A stretch of DNA of 64,000 bases from assembly GCF_014692675.1 (NCBI RefSeq), contig NZ_JABFCZ010000019.1, positions 1 through 64,000 on the forward strand, in the 5' to 3' direction. The DNA is from Roseibium aggregatum. Lineage in GTDB: Bacteria > Pseudomonadota > Alphaproteobacteria > Rhizobiales > Stappiaceae. Position numbers and translations under genes: made by a program. Under the pieces are notes generated by a model. It made no database searches. It was not told the origin of the DNA and was given only the letters and a program-made list of their open reading frames with translations. Positions 1-64,000 of this stretch are shown one piece after another; positions within the stretch are counted from its first letter, which is position 1; the number at the start of each line of letters is the position of its first letter.

Positions 1-113
1 CCGGATGTTTGCGAGCACATTGGCAAAGAGCGTGAGCACGACGCCCGCTCCATTGTCAGATAATTCGAGCAGAAAATGCCGATGTTTGCGAGCAGAGGCG
101 CTTATGTTGGCAA
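1..113. repeat. Imperfect direct repeat at the left edge
   Basis: GATGTTTGCGAGCA occurs at 4-17 and again at 81-94. Each copy is followed by TTGGCAA (20-26 and 107-113), with about 10 extra bases inside the second copy. The repeat lies where the recombinase gene loses its expected continuation, so it may be the end of another mobile element or a recombination scar. I do not recognise the element. Confidence 0.4.
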
Positions 114-1205
114 GCCGCTACAGCTATAGGCGCTGCTCGATGGGAGGCCGTCGCATTCGTCGATCACGATGCCCGATAGCAGGCCCTTCTGCTGGTAGAG
201 CTTGTGCAGGGATCGCAGCATCTCCTCGTCGCTCAAACGAAACGAGCGCGCGTTGATGATGGTTCTCGCCGCCTCGAACAGCTCGCGCTCGACGACGGCC
301 TGAAACACATCCTGCGCCCTGATCCACATCTCGGGCTCATTGGCGACGCGCTTCTTCTTGAGCTTGAAGGAGCGACGATTCCAGACGTTGTCGCCGACAT
401 ATTTCTCGTTGATCAGAATCTGATGGACCGTGCCCCGGGTCCAAGGACGCCCAAGATCGGTCGGAACGCCGCGTTGATTGAGATCGTCCGCAATTTCCCG
501 CTCGCTGTATCCTCGATGGACGAAAGCCCGGTAGATGCTGCGAACCAGATCGACCTCTTCGGCAGGGCCAAGCGTCAGGATCACCCGATCTGTCTGAATG
601 CTCTTGTGCTCGCCCCGTTCGAGAAGCCCCTTGATGACGCCATGCTCGTCAATCAACGTCCGGCGCAGGCCGAAGCCGGCGGGCCCGCCCTGGCGGTAGC
701 CCTTCTCGATCAGCCGGCCCTGGCCGGCGAACACCTTGGTTGAAAGCTCGCGGCTGTATTCGCCAGCCATCGCTCGTTTGACGCCCTTGACGATAGTCGA
801 AATCGGGCTGCCGTCATTGTCGAATTGCTCGGCGCAATATTCGACGGCGATGCCGGCGCGCCGACAAATATACTCGTAGTAGGCGCTTTCGTCGGCGTCC
901 TGGAAGCGCCCCCAGCGGCTGACATCATAAACGAGCACCAAAGTGAAATCGGTGCTGCCCGATTGCACGTCCTCGATGAGTTGCCTGAGCGCGTCGCGCC
1001 CCTCGATCTTTAGCCCGCTTTTTCCAGCGTCTTCATAGGTTCGCACGATCTCGATTCCACGCGCCTCAGCATATTGCTTGATCGCGTCGGATTGGTTTTC
1101 GGTCGAATACTTCTGATGATCCGTCGACATGCGGACGTATTCGGCAGCCCGAAGTGGACGTTCAGGGTGCCCTGACCGGTCATCATCGTAAACTCTCCGG
1201 CTCAT
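102..1205 (-). CDS. Large serine recombinase, C-terminally truncated
   Basis: Site-specific recombinase of the resolvase/invertase superfamily. The N-terminal catalytic domain (about residues 18-165) carries the nucleophile motif YVRMSTDHQKYS, putting the catalytic serine at residue 27. A Recombinase DNA-binding domain follows (about 175-290, with GGPAGFGLRR and the GYSEREIADDLNQRG helix). I start at the ATG at 1205 rather than the upstream ATG at 1265, because the longer N-terminus is Pro/Gly-rich and unlike the family. Relatives with this architecture are usually 500-700 residues, with a zinc ribbon and coiled coil; here the frame ends at about 367 residues, soon after DGLPSSSAY. The last codons (about 102-135) look like foreign sequence joined on, so the gene is probably broken and the enzyme inactive. 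It marks the island as mobile DNA. The family call is firm; truncation is inferred from recalled family length. Confidence 0.8.
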   Translation of the reverse strand: MSRRVYDDDRSGHPERPLRAAEYVRMSTDHQKYSTENQSDAIKQYAEARGIEIVRTYEDAGKSGLKIEGRDALRQLIEDVQSGSTDFTLVLVYDVSRWGRFQDADESAYYEYICRRAGIAVEYCAEQFDNDGSPISTIVKGVKRAMAGEYSRELSTKVFAGQGRLIEKGYRQGGPAGFGLRRTLIDEHGVIKGLLERGEHKSIQTDRVILTLGPAEEVDLVRSIYRAFVHRGYSEREIADDLNQRGVPTDLGRPWTRGTVHQILINEKYVGDNVWNRRSFKLKKKRVANEPEMWIRAQDVFQAVVERELFEAARTIINARSFRLSDEEMLRSLHKLYQQKGLLSGIVIDECDGLPSSSAYSCSGLPT

Positions 1206-1379
1206 CACATGACGCCCTCCTGAAATCGGCTGCGGCGGTCCGGGCGACCTACCGCCGCAGCGCATGACGGGCCTGTGCCGCGACTCCGCAATGAAACCAG
1301 TCTAACTGCGGAGAAAACGGAAGATGTTGCCGAAAACGGGCAGGAAATTACCCCAATGGAGAGAGCACAATCCCTTTGG

Positions 1380-1432
1380 GTGAGGCTTCGGCCTCACTTC
1401 CCGGCGGCTCGGGCGCGGCGCAGTCGCGCCGC
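1380..1432 (-). terminator. Tandem hairpins downstream of the VIT/ATPase operon
   Basis: Two perfect hairpins lie 100-150 bases past the VIT stop codon. One is a 7-bp stem with a TTCG tetraloop (1380-1397); the other is GCGGCGC-AGTC-GCGCCGC (1415-1432). Neither has a clear T-tract on the minus strand, so this is a possible end of transcription. Apart from these, I see nothing between 1206 and 1531. Confidence 0.35.
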
Positions 1433-1531
1433 CAGGTCTACCTTTGGCCGCGTAATCGGCGATGCCGATCCGAGGAACGCAGCGCTGCGAGCTGCCTTTG
1501 CCTGTAGTGTCATCACTCCAGGCGGTTCTTC

Positions 1532-2233
1532 TTATCCGACTGTGACCCCAAAGATTGATCCGACCAGCGCGGTCGCGGCCATGGCAAGGGCACCCCAGAA
1601 CGTCACTCGGACAGCGCCTCGCAGGATGCCGGCGCCGCCAGCGGTCGCGCCAAGACCGCCCAGGATGGCGAGCGACAGGAGTGTCGCGATGGCTACGAAC
1701 GGCACAATTTGCGCTGGCGGAGCAAGCATGGCCACCAGAAGCGGGACCACAGCACCCACGGCAAAGGTCATGGCGGAGACAAGGGCCGCTTGGATCGGAT
1801 GAGCGGTCACCGTCTCGGATATGCCCAGCTCGTCGCGGGCGTGGCTGCCAAGGGCATCGCGGTCGGTGAGCTGGACGGCCACCTGTTCGGCCAAATCGCG
1901 GGTCAGCCCGCGCGCCTCGTAGATTCGGGTCAGTTCCTCGAGTTCGGCATCAGGCGTCTCTGCAAGCTCCTTCTTCTCGCGGGCAAGGTCGGCCTGCTCG
2001 GCATCGGTCTGCGAACTGACCGAGACGTATTCGCCCGCCGCCATCGACATCGCTCCAGCGACCAGCCCGGCGAGGCCCGCGATCAGCACCTCCGTCCGCC
2101 CTGTGCCGGCTGCGGCGACGCCCACGACGAGGCTGGAGGTTGAGACAAGGCCATCATTCGCGCCGAGCACCGCCGCGCGCAACCAGCCGATGCGGTGCAC
2201 CATGTGGATTTCGGAATGGGACAGGCGGCTCAT
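1532..2233 (-). CDS. VIT1/CCC1-family Fe2+/Mn2+ transporter
   Basis: Predicted integral membrane transporter moving ferrous iron or manganese out of the cytosol. The 233-residue protein has the VIT family opening (HRIGWLRAAVLGANDGLVS, residues 13-31). A first transmembrane pair ends in AGAMSMAAGEYVSVSSQ, then comes a charged cytosolic segment rich in Glu/Asp/Lys (about 75-125), which in this family binds metal, and then three C-terminal membrane segments. Its ATG overlaps the stop codon of the upstream P-type ATPase gene by four bases (ATGA), so the two are almost certainly translationally coupled. The pairing suggests two parallel routes for removing a divalent metal, most likely iron or manganese. 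The family is secure; the exact metal is inferred. Confidence 0.9.
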   Translation of the reverse strand: MSRLSHSEIHMVHRIGWLRAAVLGANDGLVSTSSLVVGVAAAGTGRTEVLIAGLAGLVAGAMSMAAGEYVSVSSQTDAEQADLAREKKELAETPDAELEELTRIYEARGLTRDLAEQVAVQLTDRDALGSHARDELGISETVTAHPIQAALVSAMTFAVGAVVPLLVAMLAPPAQIVPFVAIATLLSLAILGGLGATAGGAGILRGAVRVTFWGALAMAATALVGSIFGVTVG

Positions 2234-4119
2234 GCGGGAATTCCTTCAAAACGGGTTTGCGGTGCTGTGAGGCCCGCGGGTGAAATGCGCAGGGCGCGCA
2301 GCGCGTTCAGGATAACGGCGACGTCGATGGCTTCCTGCAGCAGCGCGCCCTGAACGGGGGTCAGGTAGCCGAAGGCCGCAGCGATCATGCCCAGAACCGA
2401 CAGGCCGATGCCTGCGACCACGCTTTCAAGCGCGATCCGGCGCGACCGGCGGGCGATCTCGATCCCCGGCGCGATGCGGTCCACCCGGTCCACCAGCAAG
2501 ACCACATCGGCCGCCTCGGCACTTGCCGCCGCCCCGCGTGCGCCCATGGCGACGCCCACATCGGCGGCAGCCAGTGCGGGCGCGTCGTTGACGCCGTCGC
2601 CCACCATCATCACCGGACCGTTCTTGTGCTCGGTCAGGACCAAGAGCACCTTTTCATCTGGCGTCAGCCCCGCGCGGATGCCGTCAAGGCCAAGCCCTTC
2701 CGTTACCCGCGCCGCAACCTCGGCCCGGTCTCCGGTGGCCAAGAGGATGCGCGCAACCCCTTGCCGCCTCAGGCTGGCCAGCATCTCGGCTGCCCCTTCG
2801 CGGAGGGGGTCGGACATGACCAGATGCCCCGCCAAACGACCATCGAAGGCCACGGCCACCATGACCGACCCTGCCGCCAGTTCCGGGTGATCACCCGACA
2901 AACGGCCCACACGCTCCGCGACGAAACCATCGCCCCCGACGATGACCTGCCGTCCGTCGATGAAACCGATGACGCCTTCGCCCGGGATTTCAGCCACATC
3001 TTCGGGGATGGGTAGGGTGAGCCCCCGGTCCCTTGCTGCAGCCACGATGGCCTGCGCGACGGGGTGTTTTGATGCCTGATCCAGCGCCGCAGCATAGCGC
3101 AGGATGTCGTCAGCCCCCATCCCGTCATGGCTGTCGATACTGACGATCTGCGGGCGCCCGTCGGTCAGCGTGCCGGTCTTGTCGAGGATCAGGGTGCGGA
3201 TGCGGGCCATCGCCTCGAGGGGTTTGGCCCCCTTCACCAGCACCCCGAAATGCGCCGCCCGGCTCAGCCCGGCCACCAGCGCCACCGGCACGGCCAGGAT
3301 CAGGGGGCAGGGCGTCGCCACGACCAGCACCGCCACCGCGCGGATCGGATCGCCGGTAAACCACCATGCGGCAAAGGCGATGGCAACGGTGACGGCCAAA
3401 AACCCCAGCGACCAGCGATCAGCCAGCCGCGCCATGGGTGCTTTCGACGCCTGCGCCGCCTCGACCAGCCGGACGATCCCGGCATAGGTGCTGTCCTTCG
3501 CCTCGCGCGTCGCCTCCAGATCAAAAGCATCACCGGCATTGGTCGATCCGCTCATCGCCTCAGACCCGCGGTCGAGCCGCACCGGCAAGGATTCACCCGT
3601 CAGCGCCGATGTGTCGACGAAAGCCGCGGCGGATGCGATGCGCCCGTCCACCGGCACGACATCGCCTTGCCGGATCAGCAGCCGGTCGCCAGGCGCGATG
3701 TCTTCCAGTGCCACCTCCTCCAGCCCGCCATTGCGGTGGCGCGTGGCGGTGCGGGGCACGCGCGACAGAAGATCGCGCATCTCGCGCCGCGCGCGACCCT
3801 CGGCAAAGCTTTCGAGGAAGGTGCCGCCCGAATACATCACGGCCACGACCGCCGCCGCCAGCGTCTCGCCAAAGGTCAGGGCGGCCGACATCGACAGGGC
3901 GGCGACGATATCGAGGCCTACTTCTCCGCGCGCGAGGCTGCGGAGGATCTCAATGACCAGCGCGGCCAACACCGGCACGACGCCCGCGAACCAGACGGTC
4001 TGCGCCAGGTCGGAGCGCCCGCTGAAATGCAGCCCGAGCCCTGTCACCAGACCGGCCAAGGCGATGACGAGGAGCAGGGTCTTGAGCCTGTCTGTCTGAG
4101 CACGATCCAAAGGTTTCAA
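2230..4119 (-). CDS. P1B-type heavy-metal ATPase with TPC membrane motif
   Basis: ATP-driven transition-metal exporter of 629 residues. All catalytic motifs are present: TGES (184-187), the phosphorylated Asp313 in DKTGTLT, the nucleotide-binding His-Pro in SKHPVAQA, and GDGVNDAPALAAADVG. The membrane metal site is ATPCPL, TPC at 269-271, instead of the CPC of copper and zinc pumps. TPC is the signature of the P1B-5 group, whose rhizobial member Nia exports Fe and Ni, but that group usually has a C-terminal hemerythrin domain, absent here. There is no N-terminal metal-binding domain. The gene overlaps apbE upstream and the VIT gene downstream by four bases each. Iron, nickel or manganese is the likely substrate by context; this is inference. 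Confidence 0.9.
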   Translation of the reverse strand: MKPLDRAQTDRLKTLLLVIALAGLVTGLGLHFSGRSDLAQTVWFAGVVPVLAALVIEILRSLARGEVGLDIVAALSMSAALTFGETLAAAVVAVMYSGGTFLESFAEGRARREMRDLLSRVPRTATRHRNGGLEEVALEDIAPGDRLLIRQGDVVPVDGRIASAAAFVDTSALTGESLPVRLDRGSEAMSGSTNAGDAFDLEATREAKDSTYAGIVRLVEAAQASKAPMARLADRWSLGFLAVTVAIAFAAWWFTGDPIRAVAVLVVATPCPLILAVPVALVAGLSRAAHFGVLVKGAKPLEAMARIRTLILDKTGTLTDGRPQIVSIDSHDGMGADDILRYAAALDQASKHPVAQAIVAAARDRGLTLPIPEDVAEIPGEGVIGFIDGRQVIVGGDGFVAERVGRLSGDHPELAAGSVMVAVAFDGRLAGHLVMSDPLREGAAEMLASLRRQGVARILLATGDRAEVAARVTEGLGLDGIRAGLTPDEKVLLVLTEHKNGPVMMVGDGVNDAPALAAADVGVAMGARGAAASAEAADVVLLVDRVDRIAPGIEIARRSRRIALESVVAGIGLSVLGMIAAAFGYLTPVQGALLQEAIDVAVILNALRALRISPAGLTAPQTRFEGIPA

Positions 4120-5096
4120 ACTCCGATGGCCGTGGCCGTCGCCGCGGTCTTGTTCAAAAATAGTTTTCCGACGCCAATGCCCTGCACGCCACCCGCATCA
4201 TCGCGCTTGAGGAACAGCGCGTCGAGCCCTGCCTGCCGTGCCAGGTTTGCGCCTGCCTCGACCCCCGTCACCATCAGGGCCGTCGCCCAGGCGTCGGCCT
4301 CGGCGCAGGTCGGCGCGATCACGGTGACGGATGCGGGCGGGGCAAGAAGCGGTGCGCCGCGCCTTGGGTCCATTGTATGGGACAGATCACGCCCTTGCAC
4401 CGTGACCCAATGGCGGTAGTCGCCCGAAGTGGCCACCGCGGCATCCTGAAGCGTCAGGATGGACTGGGGCGCGCGGCGGGCGCGCTCGGGCGCCTCGACC
4501 GCGATGGTCCAGGCCCTCCCGTCCGGGCGCAGGCCTAGGGCACGCATCTCGCCGTCGATGCCGACCAGTGCATCGCGGATGCTGTGGGCCGACAGGACCT
4601 GCGTCAGACGATCCACCCCGTAGCCCTTGGCGATGCCGTTCAGGTCCAGCGAGATGGGGGCACTCTTGCGCACCCGGTTGCCGTCCAGTTCCAGCGCCTC
4701 ATGGGCCGGGCGGCGGGGGGCCTGCATTGCGTCGTGAATGGCTTGCGGATCGGCTGCTGCCGGGCCATAGCCCCAGGCGCGCACGGCATCGCCCATGCCG
4801 ATGTCGAAGGCCCCGCCCGACACGCGACCGATGGCAAGCCCAAGCTCCAGCACGCGCGCCAGATCGGCGGGGATGTCCTGCCATTCCCCCACCGGCGCGG
4901 CGTTCAGGCGCATCAGGTCGCTGTCGGGCTTCCATGTGGACATTTGGCCATCGACCGCATCCACCGCCGCCTGCAGGTCTGCCTGCACCATGCCGGGGTC
5001 GAACTCCGGCGGGGCAAAGAACAGCGCGCTCCACCGTGTGCCCATGGTCGGGCCGTTCAGGGCGTGGCGGATCAGGTTAGTAGACATCTTCGACAT
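4116..5096 (-). CDS. FAD:protein FMN transferase ApbE
   Basis: ApbE transfers FMN from FAD onto a Ser/Thr of extracytoplasmic redox proteins. The 326-residue protein has the family landmarks in order: GPTMGTRWSA (15-24), MSTWKPDSDLMRLN, GGAFDIGMGDAVRAWGYGP, SLDLNGIAKGYGVDRL, the Mg-site region VATSGDYRHW and SHTMDPRRGAP, then APTCAEADAWATALMV. No lipoprotein Cys or clear signal peptide is seen at the chosen start; export would need a different start or another route, and I cannot settle this. It overlaps the PepSY/flavodoxin reductase gene by 20 bases and the P-type ATPase gene by four. The likely target is the DUF2271 protein two genes upstream, which has an NGITGAS motif. Confidence 0.93.
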   Translation of the reverse strand: MSKMSTNLIRHALNGPTMGTRWSALFFAPPEFDPGMVQADLQAAVDAVDGQMSTWKPDSDLMRLNAAPVGEWQDIPADLARVLELGLAIGRVSGGAFDIGMGDAVRAWGYGPAAADPQAIHDAMQAPRRPAHEALELDGNRVRKSAPISLDLNGIAKGYGVDRLTQVLSAHSIRDALVGIDGEMRALGLRPDGRAWTIAVEAPERARRAPQSILTLQDAAVATSGDYRHWVTVQGRDLSHTMDPRRGAPLLAPPASVTVIAPTCAEADAWATALMVTGVEAGANLARQAGLDALFLKRDDAGGVQGIGVGKLFLNKTAATATAIGV

Positions 5097-7278
5097 AACG
5101 CCCCTCGGCCTTGAGCATCGCGGGCGTCAGGCCCATCGGTGCAAGGATATCTTCCAGCGCGCGACCCACGCCTTGCGCCATGCCACGCCCGCCGCAGACC
5201 ATGACCCTTGCGCCGTTGCGGATCGCCTCGGCCACCTGCGCGGCCTCGGCCCACAGGGCATCCTGCACATAGTGTGGCCGCGCCCCGCGCGAGACGGCGG
5301 TGGAGAGCCGCGTCAGCCGCCCCTCTGTCTGCCATTCCGTCAGATCGTCGCCATAAAGGAAGTCGCTGTCCGGGTGTCGCATCCCGAAGAACAGATGCAC
5401 CGGACGACGACGGGCGTTGGCGCGAATGATCCCGGCCAAGGGTCCGATCCCGGTGCCCGCACCGATCAGGATCAGGGGCACCCGACCCCGCCCGGCATGG
5501 AAACCTGGGTTGCGACGCAGGAAGGCCTGCACGGCGTCACCCGGTTCCAGCGTCAGCAGCTGGCCAGAACAAAGGCCGCCCGGATGCTTCTTCACTACGA
5601 TCTCGACAAACCCGTCCCCGCTGCCCGATGCCAGGGAGTAGAAGCGCGGGAGGGACGAGCCTTCGGGCAGGATGCCCAGAAGGTCGCCCGCCTGAAACCG
5701 TGCGAAACCCCGGCTCGTCAGCCGCGCCCAGTGGGTCGCTTTTGGCAAGGCAAAGCGCATGATCGCGGTCGGGGCCTGCACGGCCTCGCCATAGTCACGG
5801 CGGGAGATGAGGGTCAGGCCTTGCGCCTCGGGGCGGGCGGGCTGGTGATCAAGGTCGAGCGTCAGCCCGATGGCCTGCCCCAGCGCCCGGCCCCAGCGGG
5901 CGAAGTCCTGCGGCGACTGGCGGTCCACTGTGTCCATGGGCAGGAGGGTGGCCCAGCCGTTGGCGCGTGCGGTGGCCTCAACCTCTGCCGCATAGGCACA
6001 GAAGGCCGGGAAACTGCGGTCACCGAAGCCTAGCACGGCGAGGGCCGCGGTCGGGGGCATGCGCGCCAGCCGGTCGAGGAAGCCTTGCGCGGACGCGGGC
6101 GCGTTGCCTTCGCCATAGGTGGCGGCCAGGATCAGGAACCGCTCCGCCCGTGGGTGGCGCGCGGGGTCAAAGGCCGACATCGGCGCGATGTGGACCGCCT
6201 GACCTGCATCCCGCAGGGCACGCGCCAGCGTCGCGGCGAAGCCCCAGGTGCTGCCGCCTTCGGAGCCGACAAGGATCACCGTCTGCGCCCGGCCCGCGGG
6301 CGCATTGTCGCGCAGCCGGGGCCGACCCCGCCGTCCAGCGGCCCAGATCAATGTGCCGGTTGCCCCCATCACCGGGACGCTGAGCGCGATCAGGCCGAGG
6401 ACCAGCCCGAAGGTCGCCGCACCCTGACCGGTGTGCAGCATGTAGACGGTTTCCGAGACCTGCTGCCATGGCGTCAGGTCCGCCCAGGACAGAAGTTCGC
6501 CGGTCCCCTGATCGATCAGGCCGGTGCCTGCATCGGTGGAGAGGGTGAACATATCCTGCGCATCGCCTGCATAGGGAAAACTCAGCTTGCGCAAGGCGTC
6601 GACAGGCACATCCTGCAGCGCGGCCATCTGGTCCAGCGGGAAGGCCATCTGTCCGCTGACCACCGCAGGGTCGGCGGGGCGTGCCGCCCCATCGGGCAAG
6701 AGGTCAAAGGTTGATGCTGTCATCCAGAGCGCGGTGGCCGCCGACAGGGCAAGGCCCAGGACGGCGACGCGCGCCAGTTCCACATGCAGACGCCCGGCCA
6801 GAGGCCCGCGCAGCCGCGCGAACCAGCGCCGCCAACCGCCTGTGCGCCGCGCGACCAGCGCCGCCCCCGACAGGGTCAGCACCAGCATCGCGGCAGCGCC
6901 CGCCGCCATCACCAACCGCCCGGCATCGTCCAGAAACAGCGACCGGTGGAGGTTGGTCAGCCAGCGTTCCACCCCGTTCGGATCGGCCGAGCCGACGTCG
7001 GCGCCGGTTGCCGGGTCGATCACCGCCGATCCGGGCCTGCCGCCGTCGAACCACCAAGCGGTGATGGTGCCCGAGGGGGACCGGCGGATTTCTTCCAGCC
7101 CCGGGTGGGTGGCGGCCACGCGGGCGGCCAGATCCGCCACGCTTTGCTCTGCGACGGCCTGCGGGGCGGCCAGCCGTTCGGCCATGGGAAAGACCGACAG
7201 CGCCGCACCGCTAAGTGCGAGAACGGTCACAAGAACAAGGGCCAGAAGCCCCGGCCAGCGATGCAGCGCGCGGATCAT
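5077..7278 (-). CDS. PepSY-TM / flavodoxin / FAD-NADPH reductase fusion
   Basis: Predicted membrane-bound NAD(P)H oxidoreductase passing cytosolic electrons across the inner membrane. Of 733 residues, the first 330 are a PepSY-associated membrane region (segments near 8-30, 120-142, 165-185, 305-328) with conserved-looking histidines in ALHRWPG, TNLHRSLF, GRLHVEL and YMLHTGQG that could hold heme. Then come a flavodoxin domain (VGSEGGSTWGFA; AATYGEGNAP), an FAD site (RFYSLASG), an NADPH-binding loop (GAGTGIGPLAGII) and a C-terminus resembling sulfite reductase flavoproteins (GRYVEDVY). The gene starts 12 bases after DUF2271 and overlaps apbE by 20 bases. The domain order fits bacterial iron-uptake or extracytoplasmic reductases; the final acceptor is unknown, with the neighbouring DUF2271 protein the best candidate. 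Confidence 0.88.
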   Translation of the reverse strand: MIRALHRWPGLLALVLVTVLALSGAALSVFPMAERLAAPQAVAEQSVADLAARVAATHPGLEEIRRSPSGTITAWWFDGGRPGSAVIDPATGADVGSADPNGVERWLTNLHRSLFLDDAGRLVMAAGAAAMLVLTLSGAALVARRTGGWRRWFARLRGPLAGRLHVELARVAVLGLALSAATALWMTASTFDLLPDGAARPADPAVVSGQMAFPLDQMAALQDVPVDALRKLSFPYAGDAQDMFTLSTDAGTGLIDQGTGELLSWADLTPWQQVSETVYMLHTGQGAATFGLVLGLIALSVPVMGATGTLIWAAGRRGRPRLRDNAPAGRAQTVILVGSEGGSTWGFAATLARALRDAGQAVHIAPMSAFDPARHPRAERFLILAATYGEGNAPASAQGFLDRLARMPPTAALAVLGFGDRSFPAFCAYAAEVEATARANGWATLLPMDTVDRQSPQDFARWGRALGQAIGLTLDLDHQPARPEAQGLTLISRRDYGEAVQAPTAIMRFALPKATHWARLTSRGFARFQAGDLLGILPEGSSLPRFYSLASGSGDGFVEIVVKKHPGGLCSGQLLTLEPGDAVQAFLRRNPGFHAGRGRVPLILIGAGTGIGPLAGIIRANARRRPVHLFFGMRHPDSDFLYGDDLTEWQTEGRLTRLSTAVSRGARPHYVQDALWAEAAQVAEAIRNGARVMVCGGRGMAQGVGRALEDILAPMGLTPAMLKAEGRYVEDVY

Positions 7279-7290
7279 CGGTTCGTCCCC

Positions 7291-7758
7291 TTACTGATAG
7301 ACGAAGCTGGCGATGTAGCGGCGGCCCTGCACGGCCACGCCCGCACCCGCTGTCGTCAGCGGCACCGCGATCTCGTTGGGGCTGTCGCGCATGTCCTCGA
7401 CCGCCGCATCGATGTGGAGCGTGTAGCCCGCATCGAACAGCGCATCAGCGAGATCCAGCGTGATCTCGAGCGTCCGGCCCGCGCCCACGCTGGCCCCGGT
7501 GATCCCGTTGATCTGGGCAGGGTCGCCCCCGGTGGCGGCATACCAGTCGCTCAGGTGCTCGTAGTATTTCGACTTGCCGCCCGCCATCCACAGGCTGCCG
7601 ACATAAGCGCCCGCGGCATCGGTGACATACAGCGCCAGATAGGCGCCATCGCCGCCATAGCTGTTCATCGTGGTGGTCAGTGTCACGGGCCGGGCCATTG
7701 CCAGCCCGGGCAGGGTCAGCGCGGTGGTCAGGGCAAGCGTCGCGAGAAGGGATTTCAT
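7291..7758 (-). CDS. DUF2271 periplasmic protein, predicted flavinylated
   Basis: 155-residue exported protein with a clear Sec signal peptide (MKSLLATLALTTALTLPGLA, likely cleaved after AMA at 22). The mature part is a DUF2271 beta-sandwich-like domain (SLWMAGGKSKYYEHLSDW; ALFDAGYTLHIDAA). At 84-90 it has NGITGAS, close to the ApbE consensus D-x-x-[ST]-G-A-[TS]; the flavin would attach to Ser90. DUF2271 genes commonly sit with PepSY-TM reductases and apbE, as here, so I read this as a flavin-carrying periplasmic electron shuttle. It lies 59 bases downstream of the Asp-rich protein gene with no visible terminator between, so it may be read from the same promoter. DUF2271 membership is fairly sure; flavinylation is a prediction. 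Confidence 0.82.
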   Translation of the reverse strand: MKSLLATLALTTALTLPGLAMARPVTLTTTMNSYGGDGAYLALYVTDAAGAYVGSLWMAGGKSKYYEHLSDWYAATGGDPAQINGITGASVGAGRTLEITLDLADALFDAGYTLHIDAAVEDMRDSPNEIAVPLTTAGAGVAVQGRRYIASFVYQ

Positions 7759-7817
7759 CGGATGTCCTTTCGGTGATGATCTGCGCCCCGCATGGGCAGG
7801 GCGCGCGAGAACCGGGA

Positions 7818-8192
7818 TCAGTTGGTCACGGCCACGGGCGGCGCGCCGTTGCCGAAGAGCCCATTTGCCGGGGGTGCGACGGTGCCTGCGGGCGCAGGGT
7901 TGCCGAGGGTGCCGGCGCAGTCATCATCATCATCATCATCATCGTCGCAGTCCTCGTCGTCATCATCGTCCTCGTGCCCGCGACGGAACCATCCGCCGTC
8001 ATCATCGTCGTCATCGTCTCCGCTTACACGGATGAGGGGCACGGGCTGGCCGTCCGCGTTGAACACGGCTTCGCAAACGCCGCTGCACGCATTTTGGGCG
8101 CTGCCTTGGGTCTGCATCGCGGCGAGGGCCGGCAGGCCGAGAGCCGCTGCGAGCGCCGTCGATGCGAAAAGAAGGGAAAGTCGGGATGTCAT
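7818..8192 (-). CDS. Secreted Asp-rich low-complexity protein
   Basis: Small exported acidic protein of about 124 residues. A signal peptide (MTSRLSLLFASTALAAALGL) is followed by a short segment with two cysteines (NACSGVCEAVFNADGQPVP), then runs of 5-9 aspartates broken by GGWFRRGHE and two cysteines, and a Pro/Gly/Ala-rich tail. The start at 8192 has AGGAG at good spacing. The Asp runs are coded by GAT/GAC repeats (visible as ATC runs at 7921-7943 on the plus strand), which are prone to length change. Such tracts bind Ca2+, Fe or other cations, suggesting periplasmic metal buffering or sensing, which is inference. A regulator box (8270-8285) lies 78 bases upstream of the start codon. Confidence 0.75.
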   Translation of the reverse strand: MTSRLSLLFASTALAAALGLPALAAMQTQGSAQNACSGVCEAVFNADGQPVPLIRVSGDDDDDDDGGWFRRGHEDDDDDEDCDDDDDDDDDCAGTLGNPAPAGTVAPPANGLFGNGAPPVAVTN

Positions 8193-8269
8193 GCATGGTC
8201 TCCTTGGATCTGATGCTGGCAATCTGGGCGCCGGACCTGAGCCGTTCCTGACGCCATCCCGCTTTCTGC

Positions 8270-8285
8270 TTCAGCTTGGCGTCAG
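8270..8285 (+). promoter_or_regulatory. Response-regulator box C (TTCAG-N6-GTCAG)
   Basis: TTCAG at 8270-8274 and GTCAG at 8281-8285 form a direct repeat with an 11-bp period, typical of OmpR/PhoB-family regulators. It is preceded by TTTCTGC, as in box B. The minus-strand gene starting at 8192 is 78 bases away. Confidence 0.65.
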
Positions 8286-8319
8286 GAAGAAAAAGGCCCC
8301 GCCGAGACAGGGCGGGGCC
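8286..8319 (-). terminator. Rho-independent terminator of the 8414-8623 gene
   Basis: GGCCCCGCC (8295-8303) pairs perfectly with GGCGGGGCC (8311-8319) around a 7-base loop. On the minus strand the stem is followed by TTTTTCTTCC. It ends the transcript of the small acidic-tail gene and sits immediately before regulator box C, separating the two transcription units. Confidence 0.85.
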
Positions 8320-8413
8320 AGTCGGACCACGAGGGACAGGCGTGGTCGGAGAACGGGGTCAGGCGATGTTGCCGGGCATGGAGGGATGGGTTGATGCGGA
8401 CTTGCGGGGCATC

Positions 8414-8623
8414 TCAATCGTCATCGTCGTCGCCCTGATCCGATGTCTGTTGCGTCGCCAGATCGGCACCCGCAGGCGTGGCCGCAGTGTCGCCGGGCTG
8501 CGCCGGTGCCGTGACGGTGGCTGGCGCAGTGCCGGGTCCGCGACCAAGGGCTGTCAATGTGGGCGCGGCAAGGACCGCGATAACGGCGGCAGTTGCGAGC
8601 AAAACGAGAATTGTGGATTTCAT
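8414..8623 (-). CDS. Small exported protein with Asp5 tail
   Basis: 69-residue protein with an N-terminal hydrophobic segment (MKSTILVLLATAAVIAVLAA) acting as signal peptide or anchor, a Pro/Ala/Thr-rich linker and the C-terminus DQGDDDDD. It has a good ribosome site (AGGAG, 8 bases before the ATG), its own promoter box (8701-8716) and its own terminator (8286-8319), which makes it convincing as a gene despite its size. I know no named family. The acidic tail resembles those of the two neighbouring exported proteins, suggesting a shared cation-binding role at the cell surface. Confidence 0.7.
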   Translation of the reverse strand: MKSTILVLLATAAVIAVLAAPTLTALGRGPGTAPATVTAPAQPGDTAATPAGADLATQQTSDQGDDDDD

Positions 8624-8667
8624 GGCGGTAGCTCCTTGATTGGATGAACCGATTCTGTCGTGTGCCG

Positions 8668-8682
8668 CTGAAGCCTTGCTGA
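8668..8682 (-). promoter_or_regulatory. Weak reverse-oriented regulator half-site pair
   Basis: CTGA at 8668-8671 and at 8679-8682 are spaced by 11 bp. Read on the minus strand this gives TCAG-N7-TCAG, like the stronger boxes but in the other orientation and with a less conserved core. It lies about 45 bases upstream of the 8623 start and could be a secondary site. Confidence 0.3.
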
Positions 8683-8700
8683 TGGGACGCCGGTTTCTGC

Positions 8701-8716
8701 TTCAGCCTGGTGTCAG
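8701..8716 (+). promoter_or_regulatory. Response-regulator box B (TTCAG-N6-GTCAG)
   Basis: TTCAG at 8701-8705 and GTCAG at 8712-8716, 11-bp period, again preceded by TTTCTGC. The TTCAG end is 78 bases upstream of the minus-strand start at 8623, the same spacing as box C. Confidence 0.65.
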
Positions 8717-8790
8717 AAAACACGCGCCCTAACCTCATGCCGGGCACAGGCCGGAACCGATTGTACACCCGGTTCCGGCACGGCTGCGTG

Positions 8791-10203
8791 TCAGCGCAGT
8801 TCGAACGCTTCGGAGTAAACGCGGCGCGGCGCATGGCCCATCGCCTTGAGCCCGTTCTGGATGCCGTCGCGCAACCCGCAGGGCCCGCAGAAGAACAGCT
8901 CCGACCCGGCGATCTCGAAGGGCACCATCGCGACCAGGCGTTCGGCCGTCAGTCGCCCCTCGGTGCGGCTGGCCACGACCTGCACGCTCAAGCCCGGATG
9001 ACCTGCGGCGATGGCTTGCAGACGGTCGGCGGCAAAGGCTTCGTCCTGGGTGTTCACGGCCCAGATCAGCGCGATCTGCTGGCGGTCTGCCTCGGTCAGC
9101 GCCTCGGCCCATGCCAGGAAGGGTGTGATGCCGATGCCTCCCGCCAGCCAGACCTGACGCGGCACCCGGCGTCGGAACAGGAACCGGCCATAGGGCCCCT
9201 CAACGCGCAGCCGCTGGCCCGGCACCAGCTTGTCCGGCAGGCTGCGCGTCCAATCCCCCAGCGCCTTGATCCCGAAATGCAGACTGCCATCGGCGCGCGG
9301 GGCCGAAGCGATGGTAAAAGGATGCGCCTCGTCAAGGCCAGCGCCGGGGCCCGAGCCGGGAACCGAGACAAAGGCGAACTGGCCAGGACGCCAGCGCATT
9401 CCGCGCCCTGTGGGCCGCAAGGCAATCTCGGTCGCAGCACCGTGTCGCGTGACGGAGTCGAGCGCATAGTCGCGCGGGCGCAGAAAAGGGTTGATGAACT
9501 GCGTGAACACCCAGGCCACCAGCCCCGCAAGGCTGAACGTGTTGAGGTAGAGCGCCAGCATCGGGTCCACCCCTTCGGGCTTGTCGATGGCCAGTTGGTG
9601 AAACGCGGCAATCGCGAACAACAGCCCCATGAACCGGTGCGTGAAACGCCACAAGGGCCAGGGCAATTCCAGATTGGTGAAGGGAACCCGCTTGATCCAG
9701 CTGATCGCGATCAGCGCGATGAACCCGTAGAAGGCAATTTCTCCGACCTCGGCGGCGAATTCGCCAAGGTTGGTTTCTGCCACAAAATCCTCGATCTCCG
9801 GTTCAAGCTGGTCATGCAGGACCATCAGCCCCAAGGCCGCGATCCCCAGCCACTTGTGGACGGCATACATGCGATCCAGCCCGCCGAAGAACGGTTCGAT
9901 CACAGCCGGGCGCGCCGACAGTACCAGGGCTATGCCCATGGCCACAATCGCGGCGGACCCGACCGCGATGCTCATGGCGGACTCGATGCCGAACGGGGCA
10001 TAGGTTTGCGCGCCAAGGGCGGCGCCTAACAGAACGGCGATGGCGGCAAATGCCGGACCGGAATACAACATGTCAGAAAACCTTCCGTTCGGGCCGACTT
10101 GAGGAATGGTACCCGGCGTCACAGGGGACTGGTCGTGGGCCCGGCGCTGTGGATCTCGCCCTGTCACCGTGGCCTTTTCATGCACGGAAACATGGTCAGT
10201 CAT
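8791..10203 (-). CDS. Ferric reductase/NOX-like transmembrane flavocytochrome
   Basis: 470-residue membrane oxidoreductase predicted to move electrons from cytosolic NAD(P)H through FAD and two hemes to the outer face. The membrane half has two histidine pairs: His116-x13-His130 and His189-x12-His202, the spacing of the bis-heme site in NADPH oxidases and ferric reductases. The C-terminal half is a ferredoxin-reductase module with an FAD site (HPFTIASAPR) after RPGQFAFVSV, a nucleotide loop (LAGGIGITPFLAW) and a terminal FFCGPCGLRDGI. I start at 10203: the frame is open further upstream, but only through sequence antisense to or overlapping the PepSY gene, and this ATG overlaps that gene's stop by 8 bases. 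Co-transcribed with the PepSY protein under box A. Acceptor (Fe3+, Cu2+, oxygen or a periplasmic flavoprotein) unknown. Confidence 0.85.
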   Translation of the reverse strand: MTDHVSVHEKATVTGRDPQRRAHDQSPVTPGTIPQVGPNGRFSDMLYSGPAFAAIAVLLGAALGAQTYAPFGIESAMSIAVGSAAIVAMGIALVLSARPAVIEPFFGGLDRMYAVHKWLGIAALGLMVLHDQLEPEIEDFVAETNLGEFAAEVGEIAFYGFIALIAISWIKRVPFTNLELPWPLWRFTHRFMGLLFAIAAFHQLAIDKPEGVDPMLALYLNTFSLAGLVAWVFTQFINPFLRPRDYALDSVTRHGAATEIALRPTGRGMRWRPGQFAFVSVPGSGPGAGLDEAHPFTIASAPRADGSLHFGIKALGDWTRSLPDKLVPGQRLRVEGPYGRFLFRRRVPRQVWLAGGIGITPFLAWAEALTEADRQQIALIWAVNTQDEAFAADRLQAIAAGHPGLSVQVVASRTEGRLTAERLVAMVPFEIAGSELFFCGPCGLRDGIQNGLKAMGHAPRRVYSEAFELR

Positions 10204-10504
10204 CTTCCTGTCCTTCGCGGTCGCGACCGTGGTCGTCATCCTCGAATTCGAATTCGACGATCTGCAGCGTGCCGGGATGCAGCTTGACCTCGATCGCGCG
10301 GCCCGTCGCGTCGCGGCCGTCGATCTCGTAGCAGCCGTCGTCGATCTTGATGCGGCGCACCTCCCAGCCTTGCCGGGTGGCGAACTCAGCCACCGCCTCG
10401 CGCGGTTGCCAGTCGGCCATCGGAACGAAGCAATCATCATCAGCCAGTGCGGCACCGGCAGGCAGGGCTGCCAGAAAAGCAAGAATTGTCAGCGTCTTTC
10501 GCAT
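10196..10504 (-). CDS. Exported PepSY-domain protein
   Basis: 102-residue protein with a signal peptide (MRKTLTILAFLAALPAGAALA) followed by one PepSY-like domain (QPREAVAEFATRQGWEVRRI; EIDGRDATGRAIEVKLHPGT) and an acidic tail (FEFEDDDHGRDREGQEDD). This is the common small PepSY protein seen beside two-component systems and membrane cytochromes in Rhodobacterales. I prefer the ATG at 10504 over the GTG at 10513 because GGAG lies 8 bases upstream. Its stop overlaps the flavocytochrome start, so the two form an operon. The domain may bind metal or modulate the neighbouring reductase; its precise role is unknown. Confidence 0.85.
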   Translation of the reverse strand: MRKTLTILAFLAALPAGAALADDDCFVPMADWQPREAVAEFATRQGWEVRRIKIDDGCYEIDGRDATGRAIEVKLHPGTLQIVEFEFEDDDHGRDREGQEDD

Positions 10505-10555
10505 GGGCCACACTCCGGGTTACGGCCAGTCTGGATGATGTGATGCGCGCCGAAG

Positions 10556-10571
10556 CTGACGGCAGCCTGAA
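10556..10571 (-). promoter_or_regulatory. Response-regulator box D, facing the two-component genes
   Basis: On the minus strand this reads TTCAG-GCTGCC-GTCAG, with 11-bp periodicity (plus strand CTGAC at 10556-10560, CTGAA at 10567-10571; a further CTGA at 10577). It is the mirror orientation of boxes A-C and lies 86 bases upstream of the plus-strand regulator start at 10657, predicting autoregulation. Confidence 0.6.
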
Positions 10572-10588
10572 GACGGCTGATCCAGGGC

Positions 10589-10604
10589 TTCAGCCTGCTG
10601 TCAG
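10589..10604 (+). promoter_or_regulatory. Response-regulator box A (TTCAG-N6-GTCAG)
   Basis: TTCAG at 10589-10593 and GTCAG at 10600-10604 within the divergent promoter region. The orientation is the same as boxes B and C relative to the minus-strand gene it should control, 85 bases upstream of the PepSY start at 10504. Confidence 0.65.
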
Positions 10605-10656
10605 GAGAGAGGGTCAGAAGCAAACCAACCCGGGGCCAAAGGGACGGCAGAAGACC

Positions 10657-11316
10657 ATGCGCATCTTGCTGATCGAGGATGATACAGTTCTGGGAGCTGC
10701 CGTGCGGGACCAGATAGCCGCCGATGGCCATTCGGTCGACTGGGTCCAGCGGCTGGATGCGGCCGGGGACGCGATGGCCGGGGCGAGCTTCGATCTTGTG
10801 CTGCTGGACCTGATGCTGCCCGATGGCCGGGGCATTCCGTTTCTGCGCCGTCTGCGGGCCAAGGGCGATGTGACGCCCGTCATCATCCTGACCGCGCTTG
10901 ACCAGATCAGCGACCGGATCGAGGGGTTGAACGCAGGGGCCGACGACTACCTGGTCAAGCCCTTCGATCTGGCGGAACTGTCCGCCCGGATCGGCTCGGT
11001 GGCGCGCCGCTATGCGGGGAACCCCAACCCAATTGTCACCCACGGGCCGCTGGAGATCGACCTTGCTGCGCGCAGCATCCACCGCGACGGCCGCCCAGTC
11101 GCCCTGACGGCACGCGAATGGGCGCTGTTCGAGGCCTTTCTGTCCCGGCCTGGGCAGCTTCTGTCCAAGGCGCAGCTTGAGGACAAGCTTTACGCCTTTG
11201 GGGCCGAGATCGAGAGCAACACGATCGAGGTCCATCTCAGCCGACTGCGGAAGAAGTTGGGGGCGGAGGTGATCGAGACGGAACGCGGCCTCGGCTACCG
11301 TCTGGGCCGGGCATGA
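10657..11316 (+). CDS. OmpR-family response regulator
   Basis: 219-residue transcription factor. The receiver domain (1-115) has the acidic pocket IEDD (6-9), phospho-acceptor Asp51 in LLDLMLPDG, and the Thr/Lys pair in ILTALD and DDYLVKPFD. A winged-helix DNA-binding domain follows (about 125-219; LTAREWALFEAFLSRPGQLL, then IEVHLSRLRKKL). The ATG at 10657 gives the standard family N-terminus MRILLIEDD. It resembles QseB/TctD/PmrA-type regulators. Its stop overlaps the sensor kinase start by four bases. Four 11-bp-period boxes around this locus are its likely targets, including one in its own promoter. Confidence 0.93.
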   Translation: MRILLIEDDTVLGAAVRDQIAADGHSVDWVQRLDAAGDAMAGASFDLVLLDLMLPDGRGIPFLRRLRAKGDVTPVIILTALDQISDRIEGLNAGADDYLVKPFDLAELSARIGSVARRYAGNPNPIVTHGPLEIDLAARSIHRDGRPVALTAREWALFEAFLSRPGQLLSKAQLEDKLYAFGAEIESNTIEVHLSRLRKKLGAEVIETERGLGYRLGRA

Positions 11317-12656
11317 GGGCGCCGCGCAGTCTTCAGGGTCGCCTTGGGCTCTGGCTGGGCGTGGCGCTGACGGTTCTTTGGGTGCTCGCGGCCAGCGTGA
11401 CGGCGCTGATCGCGCGGAGCGAGATCGAAGAGGTGTTCGATTCCGCCCTGCAGGAAACCGCACAGCGCATCCTGCCACTCGCCGTCGTTGATATCCTGAA
11501 CCGCGAGGAAGCAGGGATCAGCCAGCGTCTTGCCGCCATCCGCGAACATGACGAGTTCTTCACTTACATCGTGCGGGATGATCAGGGGCGCATCCTGCTG
11601 CAATCCCATGCCGCCGACCCGGGCGTGTTCCCCGCCTGGGAAGGGATCGGGTTCCACCAGATTGCAACGCATCGGCTCTATAGCGACGAGGCTGTGCAGG
11701 GCACGATCCGCATCACTGTGGCCGAGCCGCTGGACCATCGCGCAAGCGTCGCGCGCGAGATTCAGATGGGGCTTGGCCTGCCACTTCTGATCTTGCTGCC
11801 CGTGGCGCTTCTGGCCATCGTGCTGGCCGTCCGCGCCAGCCTTGCGCCCCTGCGCCAGTTCCGCGACCGCCTGTCGGCGCGGGGCGCGCGCGACCTGAGC
11901 CCCGTCGCCAGCGCCGATCTGCCCACCGAAATCGCGCCCCTCGCCGATACGATGAACGGACTTCTGGGGCGGCTGGAGGCGGCCTTCGAGGCGGAGCGAA
12001 GCTTTGCAGCGAACGCCGCGCATGAACTCCGCACCCCGCTGGCAGGTGCCATCGCACAGGCACAACGGCTGCAGACAGAGACGCGCGACGCTGACGCCAA
12101 GGCCCGTGCGGCCGAAATCGAGGCCACGCTGAAACGCCTGACCCGCCTCTCCGAACGCCTGTTGCAACTGGCGCGCGCTGAAGGTGGTCGCCTTCGCCGT
12201 GACGTCGCTGCCGATCTTCGCCCCGTGGCCCGACTGATCGTCGACGACCTTGCGCGCGGTGGCGAGCCCGGGCGCATCCACCTCGCGCTTCCGGACAGCG
12301 CTATCATGTCGGATCTGGACCCCGACGCCTTCGCGATCGTCTTGCGCAATCTGATCGAGAATGCCTTGCGCCATGGCCAAGCCGAAGCTCCTGTGGAGGT
12401 CTCGCTTGCAACTGACGGAACGCTGATCGTCGCCAACGACGGCCCGGTCGTGCCCGCCGAGGATCTCGCACGCCTGACGCACCGGTTCGAGCGCGCCCGG
12501 TCCGATCGCGAGGGCAGCGGTCTTGGGCTGGCAATTGTCGCGACGATTGCCGAGAGGTCTGGCAGTCAATTCGAACTCAGATCGCCTCGCGAAGGCCGGG
12601 CTTCAGGGTTCGAGGCACGACTATCACCGACCGGAACACGCGTTCTGAATTCCTAG
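11313..12656 (+). CDS. Membrane sensor histidine kinase
   Basis: 447-residue partner of the preceding response regulator. It has a first membrane segment (about 12-34), a periplasmic sensor loop (about 35-150) of the two-component sensor N-terminal type seen in QseC/TctE, a second membrane segment (about 153-172) and a HAMP-like linker. The DHp helix has phospho-acceptor His237 in NAAHELRTPLAG. The ATPase domain has the N box (NLIENALRHG) and G boxes (EGSGLGLAIV). Start and stop overlap the regulator gene as ATGA. The periplasmic loop is rich in Asp/Glu/His (IREHDEFF, HAADPG), so a metal or redox signal is plausible. That signal is inferred from the neighbouring reductases and metal transporters, not seen in the sequence. 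Confidence 0.92.
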   Translation: MRAPRSLQGRLGLWLGVALTVLWVLAASVTALIARSEIEEVFDSALQETAQRILPLAVVDILNREEAGISQRLAAIREHDEFFTYIVRDDQGRILLQSHAADPGVFPAWEGIGFHQIATHRLYSDEAVQGTIRITVAEPLDHRASVAREIQMGLGLPLLILLPVALLAIVLAVRASLAPLRQFRDRLSARGARDLSPVASADLPTEIAPLADTMNGLLGRLEAAFEAERSFAANAAHELRTPLAGAIAQAQRLQTETRDADAKARAAEIEATLKRLTRLSERLLQLARAEGGRLRRDVAADLRPVARLIVDDLARGGEPGRIHLALPDSAIMSDLDPDAFAIVLRNLIENALRHGQAEAPVEVSLATDGTLIVANDGPVVPAEDLARLTHRFERARSDREGSGLGLAIVATIAERSGSQFELRSPREGRASGFEARLSPTGTRVLNS

Positions 12657-12757
12657 CGAGAATGGATCAGGCTTTACGCCTTGATTCGAAGGCATTTCTC
12701 GCGCGCAGTACTCGGCTGGTTGCGTATCGACCGAGTGGCGAACGCATTTGGGCTGGA

Positions 12758-13078
12758 TCAGTTGATAGCCAAATCGGTCGCCGTTTTCCCAGCAGCCAAC
12801 GCCTCCACGAACCACTGCGGTTTGCGCCCGCGACCGGACCAGGTGAGTGCCGGGTTCTCAGGGTGCCGGTATTTCGCCGCGACAGGCGCACGGGAGGCTT
12901 TCGTCTCGGTTCCGTCAAGTTCGGCCAGAGAGTAGCCCAGATCCCGGGCGAGAGCTTCCACCTTGGCGCGGGCTTCCGCCTTCTGCCGATCCTCGAATGT
13001 GGAGATCGCCTTGGCGACGTCCTTCTGCATTTTCTTCAGCTCGCCAAGCGACAGTGCCTCGAGTTCGTAATCAGCCAT
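12758..13078 (-). CDS. H-NS family nucleoid-associated protein
   Basis: 106-residue DNA-binding protein. The N-terminal half is a charged coiled-coil oligomerisation region (LGELKKMQKDVAKAISTFED); the C-terminal half holds the H-NS DNA-binding motif TWSGRGRKPQW (about 82-92), preceded by KYRHPENPAL. I start at 13078 (MADYELE); the frame is open upstream but that part is low-complexity and unlike the family. Alphaproteobacterial relatives include HvrA/Spb-type regulators. H-NS copies carried on plasmids and islands often silence newly acquired DNA, which fits its place here; that role is inferred. Confidence 0.9.
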   Translation of the reverse strand: MADYELEALSLGELKKMQKDVAKAISTFEDRQKAEARAKVEALARDLGYSLAELDGTETKASRAPVAAKYRHPENPALTWSGRGRKPQWFVEALAAGKTATDLAIN

Positions 13079-13521
13079 TGATGCGGTCCGTGTCCTGAAT
13101 ATCCCGGTATCGATAGCCCGTCGATGCAGGGCACCGCAACTCCCGGAAGGCAAGGGCAGGGGTGGCAAAGGCTGGTGATCGCAGTTTTCGCCGCCGGGGA
13201 GGTGCTGGACTGGGGGTAAGGCAGTCCCGATGGGCAAGGTGACAGGTCCTGGCATGGGCTCCCCGCGCATCTCTGTCTCCTCGGCCATCCCTTCGACTGA
13301 CAATCCCCTAATCCCGTTCGGTTGCCTGCGCGCAACCCCGCGTCAGTCCGGGCCGTGTTGGCTAGCGTTTCTTTGGAAACGCGTCACCTGCCCGCTCCAC
13401 CCCGGTCCTCTGGGGGTTTCCGGCGTCCGTTCCGTCCACCGTGCACGCGTCACCCGACGGGCTTTTTCCGGGTCTTGTCGAAGGGACGGTCCCGAAGACA
13501 GGACACAGAAGGAAGCTTACC
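13079..13521. other. 443-base gap between the H-NS and SSB genes
   Basis: Contains the divergent start regions of H-NS (minus) and SSB (plus). Open frames here lack family resemblance and run through Pro/Arg-rich translations. A GGAAG ribosome site precedes the SSB start. I see no RNA gene or clear operator. Confidence 0.4.
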
Positions 13522-13926
13522 ATGCAGAACATCGTTATCCTCGCCGGCAACATCGGTCAGACCCCCGAAGTCCGCACCACCCAGGGCGGCACCAAGATCA
13601 CCAACTTCAGCCTCGCCACCTCCCGCCCCCGCATCTCGGAAGGTCGCGTCCTGCGCGACGAGAACGGCTACCGGGTCATGGACACGGAATGGCACCGCAT
13701 CACCTGCTTCAACGGTCTCGGCAAGACGGTCGCAGAGCACTGCGAAAAGGGCATGAAGGTCCTCGTCCACGGCCGCATCCACTACACCAAGTGGATCGAC
13801 AGCATGGGCAACGACCGCTACGGCTGCGAGATCATCGCCGAAAAGGTCGACTTCCTGAGCCGCCCGAAGTCGGCCGAGACCGAAAACCCCGAGCTGGTCG
13901 ACCGCGACGACGAGATCCCGTTCTGA
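13522..13926 (+). CDS. Single-stranded DNA-binding protein (accessory copy)
   Basis: 134-residue OB-fold protein. It opens with MQNIVILAGNIGQTPEVR, has the ssDNA-binding core TNFSLATSRP and DTEWHRITCFNGLGKTVAEH, and ends in the acidic tip DRDDEIPF that recruits repair and replication partners. It is shorter than chromosomal SSB (usually 150-180 residues), lacking most of the disordered Gly/Pro linker, as in plasmid- and ICE-borne copies. The ATG at 13522 is chosen for the family N-terminus. A strong GC hairpin follows the stop. Its company (H-NS, ParDE, recombinase) points to plasmid or conjugative-element origin. Confidence 0.93.
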   Translation: MQNIVILAGNIGQTPEVRTTQGGTKITNFSLATSRPRISEGRVLRDENGYRVMDTEWHRITCFNGLGKTVAEHCEKGMKVLVHGRIHYTKWIDSMGNDRYGCEIIAEKVDFLSRPKSAETENPELVDRDDEIPF

Positions 13927-13950
13927 AAAGAACGGGGCCTCCCCCTCAGG

Positions 13951-13972
13951 CCCGGCGGGGAAACCCGCCGGG
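13951..13972 (+). terminator. Hairpin terminator after ssb
   Basis: CCCGGCGGG (13951-13959) and CCCGCCGGG (13964-13972) form a perfect 9-bp stem with a GAAA tetraloop, 25 bases past the ssb stop. Only a short T-poor tail (TTCGTGG) follows. Confidence 0.6.
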
Positions 13973-14071
13973 TTCGTGGCATGCGTACGGCAAGCCGTGT
14001 AGCAGGACATCGGCACAGTTTGACAATCTTTGCCAATTTATGTCATCGTCCTTGCAAAGGAGATCGCGACC

Positions 14072-14326
14072 ATGGCCACGATGAATGTTTCTTTGCCGGA
14101 CCCGATGAAGGCCTGGGTCGAGGCCCAGACACAAGATGGGCGCTACAGCAACGCCAGCGATTATGTGCGCGATCTGATCCGCCGGGACCAGGATCGCCAG
14201 CAGGCCATCGTCGAGTTGCAGCAGCTTGTCGATGAGGGTCTCGCAAGCGGTCCGGCAGGACGTCTGGATGTTGAGGCATTTCTTGCCCGCAAGCGGGATC
14301 AGAATGCCAGAACCGACGGTCGTTGA
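14072..14326 (+). CDS. ParD-family antitoxin
   Basis: 84-residue ribbon-helix-helix protein (MATMNVSLPDPMKAWVEAQT; SNASDYVRDLIRRDQ) with a flexible C-terminus that would wrap the toxin. AAAGGAGAT precedes the ATG at 14072, supporting this start. The RHH half binds operator DNA and represses the operon; the C-terminal half (about 45-84) neutralises ParE. It overlaps the toxin gene by 23 bases in another frame, the usual arrangement. Intact as far as seen. Confidence 0.92.
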   Translation: MATMNVSLPDPMKAWVEAQTQDGRYSNASDYVRDLIRRDQDRQQAIVELQQLVDEGLASGPAGRLDVEAFLARKRDQNARTDGR

Positions 14327-14615
14327 ATATCGCCTATCACCTGCTGCGCTGAATGATCTGGACGCGATCTGGGATTATACCGCGCGTACCTGGTCAGTTG
14401 GTCAGGCAGAAACCTATATCCGCGGGCTCGCCGTGGACATGGACCTGCTGGTCCAGCACCCGGGGATCGCGCGCGAACGCACTGAAATCCGCCCGCCCGT
14501 GCGCCTTTACCGCTCGGGATCGCATCTGATCATCTACCGCATCGAGGAGGAGTGGCTGCAGGTGTTGCGCATCGTGCATGCGCGACAGAATTGGGTCGCC
14601 TATCTCAACGAGTGA
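14304..14615 (+). CDS. ParE-family toxin
   Basis: 103-residue RelE/ParE superfamily toxin (VVEYRLSPAALNDLDAIWDY; YIRGLAVDMDLLVQHPGIAR; LYRSGSHLIIYRIEEEW; VLRIVHARQNW). ParE toxins poison DNA gyrase. The start at 14304 gives the family N-terminus and a 23-base overlap with parD. No disabling change is seen, so the pair is probably functional and would stabilise the island. A long hairpin lies just downstream. Confidence 0.92.
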   Translation: MPEPTVVEYRLSPAALNDLDAIWDYTARTWSVGQAETYIRGLAVDMDLLVQHPGIARERTEIRPPVRLYRSGSHLIIYRIEEEWLQVLRIVHARQNWVAYLNE

Positions 14616-14620
14616 TCTGA

Positions 14621-14660
14621 CGCTCTCGCAGCCCTTCGCGGCGAAGCGAGGTGCTGCGAG
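14621..14660 (+). terminator. Long hairpin after parE
   Basis: CTCTCGCAGC (14621-14630) and GCTGCGAGAG (14651-14660) are perfectly complementary, and inside them CTTCGC/GCGAAG (14632-14644) pairs again. No T-tract follows, so it may be an RNA structure or recombination site as well as a terminator. Confidence 0.45.
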
Positions 14661-14671
14661 AGGATTTGAGC

Positions 14672-15169
14672 ATGAAGGTCGAAGACGAAGAACGCATTGC
14701 CGCCGATCTCGCGAAGATCATGGCCATGATCTGCATCCGCAACACGCGGCTGGAGGATTTGCACGCCGGGGTGCAGCCGGTGACGCTGACCGGCGATTAT
14801 TCGGACGTGAACGTGATCGACGCCACAGGTCAGACCATCCCGTGGCGCACGGTGTCGCATATCGATGATGCGCAGATGGCGGACTTGATGCGGGACATCG
14901 TCAATCGCCTGTTCACGTTTCACATGAGGCGGGATGATCTGAGATTCAGGGATCATCTCGACCGCTGGATGACTGCATCGAACAAATGGTATCGTCGGCA
15001 GGCCGCGAGGGTCTGGTTCGTGCCTGAGGTCTGTCCATTCGTGCAATGGGTCTTTGCAGGTTTCGTCAATTCTCGTGCGAAAACGGACAGCCTATGTCTA
15101 TCCCAAGCCCGGCGGCGTCTGTCGATGCCCGCCGCGGCCAGAACCACTTGGCAGATACAGGAGATCACT
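14672..15169 (+). pseudogene. Truncated hypothetical protein running on into the next gene
   Basis: A start at 14672 opens a hypothetical protein of a kind seen in Rhodobacterales (MKVEDEERIAADLAKIMAM; TGDYSDVNVIDATGQTIPW; DLMRDIVNRLFTF). After about residue 105 (position 14990) the translation loses the expected character (YRRQAARVWFVPEVCPF) and has no stop. It stays open in the same frame through the signal peptide of the next gene to 15643. I read this as loss of the original 3' end by deletion or frameshift. The alternative, a genuine 323-residue fusion, is unlikely because a signal peptide would sit in the middle. Confidence 0.5.
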
Positions 15170-15643
15170 ATGCGGACTGTAAAATCTTTCACCACCGTTG
15201 CTGTCGCTCTCGCCCTCGCGCTGGGGTCAGCTGGCATTGTCGCCGCGCAATCCCATGATCATGACAGCCATGGCTCGGGGGCTATCGAGATCACGCTGAA
15301 CGATGGCGCCAAATGGCAGGGCGATCAGAACATGATCACCGGCATGACCGCGATTCACGGAACCATGGCCGCGAACCTGGACGCGATCCACAACGGCACC
15401 CTGCCTGCCGATGCCGCGAATGGGGTCGCTGCCGATGTCCAGAAGCAGGTCGATTTCATGGTCGAGAACTGTGTGCTGGAACCCGAGGTAGACGAGCAGT
15501 TCCATATCGTCCTTGGTGAGGTGATGACCGGCATCTCGGCATTGGAGGCCGGCGAGGTCGAGACTGGCGCGGTGACGATTGTTCAGGCGTTGAACGCCTA
15601 TGGCGAGCATTTCGAGCATCCCGGCTGGCAGATGATCGACTGA
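15170..15643 (+). CDS. Small exported DnrO-like protein
   Basis: 157-residue protein with a signal peptide (MRTVKSFTTVAVALALALGS, cleavage near AAQ at 24), a His/Asp-rich stretch (SHDHDSHGSG) that could bind metal, then an all-helical domain (LNDGAKWQGDQNMITGMTAI; FMVENCVLEPEVDEQFHIVL; ALNAYGEHFEHPGWQMID). The last part resembles proteins annotated as DnrO-like in environmental proteobacteria, whose function is unclear. CAGGAGAT lies just before the ATG. It converges on the LysR gene 33 bases away. Histidines plus the nearby metal ATPases suggest a periplasmic metal-binding role (inference). Confidence 0.7.
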   Translation: MRTVKSFTTVAVALALALGSAGIVAAQSHDHDSHGSGAIEITLNDGAKWQGDQNMITGMTAIHGTMAANLDAIHNGTLPADAANGVAADVQKQVDFMVENCVLEPEVDEQFHIVLGEVMTGISALEAGEVETGAVTIVQALNAYGEHFEHPGWQMID

Positions 15644-15676
15644 CGCCACGGGCGCAGGCATGGGCCGGCGCGGGCG

Positions 15677-16591
15677 TCACGCCTGCGCCGGCCTTGTCTT
15701 GCACGGGCAGCGCCCCTCCAGCAGGTCGGCATCGGCCGCCAGGGCCGTCGCCATGAAGTCCAGAAACAGGCGGATGCGCGCGGTTTGGCGCAGATCCTCG
15801 TGAATCAGCAACCACAGGTCCAGCATGAAGTCCTCGGGCAGCGCGGCGGCGCGGATCAGGCTGGGGTCGCAATCGGCGATCACGCAAGGCAAGGCGGCAA
15901 GTCCGATCCCCGCCTTCGCACCGGCATGGGCGGCGATGATCGAGTTTGTCCGGTAAACCTGTCGCGCATCCGGCCACCAGCGGGCCAGGCGGCGGCTGAG
16001 CGGACCATGGGCCGAGCCGTAGCCGATCCAGTCGCCATCGGCCGGATCGTCCGCCCCCCGCGCATGAAGGCCCGCCGCACCATAGACAGCGAAGGCAAGC
16101 CGCCCGACACGCCGCCCGACCAGCGTTTCCTGCCCCGGATTGCCCAGCCGCAACGCGACATCGGCCTCACGCCGGGTCAGGTCCAGCACCGTATCCGCCA
16201 CCACCACCTCGATCTCGATCTCGGGCCATTCGGCGCGGAAGGCGGCGACGTGGCGGGGCAGCACACCCACCGCCAGCAGGTCGGTCGTGGTGATGCGGAT
16301 CGTCCCAGTGGGCCGCTGGTCCTGTCCGGTAACCTTCAGCCCCAGCGCGGTGATTTCTTCCTCGATGCGGATGACGGAATCGCGCATCTCCTTGCCCGCC
16401 TGGGTCAGAGCATAGCCGCCGGGCAGCCGGTCGAACAGCCGCACCCGCAACCGCGCCTCGAACGCGCCGATGCGGCGAAAGACGGTGGAATGGGTAACGC
16501 CAAGGCTGCGCGCCGCCCCTGAAAGCGACCCCGCCCGCGCCACGGCCAGAAACAACCGCAGATCGTCCCAATCCTGCGCCTGTGCATTCAT
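15677..16591 (-). CDS. LysR-family transcriptional regulator
   Basis: 304-residue regulator with the N-terminal winged HTH (LRLFLAVARAGSLSGAARSL; VTHSTVFRRIGAFEARL) and the substrate-binding domain (about 90-290). The start at 16591 is the standard LysR N-terminus; the open frame upstream overlaps the divergent HMA gene on the other strand. It is transcribed away from the HMA chaperone and ATPase genes, with a dyad in between, so it may regulate them. This is unusual, since such pumps are more often controlled by MerR or ArsR proteins. Ligand unknown. Confidence 0.9.
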   Translation of the reverse strand: MNAQAQDWDDLRLFLAVARAGSLSGAARSLGVTHSTVFRRIGAFEARLRVRLFDRLPGGYALTQAGKEMRDSVIRIEEEITALGLKVTGQDQRPTGTIRITTTDLLAVGVLPRHVAAFRAEWPEIEIEVVVADTVLDLTRREADVALRLGNPGQETLVGRRVGRLAFAVYGAAGLHARGADDPADGDWIGYGSAHGPLSRRLARWWPDARQVYRTNSIIAAHAGAKAGIGLAALPCVIADCDPSLIRAAALPEDFMLDLWLLIHEDLRQTARIRLFLDFMATALAADADLLEGRCPCKTRPAQA

Positions 16592-16643
16592 GCAATGATC
16601 CCTTGTCGAAATTGCCACTCCTGATCCTGAAAGGACAGCATAT

Positions 16644-16657
16644 CTTGAGTTCACAAG
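16644..16657. promoter_or_regulatory. Dyad CTTG-N6-CAAG in the LysR/HMA divergent region
   Basis: CTTGAGTTCACAAG fits the T-N11-A palindrome typical of LysR-type regulators. It lies 53 bases upstream of the LysR start and 43 upstream of the HMA start, placed to affect both genes. Confidence 0.45.
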
Positions 16658-16699
16658 CAATGACCGCCCCACCGGGCGGCGACATGAAAGGAACCAGCC

Positions 16700-16918
16700 A
16701 TGACCAAGACCATCCTGCGCAGCGACGAATTTTCCTGCCCCTCCTGCGTCACCAAGATCGAGAAGGCGCTGGCGGCAACTCCCGGCGTGACCGCCGCCAA
16801 GGTGCATTTCAACACCGGCCGCATCGAGGTCGAGCATGACCCCGCATCCGCCCCGGTCGAGGCCCTTGTCTCGGTGGTGAAATCCACCGGCTACGAGGCC
16901 CGCCCCGCCGCATTCTGA
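16700..16918 (+). CDS. HMA-domain metallochaperone (CopZ-like)
   Basis: 72-residue cytosolic heavy-metal-associated protein, one ferredoxin-like fold. The metal site is FSCPSCVTKIEKAL, with Cys13 and Cys16 (CPSC rather than the more usual CxHC/CAAC of copper chaperones). Glycine and hydrophobic positions of the fold are kept (TPGVTAAKVHFNTGRIEVEH; STGYEA). GGAACC precedes the ATG. It lies 64 bases upstream of an ATPase gene that lacks its own HMA domain, so the small protein probably delivers metal to it in trans. Zn, Cd or Cu possible. Confidence 0.9.
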   Translation: MTKTILRSDEFSCPSCVTKIEKALAATPGVTAAKVHFNTGRIEVEHDPASAPVEALVSVVKSTGYEARPAAF

Positions 16919-16931
16919 CCCATCCCTTCCA

Positions 16932-16961
16932 GCCCGGCCGTGCCTGCCCGCGCGGCCGGGC
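16932..16961 (+). terminator. GC hairpin between the HMA gene and the ATPase gene
   Basis: GCCCGGCCG (16932-16940) pairs with CGGCCGGGC (16953-16961) around 12 bases. No T-run follows, so it may act as an attenuator or mRNA stabiliser that lets the small chaperone be made in excess of the pump. Confidence 0.4.
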
Positions 16962-16982
16962 CTTCACATCACGAGGCCCCGC

Positions 16983-18902
16983 ATGTTGACCCCTATCCTG
17001 ACAATTCTTCACCAGTCGGCCAGCCGCAGGAAGTGGCTGACCATCATCAGCGGCAGCCTGATCGTGCTGGGCCTGATCGCCCTTTACGGGTTCGGCCTGC
17101 GCGGGCTCTGGGCGGCATCTATGCTGGCGGCGGCCTTTATCGCCGGCTCTGACATCGCCTGGCGGGCGTTCCACGCGCTGCGAATTCGCCATTTCTCGAT
17201 CGAGTTGCTGGTGACCGTTGCGGCTATTGGCGCGCTGTTCATCGGCGAATATTGGGAATCGGCCGCCGTTACTTTCCTGTTCAGCTTCGGCGCCTGGCTT
17301 GAAGCCCGCACCCTGCGCCAGACCCGTGGCGCGCTGGCCGATCTGCTGAAGGCCGCGCCCGAGGTCGCCACCGTGATCCGCGACGGCCAGCCGGTCGAGA
17401 TTGCCGCCAGTGCCGTCCAGCCGAATGAGGTCGTGCTCGTGCGCGCCGGAAACCGCATCCCCGTCGATGGCGAGGTGATCGACGGTAACGCCGCCGTGTC
17501 CGAGGCCGCCATCACCGGCGAGCCGATCCCGGCCGAGAAAGCCCCCGGCTCCCACGTCCATGCCGGCACCATCGCGGAAAATGGCGTGCTGCGCATCCGC
17601 GCCACCGGCATCGGCGCCGATACCACGCTGGCCCGGATCATCCGCCGCGTCGAAGAGGCGCAGGAGGAACGCGCCCCCAGCCAGCGCATGATCGAGCGTT
17701 TCGCCCAATGGTATACGCCCGGCATCATGGTGCTGGCGCTGGGTGCCTGGGCGGTGACGCAGGATATTCGCCTCGCGCTGACCCTTCTGGTGGTGGCCTG
17801 TCCGGGCGCCCTGGTGATCTCGACGCCGGTCTCCATCGTCGCCGGCATCGGGCGGGCGGCGCGCTCGGGCATCCTCATCAAGGGCGGGCAGCATCTGGAA
17901 AGCGCCGGCCGCATCGACATGCTGGCGCTGGACAAGACCGGCACCCTGACCGAGGGCCGCCCCAGCCTGGTCGAGATCGTGCCTCTTGGCGGCATCGATC
18001 GTGCCGAATTGCTGCACTGGACGGCGATCGCCGAATCCGGCTCGGACCACCCGCTGGGCCGCCCGATTATCGAGGCCGGCCGTGCCGAGGGCGAGATTCC
18101 CGCGCCCGAGACGGTCGAGGAAGTGGCTGGCATGGGTCTGGTGGTCCACCACGACGGGCGGCAGGTCGCGGCCGGCAACCGGCGGCTGTTCGACCGGCTG
18201 GGCATCGGTTTCGACGCCGAGGCCGAGGCCGCGCTGGCCGGGGTTCTGGGCCGCGGGCGCACGCCGATCATCGTGGCGCTGGACGGGCGCATCGCGGGCA
18301 TCTTCGGGCTGTCCGACCAGCCCCGGCTTTCGGCCCAAAGCGCCATCGCCCGGCTGCGCGATATCGGGGTGGGGCGCATCGCCATGCTGACCGGCGACCA
18401 GCCGCAGGCCGCCCACGCCATCGCCGCCGAAATCGGCATCGACGAGGTTCATGCCGGGCTGCTGCCCGAGGACAAGCTGGAGTTGATCCGCCACTTTCAG
18501 GCCGAGGGCCGCCATGTCGCCATGATCGGCGACGGCATCAACGACGCCCCGGCGCTGGCTGCCGCCGACACCAGCATCGCCATGGGGGCCGTGGGCTCGG
18601 ACGTGGCGATCGAGACCGCCGACATTGCGCTGATGGCCGACGATCTGGAGAAACTGCCCGAGGCCATGGCGATTTCCCGCGCGACGCTGCGCAATATGCG
18701 CCAGAACTTGGCCATCGCGCTGCTGACTGTGGCCGGGCTGCTGGCGGGCGTGTTCAACGGCGATGTGCATATGGCCGAGGGCATGCTGATCCATCAGCTT
18801 TCGGTACTGGTGGTGATCGCCAACGCCATGCGCCTGCTGCGCGTCCCGCGCGGTCCCGGCGGACGCCGGCCTGCGCAGGCAGCGGTGCCCGCGACCGCCT
18901 AG
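16983..18902 (+). CDS. P1B-type heavy-metal ATPase with CPG membrane motif
   Basis: 639-residue metal pump. Catalytic motifs: actuator TGEP (178-181; Pro where most have Ser), phosphorylated Asp317 in DKTGTLTEG, His-Pro in SDHPLGRP, and GDGINDAPALAAADTS. The membrane site is ACPGALVIS with Cys273-Pro-Gly275, so the second cysteine of the usual CPC is glycine. No N-terminal metal domain is present; the HMA protein just upstream probably supplies it in trans. About eight membrane helices. The altered motif means the metal cannot be read from sequence alone; Cd/Zn or a related soft metal is a guess. A T-tailed hairpin follows the stop. Confidence 0.9.
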   Translation: MLTPILTILHQSASRRKWLTIISGSLIVLGLIALYGFGLRGLWAASMLAAAFIAGSDIAWRAFHALRIRHFSIELLVTVAAIGALFIGEYWESAAVTFLFSFGAWLEARTLRQTRGALADLLKAAPEVATVIRDGQPVEIAASAVQPNEVVLVRAGNRIPVDGEVIDGNAAVSEAAITGEPIPAEKAPGSHVHAGTIAENGVLRIRATGIGADTTLARIIRRVEEAQEERAPSQRMIERFAQWYTPGIMVLALGAWAVTQDIRLALTLLVVACPGALVISTPVSIVAGIGRAARSGILIKGGQHLESAGRIDMLALDKTGTLTEGRPSLVEIVPLGGIDRAELLHWTAIAESGSDHPLGRPIIEAGRAEGEIPAPETVEEVAGMGLVVHHDGRQVAAGNRRLFDRLGIGFDAEAEAALAGVLGRGRTPIIVALDGRIAGIFGLSDQPRLSAQSAIARLRDIGVGRIAMLTGDQPQAAHAIAAEIGIDEVHAGLLPEDKLELIRHFQAEGRHVAMIGDGINDAPALAAADTSIAMGAVGSDVAIETADIALMADDLEKLPEAMAISRATLRNMRQNLAIALLTVAGLLAGVFNGDVHMAEGMLIHQLSVLVVIANAMRLLRVPRGPGGRRPAQAAVPATA

Positions 18903-18926
18903 GCGCTTGTGCCTCATCGACAATTC

Positions 18927-18957
18927 CGCTCCCGTGTCCATGGCGCGGGGGCGTTTT
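18927..18957 (+). terminator. Rho-independent terminator after the CPG ATPase gene
   Basis: CGCTCCCG (18927-18934) pairs with CGGGGGCG (18946-18953), allowing one G-U, and is followed by TTTT. Confidence 0.5.
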
Positions 18958-18970
18958 CATGGGGGATGAC

Positions 18971-19621
18971 ATGACCGATAGCAATGATGTTCGGGACATC
19001 CGCGAGGTTCTGGATTTCTGGTTCCCCGAGGGCCGCGCGCTGGACATCGACCCCGACCGCCATGCCAAGCTGTGGCGCTGGCGGATGCATGGCGGCGCGG
19101 ACGGTGAGATTGCGGCGCGGTTCGGCCCGCTGACCGAACGCGGCGCGGCGGGGGCGCTGGATCATTGGGCGGCAACGCCCGGGGGCAGGCTGGCGCTGAT
19201 CGTGGTGCTGGACCAGTTCCCGCGCTCGCTGTGGCGGGGCAGCGCGCTTGCATATGCGCAAGACCCGGCAGCACTGGCGCAGGCGCTGGCGGGGCTGGAA
19301 AACGGAGACTGGGCGGCACTTGGCCTGCCGTGGTTCCAGATCGCCTTCACCCAGCCTCTGGGCCATGCCGAGGGGCCGGACCATCTGGCCCGGATCGACC
19401 GGCTGATTGCCCTGCGGCGCGACATTGCCGCCCGCGGGCCGTCGGCCTTGCGCCCGCTCTATGCCTCGCTGGTCGATCAGGCCGGCAAGGTGCGCCGCGT
19501 CATCGCCAGCTTTGGCCGCCACCCGCATCGCAACGCCACCCTTGGCCGCAACTCGACGCCCGAGGAGGAGGCGTATCTGCAAAGGGGCGATTTCCCCCAT
19601 CTGCGCGCCTTTCGGGACTAA
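18971..19621 (+). CDS. DUF924 family protein
   Basis: 216-residue soluble protein of the DUF924 family (VLDFWFPEG; LALIVVLDQFPRSLWRGSALAY; LPWFQIAFTQPLGHAE; FGRHPHRNATLGRNSTPEEE). The fold is alpha-helical, TPR-like, and the function is unknown. An in-frame ATG lies at 18959, but GGGGG sits at proper spacing before the ATG at 18971. It ends 11 bases from the convergent SPC ATPase gene. Nothing in it suggests metal transport; it may be an independent passenger. Confidence 0.88.
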   Translation: MTDSNDVRDIREVLDFWFPEGRALDIDPDRHAKLWRWRMHGGADGEIAARFGPLTERGAAGALDHWAATPGGRLALIVVLDQFPRSLWRGSALAYAQDPAALAQALAGLENGDWAALGLPWFQIAFTQPLGHAEGPDHLARIDRLIALRRDIAARGPSALRPLYASLVDQAGKVRRVIASFGRHPHRNATLGRNSTPEEEAYLQRGDFPHLRAFRD

Positions 19622-19632
19622 TGCCCCGCCGG

Positions 19633-21573
19633 TCAGGCCGGCAGCGCCGCGCCCGGCAATGCCTGTCCGCCCGCCGGTGCCTTGGGCCGGCGGATCGGGT
19701 CCGACAGCAGCCGCAGCCCGTTCAGCACCACCAGCACCGTGCCGCCTTCATGGCCGATCACCACCAGCGGCAAGGGCAGGTCGAAGAACAGCCCGCCGAT
19801 GACCAGAACCACCATGGCGCCGATGGCAAAGGTCAGGTTCTGCCGGATCACCCTTGAGGTTCGGCGCGACAGGCGCTGCGCATCGGCCAGCCGCTCCATA
19901 TCCTCGGAGAGCAGCGCCACATCGGCGGCCTGAAGCGCCACCTCGGACCCCGCCGCGCCCATGGCGATGCCGATATCGGCGCGGGCCAGCGCCGCGGCGT
20001 CGTTCACCCCGTCGCCGACAAAGGCGACCTTGCCGCTGTCGGTCAGCGCACCGACCGCGCGAACCTTGTCCTCGGGCAGCATTTCGGCGTGGATCTCGTC
20101 GGGGGCAAGGCCAAGCTGCGTGCCGATGCGCAGTGCGACCGGGCGGCGGTCGCCGGTCATCATCACGATGCGGCGCACGCCCCCCTTGCGTAAAGCCGCC
20201 AGCGCCGGGGCCGAACTGCCGCGCGGCGCATCGGCGACGGTGACCGCGCCCAGCACCTGCGCGCCACGGCCCAGATATACCACGGTGTCCGCGCCTTCGG
20301 CCAAGGATTGCAGGGCGGGGTGATCCAGCGGGGCGCCCATCGCCTGCGCAAGATAGGGGTTGCCGGCCCAGACCGGGCCAGAGGCATCGCGGCCTTCGAT
20401 GCCGATGCCGGGCCTTGCGTTCACATCCGTCACCGCGACCGGCTGCAAGTCGCGGGCCAGGGCCTCGCGGTGGATGGCGGCGGCGATGTGGTGTTCGGAA
20501 TGCGCCTCCAGCCCGGAAAGCAGCGACAGGAAGCCGGCCTGATCGCCGTCCAGCGCGACCAGCCGCGTCACCGCAGCGCGGCCGGTGGTCAGGGTGCCGG
20601 TCTTGTCGAAGGCGAAGATATCGACCTCGGCCAGCGTCTCCAGCGCGCCGCCGCCCTTGAACAGAACACCGCCCCGCGCCGCCGCCGACAGCGCCGACAG
20701 GATGGCGGCGGGAACCGAGATGACGATGGCGCAGGGGCTGGCCGCGACCAGCAATGTCGCAGCCCGGTAAAGCGCCTGTTCCCAGTCGTGTCCCAGGAAA
20801 TAGAAGGCGGCGAAGGCGAGCATCGCGCCCGCCATGACGGCGACCGTGTAGCGTTGCCCGAACCATTCGCTGAACCGCTCGGACGGGGCGCGGGCGGCCT
20901 GCGCCTCGGTCACCAGCCGGATCATGCGGGCGATGGTGCTGTCGCTGACGCTACGCGTGACCTCGACATCCAGCACGCCATCCAGATTGATCGTGGCCTC
21001 GAACACTTGCGCGCCGGCCTCTTTCGACACGGGCATGGATTCGCCGGTGATATTGGCCTCGTCGATGCCACCGCGCCCGGTGACGACCACGCCATCGCTG
21101 GGCACCCGCGCACCGGGGCGCAGCACCACCACATCGCCGACGGCCAGCACCTCGGCGGGCACCTCCTCGACGGTGCCGTTGGCGGTCTTGCGCAAGGCGG
21201 TCTCGGGGCGCAGCGCCATCAGCGCCTCGATGGCGCGGCGCGCCCGGCCAAGCGCGCGCTCCTCCAGCGTGGTCGAGATGCTGAACAGCGTCAGCAGCAC
21301 CGCGCCCTCGAACGGGGCACCGACGATTGCGGCGGCAATGGCGGCGGCGATCATCAGCAGGTCGATGTCCAGCACCCGCTCGCGCCACAGGGTCGAAAGC
21401 GCGCGCCAGCCGGTCGGCAGGCCACCAGCCAGATAGGCAAGCACCAGACCCGGAAGCTCGATGGGTGCCCATGCCTCGCCCGGCAGCCACCGCCCGGCAG
21501 CCGCCATTGCGAGGCCCAGCACGGTGGCCAGCGAAAGGGCCATGGACAGGTCGATGGAAGAGGATTTGGTCAT
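19633..21573 (-). CDS. P1B-4-like heavy-metal ATPase with SPC motif
   Basis: 646-residue pump. Motifs: TGES (186-189), Asp323 in DKTGTLTTG, and GDGVNDAAALARADIG. The membrane metal site is ASPCAIVIS, Ser279-Pro-Cys281, the hallmark of P1B-4 (CoaT/CtpD-type) ATPases moving Co2+, Zn2+ or Fe2+. The N-terminus is short, with no metal-binding domain, as is normal for this group. The nucleotide-site dipeptide reads SEHHIAAAI where many P1B pumps have SEHP. I start at 21573 (MTKSSSIDL); the frame is open upstream into low-complexity sequence. A strong hairpin lies just upstream, separating it from the next gene in the train. Confidence 0.9.
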   Translation of the reverse strand: MTKSSSIDLSMALSLATVLGLAMAAAGRWLPGEAWAPIELPGLVLAYLAGGLPTGWRALSTLWRERVLDIDLLMIAAAIAAAIVGAPFEGAVLLTLFSISTTLEERALGRARRAIEALMALRPETALRKTANGTVEEVPAEVLAVGDVVVLRPGARVPSDGVVVTGRGGIDEANITGESMPVSKEAGAQVFEATINLDGVLDVEVTRSVSDSTIARMIRLVTEAQAARAPSERFSEWFGQRYTVAVMAGAMLAFAAFYFLGHDWEQALYRAATLLVAASPCAIVISVPAAILSALSAAARGGVLFKGGGALETLAEVDIFAFDKTGTLTTGRAAVTRLVALDGDQAGFLSLLSGLEAHSEHHIAAAIHREALARDLQPVAVTDVNARPGIGIEGRDASGPVWAGNPYLAQAMGAPLDHPALQSLAEGADTVVYLGRGAQVLGAVTVADAPRGSSAPALAALRKGGVRRIVMMTGDRRPVALRIGTQLGLAPDEIHAEMLPEDKVRAVGALTDSGKVAFVGDGVNDAAALARADIGIAMGAAGSEVALQAADVALLSEDMERLADAQRLSRRTSRVIRQNLTFAIGAMVVLVIGGLFFDLPLPLVVIGHEGGTVLVVLNGLRLLSDPIRRPKAPAGGQALPGAALPA

Positions 21574-21592
21574 GTCAGGGTCCTGGCTGGCA

Positions 21593-21617
21593 CGACTGCG
21601 GCATGGGGCCGCAGTCG
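21593..21617 (-). terminator. 10-bp perfect hairpin between two minus-strand genes
   Basis: CGACTGCGGC (21593-21602) pairs with GCCGCAGTCG (21608-21617) around ATGGG. It sits between the small membrane protein gene (stop at 21644) and the SPC ATPase start (21573). With no T-run on the minus strand, it could be a terminator or a 5'-leader structure of the pump mRNA. Confidence 0.45.
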
Positions 21618-21643
21618 CTGGCTGGCTTGGGTTTATGCCTTGA

Positions 21644-22021
21644 TCAGTGGGTGCGGCGGCCGCGAAAGGCAAGTGCGGCAATCGTGATCCAGATGCTGCT
21701 GCGCAGGATCATCGCGCCCATGGTGCGCGCCTCCCATGCGCCCCCCGAGACCACATGCCACAGAAAGGCGGTAAAGACCGCCACTGTCGCCAGCGCGATG
21801 CCCAGCGACAGCATCGGTGCCCAGCCCGCGCCGCGCCACAGGCCGATTCCAGCCAGAACATAGGCGAACCCGGCAAGGAAGTTGAACCACAGAACGAAGG
21901 GCACCGCTGCACCCATATCGACGCCGCCGAACAGCGCCCTGCCGCCCGAAACGATGGTCAGGAGGCCAAAGACCGTCGCCACGGCGGCGGTAATGGTCAG
22001 GGTGCGCGATCTTGTCGTCAT
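21644..22021 (-). CDS. Small four-helix membrane protein, unknown function
   Basis: 125-residue integral membrane protein with four hydrophobic segments (LTITAAVATVFGLLTIVSG; FVLWFNFLAGFAYVLAGIGL; MLSLGIALATVAVFTAFLWH; ILRSSIWITIAALAF). AGGAAGA precedes the ATG at 22021. A single His (LWHVVSGG) and several Trp are present. I do not recognise a named family. It lies 89 bases after the cytochrome b561-like gene, and both appear to be read with the metal ATPase downstream. Confidence 0.7.
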   Translation of the reverse strand: MTTRSRTLTITAAVATVFGLLTIVSGGRALFGGVDMGAAVPFVLWFNFLAGFAYVLAGIGLWRGAGWAPMLSLGIALATVAVFTAFLWHVVSGGAWEARTMGAMILRSSIWITIAALAFRGRRTH

Positions 22022-22110
22022 GTCTTCCTCCGGGGTTTGGGGATCGGCCGGGTGGGTGTGACCCGGCCCGCCATGGGTCATGGGGTGCGATACGCGGAAC
22101 GGACCGCGCC

Positions 22111-22593
22111 TCAGGGCCGGCCAAGCATGCGCCGCAGCACATCGGTCTTGAGCCAGAAATGATGGTAAAGCGCCGCGAGGATATGCAGGATGACCAGCGG
22201 AACCAGGACCAACCGCGCGATGGAATGGGCATCGCCGATTGCCTCGATGCCGGTCATCCAGGCGGCCGCGCCGGAAAGCACCATCAGGATCAGCAGGAGG
22301 TTGAGGGCCGCATGCGTGCCCGTTGCCAGAGCCTTCAGGGCCGGGTGCTCGCCTTCCGGCAGGCCCGGAACGCCGCGCCGACGGCGCAGCACCAGCCGCC
22401 ACAGGACGAGAACCAGGATCAGCGCGCCGGCAACGGCATGGGGATTGATCGTCGGCTGGTTCGGCAGCGTGCCGTCCATCCGCCCGTCCCATGCCCCGAC
22501 GATGCCGTCATGCATGAAGATCTGGAAAAAGACGAGGGTTGCAATGACCCAATGCAGGATGATCTGGGGTCTGGAATAGGATGTCGGTTGCAT
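22111..22593 (-). CDS. Cytochrome b561-like protein
   Basis: 160-residue four-helix membrane cytochrome. Histidines fit two heme b ligand pairs: IILHWVIA (14), NPHAVAG (about 52), THAALNLL (about 94) and LHILAALYHHFW (about 142-149). It belongs to the bacterial cytochrome b561/NiCoT-hydrogenase-type b family and would carry electrons between quinol and a periplasmic partner, or detoxify superoxide as E. coli CybB does. The ending FWLKTDVLRRML is typical. The partner is not identified; neighbours are an ABC exporter and a metal ATPase. Confidence 0.85.
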   Translation of the reverse strand: MQPTSYSRPQIILHWVIATLVFFQIFMHDGIVGAWDGRMDGTLPNQPTINPHAVAGALILVLVLWRLVLRRRRGVPGLPEGEHPALKALATGTHAALNLLLILMVLSGAAAWMTGIEAIGDAHSIARLVLVPLVILHILAALYHHFWLKTDVLRRMLGRP

Positions 22594-22678
22594 CTTGGTT
22601 GTGCCTTTTCAAGGACGGGTGAAGTTGCAGGATCGGGGTGCAGGGTCTTGTGGTCATGTCTGCCTCCCCGCAAGCCCG

Positions 22679-23371
22679 TCACGCGCTGACCAGATGGCCG
22701 TCGCGCAGGTGGATCAGGCGGTCGAAGCGGTCGAAGATCTTTTCGTCATGGGTGACGGTGACGATGCAGGCCTCCTGCTCGACGGCCAGTCGGCGCATGA
22801 GGTCCATCACCAGCCCGGCGCGCGCGCCGTCCAGCGCGGCAGTGGGCTCGTCGGCAAGGATGATGCGGGGGCGGTTGGCCAGCGCGCGGGCAATCGCCAC
22901 GCGCTGCGCCTCGCCCCCCGACAGCAGCGCGGGCTTGACCATCGCGCGATGGCCGACCTCCAGATAATCCAGCAATTCACGCGCCCGTGCCCGGCCTTCG
23001 TCAGGGGGCCAGCCGGCAAGGTCCAGCACCACCGAGACGTTTTCCTGCGCGGTCAGGAAGGGCAGCAGGTTATGCGACTGGAAGATGAAGCCGATCTTGT
23101 CCAGCCGCAGCCGGCGCAGATCACGCCGCAGCCATTTGCCGTCGAACACCGGCTCGCCATCCAGCACCACGCGGCCCGCCGAGGGGGCAAGGATGCAGCC
23201 GATGACGTTGAGCAGCGTCGTCTTGCCCGACCCCGATGGCCCCAGCAGGGCGATCACCTCGCCGGCGCGCACCGTCAGATCGACCGCGCGCAGGGCATCG
23301 ACGCGGGTTTCGCCCTCGCCGAAATGCTTGGCCACGCCTGTGACTTCGATCAGGGTGTCGCCAAGCGCCAT
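22679..23371 (-). CDS. ABC exporter ATP-binding protein (MacB/DevA type)
   Basis: 230-residue ATPase of the LolD/MacB/DevA class: Walker A GPSGSGKTT, Q loop FIFQSHNLLPFL, signature LSGGEAQRVAIARAL, Walker B IILADEPTAALD, H loop VTVTHD. It begins two bases after the permease stop codon. With the permease and membrane-fusion protein it should form a tripartite pump, but no outer-membrane TolC-like gene is in the window. Substrate unknown. Confidence 0.93.
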   Translation of the reverse strand: MALGDTLIEVTGVAKHFGEGETRVDALRAVDLTVRAGEVIALLGPSGSGKTTLLNVIGCILAPSAGRVVLDGEPVFDGKWLRRDLRRLRLDKIGFIFQSHNLLPFLTAQENVSVVLDLAGWPPDEGRARARELLDYLEVGHRAMVKPALLSGGEAQRVAIARALANRPRIILADEPTAALDGARAGLVMDLMRRLAVEQEACIVTVTHDEKIFDRFDRLIHLRDGHLVSA

Positions 23372-23372
23372 C

Positions 23373-24506
23373 TCAGCCCCCCAGCGCGGTGGCCGGATCG
23401 ACCTTCATCGCCGCCCGCACGCCAAGCGCCGAGGACAAGAGGCAGACGGCGGCGATGATCCCGGCTAGGACCATGGCGTTGAACGGCTCCAGCACGACGC
23501 GGCGGGGGAAATAGTCCTTGACCGTCAGGATCAGCAGCAGCCCGATCCCCCAGCCCGAAGCGCCAAGGATCATCGCCTGCTGCACGATCAGCCCGATGAT
23601 GGTGCGGTCGGGCGCGCCGATCAGCTTCAGCGTGGCGATCTGCTTCAGCTTTTCCATGGTCATGGTGTAGATGATGAGGGCGATCACCACGGCGCTGACG
23701 GACAGCAGAATGCCGAGGAACAGCCCGATCTGGCGGCGCGCCTTGTCGACGACCGAGGCCAGCAGCAGTTCCTCCTGTTCGGCCTGGGTCATGGCGGCGA
23801 GGTGCTTCCATTGGCGCACGGTCGCGGTCAGCAGATCGACATCGGCGCCCGGTGCCATGCGGGCAATTATGGCGGCGACCGATGCGGACTTGACGGAGAC
23901 AGCCCCGCGCGCGGCCTGCACCCGCTGGGCGGCGGGGTCGAGTTCAGTCTGAAGCGCCATCGCGTCGGCCAGCGTCACATAGACCGCCGGATCCCCGCCC
24001 GAGTTCATCGCCCCTTCGACCAGCCCGACCACGGTAAAGCGGTTGCGCCCGAGCCGGATCGTCTCGCCGGGCAGCAGGCCGGTCTTGCGGTCGGCCACCA
24101 GTTCGAAATGACCGGCGCCGATGCCGCGCCCCTCGGCGATCGCCTGCGGCCCGCCGGGGCGGCCCGGCTCGTAGCCGACGACATAGAGTCGCAGCGTGCG
24201 CCCGGCATGAGGCGCTTCGAGGTTCTGATAGTTGACCGCGCCGGCCTCGGCCACGCCGGGCATCCGCGCCACCGCGTCGCGCGTGTCGGCGGGGATGCTG
24301 GAGGCTTCCGCGAACGGTCCCTTGGTGCCGGCCTCCACCACCCAGACATCTGCGGCAGGTGCCTTTACCACCGCCAGCGCGTCCGAGACGAGGCCGTTAT
24401 AGATACCGATCATCGCCAGCACGACCGTCATCAGCAGCCCCAGCCCGAAACAGGTCAGCACGAACCGGAACAGGCCATGGCGGATGTCCTTGAGCGCGAG
24501 GTTCAT
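23373..24506 (-). CDS. ABC exporter permease (FtsX/DevC type)
   Basis: 377-residue permease with one N-terminal membrane helix (about 15-40), a large periplasmic domain (about 45-255) and three C-terminal helices (about 262-290, 310-335, 345-370), the MacB/FtsX topology. The periplasmic part includes VGYEPGRPGG and AEGRGIGAGHFELV. Its ATG overlaps the stop of the membrane-fusion gene by four bases, and the ATPase gene follows directly. It probably works by mechanotransmission, moving a substrate already in the periplasm. Substrate unknown. Confidence 0.9.
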   Translation of the reverse strand: MNLALKDIRHGLFRFVLTCFGLGLLMTVVLAMIGIYNGLVSDALAVVKAPAADVWVVEAGTKGPFAEASSIPADTRDAVARMPGVAEAGAVNYQNLEAPHAGRTLRLYVVGYEPGRPGGPQAIAEGRGIGAGHFELVADRKTGLLPGETIRLGRNRFTVVGLVEGAMNSGGDPAVYVTLADAMALQTELDPAAQRVQAARGAVSVKSASVAAIIARMAPGADVDLLTATVRQWKHLAAMTQAEQEELLLASVVDKARRQIGLFLGILLSVSAVVIALIIYTMTMEKLKQIATLKLIGAPDRTIIGLIVQQAMILGASGWGIGLLLILTVKDYFPRRVVLEPFNAMVLAGIIAAVCLLSSALGVRAAMKVDPATALGG

Positions 24507-25648
24507 GGCGCCTCGCTGGTACGGGCGCGCCGGCCCTCGGCCGCGCCTTTGGGCGGGCCGGCGACGATGGTGGCACCTTCGGGCAGGCCGCCGGTGACCT
24601 CGACCCGGCCGCGGTCATCGCGGGCGCCGAAGGTCAGCCCCACCCGCGCAAGGCGGCCGTCCTGCACCGTCCAGACCATGCCGCGATGGCCGTCGAAGCC
24701 GGTGATGGCGACTTCGGGAACCATCAGCGCGCTGTCCCTGTTGCCGGTGGTGATGCGCACCTCGGCCTGTTCGCCGAGGAACATCTCGGCGGGGCAGTCG
24801 GAGCAGGTCAGCCAGACGCGGCGCTCCTCGTTCACCCGGTCGCTTTCGATGCCGATGCGGGCGATGGAACCGTGGAACTCGGCCGAAGGCTGGGACCGTA
24901 GCCGGATCGTGCCCGGCTGGCCTATGGCAAGCTGGCCGGCGCGCTCCTCGTCGACATAAGCCTGGATCCAGATGGTGGCCGGGTCGATCAGGGTGAAGAT
25001 CGGATCGCCGGCCTTCACCACCGTGCCCGCCTCGGCATGGCGGGTCACGACCTGTGCATCAAAGGGCGCGACCAGCCGGTGGTGGGCGAGCAAGGCTTCC
25101 TCCTGCCGCAGGGCCGCCGCCGCATCCGCGCCTTGCGCCTGGATCACTGCGACATCCGCCTCGGCCACCGCCAGATCGGCGCGGGCCACGTCCTCGTCGC
25201 GCTGCGTTTCCTCCGCGCGCTGCGCCGAGGCGACATCCCGCTGCACCAACCCTTGCTGGCGCCGGTTCGCCGCCTCGCGCTCGGCCAGCACGGCGCGGGC
25301 GCGCACCACCGCCGCGCCGGCCTTGGCAAGATTGGCCTCGTTCGCCGCCACCGCCGCGCGGGCGCGCGCCACGCGCGCTTCCTGCTCTGTGGAATGAAGT
25401 ACGGCAAGCTCCTGCCCTTTAGTCACGCTGTCCCCAGCATCGGCGGAAAGCCGGGTCAGCGCGGCGCCCACCTCGAAGCCGACACGGCTGAGGATGCGCG
25501 CCTCGACGGTGCCGAGCCCGTAGATGCGAAGGGTCACATCGTGTACGGGCTGAACGACCGTCACCGTCAGCGGGCGCTCCGTGAAGAACAGGAAGCCGAC
25601 CCCAACGGCGGCCGCCAGCACCACGCCCAACAACGAGATGCGCCGCAT
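24503..25648 (-). CDS. Periplasmic adaptor (membrane-fusion protein, HlyD/DevB type)
   Basis: 381-residue adaptor anchored by one N-terminal helix (ISLLGVVLAAAVGVGFLFF). It has a split biotinyl-lipoyl domain (AGDSVTKGQELAVLHSTEQE; HAEAGTVVKAGDPIFTL), a long coiled-coil hairpin rich in Ala/Arg/Glu (about 85-175) and a beta-barrel end with a CSDCPAEMFLGEQ insert carrying two cysteines. It links the inner-membrane ABC pair to an outer-membrane channel. It is read just after the TetR gene (3-base gap). The CSDC motif is uncommon and could bind metal. Confidence 0.9.
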   Translation of the reverse strand: MRRISLLGVVLAAAVGVGFLFFTERPLTVTVVQPVHDVTLRIYGLGTVEARILSRVGFEVGAALTRLSADAGDSVTKGQELAVLHSTEQEARVARARAAVAANEANLAKAGAAVVRARAVLAEREAANRRQQGLVQRDVASAQRAEETQRDEDVARADLAVAEADVAVIQAQGADAAAALRQEEALLAHHRLVAPFDAQVVTRHAEAGTVVKAGDPIFTLIDPATIWIQAYVDEERAGQLAIGQPGTIRLRSQPSAEFHGSIARIGIESDRVNEERRVWLTCSDCPAEMFLGEQAEVRITTGNRDSALMVPEVAITGFDGHRGMVWTVQDGRLARVGLTFGARDDRGRVEVTGGLPEGATIVAGPPKGAAEGRRARTSEAP

Positions 25649-25651
25649 CGT

Positions 25652-26248
25652 CTATTCTCCTCGCACAGCCAGAAGCCGGCATTGCACGTCGAACAGCCGC
25701 AATCCCTCCTCGCGAAGGTTGAAATCGCGCGCGCCGAGCGCCCAGCGGATTGCCACCCCCTGCACGAGTGCGGTCAGCAGCACCGCCACATCGTTTGCGG
25801 CGACGTCGTCCCAAAGCACGCCCGCCTGCTGCCCGGCGCCGACCTCCCGCGCAAGCAGGCCACGAAAGGCCGTGAGCCTGCCGTGAAACGTGGCGCGCAG
25901 TTCCGCATTGGTGACGTTCAGTTCACGTGAGAACAGCAGCATCGGCAGGGCGGGGGTCGCAGCGATCTGCGCGAATTGCGCGGCAATCAGTGCGCGCAAC
26001 CGGATAACCGGCGCGTTGCCGAGGTTGAGAGCTTCGTCCCAGGCCGTTGTCATCCGCTCGGCGACATGCTCGGCCACGGCCTGCCACAGCGCCGCCTTGG
26101 TCGGAAAATGCCGAAACAGCGCCGCCTGCGTGACGCCGATCTGCGACGCGACGGCGCCTGTCGTCACCCGGTCCGGCCCGATCCGGTCGGTCAGATCGAG
26201 CACGGTGGCCACGATCTCGGCCTTGCGGAGTTTTGCTGACTTGCGCAC
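25652..26248 (-). CDS. TetR-family regulator of the ABC exporter operon
   Basis: 198-residue repressor with an N-terminal TetR HTH (IVATVLDLTDRIGPDRVTTG; AVASQIGVTQAALFRHFPTK; LWQAVAEHV) and a ligand-binding helical domain. The start is a GTG at 26248, with AGAGG six bases upstream. It is the first gene of the TetR-adaptor-permease-ATPase train, so it likely represses itself and the pump. A near-palindrome lies just upstream at 26264-26281. Confidence 0.9.
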   Translation of the reverse strand: MRKSAKLRKAEIVATVLDLTDRIGPDRVTTGAVASQIGVTQAALFRHFPTKAALWQAVAEHVAERMTTAWDEALNLGNAPVIRLRALIAAQFAQIAATPALPMLLFSRELNVTNAELRATFHGRLTAFRGLLAREVGAGQQAGVLWDDVAANDVAVLLTALVQGVAIRWALGARDFNLREEGLRLFDVQCRLLAVRGE

Positions 26249-26263
26249 GGGGCGCCTCTTTGG

Positions 26264-26281
26264 TTAGTAAGCGATCACAAA
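26264..26281. promoter_or_regulatory. Probable TetR operator
   Basis: TTAGTAAGCGATCACAAA is an 18-bp imperfect palindrome (14 of 18 positions symmetric) centred on CG, 16 bases before the GTG start of the TetR gene. Position and size fit an autoregulatory TetR operator. Confidence 0.5.
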
Positions 26282-26622
26282 CAAATTTAAGCGGACTCAC
26301 GCGATGCGTCAATTATCGGGCGTCACTTTCTGCATGTATTGATTGTCACGACACTGGGGGCCAGATGGGAAGCTCGTTTCAGAGCATCCTCCTCTGACAA
26401 ATCATAGATCGACGCCGATCAGCAAACCCACCGATGTTTAGCCGGGACTAACCGCCAACCCTACGATAGTAGTTTTCTGCTTTCTCCGCTTTTTAAGAGG
26501 GCGCATGTTCATCCGTGACCGCAAATGAACGAACAGCCTAGACGCTCGCTGACCGTGACTGAAGAACGCTGCCGCATCTAGTCACCCAGTCACCGCGTGG
26601 TACCCAACGCGAGGAGACCATC
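26282..26622. other. Junction DNA between the island and the HTH gene
   Basis: 341 bases with visibly lower GC than the flanks and no convincing gene. A GAGGAG ribosome site at 26611-26616 serves the next ORF. I see no tRNA end or clear direct repeat here. Confidence 0.4.
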
Positions 26623-26853
26623 ATGGCAGACAACAGATTTCTTACACCCGAGGAGGTTTCTCAGCGCTATCGCGGAACAGTTTCGCCCGGAACCCTGCGG
26701 AACTGGAGATCCATGAAGATTGGTCCATCGTTCGTCAAGATTGGCAAAGCGGTACTCTATCCTGAGAGCGAGCTCGATGCCTGGGACGAAAAGAACAAAG
26801 TGAACTGCCGTGTTTTGGCTCGAACCGACGTGCAGGTAGAGGATCAAGCGTGA
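26623..26853 (+). CDS. Excisionase-like helix-turn-helix protein
   Basis: 76-residue MerR/AlpA-type HTH protein (FLTPEEVSQRYRGTVSPGTL; RNWRSMKIGPSFVKIGKAVL; YPESELDAW), the fold of phage and island excisionases and of small replication regulators. GAGGAG precedes the ATG. It stands alone between the island and host genes; no integrase is in the window. It may belong to the island or to an older remnant. Whether it is active cannot be judged. Confidence 0.8.
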   Translation: MADNRFLTPEEVSQRYRGTVSPGTLRNWRSMKIGPSFVKIGKAVLYPESELDAWDEKNKVNCRVLARTDVQVEDQA

Positions 26854-27296
26854 TGATCATACTAGAGCACGACCTACATACCCCGAACGACGTCCCCACC
26901 TACTCTCAAAAAGTATTAATATATAGCATATTCAATATAATAGTAGATTAAAATGGGTGATCCACAATCATCCTTCAGGCGACCCGACGCCCTCGCGGGC
27001 GGATATTCAGATGACGAAGCAAATCATCGACATCGCCAAACCGCTGGGTGTGGAGATCCACGACCATATCATTGTCGGAAAATTCGGTGAGACGAGCTTT
27101 CGCGGACTGCAACTCATCTGATGTAAGGCAAGTTCCCCTTCGTAAATTCAACGTATATTTCAATCCATACCTAATGTAATTTTAGACATTGAGAAAACGA
27201 ACAATACAATTTCGGAAAGTATTTTATTAACTAACCTCCTTCTGCATTCATTAGCAGCTTCAGGCGATAATTATACGCATATTCCCTGGAGTTCCG
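26854..27296. other. AT-rich intergenic region with weak coding potential
   Basis: 443 bases with runs such as AGTATTAATATATAGC (26911-26926) and many TTA/ATT triplets, much richer in A+T than the rest of the window. It may hold the promoter of the GGDEF-EAL gene (CTGGAG ribosome site just before 27297). Only one small frame (26975-27163) is plausible. Confidence 0.4.
26975..27163 (-). CDS. Possible small hypothetical protein
   Basis: 62-codon frame starting with TTG (27163) and no strong ribosome site. The translation is hydrophilic ([37 protein letters not shown]). No family recognised. It could be a remnant of mobile DNA or not a gene at all. Confidence 0.25.
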
Positions 27297-29576
27297 ATGA
27301 AACCTGCAAAAGAAAGGCATGGCACCCGGATCGCGAATGCGATCATCATTCCGATGTTCGCGGTCGTGCTGATCGCCGTGGCGATCACCTTCGGGCTTCT
27401 GATCTGGTCCGCCCATATTTCCGACCAGGCAGCAGAAAAAAGCCAGCGCCAGCTCCTCACCGGAACCCTGCAGCTGACCCGGGACCAGTTTGCCCGGCAA
27501 CAGGCGAGCGTCCTGGTCAAGGATCCGATTTATTACATCACGACCGGGCCGATCTACGACACCTCCTGGCTCTATCACAACGTCGCGCTCTGGCTTAAGG
27601 AAAACTACGGCTTCTCCCGGACCCTCCTGCTCGACCAGGAGGGCAAGTACCGCTTCGTCGACGGCCCGAACGTCTATGAGAAGTGGGTGACGCGAAATCT
27701 GCTCAACAGCCTGCAGCCCGCGGTCAGGGCTGTGCAGAAACGCTATCTCGCGTCCTTGAAGGAATTGCCCAGCGGGCTGTTCTACTTCGACCCCGATTAC
27801 CGGATCAACGAACATACCCTGTCCGAAACCGGTCTCGTTTCGATCAAGGGCAATATCTACCTGTTTTCCGTGGCCGCCATTACGCCCGAGCTCATGAAGC
27901 TCGTTTCCCGGCGGACGACACCGGCCATTCTGGTCAACTTCAAGCAGTTGAACGGCGAATTGCTTGCGGAAATCGGCAGGGTGTCCGCGCTGGAAGGCAT
28001 GGTCCTGGATTCGATCCCGGCCTTGGAACCCGGCGGACCGTCCATCGACCTGAAGGCGCCGGACGGAACGACCATAGGACACATCCATTGGCAGGCCGAA
28101 CAGCCCGGCCAGGAAATGCAGAGCAGAATCACGCCGGTTCTGGCCGTTCTGGCGCTGGCGCTGGTGGGGCTTTCCGTCGTCGTGATGGCGTTCATCCGGC
28201 AGTCGACCAGGCATCTCGCCTCAAGCCGCGCCGATGCTGTGCGCGCCTCGCTGCACGATCCCCTGTCGGGTCTGCCGAATCGCAGACAGTTCAAGCAGCT
28301 GCTCGTCCGCACGCTGGACGATCCCCAGGTGGTGAAACGGGGAGCCGCGGTCCTCTATTTCGATCTCGACCGCTTCAAGGACATCAACGACACCCTCGGA
28401 CACGCCGCAGGGGACTGGGTGATCTGCGCCATTGCCGAGCGCCTGCGCCGGGTTCTGCCTGAAAACGGTATCGTTGCCCGGATCAGCGGCGATGAATTCG
28501 CCCTCCTCCTGCCCGATTGCCCGAACGAGGCGCAGGCAGAACAGATCATGAGCCGGCTGCAGGACATGATGGTCCAGCCGGTGTCCTTCGGGCCCGATGA
28601 AATCCATGTCAGCGTCTCCATGGGCGCAGCCCTTGCCCCGCGCGACGGGCTGGAGGCGGAGGAGCTTCTGCGCAAGGCGGATATCGCCCTTTATGATGCC
28701 AAGTCGAACGGGCGGAACCGCTGGTCCTTCTTCGAACCGTCCATGCAGGAGCATGTCCGCACCAAGGACGAGATTGCGCGCGAATTGCGCAAGGCCGTCG
28801 ACGAAGACCTCCTCGACGTCGCCTATCAGCCGCAATGCGACAGCCGGTCGGACAAGGTTGTGGCAATCGAAGCGCTTGCCCGCTGGAACCGTCCGAACAC
28901 CGGCGCCGTTCCGCCGGCAAGCTTCATTCCCGTTGCCGAAGAAACCGGCCTGATCAACGACCTCGGCCTGTGGATATTGCGCCGGGCCTGCCGGGATGCT
29001 CATCGCTGGCCCGGCATCATCGTTTCGGTGAACGTCTCGCCGACCCAGTTCAAGCATCCGCGTTTCGTCGACAAGGTCATCGCCACATTGGAGGAATTCG
29101 ACCTTGACCCGGAGCGGCTGGAAATCGAGGTGACGGAAACCGTTTTCGCCGGACGGGACAAGAAGACCCTGCAGTCCCTGAAACGCCTGAAGGATCTCGG
29201 CATCAAGATCGCGCTGGATGATTTCGGCTCCGGCTATTCCAGCCTGAGCTATCTGCGCCATTTCCCCTTCGATACCCTGAAGATCGATCAGGATTTCATC
29301 TCCGCCATGAACGACAGTCCGGAAGCGCGCGCCATCGTGCGCACGATCATCCGTCTGGGCCAGGCGCTCGGCATGACCATCGTGGCCGAAGGCATCGAGG
29401 AAAAGCAGCAGGCAGAGTATCTTGCCGCCAACGGCTGTCACAGGCTGCAGGGCTATTTCATTTCCCATCCGCTTCCCGCGAAGGATCTGGATGAATTCCT
29501 GGCAGATCATGAGATACAGGTTGAAATGAAACACCAGAGCCTGGAAGTCGAGCGGCTCAGAAGCGCGGAATATTAA
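27297..29576 (+). CDS. CHASE4-GGDEF-EAL cyclic-di-GMP protein
   Basis: 759-residue membrane signalling protein. A first helix (about 15-37), a periplasmic CHASE4-like sensor (about 40-275; YYITTGPIYDTSWLYHNVAL) and a second helix (about 281-301) lead to a GGDEF domain (about 315-475) with active-site RISGDEF (SGDEF at 397-401). A C-terminal EAL domain follows (about 495-745) with EALARW, NVSPTQFK, EVTETVF, DDFGSGYSS, KIDQDF and EGIE. No RxxD inhibitory site precedes SGDEF. All EAL metal ligands look present, so phosphodiesterase activity is likely; cyclase activity is possible. It is monocistronic, and its stop overlaps meaB's stop by three bases. Confidence 0.93.
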   Translation: MKPAKERHGTRIANAIIIPMFAVVLIAVAITFGLLIWSAHISDQAAEKSQRQLLTGTLQLTRDQFARQQASVLVKDPIYYITTGPIYDTSWLYHNVALWLKENYGFSRTLLLDQEGKYRFVDGPNVYEKWVTRNLLNSLQPAVRAVQKRYLASLKELPSGLFYFDPDYRINEHTLSETGLVSIKGNIYLFSVAAITPELMKLVSRRTTPAILVNFKQLNGELLAEIGRVSALEGMVLDSIPALEPGGPSIDLKAPDGTTIGHIHWQAEQPGQEMQSRITPVLAVLALALVGLSVVVMAFIRQSTRHLASSRADAVRASLHDPLSGLPNRRQFKQLLVRTLDDPQVVKRGAAVLYFDLDRFKDINDTLGHAAGDWVICAIAERLRRVLPENGIVARISGDEFALLLPDCPNEAQAEQIMSRLQDMMVQPVSFGPDEIHVSVSMGAALAPRDGLEAEELLRKADIALYDAKSNGRNRWSFFEPSMQEHVRTKDEIARELRKAVDEDLLDVAYQPQCDSRSDKVVAIEALARWNRPNTGAVPPASFIPVAEETGLINDLGLWILRRACRDAHRWPGIIVSVNVSPTQFKHPRFVDKVIATLEEFDLDPERLEIEVTETVFAGRDKKTLQSLKRLKDLGIKIALDDFGSGYSSLSYLRHFPFDTLKIDQDFISAMNDSPEARAIVRTIIRLGQALGMTIVAEGIEEKQQAEYLAANGCHRLQGYFISHPLPAKDLDEFLADHEIQVEMKHQSLEVERLRSAEY

Positions 29577-30538
29577 GCTTCGGAAGGTCCTGACAGGCCG
29601 AGCCGCAGGGCAAGCGTGTCCGCTGCCGCGCGAAAGGCTGAAAACGGCGCTGCGGACGGATCCGCCGCTCCCCCCAGACCTGCCGCAGCCTCGAGTCCGG
29701 CCGTGCCGAACCGGGTGCGGATCATGTCCTCATACCACTGCCGGTGCTGGACGGCGCGCTTTGCCTGAAGCCTGCCGCTTGCCGCCAGATAGTCCCGGTG
29801 CGCGGCGACACCGTCGATCAGGTCCGCAATGCCGTTTCCGGACCGTGCGGACACTTCGAAAACCGGCACCTTCCAGCCGTCCTTGTCCGGCCGCGTCAGC
29901 GACAGGGCGCCGGTCACGTCGGAGGCGGCCCGGCGTGCGGCAGGCCCCATGTCCGCCTTGGTCACGGCGACCAGGTCCGGCAGTTCCATCACACCCGCCT
30001 TCATGAATTGAAGGCTGTCACCCGATCCCGGCTGGATGCACAGCACCATGGTATCTGCCGCCTGAACCAGATCGCTTTCCGACTGACCGATGCCGACCGA
30101 TTCCACGATCACCCGGTCACTGACCGCCCGCAACAGGGCAATGGCGGCAATGGCATGGTCCGACAGGCCGCCGAGCCGGTCGCGGGCCGCCATGGACCGG
30201 ACGAAGACACGGGTGTCTTCCGGATCCGTATGCAGCCGCGTCCGGTCGCCCAGAAGCGCGCCGCCGGTAAAACGGGAGGAAGGATCGATCGCCAGGACGG
30301 AAACGCTTTCGCCCTGGCTCCGGAAGGCCTTGATCAGGGCGTCCGTCAGCGTCGATTTGCCGACGCCGGGAGGACCGGTGAGGCCGAGCACGTGCCCGCC
30401 CGGTTCCTTGCTGGCCTGATCGAGAAATCGCGCGGTTTCCGCCGAACCGGCCTCGGTCTCAAGCCGGGTAAGCATCCGCGCCAGGGCAAGCTTGCCCCCC
30501 TGGCGCAGCTCGTCGAGGTCCGGAAAGGGCCGGCTCAC
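29573..30538 (-). CDS. MeaB/ArgK GTPase (methylmalonyl-CoA mutase chaperone)
   Basis: 321-residue SIMIBI-class G protein. Walker A LTGPPGVGKSTL (about 52-63), switch regions SVLAIDPSSRFTGGALLGDR and VIVESVGIGQSESDL, base recognition AVTKADMG. MeaB loads and protects the B12 enzyme methylmalonyl-CoA mutase. The mutase genes are not in the window; meaB instead lies 11 bases downstream of ppdK, presumably as one transcript. That links propionate or ethylmalonyl-CoA flux with pyruvate/PEP conversion, which is inference. Confidence 0.93.
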   Translation of the reverse strand: MSRPFPDLDELRQGGKLALARMLTRLETEAGSAETARFLDQASKEPGGHVLGLTGPPGVGKSTLTDALIKAFRSQGESVSVLAIDPSSRFTGGALLGDRTRLHTDPEDTRVFVRSMAARDRLGGLSDHAIAAIALLRAVSDRVIVESVGIGQSESDLVQAADTMVLCIQPGSGDSLQFMKAGVMELPDLVAVTKADMGPAARRAASDVTGALSLTRPDKDGWKVPVFEVSARSGNGIADLIDGVAAHRDYLAASGRLQAKRAVQHRQWYEDMIRTRFGTAGLEAAAGLGGAADPSAAPFSAFRAAADTLALRLGLSGPSEA

Positions 30539-30549
30539 CGCCCCCTCCC

Positions 30550-33216
30550 TCAGGTCCTTGCCTTAAGGGCCGCCTGGGCTGCCGCCAGACGTGCGATCGG
30601 CACGCGGAACGGCGAACAGGACACATAGTCGAGGCCGACGGTCTCGCAGAAACCGATCGACGCCGGATCGCCGCCGTGCTCGCCGCAGATGCCGAGCTTC
30701 ATGTCGGGCCGGGTAGAGCGGCCGCGTTCCGCACCGATCTTCACCAGTTCGCCGACGCCGGTCTGGTCGAGGGAAACGAACGGATCCTGTTCGAGCAGGC
30801 CCTTGGTCTGGTAGGTGCCCAGGAAGGACGCCGCATCGTCGCGGGAAATCCCGAACGTGGTCTGCGTCAGGTCGTTGGTGCCGAAGGAGAAGAACTCCGC
30901 CGACTTGGCGATCTCGGCAGCCTGCAGGGCGGCGCGCGGCAATTCGACCATGGTGCCGATCTGATAGGTCAGGCTTTCGCCCGTTTCCGCCTGCACCGCT
31001 GCGGCCATGGCCTCGATGCTGGCGCGGACCATATCCAGTTCGCCCTTCAGGCCGACCAGCGGCACCATGATTTCCGGCACCACCGGCGCCCCCGTCGCCT
31101 TGCCCGCCTGGATCGCGGCCTCGAAGATGGCCCGTGCCTGCATTTCCGCGATTTCCGGATAGGAAACCAGCAGGCGGCAGCCGCGGTGGCCGAGCATCGG
31201 GTTGAATTCCTCAAGCGAATGCGCCCGTTCCTGCAGCTTTTCGGCGGAAACACCCATGGAACCGGCGACTTCTGCGACCTCCTCATCCGATTTCGGCAGA
31301 AACTCGTGAAGCGGCGGGTCGAGCAGGCGGATGGTGACCGGCAGCCCCTTCATGATCTCGAAGATCTCGGCGAAATCCTGGCGCTGCATCGGCAAGAGCT
31401 TGGCCAGCGCCGCGCGGCGGCCTTCCTCGGTCTCCGACAGGATCATCTCGCGCACCGCAATGATGCGCTCGCCTTCGAAGAACATGTGCTCTGTGCGGCA
31501 CAGGCCGATGCCTTCCGCGCCGAAGTCGCGCGCCACCTTGGCGTCGGCGGGGGTTTCGGCATTGGTACGCACCTTCATCCGGCGCACGCCGTCCGCCCAG
31601 CCCATGAGCGTCCCGAAATCGCCCGACAGGGCCGGCTGCAGCATGTCGACCTCGCCGACCAGGATCTGGCCGGACGCGCCGTCGATGGTGATCACGTCAC
31701 CCTTGTTGAGCGTGCGCCCGCCGGCGCTGATCGTGCCGTTGCGGTAGTCTATCCGCACCATGCCGGCACCGGCGACACAGGGCTTGCCCATGCCGCGGGC
31801 GACCACGGCCGCGTGGCTGGTCATACCGCCGCGGCTGGTGAGAATGCCTTCAGAGGCATGCATGCCGTGAATGTCTTCCGGGCTGGTTTCGACCCGGACG
31901 AGGATCACCTTGCGTCCATCCCCCTTCGCCTGCTCCGCCTCGTCGGAGGTAAAGACGATCTCCCCGGAAGCAGCCCCCGGAGAGGCCGGCAGACCGCTTG
32001 CGATGATGTCCCGCTTCGCCTTCGGATCGATGGTCGGGTGCAGAAGCTGGTCGAGCGCGCCCGGCTCGACCCGGGTCACCGCTTCCTCCTCGCTCAACAG
32101 ACCTTCGGCGGCCATGTCGACCGCAATCTTGAGCGCCGCCTTGGCGGTCCGCTTGCCCGAGCGCGTCTGGAGCATCCAGAGCTTGCCCTTTTCGATGGTG
32201 AACTCCAGGTCCTGCATGTCCCGGTAATGGGCCTCGAGCCGGTCGCAGATCGACTGGAACTCGGCAAAGGCCTCCGGCATCAGGTTCTCCAGGGACGGTC
32301 TGGTCGAACCGGCCTCGATGCGGGCCTTTTCGGTAATGTCCTGCGGGGTCCGGATACCGGCCACCACATCCTCGCCCTGGGCGTTGACCAGGAACTCGCC
32401 GTAAAGCGCCTTTTCGCCGGTCGACGGGTTGCGCGTAAAGGCCACGCCGGTCGCGGACGTCTCGCCCATGTTGCCGAACACCATGGCCTGAACGTTGACG
32501 GCGGTGCCCCAGTCGCTCGGAATGTCGTGGAGGCGTCGGTAGGTCTGTGCCCGGTGGGTCATCCAGGACCCGAACACGGCCCCGATCGCGCCCCAGAGCT
32601 GCTCGTGCGGATCCTGCGGGAACGGTTTGCCGAGATCATTTTCGACCAGTCCCTTGAACTTGTCGATGATGCCGACCCAGTCTTCGGCGGTGATTTCCGT
32701 ATCCAGGCCGAGATCGTTCCGCGACTTGTGCTCTTCCAGGATCTCCTCGAACTCATGGTGGTCGACGCCCAGAACCACGTCGGAATACATCTGGATGAAC
32801 CGGCGGTAGCTGTCATAGGCAAAGCGCATGTCGCCGGCTTCCTCGCCGATCGCCTTCACCGTTTCGTCGTTCAGGCCCAGGTTCAGGACCGTGTCCATCA
32901 TGCCGGGCATGGAAACCCGGGCACCGGAGCGGACGGACACCAGAAGCGGGTTCTTCAGGTCGCCGAATTTGCGGCCCGTGACCGCGCCGACCTTAGCCAG
33001 CGCTTCTTCAACCTGGGCTTTCAAGTCGTCCGGATAGGATTTGTCGTGATCGTAATACCAGGTGCAGACTTCCGTGGTGATCGTAAAGCCGGGTGGTACC
33101 GGCAAACCCAGATTGCTCATCTCGGCCAGGTTAGCGCCTTTGCCGCCGAGCAGATTTCTCATATCTGCGGCGCCATCTGCGGTTCCATTGCCGAAATTGT
33201 AGACCCATCTGGTCAT
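30550..33216 (-). CDS. Pyruvate, phosphate dikinase
   Basis: Interconverts pyruvate + ATP + Pi with PEP + AMP + PPi. The 888-residue protein matches the full family length. The ATP-grasp domain has GGKGANLAEMSNLGLPVPPG (24-43) and TRNPSTGEKALYGEFL; the swivelling phosphohistidine domain has GGMTSHAAVVARGMGKPCV (His at about 468); the PEP/pyruvate barrel has GIGLCRTEHMF, GHRGCRLL, GTNDLTQTTFG and LGICGEHGGDPASI with the catalytic Cys. First gene of a two-gene unit with meaB. A nine-T run lies upstream at 33310-33318. In such bacteria it feeds gluconeogenesis from C2-C4 acids. Confidence 0.97.
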   Translation of the reverse strand: MTRWVYNFGNGTADGAADMRNLLGGKGANLAEMSNLGLPVPPGFTITTEVCTWYYDHDKSYPDDLKAQVEEALAKVGAVTGRKFGDLKNPLLVSVRSGARVSMPGMMDTVLNLGLNDETVKAIGEEAGDMRFAYDSYRRFIQMYSDVVLGVDHHEFEEILEEHKSRNDLGLDTEITAEDWVGIIDKFKGLVENDLGKPFPQDPHEQLWGAIGAVFGSWMTHRAQTYRRLHDIPSDWGTAVNVQAMVFGNMGETSATGVAFTRNPSTGEKALYGEFLVNAQGEDVVAGIRTPQDITEKARIEAGSTRPSLENLMPEAFAEFQSICDRLEAHYRDMQDLEFTIEKGKLWMLQTRSGKRTAKAALKIAVDMAAEGLLSEEEAVTRVEPGALDQLLHPTIDPKAKRDIIASGLPASPGAASGEIVFTSDEAEQAKGDGRKVILVRVETSPEDIHGMHASEGILTSRGGMTSHAAVVARGMGKPCVAGAGMVRIDYRNGTISAGGRTLNKGDVITIDGASGQILVGEVDMLQPALSGDFGTLMGWADGVRRMKVRTNAETPADAKVARDFGAEGIGLCRTEHMFFEGERIIAVREMILSETEEGRRAALAKLLPMQRQDFAEIFEIMKGLPVTIRLLDPPLHEFLPKSDEEVAEVAGSMGVSAEKLQERAHSLEEFNPMLGHRGCRLLVSYPEIAEMQARAIFEAAIQAGKATGAPVVPEIMVPLVGLKGELDMVRASIEAMAAAVQAETGESLTYQIGTMVELPRAALQAAEIAKSAEFFSFGTNDLTQTTFGISRDDAASFLGTYQTKGLLEQDPFVSLDQTGVGELVKIGAERGRSTRPDMKLGICGEHGGDPASIGFCETVGLDYVSCSPFRVPIARLAAAQAALKART

Positions 33217-33421
33217 AAGTCGTTCTCCGTCTCGAGTCGTGCCGCGGGGGCTTGTGCACCGGGCTTTTTGCGCCGCACATTCCTGCTATGCCGCGGTTGC
33301 TGACTCAAGTTTTTTTTTGAATAAGACGGCAAACATCCAAAGGCTGCGGCAACAAGACCCAATCCGTTTCGTACAATTCAGGCCATACAACCGACTTTCC
33401 GGGGACTTTCGGGCCTTTCCC

Positions 33422-33449
33422 TTGCCCGGGCCATTGTCGGCCCTATACT
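33422..33449 (+). promoter_or_regulatory. Probable sigma-70-type promoter of the TPR gene
   Basis: TTGCCC (33422-33427) and TATACT (33444-33449) are separated by 16 bases, about 45 bases before the chosen ATG at 33493. Confidence 0.4.
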
Positions 33450-33492
33450 ACGTGCGGACATGACTATGACGTCCGCAAGCATGCGAGGTTCC

Positions 33493-35295
33493 ATGACTCA
33501 AATCACCGGCGCGAAGCTGACAGTTCGGAAAAAGCCGATCCGCATTCTTTTCCTTGCGCTGATGGGCACTGCCGCTTTGGGCGCCATGGCGCCGATGGCC
33601 TCCGCGGCCCGTGCCGAAACCGGCGGAGATCCGAAGGTCCATTACGGCACGCCGAAGGATCTGCCGGTCACCCTGTCCGGCAGCTATCTCGCAGGCCGGC
33701 TCGCGGGCGTCGAAAAGGATTTCTCCCAGGCCGCCGCCTTCTACGAGGAAGCGCTTGCAGAAGACCCCACCAATTCCGTTCTGCTTGAGCGCACTTTCCT
33801 CCTGAAGCTTGCGAACGGCGATGTCGACGAAGCCGCCCATTATGCCGGCGAGTTGGAAAAGGCCGGATCGAAGAATTTCCTCGGACAGCTCACGCTCGCC
33901 GCGGAGGCCATGCGCAATGGCGCCTATGACGATGCTGCCGCGCTGCTGGACGCCAATGCGGGCGGACCGCTGGCCGATCTGTCGATCGGGATCGCCCGGG
34001 GCTGGGCCCTTTACGGTGCCGGCCATGTCGACAAGGCGCTTGCCACAATTGCGGAGTTGCAGGGTCCGGACTGGTTCGAAGTCTTCAAGGCCGACCACAG
34101 CGCCCTGATCCTGTTTGCCGCGGGCCGGAAAGACGAAGCGCTCGAGCAGATCGAGATCGCCTACAAGGCCGACCAGGGCGCCATCCGCGTGGTCGACACC
34201 TATGCCCGGATACTGGCCGCCAACGGCAAGAAGGACGAAGCCCTCAAGGCGCTTGCAGACTACGACCGGTTGCTCAAGGGCCATCCGCTTCTGGCACAGA
34301 CGCAGGACCTGATTGAATCCGGACAGCCGCTTCAGCCGGTTGTGACCGATCCTGCCGCTGGCATGTCGGAAATTCTCTACGGACTCGGGGCCGCCATCGG
34401 CCGCGACAGCGCAGAAGAACTGGCCACCGCCTTCCTGCAGCTGTCCCTCTATCTCGATCCGAAGGCCCAGTTCGCGGCCGTGACCCTCGGTGGGCTCATG
34501 GAACGCATGGGCCAGCCGGAACGGGCCATTGAGGTTCTGAAAATGGTTCCCGAAGGCGCCGCCCTCAAGCGCGATGCGGAAATCCAGATCGGCCTGGACT
34601 ACAATTCGATGGATCGCGTTGACGAGGCAAGAAAGCATCTGTCCGCCCTGATCGAGCAGGACCCGACCGAACTGGAAGCGATTGTCTCCCTCGGCAACGT
34701 CCTGCGCGGTCACAAGATTTTCGACGAGGCGGAGGCGGTCTACACCAAGGGCATCGATTCCCTTGACGGCAACCTGCAGAAGGAACACTGGCTGCTGCTC
34801 TATTTCCGCGGCATCTGCCGCGAACGCCAGGACAAGTGGGATCTGGCGGAAGCCGACTTCCGCAAGGCGCTCGAGCTGTTCAACGATCAGCCGCTGGTTC
34901 TCAACTATCTCGGCTATTCCCTGGTCGATCAGGGGCTGAAGCTGGACGAGGCCCTCGGCATGATCAAGAAGGCCGTCGAGCTTCGCCCGACGGACGGCTA
35001 TATCGTCGACAGCCTGGGCTGGGTCTACTACCGGCTCGGACATTATGAAGACGCCGTGAAGGAACTGGAACGCGCGATCGAACTACGGCCGTCCGACCCG
35101 GTCATCAACGACCACCTGGGCGACGCCTACTGGAAGGTCGGACGCAAGAACGAAGCCCGGTTCCAGTGGAACCATGCACGCGATCTGGGTCCGGAACCCG
35201 AAGAACTGCCGAAGATCCTGAAAAAGATCGCAAACGGTCTTGATGACGCGCAGGCCGACGAAGCCAAGGCCGACGGCAGCAAGAACGGCGGCTGA
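33493..35295 (+). CDS. Exported tetratricopeptide-repeat protein
   Basis: 600-residue TPR scaffold. The N-terminus has a positively charged stretch and hydrophobic core (ILFLALMGTAALGAMAPMAS), a Sec signal. Many TPR units follow, for example SQAAAFYEEALAEDPTN, DEARKHLSALIEQDPTELEA, DLAEADFRKALELFNDQPLV, DEALGMIKKAVELRPTDGYI and EDAVKELERAIELRPSDPV. ATGs also occur at 33460, 33466 and 33481; I choose 33493 for the GAGG site just before it. The ispE start lies only 23 bases downstream of the stop. TPR proteins upstream of ispE recur in alphaproteobacteria. Function: periplasmic or membrane scaffold, unknown. Confidence 0.88.
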   Translation: MTQITGAKLTVRKKPIRILFLALMGTAALGAMAPMASAARAETGGDPKVHYGTPKDLPVTLSGSYLAGRLAGVEKDFSQAAAFYEEALAEDPTNSVLLERTFLLKLANGDVDEAAHYAGELEKAGSKNFLGQLTLAAEAMRNGAYDDAAALLDANAGGPLADLSIGIARGWALYGAGHVDKALATIAELQGPDWFEVFKADHSALILFAAGRKDEALEQIEIAYKADQGAIRVVDTYARILAANGKKDEALKALADYDRLLKGHPLLAQTQDLIESGQPLQPVVTDPAAGMSEILYGLGAAIGRDSAEELATAFLQLSLYLDPKAQFAAVTLGGLMERMGQPERAIEVLKMVPEGAALKRDAEIQIGLDYNSMDRVDEARKHLSALIEQDPTELEAIVSLGNVLRGHKIFDEAEAVYTKGIDSLDGNLQKEHWLLLYFRGICRERQDKWDLAEADFRKALELFNDQPLVLNYLGYSLVDQGLKLDEALGMIKKAVELRPTDGYIVDSLGWVYYRLGHYEDAVKELERAIELRPSDPVINDHLGDAYWKVGRKNEARFQWNHARDLGPEPEELPKILKKIANGLDDAQADEAKADGSKNGG

Positions 35296-35318
35296 CCGGC
35301 TTTAAGGGGCCCGGCTTC

Positions 35319-36194
35319 ATGAGGCAAGGCGATACCGGCGGTCCGCTTGTCGAAACCGCCCGGGCAAAGATCAATCTTGCGCTTCACGTGACCGGCCGGC
35401 GCGAGGACGGCTACCATCTGCTCGATTCGCTGGTGGTCTTTCCCGACATCGCCGACCGGCTCACGCTCGAGCCGGCAAACGGGCTGGAGTTGCGCCTGGA
35501 AGGCCGCTTTGCCTCCGCCCTTGACGGACCCTGCCAGGACAACCTGATCCTGAAGGCCGTCCGCCGCTTTGCCGACATGACCGGTGCCGCGACCGATGTC
35601 CGCCTGACTTTGGAAAAGAACCTTCCGGTGGCTTCCGGCATCGGCGGCGGATCCGCCGATGCGGCTGCCGCCATCCGGCTGATGGAATGCTTCACCGGAC
35701 ATACGCTGGCCCGGCGGCAACGCCTCGACCTTTCCCTGGCGCTCGGAGCCGATGTGCCTGTCTGCCTGGACCGGAAACCGGCTCGCATGGGCGGCATTGG
35801 CGACCGGCTCGCGCCGGCGCCCGCCATGCCGGCAGCAGGGATCGTTCTGGTCAATCCACTGGAAGCCGTATCCACGCCTGCCGTATTCCGGGCCATGACG
35901 ACACGGGATAATCCGCCCCTGCCCGACCTGCCGGAGCGCTTCGCCGATCTGGATGCGCTTTGCGCCTACTTGAGGGACACGCGCAACGACATGCAGGCCG
36001 CAGCAGAAACCCTCTGCCCCGCGATCACCGCCGTGATCGCGGCCCTGACGGCCCTGCCGGAGGTCATGTTCGCCCGCATGTCCGGATCCGGCGCCACCTG
36101 CTTTGCCCTCTGCGCCACGGACAAGGAAACCCGGATCGCCGATACTGTCGCCGAGGCGCATCCGGACTGGTGGATTGCGGCCGGAAGGCTATAA
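35319..36194 (+). CDS. 4-diphosphocytidyl-2-C-methyl-D-erythritol kinase
   Basis: Fourth step of the MEP isoprenoid pathway: phosphorylates CDP-ME with ATP. The 291-residue GHMP kinase has ETARAKINLALHVTGRREDG (12-31) with the substrate Lys/Asn, the ATP loop LPVASGIGGGSADAAAAI (about 103-120) and the third motif ARMSGSGATCFALC. Length and motifs are intact. It probably shares a transcript with the TPR gene. Together with ispB nearby it places isoprenoid and quinone precursor synthesis in this part of the chromosome. Confidence 0.96.
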   Translation: MRQGDTGGPLVETARAKINLALHVTGRREDGYHLLDSLVVFPDIADRLTLEPANGLELRLEGRFASALDGPCQDNLILKAVRRFADMTGAATDVRLTLEKNLPVASGIGGGSADAAAAIRLMECFTGHTLARRQRLDLSLALGADVPVCLDRKPARMGGIGDRLAPAPAMPAAGIVLVNPLEAVSTPAVFRAMTTRDNPPLPDLPERFADLDALCAYLRDTRNDMQAAAETLCPAITAVIAALTALPEVMFARMSGSGATCFALCATDKETRIADTVAEAHPDWWIAAGRL

Positions 36195-36264
36195 AGGGTG
36201 TCCACCCGAAAGCGGATCATTCGATCGCTGACGCAAACCGACATGAGGAAAAGGAGACCCGCTG

Positions 36265-36933
36265 ATGGAGACGATCCTGCTGACGGGGTTTGAAGCCTAT
36301 GGCAACACGGCGGTCAATCCGGCCGAGCATGTCGCCCGGCTGCTGGACGGCGAGACGGTCGGCAATGCGTCCATCATCTCCCGAATCATTCCGAACGCGT
36401 TTTTCGTCTGCATCGACGCGGTGCGCGAGGCCATGGCCGAAACCGGGGCCTCAACGGTGGTGATGATGGGCGAATTTGGCGGCCGCGCGATGGTCACGGT
36501 CGAAAGGATTGCCCAGAACTTCAACGATTCCAGCCGCTACGGTCTGAAAGACAACGCAGGCGTGGCACTGCAGGACGCGCCGACCGCGCCGGACGGCCCG
36601 GTCGCCTATCACAGCAATCTGCCGATCCGGGCCATGGTTCATGCTATGCGGGAAGGCGGAATTCCGGCCGACATTTCCGATGCGCCCGGCACGTTCTGCT
36701 GCAATCACCTCTTTTATGGCATCATGCACCACATCGCCTCGGCCGGGCTTCCGGTGCGGGCCGGCTGGATTCACCTGCCGCACCTGCCCCAGATCGCAGC
36801 CCTGCCGGAAAATCTCGGCGCCCCCAGCATGTCGGCGGAAACTGCCGCCCAGGGTGTCCGGCTGGCGCTTGAAGCAATCGTCACGCACCCTCAGGACATC
36901 GATATCCCGCTGGCCTCGCGGCTGCAGGTCTAG
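36265..36933 (+). CDS. Pyrrolidone-carboxylate peptidase (pyroglutamyl-peptidase I)
   Basis: Cysteine peptidase removing N-terminal pyroglutamate. The 222-residue protein carries the family triad: Glu80 in VTVERIAQN, Cys145 or 146 in PGTFCCNHLFYG, and His170 in RAGWIHLPHLPQ. The N-terminal LLTGFEAYGNTAVNPAE matches the substrate-binding loop. GGAG lies just before the ATG. It is cytosolic, convergent with ispB; no operon partner. Confidence 0.95.
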   Translation: METILLTGFEAYGNTAVNPAEHVARLLDGETVGNASIISRIIPNAFFVCIDAVREAMAETGASTVVMMGEFGGRAMVTVERIAQNFNDSSRYGLKDNAGVALQDAPTAPDGPVAYHSNLPIRAMVHAMREGGIPADISDAPGTFCCNHLFYGIMHHIASAGLPVRAGWIHLPHLPQIAALPENLGAPSMSAETAAQGVRLALEAIVTHPQDIDIPLASRLQV

Positions 36934-36972
36934 GCGAGGTGTAAACGTGCGACTGGTTCCGTGTAGATCGGC

Positions 36973-37989
36973 TTAACTGACCCGGGCAATGCAGAAGGCG
37001 ACAGCTTCGGCCAGAGCGGTCTGGTGGGCGCCGGCGGGGAGCCGGTCCAATGCCTTCAAGGCGCTGTCGCCGTAGCTGCGTGCGCGTTCGACCGTATCGG
37101 CAATGGCGTCGTATCTGGACATCAGCTCGATGGCATGGTCCAGATCGCCATCCTCGATGCCGTCGGTTTCCAGGCAACGCTTCCAGAACGCCTTGTCCTT
37201 GTCGTCGCCGCGCTGAATGGCGAAGACGACGGGCAAGGTGATCTTGCCTTCGCGGAAATCGTCGCCGACATCCTTGCCCAGATCCGCGCTGGAGCCGCCA
37301 TAGTCGAGAGCGTCGTCGACCAGCTGGAAGGCCAGGCCCAGTTCCATGCCGTAGCTTCGGGCCGCCTTTTTCATCTCGGCACTTTCGCCGGCCACCACCG
37401 GACCGACTTCGGCGGCCGCCGCAAACAGGGCAGCCGTCTTGGCCTCGATCACCTTCAGGTACTGGGCTTCCGTCGTGGCAATGTCCTTGGCTGCGCCAAG
37501 TTGCATCACCTCGCCTTCCGCGATGATCGCCGAGGCTTCGGAGAGGATGCGCAGGGCTTCGAGCGAGCCCACGTCGACCATCATCTTGAATGCCTGGCCG
37601 AGCAGATAGTCGCCCACCAGCACGCTTGCCTGGTTGCCCCACAACTTGCGCGCCGCGAGCTTGCCGCGGCGCATGTCGCTTTCGTCAACCACATCGTCAT
37701 GGAGCAGCGTCGCGGTGTGCATGAACTCCACGCTGGCCGCCAGGGTCACGTGGCCGTCGCCCTGGTAGCCGAACATGTCGGCGCAGGCGAGCGTCAGCAT
37801 GGGGCGCAGCCGCTTTCCGCCGGAGGAAATCAGGTGCTTGGCGATTTCCGGAATCAGCTCCACATTGGATCCGGCCTTCGACAGGATGATCTGATTTACC
37901 TGTTCCATGCCGCCCGAAACCAGGTCGACGAGCGACTGGATACCGGGTTGAACGGATTTACGGTCGGTCAAAGATGCGACAACGGCCAC
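36973..37989 (-). CDS. Octaprenyl diphosphate synthase (polyprenyl synthetase)
   Basis: Chain-elongating prenyltransferase making the ubiquinone side chain. 338 residues. First Asp-rich motif LLHDDVVDESDMRRG, second QLVDDALDYGG, plus SSGGKRLRPML near the N-terminus; all catalytic residues look intact. No ATG fits the start. I choose the GTG at 37989, preceded by CAGGAG at 8-base spacing; the open frame further upstream overlaps the divergent DUF2007 gene. The neighbouring order ispB / DUF2007 / small methyltransferase is common in alphaproteobacteria. Confidence 0.94.
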   Translation of the reverse strand: MAVVASLTDRKSVQPGIQSLVDLVSGGMEQVNQIILSKAGSNVELIPEIAKHLISSGGKRLRPMLTLACADMFGYQGDGHVTLAASVEFMHTATLLHDDVVDESDMRRGKLAARKLWGNQASVLVGDYLLGQAFKMMVDVGSLEALRILSEASAIIAEGEVMQLGAAKDIATTEAQYLKVIEAKTAALFAAAAEVGPVVAGESAEMKKAARSYGMELGLAFQLVDDALDYGGSSADLGKDVGDDFREGKITLPVVFAIQRGDDKDKAFWKRCLETDGIEDGDLDHAIELMSRYDAIADTVERARSYGDSALKALDRLPAGAHQTALAEAVAFCIARVS

Positions 37990-38152
37990 CAAAGGCACTC
38001 CTGTTTTCTTGTTGTGCGGACAATATGGCGGCGATAAGCCTTGGGCAAGGGAGCAATCGGTCGCCAGGGGTTGAAATCGGCCCGGCGGCGGGTTTTGCTG
38101 ACTTTTAACAGCGTTGCGGCCTGCCGCAACTTCACAAACTGACAAGGTCAGA

Positions 38153-38392
38153 ATGGAAGAACTCCTGCGAACCAACGATCCCGTGCTCATTTCCTTTCTG
38201 GAATCGCTCCTCGGGGAAGCCGGTATCCGGTATTTCGTTGCGGACGACAATATGAGCATCCTGGAAGGCTCGATCAGCATGATCCCGCGCCGGGTGCTCG
38301 TCGATGGCGACCAGATCGCACGTGCGCGGCAACTGATCATCGACGCAGGCCTCGCCCACGAATTGCGTTCGGACAACCCGTCCACCTTCTGA
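38153..38392 (+). CDS. DUF2007 domain protein
   Basis: 79-residue protein of the putative signal-transducing DUF2007 family (MEELLRTNDPVLISFLESLL; DNMSILEGSISMIPRRVLV; DGDQIARARQLIIDAGL). Its TGA shares one base with the ATG of the methyltransferase gene, so they are translationally coupled. Function unknown; a small ferredoxin-like fold is expected. Confidence 0.9.
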   Translation: MEELLRTNDPVLISFLESLLGEAGIRYFVADDNMSILEGSISMIPRRVLVDGDQIARARQLIIDAGLAHELRSDNPSTF

Positions 38393-39210
38393 TGACCGAC
38401 ATCCCGGACAACAGGGACGAGACCGGTCCCGCGCAGGAAACCACCCGCGACGCCTTCCTCGGCGGCTTCGTCCACGTGCACCAGCCGAAAAAGGGCCGGC
38501 ACCGGGCGGGACTGGATGCCGTCTATCTGGCCGCCGCCCTGCCCGAGGGCACCAAAGGCCATGTCGTGGACCTGGGCGCAGGTGTGGGGACTGCAGGCCT
38601 ATGTGCCGCCGCCCGGCTGGCCGATATCACCGTCACCCTGGTCGAGATCGACCCGCTGGTGCTTGGCCTTGCCCGCGACGCTTTGAACGACCCTGCCAAT
38701 TCCGCCTTTGCAGGCCGGGTGAGGATGCTTGAGGCGGACATCACCGCCAAGGGCAGCGAACGCCACGCATCGGGTCTGACGCCGGGCATGGCCGATCATG
38801 TCATCATGAACCCGCCCTATTATCCGCCGGGATCTTTCCGCGCATCTCCGGCCTCCGCCCGGGCAAGCGCGCACATGCTGGACGACCGCGGCCTGGAACC
38901 CTGGGCAAAGACGGCGACCGACATCCTGCGCGAAGGCGGCAGCCTGACGGTGATCTTCCGGGCCGACGGCCTGCGGGAACTGCTCGACGTTCTCACCGGC
39001 CGGTTCGGTGCCATCGACGTGATCCCGTTACGCCCGCGTCCCGACGCTCCGGCAACCCGCATCCTGATCCGCGCCATCCGCGCCAGCAAGGCGCCGCTGC
39101 AGCTTCAGCCGGGGTTTGTCCTGCACAAGGGCGATGGCTCGGATTTCACCGACCAGTCCCGCGCCGTGATGCGCGACGGCAAAGGCCTCGGCCTCACCAA
39201 TCGCAGCTAG
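38392..39210 (+). CDS. tRNA1(Val) A37 N6-methyltransferase-like protein
   Basis: 272-residue SAM-dependent methyltransferase of the MTS/TrmN6 type. SAM loop VDLGAGVGTAGLCAAARL, acidic VTLVEIDPL, and catalytic MNPPYYPPG, the [N/D]PPY signature of N6-adenine (or protein glutamine) methyltransferases. FLGGFVHVHQPKKGRHRAGLD near the N-terminus is typical of TrmN6 homologues. The exact target, A37 of tRNA1Val, is by family analogy. Coupled to the DUF2007 gene upstream. Confidence 0.9.
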   Translation: MTDIPDNRDETGPAQETTRDAFLGGFVHVHQPKKGRHRAGLDAVYLAAALPEGTKGHVVDLGAGVGTAGLCAAARLADITVTLVEIDPLVLGLARDALNDPANSAFAGRVRMLEADITAKGSERHASGLTPGMADHVIMNPPYYPPGSFRASPASARASAHMLDDRGLEPWAKTATDILREGGSLTVIFRADGLRELLDVLTGRFGAIDVIPLRPRPDAPATRILIRAIRASKAPLQLQPGFVLHKGDGSDFTDQSRAVMRDGKGLGLTNRS

Positions 39211-39218
39211 TCTGCGTT

Positions 39219-39491
39219 TTAGTGAACCATGATTTCGCCGTTGGCGTAGCGGTAGTCGACCGGTTCGAGAAGATCCTGATGGGCAATCCTCACCGAGTGG
39301 ATCCGGCCATCGATTTCCTTCTCCCAGAAGCCCAGAAACCTCTTCAGTTCCGGGAAATGGGGTGCAAGGTCTTCCGTTTGCCACAGGAAGCTTTGCAGGA
39401 ACTTTGGATGATCGGGAAGCCGGTAGAGAATCTCGGCCGTGAGCAACCCGTAGCCGAGGATGCGCTTTTGAAAATCCGAACCAACCTTCAT
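39219..39491 (-). CDS. Usg protein
   Basis: 90-residue Usg family protein (GYGLLTAEILYRLPDHPKFL; LWQTEDLAPHFPELKRFLGF; IHSVRIAHQDLLEPVDYRYA), a small alphaproteobacterial protein first noted near trp genes; function unknown. The start at 39491 has GAGG nearby; the upstream in-frame ATG at 39533 would add an atypical N-terminus. Stands alone, converging on the methyltransferase gene 8 bases away. Confidence 0.9.
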   Translation of the reverse strand: MKVGSDFQKRILGYGLLTAEILYRLPDHPKFLQSFLWQTEDLAPHFPELKRFLGFWEKEIDGRIHSVRIAHQDLLEPVDYRYANGEIMVH

Positions 39492-39619
39492 GATTGCCTC
39501 ACTTTCATTCACGATGAAAAAGTGTCCACGCAATCAGGTTAGCGAGTTCTTAATTCGTGTCAATTTAATGAATTATATCATAGACTTAGCAGCATAATCC
39601 GGAGAGTGCTGCCAACCGG

Positions 39620-39964
39620 CTACTTGGTCTGGATCGACGTGAGATAGCCCAGGAAATCGTCGATATCATCGGCGCTGAAGGAAAATTCAGGCATGCCTTC
39701 GTGACCGGTGACGATCCCTTCGGCGAGGCTTTCTTCCAGATCCTCCAGTGGATAACGTTTCGACAGGTCCCGGAACGCCGGCGCCCCCTTGAGCTTGCTC
39801 TCGTCGTCCCGGCCGACCGCATGGCAGGCCGCACAATGGATTTCCGCCAGTTCCAGGCCCGTGGCAATGGAAATCGGATCGGTCGGATAGTCTGCCGCCG
39901 AGGCCGGCTGCAACGCCAGCATCGTCATTACACCGGTCGCTGCCATCAAAAGCCTGCGCTGCAT
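39620..39964 (-). CDS. Small periplasmic c-type cytochrome
   Basis: 114-residue class I cytochrome c. Signal peptide (LLMAATGVMTMLALQPASAA), one heme motif CAACH (about 44-48) and a later Met ligand in HEGMPEFSFS (about 90). Roughly 90 mature residues, the size of soluble cytochromes c that pass electrons to oxidases or dehydrogenases. No partner gene beside it; single transcription unit. Confidence 0.93.
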   Translation of the reverse strand: MQRRLLMAATGVMTMLALQPASAADYPTDPISIATGLELAEIHCAACHAVGRDDESKLKGAPAFRDLSKRYPLEDLEESLAEGIVTGHEGMPEFSFSADDIDDFLGYLTSIQTK

Positions 39965-40053
39965 GGTTCCCTCCCCGGATCGCGTCGAAACCCTTTATAG
40001 GGAAGGCGTTATAACAGAACCATACGGACCTTTACGAGTTTTCCGGTCTGCCC

Positions 40054-40473
40054 TCACCCGTTGATCGAGCCCGGTTCCTTTCCCGTAGCAAAGGGCAGGC
40101 CCTCGTCGTCCCAGCCGGTCAGGCCGCCGATCATGATTTTCACCGGCCGTCCGAGCTTGGCCAGCTTCAGCGCCGCCTTGTCGGCACCGTTGCAATGGGG
40201 ACCGGCGCAATAAACGACGAACAGCGAGCCTTCTGCCCACTGCGCCATCCGCGCGGCATCGATCCCCGCATGAGGCAGATGCAGGGCACCTGGAACGTGA
40301 CGCCGTCCATAGGCCTCCGGAGTTCCGACCACATGCAAGAGCACGAAGTCCTGTTCTCCCCTCCGCAGGGCTGTCGCCACATCATCGCAATCGGTTTCGA
40401 CGGAAAGCCGGTGTTTGAAATGATCCATGGCCACTTGCGGCTCCGCCGCCGGTATCATGCTGACAACGCTCAT
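40054..40473 (-). CDS. Rhodanese-like protein
   Basis: 139-residue single-domain rhodanese. Active-site loop VVYCAGPHCNGADKAA with the persulfide-forming Cys; preceded by LLHVVGTPEAYGRRHVPGAL and followed by IMIGGLTGWDDEGLPF. I use the ATG at 40473 (GAGGAG 8 bases before) over the one at 40488. Cytosolic sulfur transfer or persulfide handling is likely. It is divergent from ftrA, a pairing seen in rhizobia. Confidence 0.9.
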   Translation of the reverse strand: MSVVSMIPAAEPQVAMDHFKHRLSVETDCDDVATALRRGEQDFVLLHVVGTPEAYGRRHVPGALHLPHAGIDAARMAQWAEGSLFVVYCAGPHCNGADKAALKLAKLGRPVKIMIGGLTGWDDEGLPFATGKEPGSING

Positions 40474-40574
40474 GAAATGTCTCCTCAATCAGAACTGTTG
40501 TGTCTGGTTGCGGGAAACCTAGCCGGAGTACGGGCAATTGACCGCTGGCAGGATTGCCATCTATCGTAAAAATC

Positions 40575-41567
40575 ATGCCAAACCCGCAAAGCCCCGTAAC
40601 CGCACCCAATCCGCTCGTCGTCGCCCTCGCCTACGACGGACTGTGCCTGTTCGAATTCGGTGTCGCCTGCGAAGTCTTCGGGCTGCCCCGGCCGGAAATG
40701 GGCGACGGCTGGTACCGCTTCGCGGTCGCTTCGGTGGATAAGGGCGATATCCGTGCGCCCGGCGGTCTGCGGATTGGCGTCGATGGCGGCCTTGAGGTGT
40801 TGAGCCGGGCCGGCACCATCGTCGTGCCCGGCTGGCGCTCGGCGGACGCAGAGGTGCCCAGGGTTCTGGTCGACGCCCTGAGGGCCGCCCATGCGAACGG
40901 CGCCCGGCTGCTGTCGATCTGCTCCGGCGTCTTCGTGCTCGCCGCCACCGGCCTGCTGCACGGGAAAAAAGTGACGACCCACTGGCGCTACACCGAGGCC
41001 CTGCAGAAACGCCATCCGGAACTGGAGGTGGTGCCGGACGTGCTTTACGTCGACGAAGGCCGGATACTGACCTCTGCCGGAAGTGCGGCCGGCATCGACC
41101 TCTGCCTGCATCTGGTCCGCCGCGACCATGGCACGGCGGCCGCGAATTCCGTCGCCCGGCGTCTTGTCGTGCCGCCCCACCGCGACGGCGGACAGGCGCA
41201 ATATTCCGAGCTGGGTGTTCCCCAGCCGCACGAAGGATCCCGCCTCAGTCCCCTTTTCGATGAGATGCGCGCGAACCTTCAAGCACCCTGGACCATCTAC
41301 GACCTGGCCCGCCGCGCCGGCATGAGCGAGCGCACCTTCCTGCGCCGGTTTCAGGCGGTAACGGGCACCACGCCCGCCCGCTGGTTGCTTGCCGAACGGC
41401 TGCGCCGCGCCCGCCAGTTACTGGAAGAGACAACGGAGACCGTTGACCGCATCGCCGACCGGTGCGGGTTCGGCAGCGCCACCAACCTGCGCCACCATTT
41501 CGGACGGGAACTCGGCATCACGCCGACCAGCTACCGCAAACAGTTCCGCGGTCTGGCTCACTCCTGA
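40575..41567 (+). CDS. GlxA/FtrA-type AraC transcriptional regulator
   Basis: 330-residue regulator. The N-terminal DJ-1/PfpI-like domain (about 10-185) has LAYDGLCLFEFGVACEVFGL and the nucleophile-elbow Cys in LLSICSGVFVLAATG. The C-terminal AraC domain has two HTH motifs (IYDLARRAGMSERTFLRRFQ; IADRCGFGSATNLRHHFGRE). The ATG at 40575 is chosen over a TTG further upstream. FtrA homologues activate genes near them; the divergent rhodanese is the obvious candidate target, since they share a 101-base start region. Confidence 0.92.
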   Translation: MPNPQSPVTAPNPLVVALAYDGLCLFEFGVACEVFGLPRPEMGDGWYRFAVASVDKGDIRAPGGLRIGVDGGLEVLSRAGTIVVPGWRSADAEVPRVLVDALRAAHANGARLLSICSGVFVLAATGLLHGKKVTTHWRYTEALQKRHPELEVVPDVLYVDEGRILTSAGSAAGIDLCLHLVRRDHGTAAANSVARRLVVPPHRDGGQAQYSELGVPQPHEGSRLSPLFDEMRANLQAPWTIYDLARRAGMSERTFLRRFQAVTGTTPARWLLAERLRRARQLLEETTETVDRIADRCGFGSATNLRHHFGRELGITPTSYRKQFRGLAHS

Positions 41568-41689
41568 GACATATCGGCTACCCCAAAGATGGAGAGTTGC
41601 CTTTCGGGCGTACCGCAGAAAGTGTACATAGGGTCAGGCCCCTAGCCTAAGCTGACAGAAAATCCGGAAAGCCAGACGAGCGATACCTG

Positions 41690-42628
41690 ATGACCCAACA
41701 TCCCCTGCCCGCTTCCATCGACGAGACCTTGACGCTTCTGGAAAGCGCCGGCTATGTGGCCGACCGGTCGCTGGCAACCGTGCTGCACCTGTCCCTGCGC
41801 ATGAAGCGCCCGCTGTTTCTGGAAGGCGAGGCCGGCGTCGGCAAGACGGAAATCGCCAAGGTTCTGTCCGAAACCCTCGGCCGCGACCTGATCCGCCTGC
41901 AATGCTACGAGGGCCTCGACGTGGCGTCTGCCGTCTATGAATGGAACTACCCGGCCCAAATGGTGGAAATCCGCGTTTCCGAAGCCGCCGGCGACACCGA
42001 CCATACGGAACTGTCCAAATCGATCTTCGACGAACGCTTCCTGATCAAGCGCCCCGTCCTGCAGGCGCTGGAACCCCATATCAACGGCGCACCGGTGTTC
42101 CTGATCGACGAACTCGACCGGGCGGACGAGGCCTTCGAGGCATTCCTGCTGGAAGTGCTTGCCGACAACCAGGTGACCATTCCCGAACTCGGCACGATCA
42201 AGGCCGCCGAACCGCCGATCGTCGTCATCACCACCAACCGGACCCGCGAGATCCACGACGCGCTGAAACGCCGCTGCCTCTACCATTGGGTCGACTATCC
42301 GGATGCGGAACGCGAGCTGGAGATCGTCCGCCGCAAGGTGCCGGGCGCCGCCGAACGCCTCAGCCAGGAAGTGGTCGCCTTCGTCCAGAAGCTGCGCGCC
42401 GACGAGGACCTGTTCAAACAGCCGGGCGTTGCCGAAACCCTCGACTGGGCCACGGCGCTCAGCGAACTCGACGCCATGGCGCTCGATCCGGACCTCGCCT
42501 CCGATACCCTCGGCGTTCTTCTGAAATACCAGGACGACATTGAGCGCGTGCGCGGCTCCAAGACCCGCCAGATCATTGAGGACATCCGCAAGGAAGAGCC
42601 GAAATCCCCGGCCATGCCGGCGGTCTGA
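41690..42628 (+). CDS. MoxR-family AAA+ ATPase (CoxD-like)
   Basis: 312-residue AAA+ chaperone. Walker A FLEGEAGVGKTEIAK (44-58), Walker B VFLIDELDRADE, sensor 1 VVITTNRTREI, arginine finger KRRC. MoxR proteins work with a VWA partner to insert cofactors or assemble enzymes (for example CoxD/CoxE for CO dehydrogenase). The VWA gene follows after 335 bases. The last ~33 bases of this gene plus downstream DNA are tandemly repeated (42596-42767). Confidence 0.92.
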   Translation: MTQHPLPASIDETLTLLESAGYVADRSLATVLHLSLRMKRPLFLEGEAGVGKTEIAKVLSETLGRDLIRLQCYEGLDVASAVYEWNYPAQMVEIRVSEAAGDTDHTELSKSIFDERFLIKRPVLQALEPHINGAPVFLIDELDRADEAFEAFLLEVLADNQVTIPELGTIKAAEPPIVVITTNRTREIHDALKRRCLYHWVDYPDAERELEIVRRKVPGAAERLSQEVVAFVQKLRADEDLFKQPGVAETLDWATALSELDAMALDPDLASDTLGVLLKYQDDIERVRGSKTRQIIEDIRKEEPKSPAMPAV

Positions 42629-42767
42629 GCGGGTAAGATAATGCTTGAACGCCCAAGCCACTTGCACCCCTCTCCCCCCTTGAGCCGAAATCCCCGGCCA
42701 TACCGGCAGTCTGAGCGGGCAAGGCAAATGCGCGAACGAGCAAGCCACTTGCTCCCCTCTCCCCCCT
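42596..42767 (+). repeat. 86-87-bp tandem duplication of the moxR 3' end
   Basis: GAGCCGAAATCCCCGGCCAT begins at 42596 and, with few changes, again at 42682. Each copy runs through the moxR stop codon region and on to a CCACTTG...CTCCCCCCTT tail. The second copy is noncoding and has diverged by scattered substitutions and one indel. Confidence 0.85.
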
Positions 42768-42905
42768 TGAGGGGGAGATGTCCGCGCCAGCGGACAGAGG
42801 GGGGTGTGTGGTCTCTCGGCAAAGGGAAGCTTTGGCGTATGGGGCAGACTTCGTTACCCCCCTCTGTCACCTTCGGTGACATCTCCCCCTCAAGGGGGGA
42901 GAAGG
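42754..42905. repeat. Inverted pair of palindromic intergenic elements
   Basis: Element A (42754-42805) starts CCCCTCTCCCCCCTTGAG and has a GACAGAGGGGGGT end; element B (42856-42905) is nearly its reverse complement, differing in the central loop. Each is itself palindromic around CTTGAG and GTC...GAC. They resemble the C/T-rich palindromic intergenic elements common in Hyphomicrobiales. They fill most of the 335-base gap between the moxR and coxE-like genes. Confidence 0.75.
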
Positions 42906-42963
42906 GTGCGAAGGGAAAAGTTCTGCCACACCTTCAGGCTTTTGGTGAAAATGGGAGGCATCG

Positions 42964-44184
42964 ATGACCACCCTCTCCCCCGAGGCCGAAGGCCGCATCG
43001 TCGACAACATCGTCCATTTCGCCCGCACGCTCCGCAAGGCCGGCATGCCGGCAGGGCCGGCGACGGTGGTCGATGCGGTGCGGGCCGTTGAGATTGCCGG
43101 GATTTCCAGCCGCGAGGATCTGTACTGGACGCTGCATGCGGTGTTCGTGCGCAAGCGCGAGCACCGGGTGCTGTTCGACGAGGCCTTCCGCATCTACTGG
43201 CAAAGCCGCGGGCTTGTCGAAAAGATGCTGGCGATCCTGTCGCCCGTCGCCCCGCCGCGCGGCGCACCGGAAAAGCCCAAGGCCGGCCAGACCCGCGTCT
43301 CCCAGGCTTTCCAGGCGTCCAAAGAGCGCATGAATGAAGAAACCCGGCCGCAGGTGGAGGTCGACGCCAAGTTCACCGTCTCCGGCAAAGAACTGCTGCA
43401 GACCAAGGACTTCGCCCAGATGACGGCGGACGAGATCGCGGCCGCCAAGCAGGCGCTGCGAGAACTCGCAATTCCCTTGGACAAGATCCGACAGCGGCGG
43501 CTCAAGCCGGCTGCGCGCGGGCGGATCGATCCGCGCCGGACGCTTCGAGCCTCCATGCGCGCCGGCGGCGACATCATCGACCTGAAGTTCCGCCGCGCCC
43601 ATGAAAAGCGCCCGCCGCTGGTCGCGCTCTGCGATATCTCCGGCTCCATGAGCCAGTACACCCGCCTGCTCCTGCATTTCCTGCACGCCATGACCGAGGA
43701 ACGGCGCGACGTGCACACCTTCCTGTTCGGCACAAGGCTGACCAACGTTACCCGCCAGCTTCGGATGAAGGATCCGGACGAGGCGCTGGAAGCCTGCAGC
43801 GAGGGCGTGGAGGACTGGTCCGGCGGCACCCGCATCGCCACCGCGCTCCATGAATTCAACCGGGTCTGGTCCCGCCGCGTGCTTTCCGGCAGCCCGACCG
43901 TGCTGCTCATCACCGACGGGCTGGAGCGGGATACGGACGAGGATCTGGAACGGGAAATGGATCGGCTGCACCGCTCCTGCCGCCGGCTGATCTGGCTCAA
44001 TCCGCTGCTCCGTTTCGACGGCTTTCAGGCGAAAGCAAAAGGCATCCGCGCCATGCTGCCCCATGTGGACGAATTCCGCGCCGCCCATTCGCTCGACGCC
44101 GTCGCCGATCTGGTCAAGGCGCTCAGCGGCGATGGCGGCGCGACTTTTGAGACCGATCCGCGCCGGTGGTTGAAAGCAGGCTGA
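42964..44184 (+). CDS. VWA-domain protein (CoxE-like)
   Basis: 406-residue partner of the MoxR ATPase. The C-terminal half is a CoxE-type von Willebrand A domain with the metal-ion site LCDISGSMSQYTRLLLHF (about 220-237), then DWSGGTRIATAL and LLITDGLERD. The N-terminal half is helical and charged. With CoxD-type ATPases it helps metal centre insertion in molybdenum hydroxylases such as CO dehydrogenase, but no cox structural genes are in the window. The long gap to moxR with repeats argues against tight coupling. Confidence 0.9.
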   Translation: MTTLSPEAEGRIVDNIVHFARTLRKAGMPAGPATVVDAVRAVEIAGISSREDLYWTLHAVFVRKREHRVLFDEAFRIYWQSRGLVEKMLAILSPVAPPRGAPEKPKAGQTRVSQAFQASKERMNEETRPQVEVDAKFTVSGKELLQTKDFAQMTADEIAAAKQALRELAIPLDKIRQRRLKPAARGRIDPRRTLRASMRAGGDIIDLKFRRAHEKRPPLVALCDISGSMSQYTRLLLHFLHAMTEERRDVHTFLFGTRLTNVTRQLRMKDPDEALEACSEGVEDWSGGTRIATALHEFNRVWSRRVLSGSPTVLLITDGLERDTDEDLEREMDRLHRSCRRLIWLNPLLRFDGFQAKAKGIRAMLPHVDEFRAAHSLDAVADLVKALSGDGGATFETDPRRWLKAG

Positions 44185-44285
44185 AGCAGATCCGATTGCG
44201 ACGTGATTGACGTAAGTCATTCCGGCTTGCGACCAACGAGCTCATCTTGACGAAAGCAGTATTCAGTCAAGCGGACCATACCCTC

Positions 44286-45170
44286 ATGTGGGCTTTTCGA
44301 ACTCTTGCCTCATCAGGCGCCGGACTTGTTCTTATCCTTCTTGTTGCGTTGAACCTGTCCGGCACAGCCCGGGCACAGGAAGTCGGCATGACCTGCCCGC
44401 CGGGATGGTCGGTCGAAAGCCAGGGGCAGATGCTGCGCCGATGCATTTCGCCCGAGCGCGATGCGTTCATCGAAATCTATGGTTATGACGGAGCCAGTAC
44501 GGATCTTGGCGCGGTTCTGAACAATTTCACCCAGTCCATGAGCCAGCGCGGCATGCCGTATCAGCAGTTCCGCAAGGAGTCGCCGGGCAACGTTTCCGGC
44601 ATTCCGGCGCTGACGCGGGAATATACCGGTCAGGCTTATGGCGTCCTGTTCCACTCCTATGTCTCCGCCTCCAGCCAGGGCGGCAAGACCTATGTCCTGC
44701 AGGCCCTTTATTCGGCGAAACGAACTGACGTTCTCCAGCCGCAGATCCGTTCTGCGATGAACAGCTGGAGTTTCCCCAATCTCGGGGCGCCGGCACCAAC
44801 GGCTACGCCGCCGGCACTCAGCGGCCCTCGCTCCTTTGAAAACCGGCAGCAATGCCGGAGCACACTCTGCGTACCCGCCATCCGCGACTGCAAGAATTAC
44901 GACCTGTCTGACAAGCGCTACAATTGGCGGTACCGGCTGTGCGAATTCGTCGAAAGATCCTGCAACGGCTATTGCGATGCCTATTGGCATATCGCCCTGC
45001 AATGTTCCAAGGAGGCCATCGGAGCGGCCCTCGGCTATTGGAGCGCGGCCTGCATCCCGGTCACCCACGATGCAGGGGCCGTCGACAAGTGCTTCTTTCC
45101 GAAGGACGGCGAAACCCTGGCGCGGCTGCAGCAGATGGCCAAATCGCCGGAATGCAAGGTCGCAAGATAG
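44286..45170 (+). CDS. Exported Cys-rich hypothetical protein
   Basis: 294-residue exported protein. Signal peptide (MWAFRTLASSGAGLVLILLV, cleavage near ARA), a middle domain (CPPGWSVESQGQMLRRC; YGYDGASTDLGAVLNNF; VLQALYSAKRTDVLQPQIRS) like small secreted stress proteins, a Pro/Ala linker, and a C-terminal region with about 11 cysteines (RSTLCVPAIRDCKNYDLS; CEFVERSCNGYCDAYWHIAL), probably disulfide-bonded. An upstream TTG at 44247 would add 13 residues before the signal; I prefer ATG 44286. No family recognised. Confidence 0.75.
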   Translation: MWAFRTLASSGAGLVLILLVALNLSGTARAQEVGMTCPPGWSVESQGQMLRRCISPERDAFIEIYGYDGASTDLGAVLNNFTQSMSQRGMPYQQFRKESPGNVSGIPALTREYTGQAYGVLFHSYVSASSQGGKTYVLQALYSAKRTDVLQPQIRSAMNSWSFPNLGAPAPTATPPALSGPRSFENRQQCRSTLCVPAIRDCKNYDLSDKRYNWRYRLCEFVERSCNGYCDAYWHIALQCSKEAIGAALGYWSAACIPVTHDAGAVDKCFFPKDGETLARLQQMAKSPECKVAR

Positions 45171-45176
45171 GTCCGT

Positions 45177-45896
45177 TCAAAACAGCCAGTTCCACAACAG
45201 CGGCAGCAGGATTGCCGTTGCCAGCGCGTTCAGCCCCATGGCCAGGCCGGAAAAGGCGCCGGCGACCTCGCTGACCTGCAAGGCCCGCGCGGTGCCGATA
45301 CCGTGGGAGGCGGTGCCGATCGCAAGCCCGCGGGCGGCCATGTCCTTCACCCTGAGGAGATTGAGCAAGAGCGGTCCGAGCGCCGCGCCGAGGATGCCGG
45401 TCAGGATGACCAGAACGGCGGTGAGCGACGGCAGGCCGCCGAGCTGTTCGCTGATCCCCATGGCAACCGGAGCCGTCACCGATTTCGGCGCCAGCGACAC
45501 CAGGATTTCGTCTGTCGCCCCGAAGGCCCATGCGATGCCGACGGCACTGACGATTGCCGTGAGGGACCCGGCAAGCAGGCTGACCGTGATTGCCAGCGCC
45601 GATTTGCGCACCCGCTCGATCTGCCGGTAAAGCGGCAGGGCGAGCGCCACGGTTGCCGGGCCGAGCAGGAAATGAACGAATTGCGCGCCCTCGAAATAGG
45701 TCGCGTAGGCCGTGTCCGTCACCGTCAGGATGGCAACCAGCACGACAACGGCAATCAGCACCGGATTAAGGAGCGGATTGAGCCTGCCCTTCCGGTAGAT
45801 CCAGAAGCCCATCTGATAGGCGGCAAGCGTCAGGGTCAACGCCAGCAGCGGGCTGGCGGCGAGATAGACCCAGATGTCGCGCAGGCCCTCACCCAT
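45177..45896 (-). CDS. LrgB/CidB-family membrane protein
   Basis: 239-residue polytopic protein (about 7-8 membrane segments) with the family signature KSVTAPVAMGISEQLGG and ATASHGIGTARALQVSE-like ending (residues about 195-211). Partner of LrgA; these pairs affect murein hydrolase activity, or act as plastidial-type glycolate/pyruvate carriers. I take the ATG at 45896, which overlaps the lrgA stop by 8 bases. Confidence 0.93.
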   Translation of the reverse strand: MGEGLRDIWVYLAASPLLALTLTLAAYQMGFWIYRKGRLNPLLNPVLIAVVVLVAILTVTDTAYATYFEGAQFVHFLLGPATVALALPLYRQIERVRKSALAITVSLLAGSLTAIVSAVGIAWAFGATDEILVSLAPKSVTAPVAMGISEQLGGLPSLTAVLVILTGILGAALGPLLLNLLRVKDMAARGLAIGTASHGIGTARALQVSEVAGAFSGLAMGLNALATAILLPLLWNWLF

Positions 45897-46254
45897 CGGT
45901 CTTCTCCGTTTGGCCCGCATCGCCCCTGCCCAGAAAACTCATGACAAGGGCCGTCACTGCGATGGTCGCCAGAGTGCTGCCGACCAGGGCAAGCGTGATC
46001 GCGAGCGCCTGTTTGCCGATCAGGGCGATATGCAGCATCACGCCGACACCTGCGGGCACGAACAAGAGCGACAGATTGCCAAGGAAGGCGTCGCCGACCT
46101 TTGCCAGCCCGTCCGGAATGCCGCCCTTCGCCACAAGCCCGGCGAACAGGATCACCATGCCGATCACCGGTCCCGGCACTGGCAGGTTCAGCGCGGCCTT
46201 CAGCAATTCGCCCGCAAGCTGGCAGGCAAAGATCAAGGTGAGATAGAAAATCAT
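45889..46254 (-). CDS. LrgA/CidA-family holin-like protein
   Basis: 121-residue protein with four membrane segments (ACQLAGELLKAALNLPVPG; VIGMVILFAGLVAKGGIP; LLFVPAGVGVMLHIALIG; ITLALVGSTLATIAVTALVM), the CidA/LrgA fold. It forms the first gene of a two-gene operon with lrgB. The start at 46254 is preferred over the in-frame 46281 ATG since that lies inside an operator-like dyad (46276-46292). Role: export of pyruvate/glycolate or control of murein hydrolases. Confidence 0.92.
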   Translation of the reverse strand: MIFYLTLIFACQLAGELLKAALNLPVPGPVIGMVILFAGLVAKGGIPDGLAKVGDAFLGNLSLLFVPAGVGVMLHIALIGKQALAITLALVGSTLATIAVTALVMSFLGRGDAGQTEKTDG

Positions 46255-46275
46255 GGCTGCTCCCCGGCCAACTGT

Positions 46276-46292
46276 TTTCACGAAGAGTGAAA
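46276..46292. promoter_or_regulatory. Palindrome TTTCAC-N5-GTGAAA upstream of lrgAB
   Basis: A perfect 6-bp dyad around GAAGA, about 22 bases upstream of the lrgA start codon. Likely a repressor or activator site for the operon. Confidence 0.5.
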
Positions 46293-46596
46293 CGGCCGGA
46301 GGCCCAAGGCAAGCGCGGGGAAATGCTAAGCCGGCCGAAAAGACGAAAGCCCACCCTCACCGGACTTGGGGGCACCCGGCAAAGGCAGGCCTTCCAAACC
46401 GGGCAAGGCCCGGTTGTCTTCAAACGTCGGTCGATCCGGTCGCAGACGCAGAACCCGTGCCGAATCGAACACGCCAAACCATTACATTCAATTTAGTGAA
46501 ACTAGAATGCGAAACTACACGCCGCCCCCGCGTCAAATTGTTTCGCCTGCGGGGAGAAGCGGCAGGAAAGCCGACTTGTTTCGCATTAGCGACAAC
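46293..46596. other. 304 bases upstream of lrgA without a gene
   Basis: No gene seen. It contains an AT-richer patch (46479-46515) that may hold a promoter for lrgAB. The repeat family described at 46597-46709 begins at its end. Confidence 0.35.
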
Positions 46597-46709
46597 GCGA
46601 GTGGATTGCCCGGACTTCGCCGGGCAATGACACCGTGGATATGGCAGCAGCTAGCTACACATGCTGCGTCATCACACGGCGAAGTCCGGGTGATCCAATC
46701 CACCTCGCC
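46597..46709. repeat. Dispersed palindromic repeat, locus 1
   Basis: Unit b at 46597-46632 (GCGAGTGGATTGCCCGGACT, then a GGGCAATGACAC end) and unit a at 46668-46709 (GTCATCACACGGCGAAGTCC, then a CCACCTCGCC end). Unit a is close to the reverse complement of unit b, so the pair can form a large hairpin. The same two units recur at 62790-62934 in the order a-b. Unit a ends just before the stop codon of the GIY-YIG gene. Confidence 0.8.
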
Positions 46710-46710
46710 G

Positions 46711-46998
46711 CTAGCTATTCAGCGTCTCATAAAGGTCTTCCCAGTCCGGGTTCATGGTCTCGATCATCCGAATTTTCATCGCCCGGGACCATTTCTTGAT
46801 GCGCTTTTCCCGGTGGATCGCCGCCGTGACGTCTTCATGGATTTCATAGTAGACGAGCAAAGACACGCCATAGCGACTTGTAAATCCGCTGGTGTGTTTC
46901 TCCCGATGCTCCCAAACCCGGCGGGCCAGATCATTGGTCACGCCGGTATAGAGGGTTCCATTTTTGCGGCTTGCGAGGATGTAGACGAAGTAAGCCAT
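46711..46998 (-). CDS. GIY-YIG superfamily endonuclease-like protein
   Basis: 95-residue protein of the small UPF0213/YhbQ-type GIY-YIG group: FVYILASRKNGTLYTGVTND (GIY-YIG as VYI...LYTG), catalytic Arg in DLARRVWEHREKH, YGVSLLVYYE with the Glu, and IHREKRIKKW. The start at 46998 gives the family N-terminus MAYFVYILAS. These single-domain proteins are often multi-copy in alphaproteobacteria. Its 3' end abuts a dispersed repeat; whether it acts on that repeat is unknown. Confidence 0.92.
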   Translation of the reverse strand: MAYFVYILASRKNGTLYTGVTNDLARRVWEHREKHTSGFTSRYGVSLLVYYEIHEDVTAAIHREKRIKKWSRAMKIRMIETMNPDWEDLYETLNS

Positions 46999-47041
46999 GT
47001 CGAAAGCTATGGCTTGTTTTCCGTTTAAACAAATAATCGCC

Positions 47042-47551
47042 TCAAGGCACCGCAATCACGGGCGTTCTGAGGCCGACGCGCTGGAACAGGTCGGTGATGT
47101 CGGAGTTGGCCATGCGGATGCAGCCGTAGGAAACGGCGCGGCCGATGGAGCCCGGCCGGTTGGTGCCGTGGATGGCGTATTTGCCGCCGTTGAGCGTCAG
47201 CGCCGCGACACCCATGGGATTGTTCGGCGCACCGCCCGCAATCACGTCCGGCAGGGAGGGATGGTCGCGGTGCACTTCCGCCGAGGGCGACCAGGCCGGC
47301 TTGACGTATTTGCCGTCGATGTAGGTCTGGCCGGTCCAGACCTTGCCCCGCTTGCCGACCGCCACCTTGTAGCGGATCGCCCGGCCGCCGCCGAGAACCA
47401 GATAGAGCCGCTTTTCGGAATTCTTGATGACAATGGTGCCGGGCCGGAAGCCGCGATTCTGGAACCCGACCAGTTCCGCTGCATCGGAAACACTCGGAAC
47501 GAGACTGACAAACAGAACCAGAACGGCTGAAAACACCAGAGCAATACGCAT
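47042..47551 (-). CDS. L,D-transpeptidase (YkuD domain)
   Basis: 169-residue periplasmic enzyme that forms 3-3 peptidoglycan cross-links or attaches proteins to murein. Signal peptide (MRIALVFSAVLVLFVSLVPS), then the YkuD domain: RLYLVLGGGRAIRYKVAVGK, NPMGVAALTLNGGKYAIHGT and the catalytic motif HGTNRPGSIGRAVSYGCIRM with Cys about 152. Complete and typical length. Single gene. Confidence 0.95.
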   Translation of the reverse strand: MRIALVFSAVLVLFVSLVPSVSDAAELVGFQNRGFRPGTIVIKNSEKRLYLVLGGGRAIRYKVAVGKRGKVWTGQTYIDGKYVKPAWSPSAEVHRDHPSLPDVIAGGAPNNPMGVAALTLNGGKYAIHGTNRPGSIGRAVSYGCIRMANSDITDLFQRVGLRTPVIAVP

Positions 47552-47701
47552 GACAGATCCACACTCGGGTCATCTGCAACAATGCTATTGCGTGCGCGGA
47601 CAAAGAAAAGAGCCCCGCGGCAAATTCTTTCCAAAAGGTTAAGATCGCGATCCGTGACGATTGCAGTCTGGCACCTGCCGCTCAACGCCTCCGAAGAGCG
47701 G

Positions 47702-48805
47702 TCATTTGTAATCGTATTTGCCGTCTTTCCACTCGTACCAGACATAGCCGGGCAAGGACGAATCGCCCTTGTCGTCGAAGGAGACCGGTCCGAGAATCGT
47801 GGAAAATTTACCGCTATCAAGCGCGCCGACCAGCGCCTTGAAATCTGTCGTTCCGGCTGCCTCGGCGGCCTGGGCGAAGATCTGGATCGCGGCATAGGTG
47901 GCAAGCGCGTAGCGCTCGGACGGTTTGCCGGCTTTCTCGAGTTCCGCGATCACCGGCCGGGCCGCCTCGATCTTGCGCGGATCTGGGTAATAGGTGACCA
48001 GCGTGCCCTCTCCCGCCGGACCGGCAATCGCCCAGTATTCGTCGGACAGAAGCGCCTCGCCGGAGACCAGCACCGTTTTCATGCCGCGCTCCACCATCTG
48101 GCGCTTGATCAGGCCGGCTTCCGCCGGAAAGCCGCCGATAAACAGCACGTCGACGGATTCCGCCTTCAGCTTGGAAACCAGCTGGGAATAGTCCTTTTCG
48201 CCGGGCGTGTAGGCTTCATAGAGCGTCTCGAAGACGCCGGCGTCGTTCATGACCGCCTTGGCCGCATCCGCCAGTCCTTTGCCGTAGACGGAACTGTCAT
48301 GGAGGATCGCGATGTTCTTGCCCTTGTAATTCTGCGCCAGAAAATCGCCGATTGTCCGCCCCTGCTGATCGTCCCGCGCACTCAGGCGGTAAATACCGGG
48401 GCCGGGCCGCTCGTCGGTGTATTTCGGATTGCCCGCGCCGGGCGACATCTCGATGATGCCTTCCTTGGCGTAGACGGCACTTGCCGCAATCGAGGGCTCC
48501 GAACAGAAATGGCCCGCCATGAAGACGGCGCCCTTGCCGACCATCTGATTGGCAATTGCAACGGCCTTTTCCGCGTCGCACTCATCGTCGGCGATTTCCA
48601 GAACCAGCTTCTCACCGTTGACGCCGCCGGCCTTGTTGATGTCGGCAACGGCCTGTTCGGCCCCGGCCTTCATCAGCTCGCCGAAGAGGGCGTACTGGCC
48701 GGACATCGGACCGGCGGTCGCAATCACCATATCGGCCCGGGCCGCTCCGGTTGCGGCCACGCCGGCGATTGCCGCCACACCTGCCAAAATCCACGTCTTC
48801 ATCAT
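47702..48805 (-). CDS. Branched-chain amino-acid-type ABC binding protein
   Basis: 367-residue periplasmic solute-binding protein of the LivJ/LivK (peripla_BP_6) class. Signal peptide (MKTWILAGVAAIAGVAATGA), lobe 1 opening TAGPMSGQYALFGELMKAGA, EIADDECDAEKAVAIANQMV, GHFCSEPSIAASAVYAKEGI; lobe 2 NIAILHDSSVYGKGLADAA. Two ATGs are adjacent (48805, 48802). No Liv permease or ATPase genes are in the window, so it is an orphan. Substrate could be a branched-chain amino acid, an amide or another small organic molecule. Confidence 0.9.
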   Translation of the reverse strand: MMKTWILAGVAAIAGVAATGAARADMVIATAGPMSGQYALFGELMKAGAEQAVADINKAGGVNGEKLVLEIADDECDAEKAVAIANQMVGKGAVFMAGHFCSEPSIAASAVYAKEGIIEMSPGAGNPKYTDERPGPGIYRLSARDDQQGRTIGDFLAQNYKGKNIAILHDSSVYGKGLADAAKAVMNDAGVFETLYEAYTPGEKDYSQLVSKLKAESVDVLFIGGFPAEAGLIKRQMVERGMKTVLVSGEALLSDEYWAIAGPAGEGTLVTYYPDPRKIEAARPVIAELEKAGKPSERYALATYAAIQIFAQAAEAAGTTDFKALVGALDSGKFSTILGPVSFDDKGDSSLPGYVWYEWKDGKYDYK

Positions 48806-49095
48806 CTGGCGCTTCAGCTTTCCCTGTCAGTCACAACCAATTGGTACACGATGCAAACGACGGTTTTGAATATATTTTCTGTCATATTCGGGAATAGAGC
48901 GCACGCGCCTGACCTAAAGCGCCCCTACCTGACACCTAAGAAGACGCGCGTCCTGTCGTTTTCCCGATATTTTGCCTTCGCAAAAACGTGTCCTTCACCA
49001 ATTCAAACCTATATTCTTTCATGAGCTTCCCCTCATACGGCGGTTGACCGGGAGAATTCGACCGCCCTGGGGAACGACGGAAAGGAAAGTTCTTT

Positions 49096-49674
49096 TTGGC
49101 CTCAAAGACCGCAGTTACGATTAAGGCAGCCGGCAGCGGCGCTGGAAACGCCCCCTCGAAGGCAGGCGCACCGGGGGACAGCTATGCGCCGCTCGACAGC
49201 GCCCATTTCCGCGAGGCCATGAGCCGGATCGTCACCGCGGTCCACATCCTGACCACCGATGGCCCGGCGGGCCGGCTCGGGGCCACCGTCTCTGCGGTCT
49301 GTTCGGTATCCGACGATCCGCCCAGCATTCTGGTCTGCGTCAACCGGGCAAGCCGGGTGCATGCCGCGATCCTGAAAAACCGGGTCTATTGCGTCAACAC
49401 GCTGCAGCCGAACCACCAGGCGCTCTCCGACGCCTTCGCCGGGCGCGGCAATCTGGACATGGACGCCCGGTTCGCCATGGCCGATTGGACCTCGCTCGCC
49501 ACCGGATGCCCCGGCCTCAAGGACGCGAGCCTCAGCATCGATTGCGAGGTCTTCAGCATCACCGAGATGGGCACTCATTCGGTCATCATCGGCACAGTCG
49601 CCGATGTGCGCATGAGCGATGAGGACCGGTCGCTGGTCTACATTCGCCGCGGCTATCACAGCGTCTCGAAATAA
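49096..49674 (+). CDS. Flavin reductase-like FMN-binding protein
   Basis: 192-residue protein of the HpaC/flavin-reductase family. FREAMSRIVTAVHILTTDGP opens the fold, then LGATVSAVCSVSDDPPSILV (flavin-contact SAV) and CVNTLQPNHQALSDAFAG. Likely NAD(P)H:FMN reductase for an unseen flavin monooxygenase. No suitable ATG exists; I use a TTG at 49096 with GGAAAG six bases upstream. The first 32 residues are Gly/Ala-rich. Neighbour peptidase follows on the same strand after 67 bases. Confidence 0.85.
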   Translation: MASKTAVTIKAAGSGAGNAPSKAGAPGDSYAPLDSAHFREAMSRIVTAVHILTTDGPAGRLGATVSAVCSVSDDPPSILVCVNRASRVHAAILKNRVYCVNTLQPNHQALSDAFAGRGNLDMDARFAMADWTSLATGCPGLKDASLSIDCEVFSITEMGTHSVIIGTVADVRMSDEDRSLVYIRRGYHSVSK

Positions 49675-49741
49675 TTCCCAACATTCGCCGCAGTCTGGGC
49701 TAGAGTGATTTGAAACAATCCGTTTCGAGCACAAACCCATC

Positions 49742-50746
49742 ATGCCCGGCCCCAGAAACCTGATCACCGATGTCCCCGGCCTGAAGGTCGGCAATGCCGA
49801 AGACCCGGCTCTGAAATCCGGCGCGACGGTGCTGCTGCCCGACGAATCCGCGGTCGTTTCCGTCGCCATCCACGGCGGCGCGCCGGGCACGCGGGAAATC
49901 GCCCTTTTGGAACCGGAACAAACCGTCGACAAGGTGGATGCGATCGTCCTTGCCGGAGGATCCGCCTTCGGCCTCGATGCCGGAGCCGGCGTCCAGGGGC
50001 GGCTTGCGGAACTCGGACGCGGCTTTGCCGTCGGCCCGGTGCGCGTGCCCATCGTTCCGACCGCCATCCTGTTCGATCTGCTCAACGGCGGCGACAAGGG
50101 CTGGGGCGAGGCCGCGCCCTACCGGGATCTCGGCCGCGCCGCCCTCGACAACGTCGGCGAGGACTTCGCCTTGGGCTCCGTCGGGGCCGGAGCCGGTGCG
50201 ACCACGGCCAACCTGAAAGGCGGTCTCGGTTCGGCCTCCAAGGTCCTCGACAACGGCGTCACCGTCGGCGCGCTGGTTGCCGTCAACGCGCTCGGCCGCG
50301 GCACCGTGGGCGATACGGCCCATTTCTGGGCCTCCCCCTTCGAGATCGGCAATGAGTTCGGCGGCCTGGGCCTGCCCCAGCCGCTGCCCCCGGAAGCCGT
50401 TTCGGTGAGAACCAAGCTCGACGGGCTCAAGGCTGGCGCCAATACCACCATCGCGGCGGTGGCAACCGATGCGGTGCTGACAAAATCCGAAGCCAAACGG
50501 CTGGCGGTCATGGCCCATGACGGCCTGGCCCGCGCCCTGTGGCCGGCCCACACGCCGCTCGACGGCGACCTGGTCTTTGCCATGTCGACCGGCCGGAGAA
50601 AGTTGGAACGCGGCCTGGAGGACATGGTCCAGATCGGTGCGGCGGCAGCCTCCTGCCTTGCCCGCGCCATTGCCCGCGGCATCTATCACGCCCAGGCAGC
50701 CCCGGACGATCCGGTCCCGACCTGGCAATCGCGGTTCAAGCGGTAA
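49742..50746 (+). CDS. P1-family (DmpA/S58) peptidase
   Basis: 334-residue self-cleaving N-terminal-nucleophile aminopeptidase homologue. ITDVPGLKVGNAEDPALKSG near the start, VLAGGSAFGLDAGAGVQGRL (substrate loop), VGAGAGATTANLKGGLGSAS, and GALVAVNALG with the autoprocessing region. Family members cleave D- or beta-amino-acyl amides and peptides. Cytosolic. It is followed by a bidirectional terminator. Confidence 0.92.
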   Translation: MPGPRNLITDVPGLKVGNAEDPALKSGATVLLPDESAVVSVAIHGGAPGTREIALLEPEQTVDKVDAIVLAGGSAFGLDAGAGVQGRLAELGRGFAVGPVRVPIVPTAILFDLLNGGDKGWGEAAPYRDLGRAALDNVGEDFALGSVGAGAGATTANLKGGLGSASKVLDNGVTVGALVAVNALGRGTVGDTAHFWASPFEIGNEFGGLGLPQPLPPEAVSVRTKLDGLKAGANTTIAAVATDAVLTKSEAKRLAVMAHDGLARALWPAHTPLDGDLVFAMSTGRRKLERGLEDMVQIGAAAASCLARAIARGIYHAQAAPDDPVPTWQSRFKR

Positions 50747-50763
50747 TTCACCTCGTCAAACAA

Positions 50764-50793
50764 ACGGGCCGGCGCTTTGCAGCACCGGCCCGT
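50764..50793. terminator. Bidirectional Rho-independent terminator
   Basis: ACGGGCCGG (50764-50772) pairs with CCGGCCCGT (50785-50793), 12-base loop. TTTTCAAATTT follows on the plus strand and TTTGTTTG on the minus. It separates the P1 peptidase and the convergent oxidoreductase gene. Confidence 0.85.
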
Positions 50794-50812
50794 TTTCAAA
50801 TTTACCGGGTTC

Positions 50813-53800
50813 TTACTCGGCGGCTTCCAGATAGTCCTTCTGGTCGCTGTCGCCATCGTTGCCGCCGCCGGAGCCGCTCTTCAGCCGGTCGAGCAGGGTC
50901 GCCCGCTTTTCCGCAGCCTTGGCCATATTGGCGTCCTTCACCGGACCGAAGCCGCGGACCATGTCCGGCACGCGGGCAAGTTCGACCAGAAGGCCGTAGT
51001 TTGCCGTCTCCAGCCGGTTGGCGATCGTGGCCAGATCCTCGGTGTACTGCTGCACGAGCTTGCGTTCGGCCTTGCGTTCCGCGGTTCGTGCGAACGGATC
51101 GTACCACTTGCCGCGAATGCCCTTGAACGCGGACAGGAGCTTGAAGGCGGTAAAGATCCACGGACCGAAGGCGATCTTTTCCGGCCGTCCGGTGCGCGCA
51201 TCCTTGTGATGGGCGATCAGCGGCGGGGCCAGATGGACCTTCAGTTTGCGCGGGTTCTCGAACCGCTCCGCCACCTTCCGCTTGAAGGCCGGATCGGAGT
51301 AGAGCCGCGCGACCTCGTATTCGTCCTTGTAGGCCATGACCTTGTAGAGCATGTCGGCTGCCGTTGCCGTCAGCCGCAAGGTGCCCGGCCCCTTGGCCTC
51401 GTCAGCTTCGCGAACCTTCGCGATCGCGGTCTTGAAGCGTTGTGCGTAGCCGGCGTTCTGATAGGCGGTCAGTTCTTTCGCATAGGCCTCGATCTGTTCG
51501 TCCAGGCTCAGCTTGGGTGCCGCCACGTCCTTCGGCAGGTGCTCGAGGATGAGTTCCGGCGAAGCGGCCAGGATACGGCCGGCCCGGAAGGCCTGGATAT
51601 TTGCGTCCACGGCGGCCTTGTTCAGGCGCAGCGCGCCCTCGATGGCCTCGGCCGAAATCGGCAGCGCGCCGGACTGGAAGGCCATGCCCACCAGGATCAT
51701 GTTGGCATAGATGGCATCGCCCAGAAGCTTTTCGGCAATGCCGGCCGCATCCATCCCGAGATAGGCGCTCGAGGCTTCCTTGAGCGACGCATCCATGCGG
51801 ATCTCGTCGAAGGACAGCGTCTGCCGCATGACGAATTCCGCCGTGGGCGCGACCCGCGTATTGGCAAAGGCCCTGGTCGTCTCACGGTTGGCCATGCCGA
51901 GCTGTTCCGCGTTGGTCGCCACGACCATATCGCTTGCCAGCAGCACATCGAGGCTGGCCGTCGGCACGCGCGGTCCCTCGATGGTCTTGTCACCGGCCGC
52001 AAACCGGACGTGGGAGGTCACGGGACCTCCCTTCTGCGCAAGGCCGGTCATGTCCAGCGTGGAGGCATGCTTGCCGTCCAGATGCGCGGCCATCGCGAGA
52101 ATGGCGCTGACCGTGGTCACCCCCATGCCGCCGATGCCGGCAACCAGCAGGTTGACCGTGCGCTCCAGGCCGGCCAGTTCCGGCATGGGCAGGGTTTCCA
52201 GGATCCGGTCGATATCGACGTCCGCCTTTTCCGCCTTGCGCAGGGCCGCCCCTTCGATTTCGACGAAGGACGGGCAGAACCCCTTCACGCAGGAGAAATC
52301 CTTGTTGCAGCTCGACTGGTTGATCTGGCGCTTTTCGCCGTAAGGCGTCGCCAGCGGTTCGACCGACAGGCAGTTCGACTGAACGGAACAGTCGCCGCAG
52401 CCCTCGCACACCCGGTCGTTGATAAAGAGCCGCTTGTCCGGATCCTCCATCAGGCCGCGCTTGCGCCGGCGGCGCTTTTCCGCCGCACAGGTCTGGTCGT
52501 AGATGATGACGGACACGCCCGGATAAGTCTGCAGATCCTTCTGGATTTCCATCAGGTGATCGCGGTGATGCACGTTTGCGCCGGGAGCAAGGTTGCTCCA
52601 GGAGCCGTAGTGATCCGGATTTTCGCTGACCACCTCGATGCGCTGAACCCCTTCCGCCGCCATCTGCTGGGTGATCTGCGGCACGGTCAGCTGTCCGTCG
52701 ACCGGCTGGCCGCCGGTCATGGCGACCGCATCGTTGAACAGGATCTTGTAGGTGATCGGGGTGTTGGCGGCGACCGCCTGACGGATTGCCATATAGCCGG
52801 AATGGAAATAGGTGCCGTCGCCGAGATTGGCGAAGACATGCTTGTCGTTGGAAAAGTCCTTCTGCCCTATCCAGAGGATGCCTTCGGCTCCCATGGCGAT
52901 CTGGCCTTCCTGCGTCCGGCCGGCGATTTCCACCATGGCGTGACAGCCGATCCCCGGCATGACCCGGGCGCCTTCCGGCGCGACGGTGGATGTCGAATGC
53001 GGGCATCCGGAACAGAAATAAGGGGAACGGACGGCCCGTTCGGCATGACCCTGCGCCCACATGACCTGCTTGTTCATGCGGTCGGCCACCTGGTGCATCT
53101 GATCCGTGACCACCTCTTTCGGCAGCCAGGAAATCAGGGCCTGGATGATCTCGGCAATGGAGAGTTCCAGAACGTCGGACAGGAACGGCGCGCCGTTCGG
53201 ACGGCGCTTGCCCCAGATCTCCGGACGGTCCGATGCGGGCCAGTGATAGAGCGCTTCCTTGACCTGGGGTTCCAGGAAGGCGCGCTTGTGCTCCACGACC
53301 AGCAGGCGCTCCGCGCCCCGGGCAAATTCGCCCAGGCCTTCCGGCTCCAGCGGCCAGGGCATGGCGACCTTGTAGACGGCCAGACCGATTTCCCGCGCAC
53401 GTTCCTCGGTCAGCCCGATCAGGTCCAGGGCCTGACGCAGGTCCCGGTAGGCCTTGCCGGTGGCGACCAGACCAAGCCGCACGCGGGACGTGGCGCCGAA
53501 GGTTGCCCGGTCGAGCCGGTTGGCACGCACATAGGCCTGTGCCGCCGGCAGGCGCAATTCGCGCTGCAGGCGCTCGGTTTCCAGGCGGTTGGCCAGAAGA
53601 AGATCGCGGTTCTGGTGATAGTCCTTGCGCGGATCGCTCTCTTCCGGGAGCACGAAGCTCAACCGGTCGTCGGAAACGTTGATCGTCGCCGAGGCGTCCA
53701 TCGTATCGGCGACACAGATCAGCGCCGACCACAGTGCGGAAAACCGCGACATTGAAAGACCGTGGAGACCGAAATCGAGAACGTCCTGAATGTCGGACGG

Positions 53801-54325
53801 ATTGAGCACCGGCATTTCCATGTGCTCGAACATGAACTCGCTCTGCCCCGGGAGGACGGAGGATTTGGCCAGATGGTCGTCGCCGGCCAGCGCCAGGACA
53901 CCGCCGTGACGGTGGGTGCCGGCGGCATTCGCCTGTTTCAGCGCATCTCCCGCCCGGTCGACGCCGGGCGCCTTGCCGTACCAGATCCCGAACACGCCGT
54001 CATAGTCGGAGTGCCGGCCCGGACCATGGAGCTTCTGGCTGCCGAAAACGGCGGTCGCCCCGAGTTCCTCGTTCACGCCGGGCTGGAAGACGATGTTGTT
54101 GGGCTCAAGAAGGCGGTGCGCGCGCTCCAGTTCGGTGTCATAGCCGCCGAGCGGCGATCCGCGATAACCGGAGATAAAACCGCCGGTTTTCAGCCCGGCC
54201 TTTCGGTCGAACCGCGCCTGGTCCAGGGTCAGACGGACCAGTGCCTGTATGCCTGTCAGATAAACCTGGCCACTCGTGGCGACATATTTGTCGTCAAGCG
54301 TGACTGTCGGCACATAAACATTCAT
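50813..54325 (-). CDS. Indolepyruvate ferredoxin oxidoreductase, fused subunits
   Basis: 1170-residue thiamine-diphosphate 2-oxoacid:acceptor oxidoreductase. The N-terminal alpha-type region has LTLDQARFDRKAGLKTGGFI and GYRGSPLGGYD; the central TPP region has GCPHSTSTVAPEG and MGAEGILWIGQKDF. Iron-sulfur motifs are at about 635-690 (VCEGCGDCSVQSNC and SSCNKDFSCVKGFC). A gamma-type domain begins near 728 (VAGIGGMGVTTVSAILAM). It oxidises indolepyruvate, phenylpyruvate or similar arylpyruvates to aryl-acetyl-CoA with ferredoxin. Divergent from an Lrp-type regulator. Complete length for the fused type. Confidence 0.95.
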   Translation of the reverse strand: MNVYVPTVTLDDKYVATSGQVYLTGIQALVRLTLDQARFDRKAGLKTGGFISGYRGSPLGGYDTELERAHRLLEPNNIVFQPGVNEELGATAVFGSQKLHGPGRHSDYDGVFGIWYGKAPGVDRAGDALKQANAAGTHRHGGVLALAGDDHLAKSSVLPGQSEFMFEHMEMPVLNPSDIQDVLDFGLHGLSMSRFSALWSALICVADTMDASATINVSDDRLSFVLPEESDPRKDYHQNRDLLLANRLETERLQRELRLPAAQAYVRANRLDRATFGATSRVRLGLVATGKAYRDLRQALDLIGLTEERAREIGLAVYKVAMPWPLEPEGLGEFARGAERLLVVEHKRAFLEPQVKEALYHWPASDRPEIWGKRRPNGAPFLSDVLELSIAEIIQALISWLPKEVVTDQMHQVADRMNKQVMWAQGHAERAVRSPYFCSGCPHSTSTVAPEGARVMPGIGCHAMVEIAGRTQEGQIAMGAEGILWIGQKDFSNDKHVFANLGDGTYFHSGYMAIRQAVAANTPITYKILFNDAVAMTGGQPVDGQLTVPQITQQMAAEGVQRIEVVSENPDHYGSWSNLAPGANVHHRDHLMEIQKDLQTYPGVSVIIYDQTCAAEKRRRRKRGLMEDPDKRLFINDRVCEGCGDCSVQSNCLSVEPLATPYGEKRQINQSSCNKDFSCVKGFCPSFVEIEGAALRKAEKADVDIDRILETLPMPELAGLERTVNLLVAGIGGMGVTTVSAILAMAAHLDGKHASTLDMTGLAQKGGPVTSHVRFAAGDKTIEGPRVPTASLDVLLASDMVVATNAEQLGMANRETTRAFANTRVAPTAEFVMRQTLSFDEIRMDASLKEASSAYLGMDAAGIAEKLLGDAIYANMILVGMAFQSGALPISAEAIEGALRLNKAAVDANIQAFRAGRILAASPELILEHLPKDVAAPKLSLDEQIEAYAKELTAYQNAGYAQRFKTAIAKVREADEAKGPGTLRLTATAADMLYKVMAYKDEYEVARLYSDPAFKRKVAERFENPRKLKVHLAPPLIAHHKDARTGRPEKIAFGPWIFTAFKLLSAFKGIRGKWYDPFARTAERKAERKLVQQYTEDLATIANRLETANYGLLVELARVPDMVRGFGPVKDANMAKAAEKRATLLDRLKSGSGGGNDGDSDQKDYLEAAE

Positions 54326-54386
54326 CCGTTTTTCCTCCTAACCGGTAGCCTCGTCCGCAGCCCCGTCCGGACTTCGGCGTCGCTGA

Positions 54387-54400
54387 GGATAATATCATCC
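54387..54400. promoter_or_regulatory. Near-palindrome in the oxidoreductase/Lrp divergent promoter
   Basis: GGATAATATCATCC has 12 of 14 symmetric positions. It lies 62 bases upstream of the oxidoreductase start and 75 upstream of the Lrp start. Size and AT-rich centre fit an Lrp/AsnC operator. Confidence 0.4.
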
Positions 54401-54474
54401 TTTTCGATGACAATTTCTGTGCTATCGTGACCCTTAATCCACGAAGAAACGCGTATTTATTCCCAAAAGCGCCG

Positions 54475-54954
54475 ATGACCGAACATTATCTTCTCGATCC
54501 GTCCGACATCCGAGTCCTCAAGGCCCTTCAGCGCGACGCCTCCCTCTCCATCGCCGAGATCGCGAAGGAAGCGGGTATGAGTCAGACACCATGCTGGCGT
54601 CGAATCAAGAAGTTAAAGGAACAAGGTATTATTCGGCAAATCACGGCAATCATCGACCGGGAATCGGTCGGTCTGGGATTTGTCGCCTATTCCTTCGTGA
54701 AACTGGCGGTTCCCAGCCGGGAAAACATGGAAACGTTCGACCGCCTGGTTCACAACTGGCCGGAAGTGGTTACCTGCGAACGCATCACCGGCGCCGTCGA
54801 CTACCTGATCAAGGTCATCACCGACGATATCAAAACCTACGACAATTTCCTGCGGCTCAAGCTGCTCGACAACACGCTCGTCTCCGACGTGCAGTCGCGA
54901 ATCGTGGTCAGCACGGTGAAAGAGACCGTCGCCCTCCCCCTGCGCGAAAGCTGA
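54475..54954 (+). CDS. Lrp/AsnC-family regulator
   Basis: 159-residue regulator: HTH (DIRVLKALQRDASLSIAEIA; KEAGMSQTPCWRRIKKLKEQ) and RAM/effector domain (VTCERITGAVDYLIKVITDD; TLVSDVQSRIVVSTVKETV). I use the ATG at 54475; a GTG at 54427 would add an atypical N-terminal 16 residues. Divergent from the indolepyruvate oxidoreductase, which it most likely controls in response to an aromatic or other amino acid. Confidence 0.92.
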   Translation: MTEHYLLDPSDIRVLKALQRDASLSIAEIAKEAGMSQTPCWRRIKKLKEQGIIRQITAIIDRESVGLGFVAYSFVKLAVPSRENMETFDRLVHNWPEVVTCERITGAVDYLIKVITDDIKTYDNFLRLKLLDNTLVSDVQSRIVVSTVKETVALPLRES

Positions 54955-54978
54955 TCGCACGGCGGCCCTGCGGCCGTT

Positions 54979-55896
54979 TCACAGCAAGAAGGCAAGTGTG
55001 AAAACGGACGTGACCGTCGACAGCAGGATGGCCTTCATGATCACCGTCGGATCGATGCCATAGCGCAATGCCAGGACAAACGGCATGGCGCCGCAGGGAC
55101 CGGCGGCGACCAGAAGCACCGAGTTCTGCCAGACCGGATCGCTGCCGCCGGCAAGAAGAACGATCGCGGAATAGACAAGTGGATGTACAAGGATCTTGAA
55201 GAGGGCTGCCATTGCCACGGCGCCTTCGATCCGCTTCAGGGAAACCGCGGACAGCATCACGCCCAGCGCAAACAGGGCTGACGGCGCCGTCGCGGCGCCG
55301 ACGAAATCCACGTAACGGATCAGTCCCTCATGCAGCTGCAGTCCGGAAAAATTTACCAGGACGCCGGCCGCCAGGGAAAGAATCAGTGGATTGCTGCCGA
55401 TCTGTTTCGCGATCCTGACCAGAGACCCGCTGCCGGCGCTGACCACGTCCAGAAGCAGGATTGTCGTCCCGTAAAGCACCACCGCATCGACGGCCATGAC
55501 CGCGGCAACGGGCAGGGCCGCGTTCGGACCGATCGCCACCTGGGCAATGGGAAAGACGAAGAAGACATGGTTGGCGAAACAGCACGCCATGCCGATCAGC
55601 AGGGCTTCCAGGACGGGGCGTTTGAAGAAACGCCAGGCGACAACAAACCCGAGCCCGTACATCAGGACTTCGCTCAGGAGATAGATCAGGACGATCTTGA
55701 GATCGAATTGGGCAAGCGGGGCCCTGGCGACCAGGCCGAACAGAAGTGCCGGCAGTGCCGCCAGGATGACGAACTTGTTGATCGACGTGGCATCCGCCCG
55801 GGTGAGAACGCCGCGCCATCCAAGTCCGAGCCCGAGGGCAAGTGCTGCGAAGACCGGCAGGATCGCGGTCTGCAGAGCAGCCAGAATGAGGCTCAT
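54979..55896 (-). CDS. AEC-family (auxin efflux carrier-like) transporter
   Basis: 305-residue membrane protein with ten hydrophobic segments in the AEC pattern (ATSINKFVILAALPALLFGL; GMACCFANHVFFVFPIAQVA; PSALFALGVMLSAVSLKRI; LLVAAGPCGAMPFVLALRYG). Bacterial members carry malonate, malate or other organic anions. Its ATG overlaps the stop of the upstream FAD oxidoreductase gene by four bases, so the pair is one operon, perhaps clearing or exporting the 2-oxoacid that the enzyme makes. Confidence 0.9.
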   Translation of the reverse strand: MSLILAALQTAILPVFAALALGLGLGWRGVLTRADATSINKFVILAALPALLFGLVARAPLAQFDLKIVLIYLLSEVLMYGLGFVVAWRFFKRPVLEALLIGMACCFANHVFFVFPIAQVAIGPNAALPVAAVMAVDAVVLYGTTILLLDVVSAGSGSLVRIAKQIGSNPLILSLAAGVLVNFSGLQLHEGLIRYVDFVGAATAPSALFALGVMLSAVSLKRIEGAVAMAALFKILVHPLVYSAIVLLAGGSDPVWQNSVLLVAAGPCGAMPFVLALRYGIDPTVIMKAILLSTVTSVFTLAFLL

Positions 55897-57143
55897 GCAA
55901 TAAACCTCAGGGGCGAAAGCGGGCTCGCATCCGCGCATGGCTTCGCGCCGGTCATCAGCTCCGCCAGGATCCGCGCCGTCACCGGACCGAGCGTGAATCC
56001 CTCGTGTCCGTGACCGAAATTATACCAGAGACCGGGATTTTCAGGCGACGGGCCGACGACGGGCAGGGAATCCGGCAGGCAGAGCCGGCTGCCGAGCCAG
56101 GGTTCGTTGTCGATCTGGCGCCCGAGGGGAAAAATCTCCTCCGCCCGCTTTCGGGCCATCTTGATCAGCCCCGGCGACGGCGGCGCGTCGCGGTCGGCGA
56201 ACTCGACCCCGGTCGTCAGCCGGATCCCCCGTTCCATCGGTGTCAGGACGAAACCGTGCTCGACATCGACAACGGGCCGGGACAGGGAGGCGCCGGAAGC
56301 CGGACGGAAATGGGAGTGATAACCGCGTTTGACCGCAAGCGGATAGCTCTCTCCCATTTTCTTCAGGAAATCGCCGGACCAGGGACCAAGGGCGACGACC
56401 GCCTGGCCCGCCCTGATATCGCTGCGTTCGGCACGCAAGTGCCAGCCGTTTCTCTTGCGCTCCAGTTCAAGGGCGTTTCCGGAAAAGAACCGGCCGCCGT
56501 CCTGGATGAAGCTGCGCCAGACGGCATCGGTCACCGCCGCCGGGTTGGACACCGATTCGCTTTCCGGCCAGTAGACCCCGAACAGCCCGTCGGTGATCAG
56601 GCCCGGCTCCACGGCATTGATGTCGCCGCCGCTGAACTCCTGGTACTCCACGCCGTAGATCCGGGCGAAATGGCGCTCCGCCTCGCCGGCCGCCGCCCCC
56701 TTTGCCGACCGGTAGACGTGAAGCCAGCCGCTCTTGCGGTAGAAACGCTCCGCATTCGCCTTTTTCGCCAGCGCCTTGTGCTCGCCCAAAGCCAGCGCCT
56801 TGAGCGGCGCCATGGCCTTGGCATAATCCTGCACGGCCAGCGCCGTATTGGCGAAGCGGTGGTAGCGGTAAAGCCACGGAACCAGGCGGATCAGGGTTCC
56901 AAGATCATAGGTCACCGCCGTGGACTGCTTCAGCGCGATGTCGAACAGGGCCGCCGGGTCGGTCGGAAACGGAAACGGGCAGAAACCGCTGCGCTGGACG
57001 ATGCCGGCATTGCCGAAGGAGGTCTCTTCGCCGGGATGCCGCCGGTCGATCAAAGCAACATCGAGGCCGCGCTGACGCAGATGAGCCGCGGTGGACACGC
57101 CCGCAATCCCGGCACCGAGCACAATGACATCGACCTGATGCAA
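55893..57143 (-). CDS. DadA-like FAD-dependent amino-acid dehydrogenase
   Basis: 416-residue DAO-superfamily oxidoreductase. Rossmann motif VIVLGAGIAGVSTAAHLRQR (about 6-25), substrate region EETSFGNAGIVQRSGF, second nucleotide region AVVALGPWSGDFLKKMGE, and C-terminal LWYNFGHGHEGFTLGPVTAR. Likely D-amino acid dehydrogenase acting on an unknown substrate. No ATG fits; I start at a TTG (57143) preceded by AAGAGG. Operon with the AEC transporter. The neighbouring Lrp gene may also respond to the same amino acids. Confidence 0.88.
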   Translation of the reverse strand: MHQVDVIVLGAGIAGVSTAAHLRQRGLDVALIDRRHPGEETSFGNAGIVQRSGFCPFPFPTDPAALFDIALKQSTAVTYDLGTLIRLVPWLYRYHRFANTALAVQDYAKAMAPLKALALGEHKALAKKANAERFYRKSGWLHVYRSAKGAAAGEAERHFARIYGVEYQEFSGGDINAVEPGLITDGLFGVYWPESESVSNPAAVTDAVWRSFIQDGGRFFSGNALELERKRNGWHLRAERSDIRAGQAVVALGPWSGDFLKKMGESYPLAVKRGYHSHFRPASGASLSRPVVDVEHGFVLTPMERGIRLTTGVEFADRDAPPSPGLIKMARKRAEEIFPLGRQIDNEPWLGSRLCLPDSLPVVGPSPENPGLWYNFGHGHEGFTLGPVTARILAELMTGAKPCADASPLSPLRFIA

Positions 57144-57228
57144 AACCGCCTCTTGGATTTTTCTCCCTTTCCGCTCATACCTTAAAAATCGGAAAAACCA
57201 TATTCTTTGGCGACGGGGACATACCTTT

Positions 57229-58221
57229 ATGCTCCCCGGAGAGGACAAACCCCGTATGCTGAGACTACCCCTGGAAGCCCTCGGATGGCTGGGACGGCGC
57301 GGAACCGTGGCCGTCGCGGCCAGCCTGTTCGTGGGCATGGCGCTGCCGTCCTGGTCCGCCTATGCCCGGCCCTGGCTGTCTCACACCGTCTTCGTACTGC
57401 TGGTGCTTGCCTTCCTGCGCGTCGATCCGGTCGCCGTCCGCAGCCGGATGAAACGCCCTGTCCTGCTGCTTGCCGCCGGCGCCTGGATGATGCTCGGACT
57501 GCCGGCGATCGCCGTTTTGCTGCTAAAGGCCTTCGGGCTGACCGGCATCGGCCCGGAATTCACGCTCGCCATCTTCATCGTGACCGCCGCCCCTTCCGTC
57601 ATGTCCGCGCCCGCCTTCATCTACCTGATGGGCCTCGACGGCGCCCTCAGCCTCACGGTGCTGATCGCCTGCGTGCTGATGACACCGGCCACGGCCCCTC
57701 TGATGGGCGGCCTGATCCTGAACGGTGTCCTGCCGATCAGCGCGCCGGACCTTGCTCTCCGGCTGTTTCTCCTGCTCGGCGGCGCGTTTGTGGTCGCCTC
57801 GCTCATCCGCCTCGTCACCGGTCGAGAGCGGATCGTCGGCTACAAGTCCCAGATCGACGGGCTGAACGTGCTGATCCTGTTCTTTTTCGCGGTCGCGGCC
57901 ATGGACAATGTGGCAGCCACCTTCGCCGACCGTCCGCTCTACACCTTTGCGATCGCGGGCCTCACTTTCGTTGTCGCCTTCGCCCAGATCGGCCTCACCC
58001 TGCTGGTGTTCCAGCCGGCCTCGCGCGCCGATGCCTTCGTGATCGCCCATTCTGCGGGAAACCGGAACCTGGGGCTGATGGTCGCGGCCCTTGGCGGCAC
58101 GGTTCCGGAGTTCACATGGCTCTGGTTCGCGCTCGGCCAGTTGCCGATCTACATGCTGCCGCTGATGCTCAAGCCCTTCGGGCAGTGGTATTCGGAGAGC
58201 CATCCGCCAAAGACCACCTGA
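57229..58221 (+). CDS. BASS-family (bile acid:Na+ symporter-like) transporter
   Basis: 330-residue membrane protein with about ten segments (VAVAASLFVGMALPSWSAYA; FTLAIFIVTAAPSVMSAPAF; GNRNLGLMVAALGGTVPEFT). Family members are Na+-coupled carriers of organic anions such as bile acids, pyruvate or pantoate. Two in-frame ATGs exist (57229 and 57256); the second also has a purine-rich region but at long spacing, so the start is uncertain. Divergent from the dadA-like gene. Confidence 0.82.
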   Translation: MLPGEDKPRMLRLPLEALGWLGRRGTVAVAASLFVGMALPSWSAYARPWLSHTVFVLLVLAFLRVDPVAVRSRMKRPVLLLAAGAWMMLGLPAIAVLLLKAFGLTGIGPEFTLAIFIVTAAPSVMSAPAFIYLMGLDGALSLTVLIACVLMTPATAPLMGGLILNGVLPISAPDLALRLFLLLGGAFVVASLIRLVTGRERIVGYKSQIDGLNVLILFFFAVAAMDNVAATFADRPLYTFAIAGLTFVVAFAQIGLTLLVFQPASRADAFVIAHSAGNRNLGLMVAALGGTVPEFTWLWFALGQLPIYMLPLMLKPFGQWYSESHPPKTT

Positions 58222-58278
58222 CATCCGGGGAAATTATGCGTAACGTGCCCCCGTCCTGGGCACACAGGAGTTTGGTTT

Positions 58279-59022
58279 ATGAGAATTTTCAGTCGGGCCT
58301 GCGCCGCCGTTTCCGGCACCTTGCTCGCCGCTATCCTGGTCTCCTCGGTCCATGCCGGCGATTTTGCGGATCTCAGCATTATCGGTTTTTCCAAGGACGG
58401 CCGGCGTTTCGCCTTCGAGCAATATGGCATCCAGGACGGATCCGGCTTCCCCTATTCGGAAGTCTTCGTCATCGACGTCCAGAAAGACAGCTGGGTGAAA
58501 CCCTCGCCCTTCAAGTTCGTCGAAAAGGATGTGCCGGAAGGCGCCGATCCGGACGTGATGCTGGATGATACGCGGCATGTGGCAATACAGGCGGCGAGCG
58601 ATTCCGGCCTGCTGGACGGTATCGATTATTCCGGACAGACGGTCGGCGACAATCCGGTGACCGAAGTGAGCGCGGATCCGCATCTCATGGTCGTCAATCC
58701 GCGCAAGGTTGTCCCGGCGTTCGACGACCCGATGGAGTTTTCCATCGAGGAATACCCGCTGGCCTCAGACAAATGCGCCGGCTACGGCGCGCAGACCCGC
58801 GGCTTCCGGCTGACCATGCTCTACCAGGGAATGGCCAGGGTCCTGAACGACGACAACGACCTCCCCGAGAGCCGGGGCTGTCCGCTGTCCTACCGGATCG
58901 AACGGGTGATCACCCGTTATCCGGATGCGGGACCGCCGGTCTTTGCGGCCCTGATTCTCATGCAGACCCACGGCTTCGAAGGTCCTGACGGCCGTTATCT
59001 GGCGATAACCGGGCGGTTTTGA
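58279..59022 (+). CDS. DUF2259 exported protein
   Basis: 247-residue predicted secreted protein of the DUF2259 family. Signal peptide (MRIFSRACAAVSGTLLAAIL, cleavage near VHA at 26), then DLSIIGFSKDGRRFAFEQYG, the family opening, and YPEVFVIDVQ-like residues at about 62-70, KCAGYGAQTRGFRLTMLYQG near the end. CACAGGAG precedes the ATG. Function unknown; beta-propeller-like WD40-type starting motif. Confidence 0.88.
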   Translation: MRIFSRACAAVSGTLLAAILVSSVHAGDFADLSIIGFSKDGRRFAFEQYGIQDGSGFPYSEVFVIDVQKDSWVKPSPFKFVEKDVPEGADPDVMLDDTRHVAIQAASDSGLLDGIDYSGQTVGDNPVTEVSADPHLMVVNPRKVVPAFDDPMEFSIEEYPLASDKCAGYGAQTRGFRLTMLYQGMARVLNDDNDLPESRGCPLSYRIERVITRYPDAGPPVFAALILMQTHGFEGPDGRYLAITGRF

Positions 59023-59105
59023 CCCGATCTCCGGTGTCAGGCCGGGTCAGCTACTTGCTCCGGCCGGGATAGCGTGATAGCCGCCCGGCTGAGCCAAATT
59101 GCTAT

Positions 59106-59135
59106 GGGCGCCACACTTGGCGCCCGGCCTTTTCC
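59106..59135 (+). terminator. Hairpin with T-tract upstream of rpe
   Basis: GGGCGCC (59106-59112) pairs with GGCGCCC (59119-59125), then GGCCTTTTCCT. It could end the DUF2259 transcript or act as leader structure in the rpe mRNA, since the rpe ATG is only 22 bases beyond the stem. Confidence 0.45.
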
Positions 59136-59146
59136 TGGAGCCGGAA

Positions 59147-59818
59147 ATGACCCGTCACATCACCATCGCCCCCTCGATCCTCGCCTCCGACTTTTCCAAG
59201 CTCGGCCAGGAAGTCCGTGACGTCGTCGAGGCGGGAGCGGACTGGATCCATCTCGATGTCATGGACGGCCATTTCGTGCCCAACATCACCTTCGGCCCGG
59301 ACGTGATCAAGGCGCTGCGCCCGCACACGGACAAGGTGTTCGACACCCATCTGATGATCGAGCCGTGCGACCCTTACCTGGAAGCCTTCGCCAAGGCCGG
59401 GTCCGACATCATCACCGTCCATGCGGAAGCAAGCCCCCACCTGGACCGCTCGCTGCAGGCGATCCGCGCGCTCGGCAAGAAGGCCGGCGTCTCGCTCAAC
59501 CCGGCAACCCCGGAAAACGTCCTGGAATACGTGCTCGACCGGCTCGACCTGATCCTGATCATGACCGTCAACCCGGGCTTCGGCGGCCAGAAGTTCATCC
59601 AGGCCATGGTGGAAAAGACGGCCCGGATCAAGGCGATGATCGGCGACCGGCCGATCGACATCGAGATCGACGGCGGCATCACCCCGGAAACCGCGCCGCT
59701 GGTTTCTGCCGCCGGCGCCAATGTGCTCGTCGCCGGCTCCGCCGTCTTCAAGGGCGGCTCGGTGGACAGCTACGCCGCCAACATCTCCGCCATCCGCAAG
59801 GCCGCGGAAGAGGCGTGA
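59147..59818 (+). CDS. Ribulose-phosphate 3-epimerase
   Basis: Interconverts ribulose-5-P and xylulose-5-P in the pentose-phosphate or Calvin pathway. 223 residues, TIM barrel: [20 protein letters not shown] (6-25), [18 protein letters not shown] with the metal His/Asp, [33 protein letters not shown] and [17 protein letters not shown] sits before the ATG at 59147. A membrane protein gene and purB follow on the same strand. Confidence 0.96.
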
Positions 59819-59873
59819 AGCCGCTGCCGCTGACACCCTTTCTCAACCCTTTGCTGTCACGGTCCCGTGTCAA

Positions 59874-60428
59874 ATGTCAGGAGACAGAAAGCACGTGGTC
59901 AGCCCGGCCTCATTGAAATCCGGCATCCGGACCCTGCCTGAAAACCGGTGGCTCCCGGTCAGGGCCCTCGGGTTCTCTCTGGTCTGGGCCCTGCTGATCA
60001 CCGGCCTCGTCACGATCGAGCTCGCCCTCGCCAATCAGGGAATGACCGCCCGGACGACCGCCGTCGTGATCCTGTTCGCGCTCGGCTCCTTCGCCGGCGC
60101 CCTGTTCGCCCGGGCCCTGGCCGCGTTCCTCAGCCGGTTCCGTCCGCAGCAGAGCGCGCGCTTTGCCGCCATGTTCTTCGGCCTGATCACCGGCACGGTC
60201 GGCATGACCGCCTTTTTCCACTTCCTGCAGTTCCGCAGCTACTATTCCATGACCCACAGCGACATCCTGACGGTCCACTGGGCCATCGAGATGATCATGA
60301 CCGGCGCAAACGCGGTCTACATCTTCATGATCGAAAGCGCGATGCTGCTCCTGCCCTGGGGCCTGCCGCTCGCGCTCGCCGCAGCCTGGGACTATGCGAC
60401 AGCGCCGATCGAGCGCAAACGGCAATAA
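59874..60428 (+). CDS. Hypothetical four-helix membrane protein
   Basis: 184-residue membrane protein: ALGFSLVWALLITGLVTIEL, AVVILFALGSFAGALFARAL, FFGLITGTVGMTAFFHFLQF and the last pair near AVYIFMIESAMLLLPWGLPL. Basic C-terminus (PIERKRQ). No named family. The start is uncertain: ATG 59874 (MSGDRK) or GTG 59895, which has AGGAG ten bases upstream. Lies 55 bases after rpe and 75 before purB. Confidence 0.75.
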   Translation: MSGDRKHVVSPASLKSGIRTLPENRWLPVRALGFSLVWALLITGLVTIELALANQGMTARTTAVVILFALGSFAGALFARALAAFLSRFRPQQSARFAAMFFGLITGTVGMTAFFHFLQFRSYYSMTHSDILTVHWAIEMIMTGANAVYIFMIESAMLLLPWGLPLALAAAWDYATAPIERKRQ

Positions 60429-60503
60429 ATCGCGGCTCTCCATTGAGTGACGGCAAGGCGTCTGCTAAACGGCAGCCAGATTTTCTGAAAACGAGGACGC
60501 TCG

Positions 60504-61832
60504 ATGATCCCGCGCTATTCGCGACCGGACATGGTCGCCATCTGGTCGCCTGAATCCAAATTCCGCATCTGGTTCGAAATCGAGGCACATGCCTGCGATG
60601 CGCTTGCCGAACTGGGCGTGATCCCGAAAGAGGCCGCCAAGACCATCTGGGACAAGGGCGGCCCGGCCACCTTCGATATCGACCGGATCGACGAGATCGA
60701 GCGCGAAACCAAACACGACGTCATCGCCTTCCTGACCCATCTGGCGGAAATCGTCGGCCCGGACGCCCGCTTCGTCCACCAGGGCATGACCTCCTCGGAC
60801 GTTCTCGACACCTGCTTCAACGTCCAGCTCGTCAGGGCGACCGACATTCTGCTCGCCGACATGGACGCCCTGCTTGCCGCCATCAAGCGCCGGGCCTTCG
60901 AGCACAAGGACACGGTCACCATTGGCCGCTCCCACGGCATCCACGCCGAACCGGTCACCTTCGGCCTGAAGATGGCGGAAGCCTATGCCGAATTCGACCG
61001 CTGCCGCACCCGCCTGGTCAATGCCCGCGAGGAAATCGCCACCTGCGCCATCTCCGGCGCCGTAGGCACCTTCGCCAACATCGACCCGCGCGTGGAAGAA
61101 CATGTCGCCAAGGCGATGGGCCTGACGGCGGAACCTGTATCGACCCAGGTCATCCCGCGTGACCGCCATGCCATGTATTTCGCGACCCTCGGTGTCATCG
61201 CCTCGTCGATCGAGCGCGTCGCAGTCGAAATCCGCCATCTGCAGCGCACCGAGGTTCTGGAAGCCGAAGAGTATTTCTCTCCCGGCCAGAAAGGCTCCTC
61301 GGCGATGCCGCACAAGCGCAACCCGGTGCTGACGGAGAACCTGACCGGTCTGTCCCGTCTGGTGCGCATGGCGGTGACCCCGGCCATGGAAAACGTCGCC
61401 TTGTGGCACGAGCGCGATATCTCGCACTCCTCCGTGGAACGCATGATCGGCCCGGACACGACCGTCACCCTCGACTTCGCGCTGGCCCGCCTCACCGGCG
61501 TCATCGACAAGCTTCTGGTTTATCCGGAACGGATGATGGGCAACATGGATCGTCTCGGCGGTCTGGTGCACTCGCAGCGCATCCTGCTGGCGCTGACCCA
61601 GGCCGGCTGTTCGCGCGAGGACGCCTACCGCCTCGTCCAGCGCAACGCCATGAAGGTCTGGGAAAGCTACCAGGTCTCCGGTTCCGCCGGCGTCGACTTC
61701 CTGACCGAGTTGCTCAACGACCAGGACGTTCGCAAGTACCTGTCGGAAGATGACATCCGCGACCGCTTCGACCTTGGCTACCACACCAAGAACGTCGACG
61801 TGATCTTCAAGCGCGTGTTCGGCGAAAGCTGA
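60504..61832 (+). CDS. Adenylosuccinate lyase
   Basis: Acts twice in purine synthesis: SAICAR to AICAR and adenylosuccinate to AMP, each releasing fumarate. 442 residues, fumarase/aspartase superfamily: [14 protein letters not shown], catalytic His in [17 protein letters not shown], and the superfamily signature [18 protein letters not shown] (flexible Ser loop) around residue 263. Length and key residues are intact. Start [17 protein letters not shown] is typical. Confidence 0.97.
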
Positions 61833-62055
61833 ACGGACGGCAAAGACCGGATCCGGGCGGCCCTTTGGGGCGAAACTTGTGCACTATGACCGGGACATGG
61901 CCGCCCGCAAGGCCAGACGGATGGGACGGCCCGACTGGGCCGGCCCCTGCCCTGACCACGGATGTTTGTTCCAGGTCAAAGACAAGTCCGCCTCATTTCC
62001 CGCAACAATGTCCTCTACAAACCAGGTCTGTGGGGCCCATGACCGGAGGACAGTC
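61833..62055. other. purB-BA14K intergenic region
   Basis: 223 bases. An imperfect 10-bp GC hairpin (61923-61946, one mismatch) about 90 bases past purB may end its transcript. GGAGG precedes the next ATG. Confidence 0.35.
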
Positions 62056-62640
62056 ATGCTTCTTAAAATCCTGAATGCCGGCTTTGCCGGCTGTCTTGCC
62101 GCAGCGACCGCCTTCACCGGTTTCGCCGGCCCGGCGCAGGCGCTGCCGCTCCCGCGGACCAACCCGCCGATCACGGAAGACCTCGGCGGAAACGTCATCA
62201 GGGTCCAGAACGAGATCCCCGCGAACCCGAAATGGATTTACCCGCGCAGCTACAAGGAGCGGTATGAACCGCCTGATAGCTATGGACATCAAGGACGGAC
62301 CAACCGCTCCCAAAGGGTCGACCGCTCCCAAAGGCATCACCGATCGAACAGGGGATTTTACCGGCACAACGGTCATACCTACTACAACGGCCACCGCGGC
62401 TATCGCCACCCGAGGCGCGGGTACCGGCAATATAACGGTTGGTGGTTCCCGCTCGGAGCCTTCACCTTCGGCACGATTATCGGCCCGGGCTATTACTACC
62501 CGTCTTACCCGTCGCGCGGCCTGAGCCAGGCCCATTACAACTGGTGCTACCGCAAATACCGGTCCTACCGGGCCTACGACAACACCTTCCAGCCCTATCA
62601 CGGGCCGCGCAAGGCCTGCCGGTCGCCGTACTGGCCGTAA
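62056..62640 (+). CDS. BA14K-family exported protein
   Basis: 194-residue exported protein. Signal peptide ([20 protein letters not shown], cleavage near AQA), an Arg/His/Tyr-rich middle ([20 protein letters not shown]), a hydrophobic glycine segment ([20 protein letters not shown]), and the BA14K end [22 protein letters not shown]14K is an immunoreactive, lectin-like protein family confined to Hyphomicrobiales, supporting the host assignment. GGAGG precedes the ATG at 62056; the frame extends upstream without family support. Confidence 0.88.
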
Positions 62641-62789
62641 TCGCGCCGGGAGCGAAGTGTTGTTTTTTCAGATGGCGGCCCCGGGCCGCCATTTTGGCAT
62701 GATGATAAAGACTGATTTCGTCATCTACCCTGTTATTCGACCAGCAACAAAGGTGGATTGGAACCGGCGGCCTTACCCCACATTCTGCC

Positions 62790-62934
62790 GTCATCACACG
62801 GCGAAGTCCGGGTGATCCAATCCACCTCGCCACATGCCGGGAAAGAGGGGAAAGAAACCTGTCTACGCTCTCTCACATCTCTCCGGCAAACGGACAGGCG
62901 AGTAGATTGCCCGGACTTCGCCGGGCAATGACAC
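62790..62934. repeat. Dispersed palindromic repeat, locus 2
   Basis: Unit a at 62790-62831 (GTCATCACACGGCGAAGTCC onward) and unit b at 62898-62934 (GCGAGTAGATTGCCCGGACT onward) are almost identical to the units at 46597-46709 but in the order a-b. They fill the 371-base gap between the BA14K and hydrolase genes; I see no other feature there. Confidence 0.8.
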
Positions 62935-63011
62935 TTGAGGAAAGTTGCAGTTGACACGGCTTTTCCACTTGCGCCAAGACAGCGGGAGAGACAAACAAAT
63001 TAGGTCCGAAC

Positions 63012-63569
63012 GTGAAAATTTCCGACACCGATATCCTGCTCGTTCCGGGCTACGGCGACACGCCGTCCGGACACTGGATGATGCGCTGGCAGGCCAAGAT
63101 GGCCAATGCCTGGGTCGTGGAACAGAAGAACTGGTTTCAGCCGGTGCGCAAGGTCTGGCAGGACGCGCTGGAAAAGCGCCTTGAGAAGACCACCCGTCCC
63201 GTCGTCCTGGTGGGCCATTCGCTTGGCTGCATCCTGATCGCCCATGCGGCCCACGCCCTGCCGAAGGACAAGGTCCGCGGCGCCTTCCTGGTTGCCCCGA
63301 CCGATCTGGAACGGGACGCGCCGAAACCGGCCTTCGACACCGGCAACTTCGTGCCCCTGCCCCGCGCCCCGCTGCCGTTTCCAGCCCATGTGGTTGCAAG
63401 CCGCACCGACCCGCATTGCGCCTACGCACGGGCCGAAGAGCTGGCAAAGGCCTGGGGCGCCACGTTCCAGGATGCCGGCGAAGCCGGCCACATCAACCTG
63501 GAAAGCGGCCGCGGTCCCTGGCCGGAAGGCATGATGTCGTTTGCCTATTTCATGAAGCGGCTGGGGTAA
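63012..63569 (+). CDS. RBBP9/YdeN-type alpha/beta hydrolase
   Basis: 185-residue serine hydrolase-like protein. ILLVPGYGDTPSGHWMMRWQ opens the family, nucleophile elbow VLVGHSLGCILIAHAA (Ser at about 70), GAFLVAPTDLERD, ASRTDPHCAYARAEELA with the Asp, and GEAGHINLESGRG with the His. The start is a GTG at 63012. Substrate unknown. A complete triad makes it probably active. Confidence 0.9.
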   Translation: MKISDTDILLVPGYGDTPSGHWMMRWQAKMANAWVVEQKNWFQPVRKVWQDALEKRLEKTTRPVVLVGHSLGCILIAHAAHALPKDKVRGAFLVAPTDLERDAPKPAFDTGNFVPLPRAPLPFPAHVVASRTDPHCAYARAEELAKAWGATFQDAGEAGHINLESGRGPWPEGMMSFAYFMKRLG

Positions 63570-63634
63570 TACGAAAGCGTCAGCCAATATCCGGCGAGAC
63601 GAAGCCCGAACTCAAAAATGTCAGCCGGTCTGCC

Positions 63635-63991
63635 TTATCGCCGAACGGACAAAGTACCGGCATTGCACAGAGTGATATGACGGCCACTATGCTGGCTGAA
63701 GATGTACTTCGAAAAAGCACTGTCTCGCTCCGGTCCCTCGGCAACGAGTGAAAGGCCGCCGGACCAGCGCCCCATCATCGTCAGCCTGAACACGATGGCC
63801 TCTTTGTCGGGATCGGATGGGTAGACGAAAAACGCTTTGAGTATCCCGCCATCATCTGCCATCCAGATTTTCTTCAACACGAACCCTTGATCGTTGTGAG
63901 GTCCGTCAGCCCAGCATTTGAAGGCTTTCTTGTAGGCCTCGTAAATCTCCGGCTCCTTGTCGTAAGGAATGGTGGCGTTCAGGGGCAGCAT
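63635..63991 (-). CDS. Hypothetical protein near the window end
   Basis: 118-residue soluble protein (IPYDKEPEIYEAYKKAFKCW; GFVLKKIWMADDGGILKAFF; VFRLTMMGRWSGGLSLVAEG). No signal peptide and no family recognised. The ATG at 63991 lies nine bases inside the window end, so a longer upstream form cannot be excluded. Convergent with the hydrolase gene. Confidence 0.6.
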   Translation of the reverse strand: MLPLNATIPYDKEPEIYEAYKKAFKCWADGPHNDQGFVLKKIWMADDGGILKAFFVYPSDPDKEAIVFRLTMMGRWSGGLSLVAEGPERDSAFSKYIFSQHSGRHITLCNAGTLSVRR

Positions 63992-64000
63992 GAATGAGCG

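Follow-up and report, generated by a model that had tools for sequence, protein, structure and literature searches.

The promoters of a redox and metal-transport gene module in the 64-kb window (the whole stretch of 64,000 nucleotides of Roseibium aggregatum DNA that was analysed) have a composite element in common: at all four of them a box A and an inverted box B converge and are followed by a -10-like hexamer. The distal box A reads CTGAC-N6-CTGAA on the coding strand, the proximal box B reads kTCAG-N6-kTCAG and lies 33 bp further on (first base to first base), and the hexamer stands 10 bp past box B with no recognisable -35 element. The boxes, their pairing and spacing, the position of the -10-like base, the conservation and the specificity within the genome are features of the sequence itself, and comparison of sequences makes the operator idea well supported. 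Most probably, the boxes are the halves of one composite operator, by which the response regulator encoded at 10657-11316 would activate its own operon and the redox/metal module.

Boxes and genes of the module

Exact copies of TTCAG-N6-GTCAG occur in the window at 8270-8285 (+), 8701-8716 (+), 10556-10571 (-) and 10589-10604 (+); all four are CTGAC-N6-CTGAA boxes, and the CTTAA/TTAAG pentamers of the PmrA/BqsR box are not found in them. The start codons near these boxes are at 8192 (-), 8623 (-), 10504 (-) and 10657 (+), at distances of 78 bp (8192), 78 bp (8623), 85 bp (box 10589) and 86 bp (box 10556). For the four copies, the positions and the start-codon distances of 78-86 bp given in the original prediction all match the sequence, and the common orientation it described is true for all four if the boxes of the divergent pair are each assigned to the farther gene. 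However, a single box 78-86 bp upstream is not the unit, as each promoter has two converging boxes, and the box that had been listed is not the promoter-adjacent one at two of the four promoters (8192 and 8623). There, degenerate inverted boxes that were absent from the earlier list lie 33 bp closer to the genes (8237-8252 and 8668-8683). In the divergent operator, box 10556-10571 is the distal A of 10657 (+) and the proximal B of 10504 (-), and box 10589-10604 is the distal A of 10504 (-) and the proximal B of 10657 (+).

8270..8285, minus strand: distal box A of the 8192 promoter (CTGAC-GCCAAG-CTGAA, coding strand)
8237..8252, minus strand: proximal, degenerate box B of the 8192 promoter (GTCAG-GAACGG-CTCAG, coding strand)
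8221..8226, minus strand: -10-like CAGATT of the 8192 promoter, 10 bp past box B
8701..8716, minus strand: distal box A of the 8623 promoter (CTGAC-ACCAGG-CTGAA, coding strand)
8668..8683, minus strand: proximal, degenerate box B of the 8623 promoter (ATCAG-CAAGGC-TTCAG, coding strand)
8652..8657, minus strand: -10-like CAGAAT of the 8623 promoter, 10 bp past box B
10556..10604, no strand: symmetric operator common to the divergent promoters 10504/10657
10615..10620, plus strand: -10-like CAGAAG of the regulator promoter (fitting at the second base but not at the last)
10540..10545, minus strand: -10-like CATCAC of the 10504 promoter (weak match; geometry as at the other promoters)

At the sequence level, two direct half-sites with an 11-bp period are present, with a 6-bp spacer almost alone; the proposed 11-bp repeat of the PhoB/OmpR kind is borne out, and would be of the PmrA/BqsR/PhoB type. 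The hexamers at 10504 (CATCAC) and 10657 (CAGAAG) are weak, and box B of the single promoters deviates at the outer or the inner first base; both observations count against the explanation that we favour.

The genes of the module, their families being those of Pfam unless stated otherwise, are the following.

10657..11316, plus strand: OmpR/PhoB-family response regulator, PmrA/BasR-like (Response_reg and Trans_reg_C)
11313..12656, plus strand: sensor histidine kinase, QseC/PmrB-like, with a 2CSK_N sensor region
10196..10504, minus strand: small PepSY_2 protein whose N-terminus looks signal-peptide-like (judged by eye)
8791..10203, minus strand: ferric-reductase-like transmembrane protein with FAD/NAD domains
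8421..8623, minus strand: small protein with Asp-rich tail and signal-peptide-like N-terminus (no Pfam family)
8295..8319, minus strand: hairpin resembling an intrinsic terminator (9 G-C pairs followed by TTTTT) that lies between 8421-8623 and the 8192 unit
7818..8192, minus strand: Asp-rich protein with signal-peptide-like N-terminus (no Pfam family)
7291..7758, minus strand: DUF2271 protein
5077..7278, minus strand: PepSY_TM-flavodoxin-reductase protein
4116..5096, minus strand: ApbE flavin transferase
2230..4119, minus strand: heavy-metal translocating P-type ATPase (cadmium family model above cut-off)
1532..2233, minus strand: VIT1-family transporter

The regulator has the receiver domain and winged-helix Trans_reg_C domain (Pfam) of its family. 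Its best NCBIfam profile is PmrA with 201.4 bits against a cut-off of 330, and QseB reaches 189.2 against 345; scoring below both cut-offs, it is thus a relative and no equivalog of PmrA or QseB. Its best solved relatives are BasR/PmrA (8jo2, 4s04). An operator at every transcription unit, as had been proposed, is plausible, since the hairpin 8295-8319 parts 8421-8623 from 8192 onward; it is the strongest of 11 terminator-like sites in 1200-12900, where 6.4 are expected. The genes from 7758 to 1532 are presumably co-transcribed with 8192, judged by gene spacing alone.

Conservation and specificity of the composite

The single box is already enriched in the window, with 10 copies at up to one mismatch against 2.66 (sd 1.68) in shuffled sequences, of which 0/100 reach 10. 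The source genome contains 17 exact copies (four in the window, two on contig C47 and 11 elsewhere), and the reversed pattern has four. At this background density of 11 copies per 5.66 Mb, about 0.12 box per 64 kb can be expected arithmetically.

The 49-bp composite was then searched in the 5.66 Mb of the source genome, and with up to two mismatches it occurs at five places, three in the window and two on C47; the reversed control has 0 matches at this threshold. As the pattern was drawn up after viewing the window and C47, the informative part of this result is the absence elsewhere. C47 carries a paralogous module with the same operators, and its regulator paralogue is 82% identical. None of the 11 exact boxes outside the modules has a B partner at up to three mismatches in the source genome, and a wide regulon of single boxes was rejected on this ground. 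Three of these 11 boxes lie inside frames of clear coding composition, and one (C119) overlaps the end of a short-chain-dehydrogenase-like frame (by eye). Among 45 same-genus genomes, the eight with the regulator (E < 1e-80) are the eight with the composite at 0-1 mismatch, a co-occurrence that is partly trivial because the box adjoins the gene.

Conservation in homologous loci had been named beforehand as one of the tests that could refute the prediction, and it is found: box A is present on the coding strand with up to one mismatch in 78/85 regulator upstream regions, 62 of them exact. These regions comprise the best 80 of 556 relatives plus the window, L018 and L030-L032, and because the relatives were found through conserved peptides, they are closely related and include identical entries. 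Varying the spacer of box A to 3, 4, 5, 7, 8 or 9 leaves 0, 0, 3, 0, 0 and 0 of the 85, and the controls give 0 (reversed box) and a mean of 0.52 with a maximum of 2 (50 shuffles). An inverted partner with up to two mismatches follows at 33, 34, 42, 44 or 51 bp in 71/85 regions (53, 12, 4, 1 and 1 loci, respectively). Seven of the 85 regulators have no box A upstream (L089, L095, L104, L105, L111-L113) and seven have A without B (L090, L091, L096, L099, L101, L102, L106); the A-B pair is therefore dispensable in some lineages.

Away from the regulator start, B (up to one mismatch to kTCAG-N6-kTCAG) accompanies 45/65 exact A boxes at 33/34 bp, compared with a background of 0.075% of 20,000 random positions. 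Of the A boxes without B at these spacings (14/65), five are one stretch in the near-identical loci L067-L071, eight belong to the Mesorhizobium set L107-L110 (four of these with B at 44) and one to L105. Regulator, PepSY_2, Asp-rich and DUF2271 genes recur 3' of the composites (by eye; samples by Pfam). The prediction of one common operator at the module promoters, with the promoter of the neighbouring OmpR/PhoB-family regulator among them, is supported. The operator is found in Rhodobacterales, Rhizobiales, four Burkholderiales loci and one Pseudomonadaceae locus, several of them metagenome bins. On the tree, spacing 34 corresponds to five changes, of which three or more are forced, whereas 42/44 forms one clade, with the bootstrap unsettled and support low in places.

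The position of the hexamer follows box B. Base A is the 12th after box B in 117/132 deduplicated composites at spacing 33, and in 7/9 (34), 2/2 (42), 3/4 (44) and 2/2 (51), with symmetric operators counted in each direction and the pairs limited to those that were near consensus to begin with. Being constant after B across the spacings 33, 34, 42, 44 and 51, this base shows that the place of the hexamer is tied to B; two rows at 57 bp in L038 are without it (0/2). In L090 and L096 a -10-like hexamer stands near +58 of A with no B (by eye), which fits a B-anchored promoter poorly. Face-to-face overlapping divergent promoters, with the far box alone driving each gene, were rejected, as in either direction it is the near box that sets the position of the -10-like base.

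A proposed two-dimer switch and its alternatives

At PhoB-activated promoters, the tandem box as a rule ends 10 bp before the -10 and there is no -35 element. The composites have this class II geometry, with the -10 placed by conservation, and TTGACA-type promoters number 0 in 1200-12900 against 1.1 expected, which alone is weak evidence. In the mechanism that we propose, a signal at the QseC/PmrB-like kinase would lead to phosphorylation of the regulator, each 11-bp tandem box would take one regulator dimer, the dimer on B, at the -35 position as with PhoB, would recruit RNA polymerase, and the A-bound dimer, facing almost the same side of the helix, would stabilise it. That the regulator binds and activates, that the dimers cooperate and that the signal is a metal or redox one are all inferred. 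Since the divergent operator is symmetric, it would drive the regulator-kinase and the PepSY/ferric-reductase-like operons together, with positive autoregulation; at the single promoters 8623 and 8192, where A is perfect and B degenerate, a weaker readiness to respond is expected. The output would be an Asp-rich, flavin-dependent extracytosolic redox and metal-transport module. The recurrence of one mirror-image double site at the promoters suggests that a single local switch turns on the whole gene set.

In one alternative, box B would be a repressor site: the regulator would activate from A, with a presumed class I centre near -61, and high phosphorylation would fill B, which covers the -35 region, and close the promoter. 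The exact A and degenerate B of the single promoters in the window would suit this, and among 62 non-regulator readings with A and B both at up to one mismatch, 45 have an exact A and 15 an exact B; in L090 and L096, A and the hexamer are present without B. We nevertheless regard it as improbable, as changes in spacing leave the -10-like base at a constant distance from B and not from A, B takes the position of a PhoB-type activating site by the rule above, and the -35 of the TTGACA type is missing from 1200-12900.

Each box could also be an independent single-dimer operator, the pairing resulting from overlap of divergent promoters and B at single promoters being a relic of duplication. Although A stands alone at 7/85 regulator promoters, and BqsR is described as using one pentamer pair, with extra pentamers additive and not essential (PMC4682146), this is as improbable as a repressor site, as the B cores are kept at the 45/65 non-regulator promoters, the inter-box bases 18-30 are near background, and the pairs are spaced at 33/34, 42/44 and 51 bp save two loci with an additional A-B pairing at 22 bp. 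That a different cellular OmpR-family regulator binds the operator instead of the adjacent one is very improbable: similar boxes do occur within the regulator family and the C47 paralogue with the same operators makes cross-talk at least likely, but the composite is confined to the 8/45 congeners with the regulator (0/37 others) and stands at the regulator's own promoter in 71/85 loci.

Within the preferred reading of a composite activating operator, it is quite possible, but put forward tentatively, that the tandem boxes form an operator class of their own, a phased mirror pair (33/34, 42/44, 51 bp) on which two regulator dimers would face each other as a cooperative bidirectional switch, with the promoter fixed to the near box. 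To our knowledge, OmpR/PhoB-family regulators are usually described with direct repeats only. If true, this defined architecture would add to what is known of PmrA, BqsR and PhoB, whose boxes are described as single or tandem only, and the class would be common to a wide clade controlling flavin-dependent extracytosolic redox modules. The phased mirror pair offers a model of cooperative activation in both directions by this family that can be put to the test.

Relation to known systems

A small PepSY protein stands beside kinase and regulator (PepSY_2 at 10196-10504), as in DbfQRS of Vibrio cholerae and in BqsRS (PMC12714742); such neighbourhoods are reported to be widespread, some on opposite strands (PMC12714742). 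For DbfQRS the reported role is the biofilm lifecycle, and a text search of PMC12714742 for binding sites yields nothing on an operator. The box of BqsRS/CarRS of Pseudomonas aeruginosa, TTAAG-N6-TTAAG, likewise consists of two pentamers with a 6-bp spacer; a spacer of 5 or 7 lowers expression to below 10%, and the downstream pentamer overlaps the -35 region (PMC4682146). The pentamers differ, being CTTAA/TTAAG for BqsR and CTGAC/CTGAA here, and the extra pentamers of BqsR are described as repeats with the same 6-bp spacer (PMC4682146), whereas here a second full box is inverted at a set spacing. For BqsR, 432 candidate operators with up to two mutations are given (PMC4682146), whereas the composite here is restricted to two modules. 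A BqsS-type metal motif in the kinase found no support: within the REHDE run (77-81) of the kinase, only the last E falls in a column at least 70% conserved among 79 aligned kinases, and the initial R and E do not, so that the signal can only be assumed.

ApbE, DUF2271 and PepSY_TM proteins, identified by Pfam, make the module similar to PepSY-like flavinylated systems, which comprise a PepSY-like protein, ApbE, DUF2271 and in part VIT1; DUF2271 is a reported ApbE flavinylation substrate family, and the spread of these systems in Gram-negatives is described as wide and their function as little known (PMC8238504). For those of Shewanella and Caulobacter, repression by Fur is reported (PMC8238504), whereas the cluster in the window includes a two-component system. 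A sharply defined operator is a direct handle on flavinylated systems that names the regulon and predicts transcription starts and the first-answering promoters. In the open-access literature no paper on the TTCAG-N6-GTCAG motif was found, an absence that holds for open access, and none on a converging OmpR-family operator by title and abstract.

PmrA/BasR also has head-to-tail half-sites with an 11-bp period (PMC3973317), but these are CTTAAT/CCTAAG as opposed to CTGAC/CTGAA. Of the four base-recognition residues suggested for PmrA (PMC3973317), H193 is kept, whereas S, R and K stand in place of H195, N196 and E199. The correlation of recognition-helix residues with box type is no more than suggestive: neither the S-R pair (195-196) nor the box is present in L111 and L113, L104, L105 and L112 have S-R yet no box, and L090, L091 and L096 have A-R together with the box.

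Layout of the putative composite operator

A sequence search of the window confirmed the four exact TTCAG-N6-GTCAG boxes where the original prediction had placed them. Their set is not due to chance, since the window contains ten matches when one mismatch is allowed, compared with 2.66 (sd 1.68) in shuffled sequence, and just 17 exact copies are present in the whole genome of 5.66 Mb (four in the window, two on another contig, C47, the rest elsewhere; reversed control, four). However, the boxes are not four separate units as had been proposed; the window holds three mirror-pair composites and therefore six boxes. The claimed distances of 78, 78, 85, and 86 bp to the starts at 8192, 8623, 10504, and 10657, as well as the common orientation, hold only if, in the divergent region, each box is paired with the farther of the two genes. 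Read on the coding strand, all four promoters have the layout CTGAC-N6-CTGAA (box A), N17, kTCAG-N6-kTCAG (box B), N10, and a hexamer:

10657 promoter (+): box B is the predicted box 10589-10604; hexamer CAGAAG
10504 promoter (-): box B is the predicted box 10556-10571; hexamer CATCAC
8623 promoter (-): box B is ATCAG-CAAGGC-TTCAG, one mismatch from kTCAG-N6-kTCAG, overlooked in the original prediction; hexamer CAGAAT
8192 promoter (-): box B is GTCAG-GAACGG-CTCAG, likewise one mismatch away and overlooked; hexamer CAGATT

The putative operator unit spans 49 bp and consists of two direct-repeat boxes in mirror orientation; judged from its sequence, this composite is a real, well-conserved and locally confined operator-like element. 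In the direction of the 8192 unit, box A (8270-8285) directly follows a terminator-like hairpin (8295-8319), which suggests that this unit requires a promoter of its own.

Conservation and confinement

As the original prediction required of homologous loci, box A recurs on the coding strand with at most one mismatch in 78 of 85 upstream regions (exact in 62), comprising the best 80 of at least 556 regulator relatives, the window, the C47 paralog and three plasmid loci (L030-L032); a further locus, L033, also carries such sites and is excluded from this count. The 6-bp spacer is strict, with spacers of 3, 4, 5, 7, 8, and 9 bp found in 0, 0, 3, 0, 0, and 0 of these regions. The reversed motif occurs in none of the 85, shuffled regions contain box A in 0.52 cases on average (50 shuffles, maximum 2), and 58 of the 78 regions are still distinct at 85% identity. 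Box A is absent at this threshold from seven loci (L089, L095, L104, L105, L111-L113); in L089 and L095 it occurs, with one mismatch, solely on the opposite strand. L104, L105, and L112 have a nearly unchanged recognition helix, yet no CTGAC box upstream of the regulator.

A partner box (at most two mismatches) follows box A in 71 of the 85 loci, with start-to-start distances of 33 (53 loci), 34 (12), 42 (4), 44 (1), and 51 bp (1), whereas seven loci have A without a partner; two of the 33-bp loci pair at 22 bp as well. On the regulator tree, the 34-bp spacing calls for five changes, of which three or more are forced, and the 42/44-bp spacings form a single clade. The A-B spacing was thus altered repeatedly, either by a single base or by roughly one or two turns of the helix.

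Away from the regulator start, 65 exact A boxes were found, with B at 33/34 bp within one mismatch in 45 and within two in six; B within one mismatch is met at 0.075% of random positions. The 14 without B at this distance comprise five copies of one stretch repeated in L067-L071, eight boxes in L107-L110, four of which have B at 44 bp, and one in L105. Among 204 composite readings, 68 have a regulator frame downstream. The others, assessed by eye, mostly precede PepSY_2, Asp-rich or DUF2271 genes, besides some spurious frames and one reading without a frame; the sample checked by Pfam consists of two C47 proteins and four further pieces, three of DUF2271 and one of PepSY_2. In two Devosia loci (L098, L103) and four same-genus genomes (L154-L157) the regulator is directly divergent from a DUF2271 gene, identified by Pfam for two and by eye for the others, with the composite in between.

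Within the genus, the regulator is present at E below 1e-80 in eight of 45 genomes, and the composite occurs at 0-1 mismatch in the same eight. This co-occurrence is partly trivial, since the operator adjoins the regulator gene; the informative part is the absence of the composite at 0-1 mismatch from the other 37 genomes. Nine further genomes have 2-mismatch matches alone; one of these, G019, encodes a regulator of 48% identity on a different contig. The control pattern matched in two congeneric genomes.

In the own genome, the composite search (second box written NTCAG-N6-NTCAG, up to three mismatches) gave 15 rows. Ten rows at two or fewer mismatches represent five places, three in the window and two on C47, against none for the control pattern; as the pattern was drafted after both had been seen, the absence elsewhere in the genome is the informative part. 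Five rows at exactly three mismatches represent four places that look like background. The C47 locus (7231-10862) is a second, paralogous regulator-kinase/PepSY module with the same composite operators, located between its divergent genes and ahead of its Asp-rich gene. Its regulator is 82% identical to that of the window; PepSY_2 and cytochrome b561 were assigned by Pfam, the kinase and the Asp-rich protein by eye, and cytochrome b561 replaces the ferric-reductase-like protein of the window. Because both modules have the same operators, the two systems probably have targets in common and cross-talk.

Predicted promoters and mechanism

In deduplicated composites on both strands (A and B each with at most one mismatch), position 12 downstream of B carries an A in 117 of 132 cases at spacing 33, 7/9 at 34, 2/2 at 42, 3/4 at 44, and 2/2 at 51. 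The conserved -10-like base tracks B and not A. Two rows of L038 with spacing 57, which look like chance pairings, lack this base. A scan for TTGACA-type promoters between 1200 and 12900 found none (1.1 expected). PhoB promoters have this geometry, with a box in place of the -35 element, a role that B would play here. Transcription starts can be predicted near 8214, 8645, 10533, and 10627, with leaders of about 20-30 bases.

The regulator (10657-11316, +) is of the OmpR/PhoB type with PmrA/BasR as nearest among solved structures, although it scores under the PmrA and QseB family cut-offs in a profile search; the kinase (11313-12656, +) is QseC/PmrB-like. We infer that phosphorylated regulator dimers would occupy B and A, with the dimer on B touching polymerase and that on A contributing cooperativity. 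The divergent operator would yield positive autoregulation, and a higher threshold is expected for the Asp-rich and flavinylation genes behind the 8623 and 8192 promoters, because their B boxes are weaker. The composite would function in the manner of the BqsR, PmrA, and PhoB operators but is none of them, since its pentamers differ and its second complete box is inverted. For P. aeruginosa BqsR, extra pentamers are reported as additive, not essential (PMC4682146).

Output genes and surroundings

The output genes encode DUF2271, ApbE, PepSY_TM, VIT1, a heavy-metal ATPase and Asp-rich proteins, and this set points to metal or redox stress as a likely context of the module. Fe(II) is sensed by BqsS (PMC12666569). 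Two proteins (7818-8192 and 8421-8623, both -) have signal-peptide-like starts and Asp runs and matched no family in a Pfam search; they are candidate periplasmic metal buffers. By eye, Asp-rich proteins lie downstream of the composite in many loci. The gene set matches that of PepSY-like flavinylated systems (PMC8238504), and a PepSY-kinase-regulator neighborhood is already known from DbfQRS (PMC12714742).

DNA resembling parts of the module occurs on 81 plasmid records, 52 of them typed conjugative and mostly Rhodobacterales by name, and the module may be mobile; none of the 81 spans 80% of it. A large, weakly CcrB-like serine recombinase (102-1265) adjoins the module. Furthermore, two small overlapping open frames at 14030-14615 look by eye like a ParD/ParE-type toxin-antitoxin pair.
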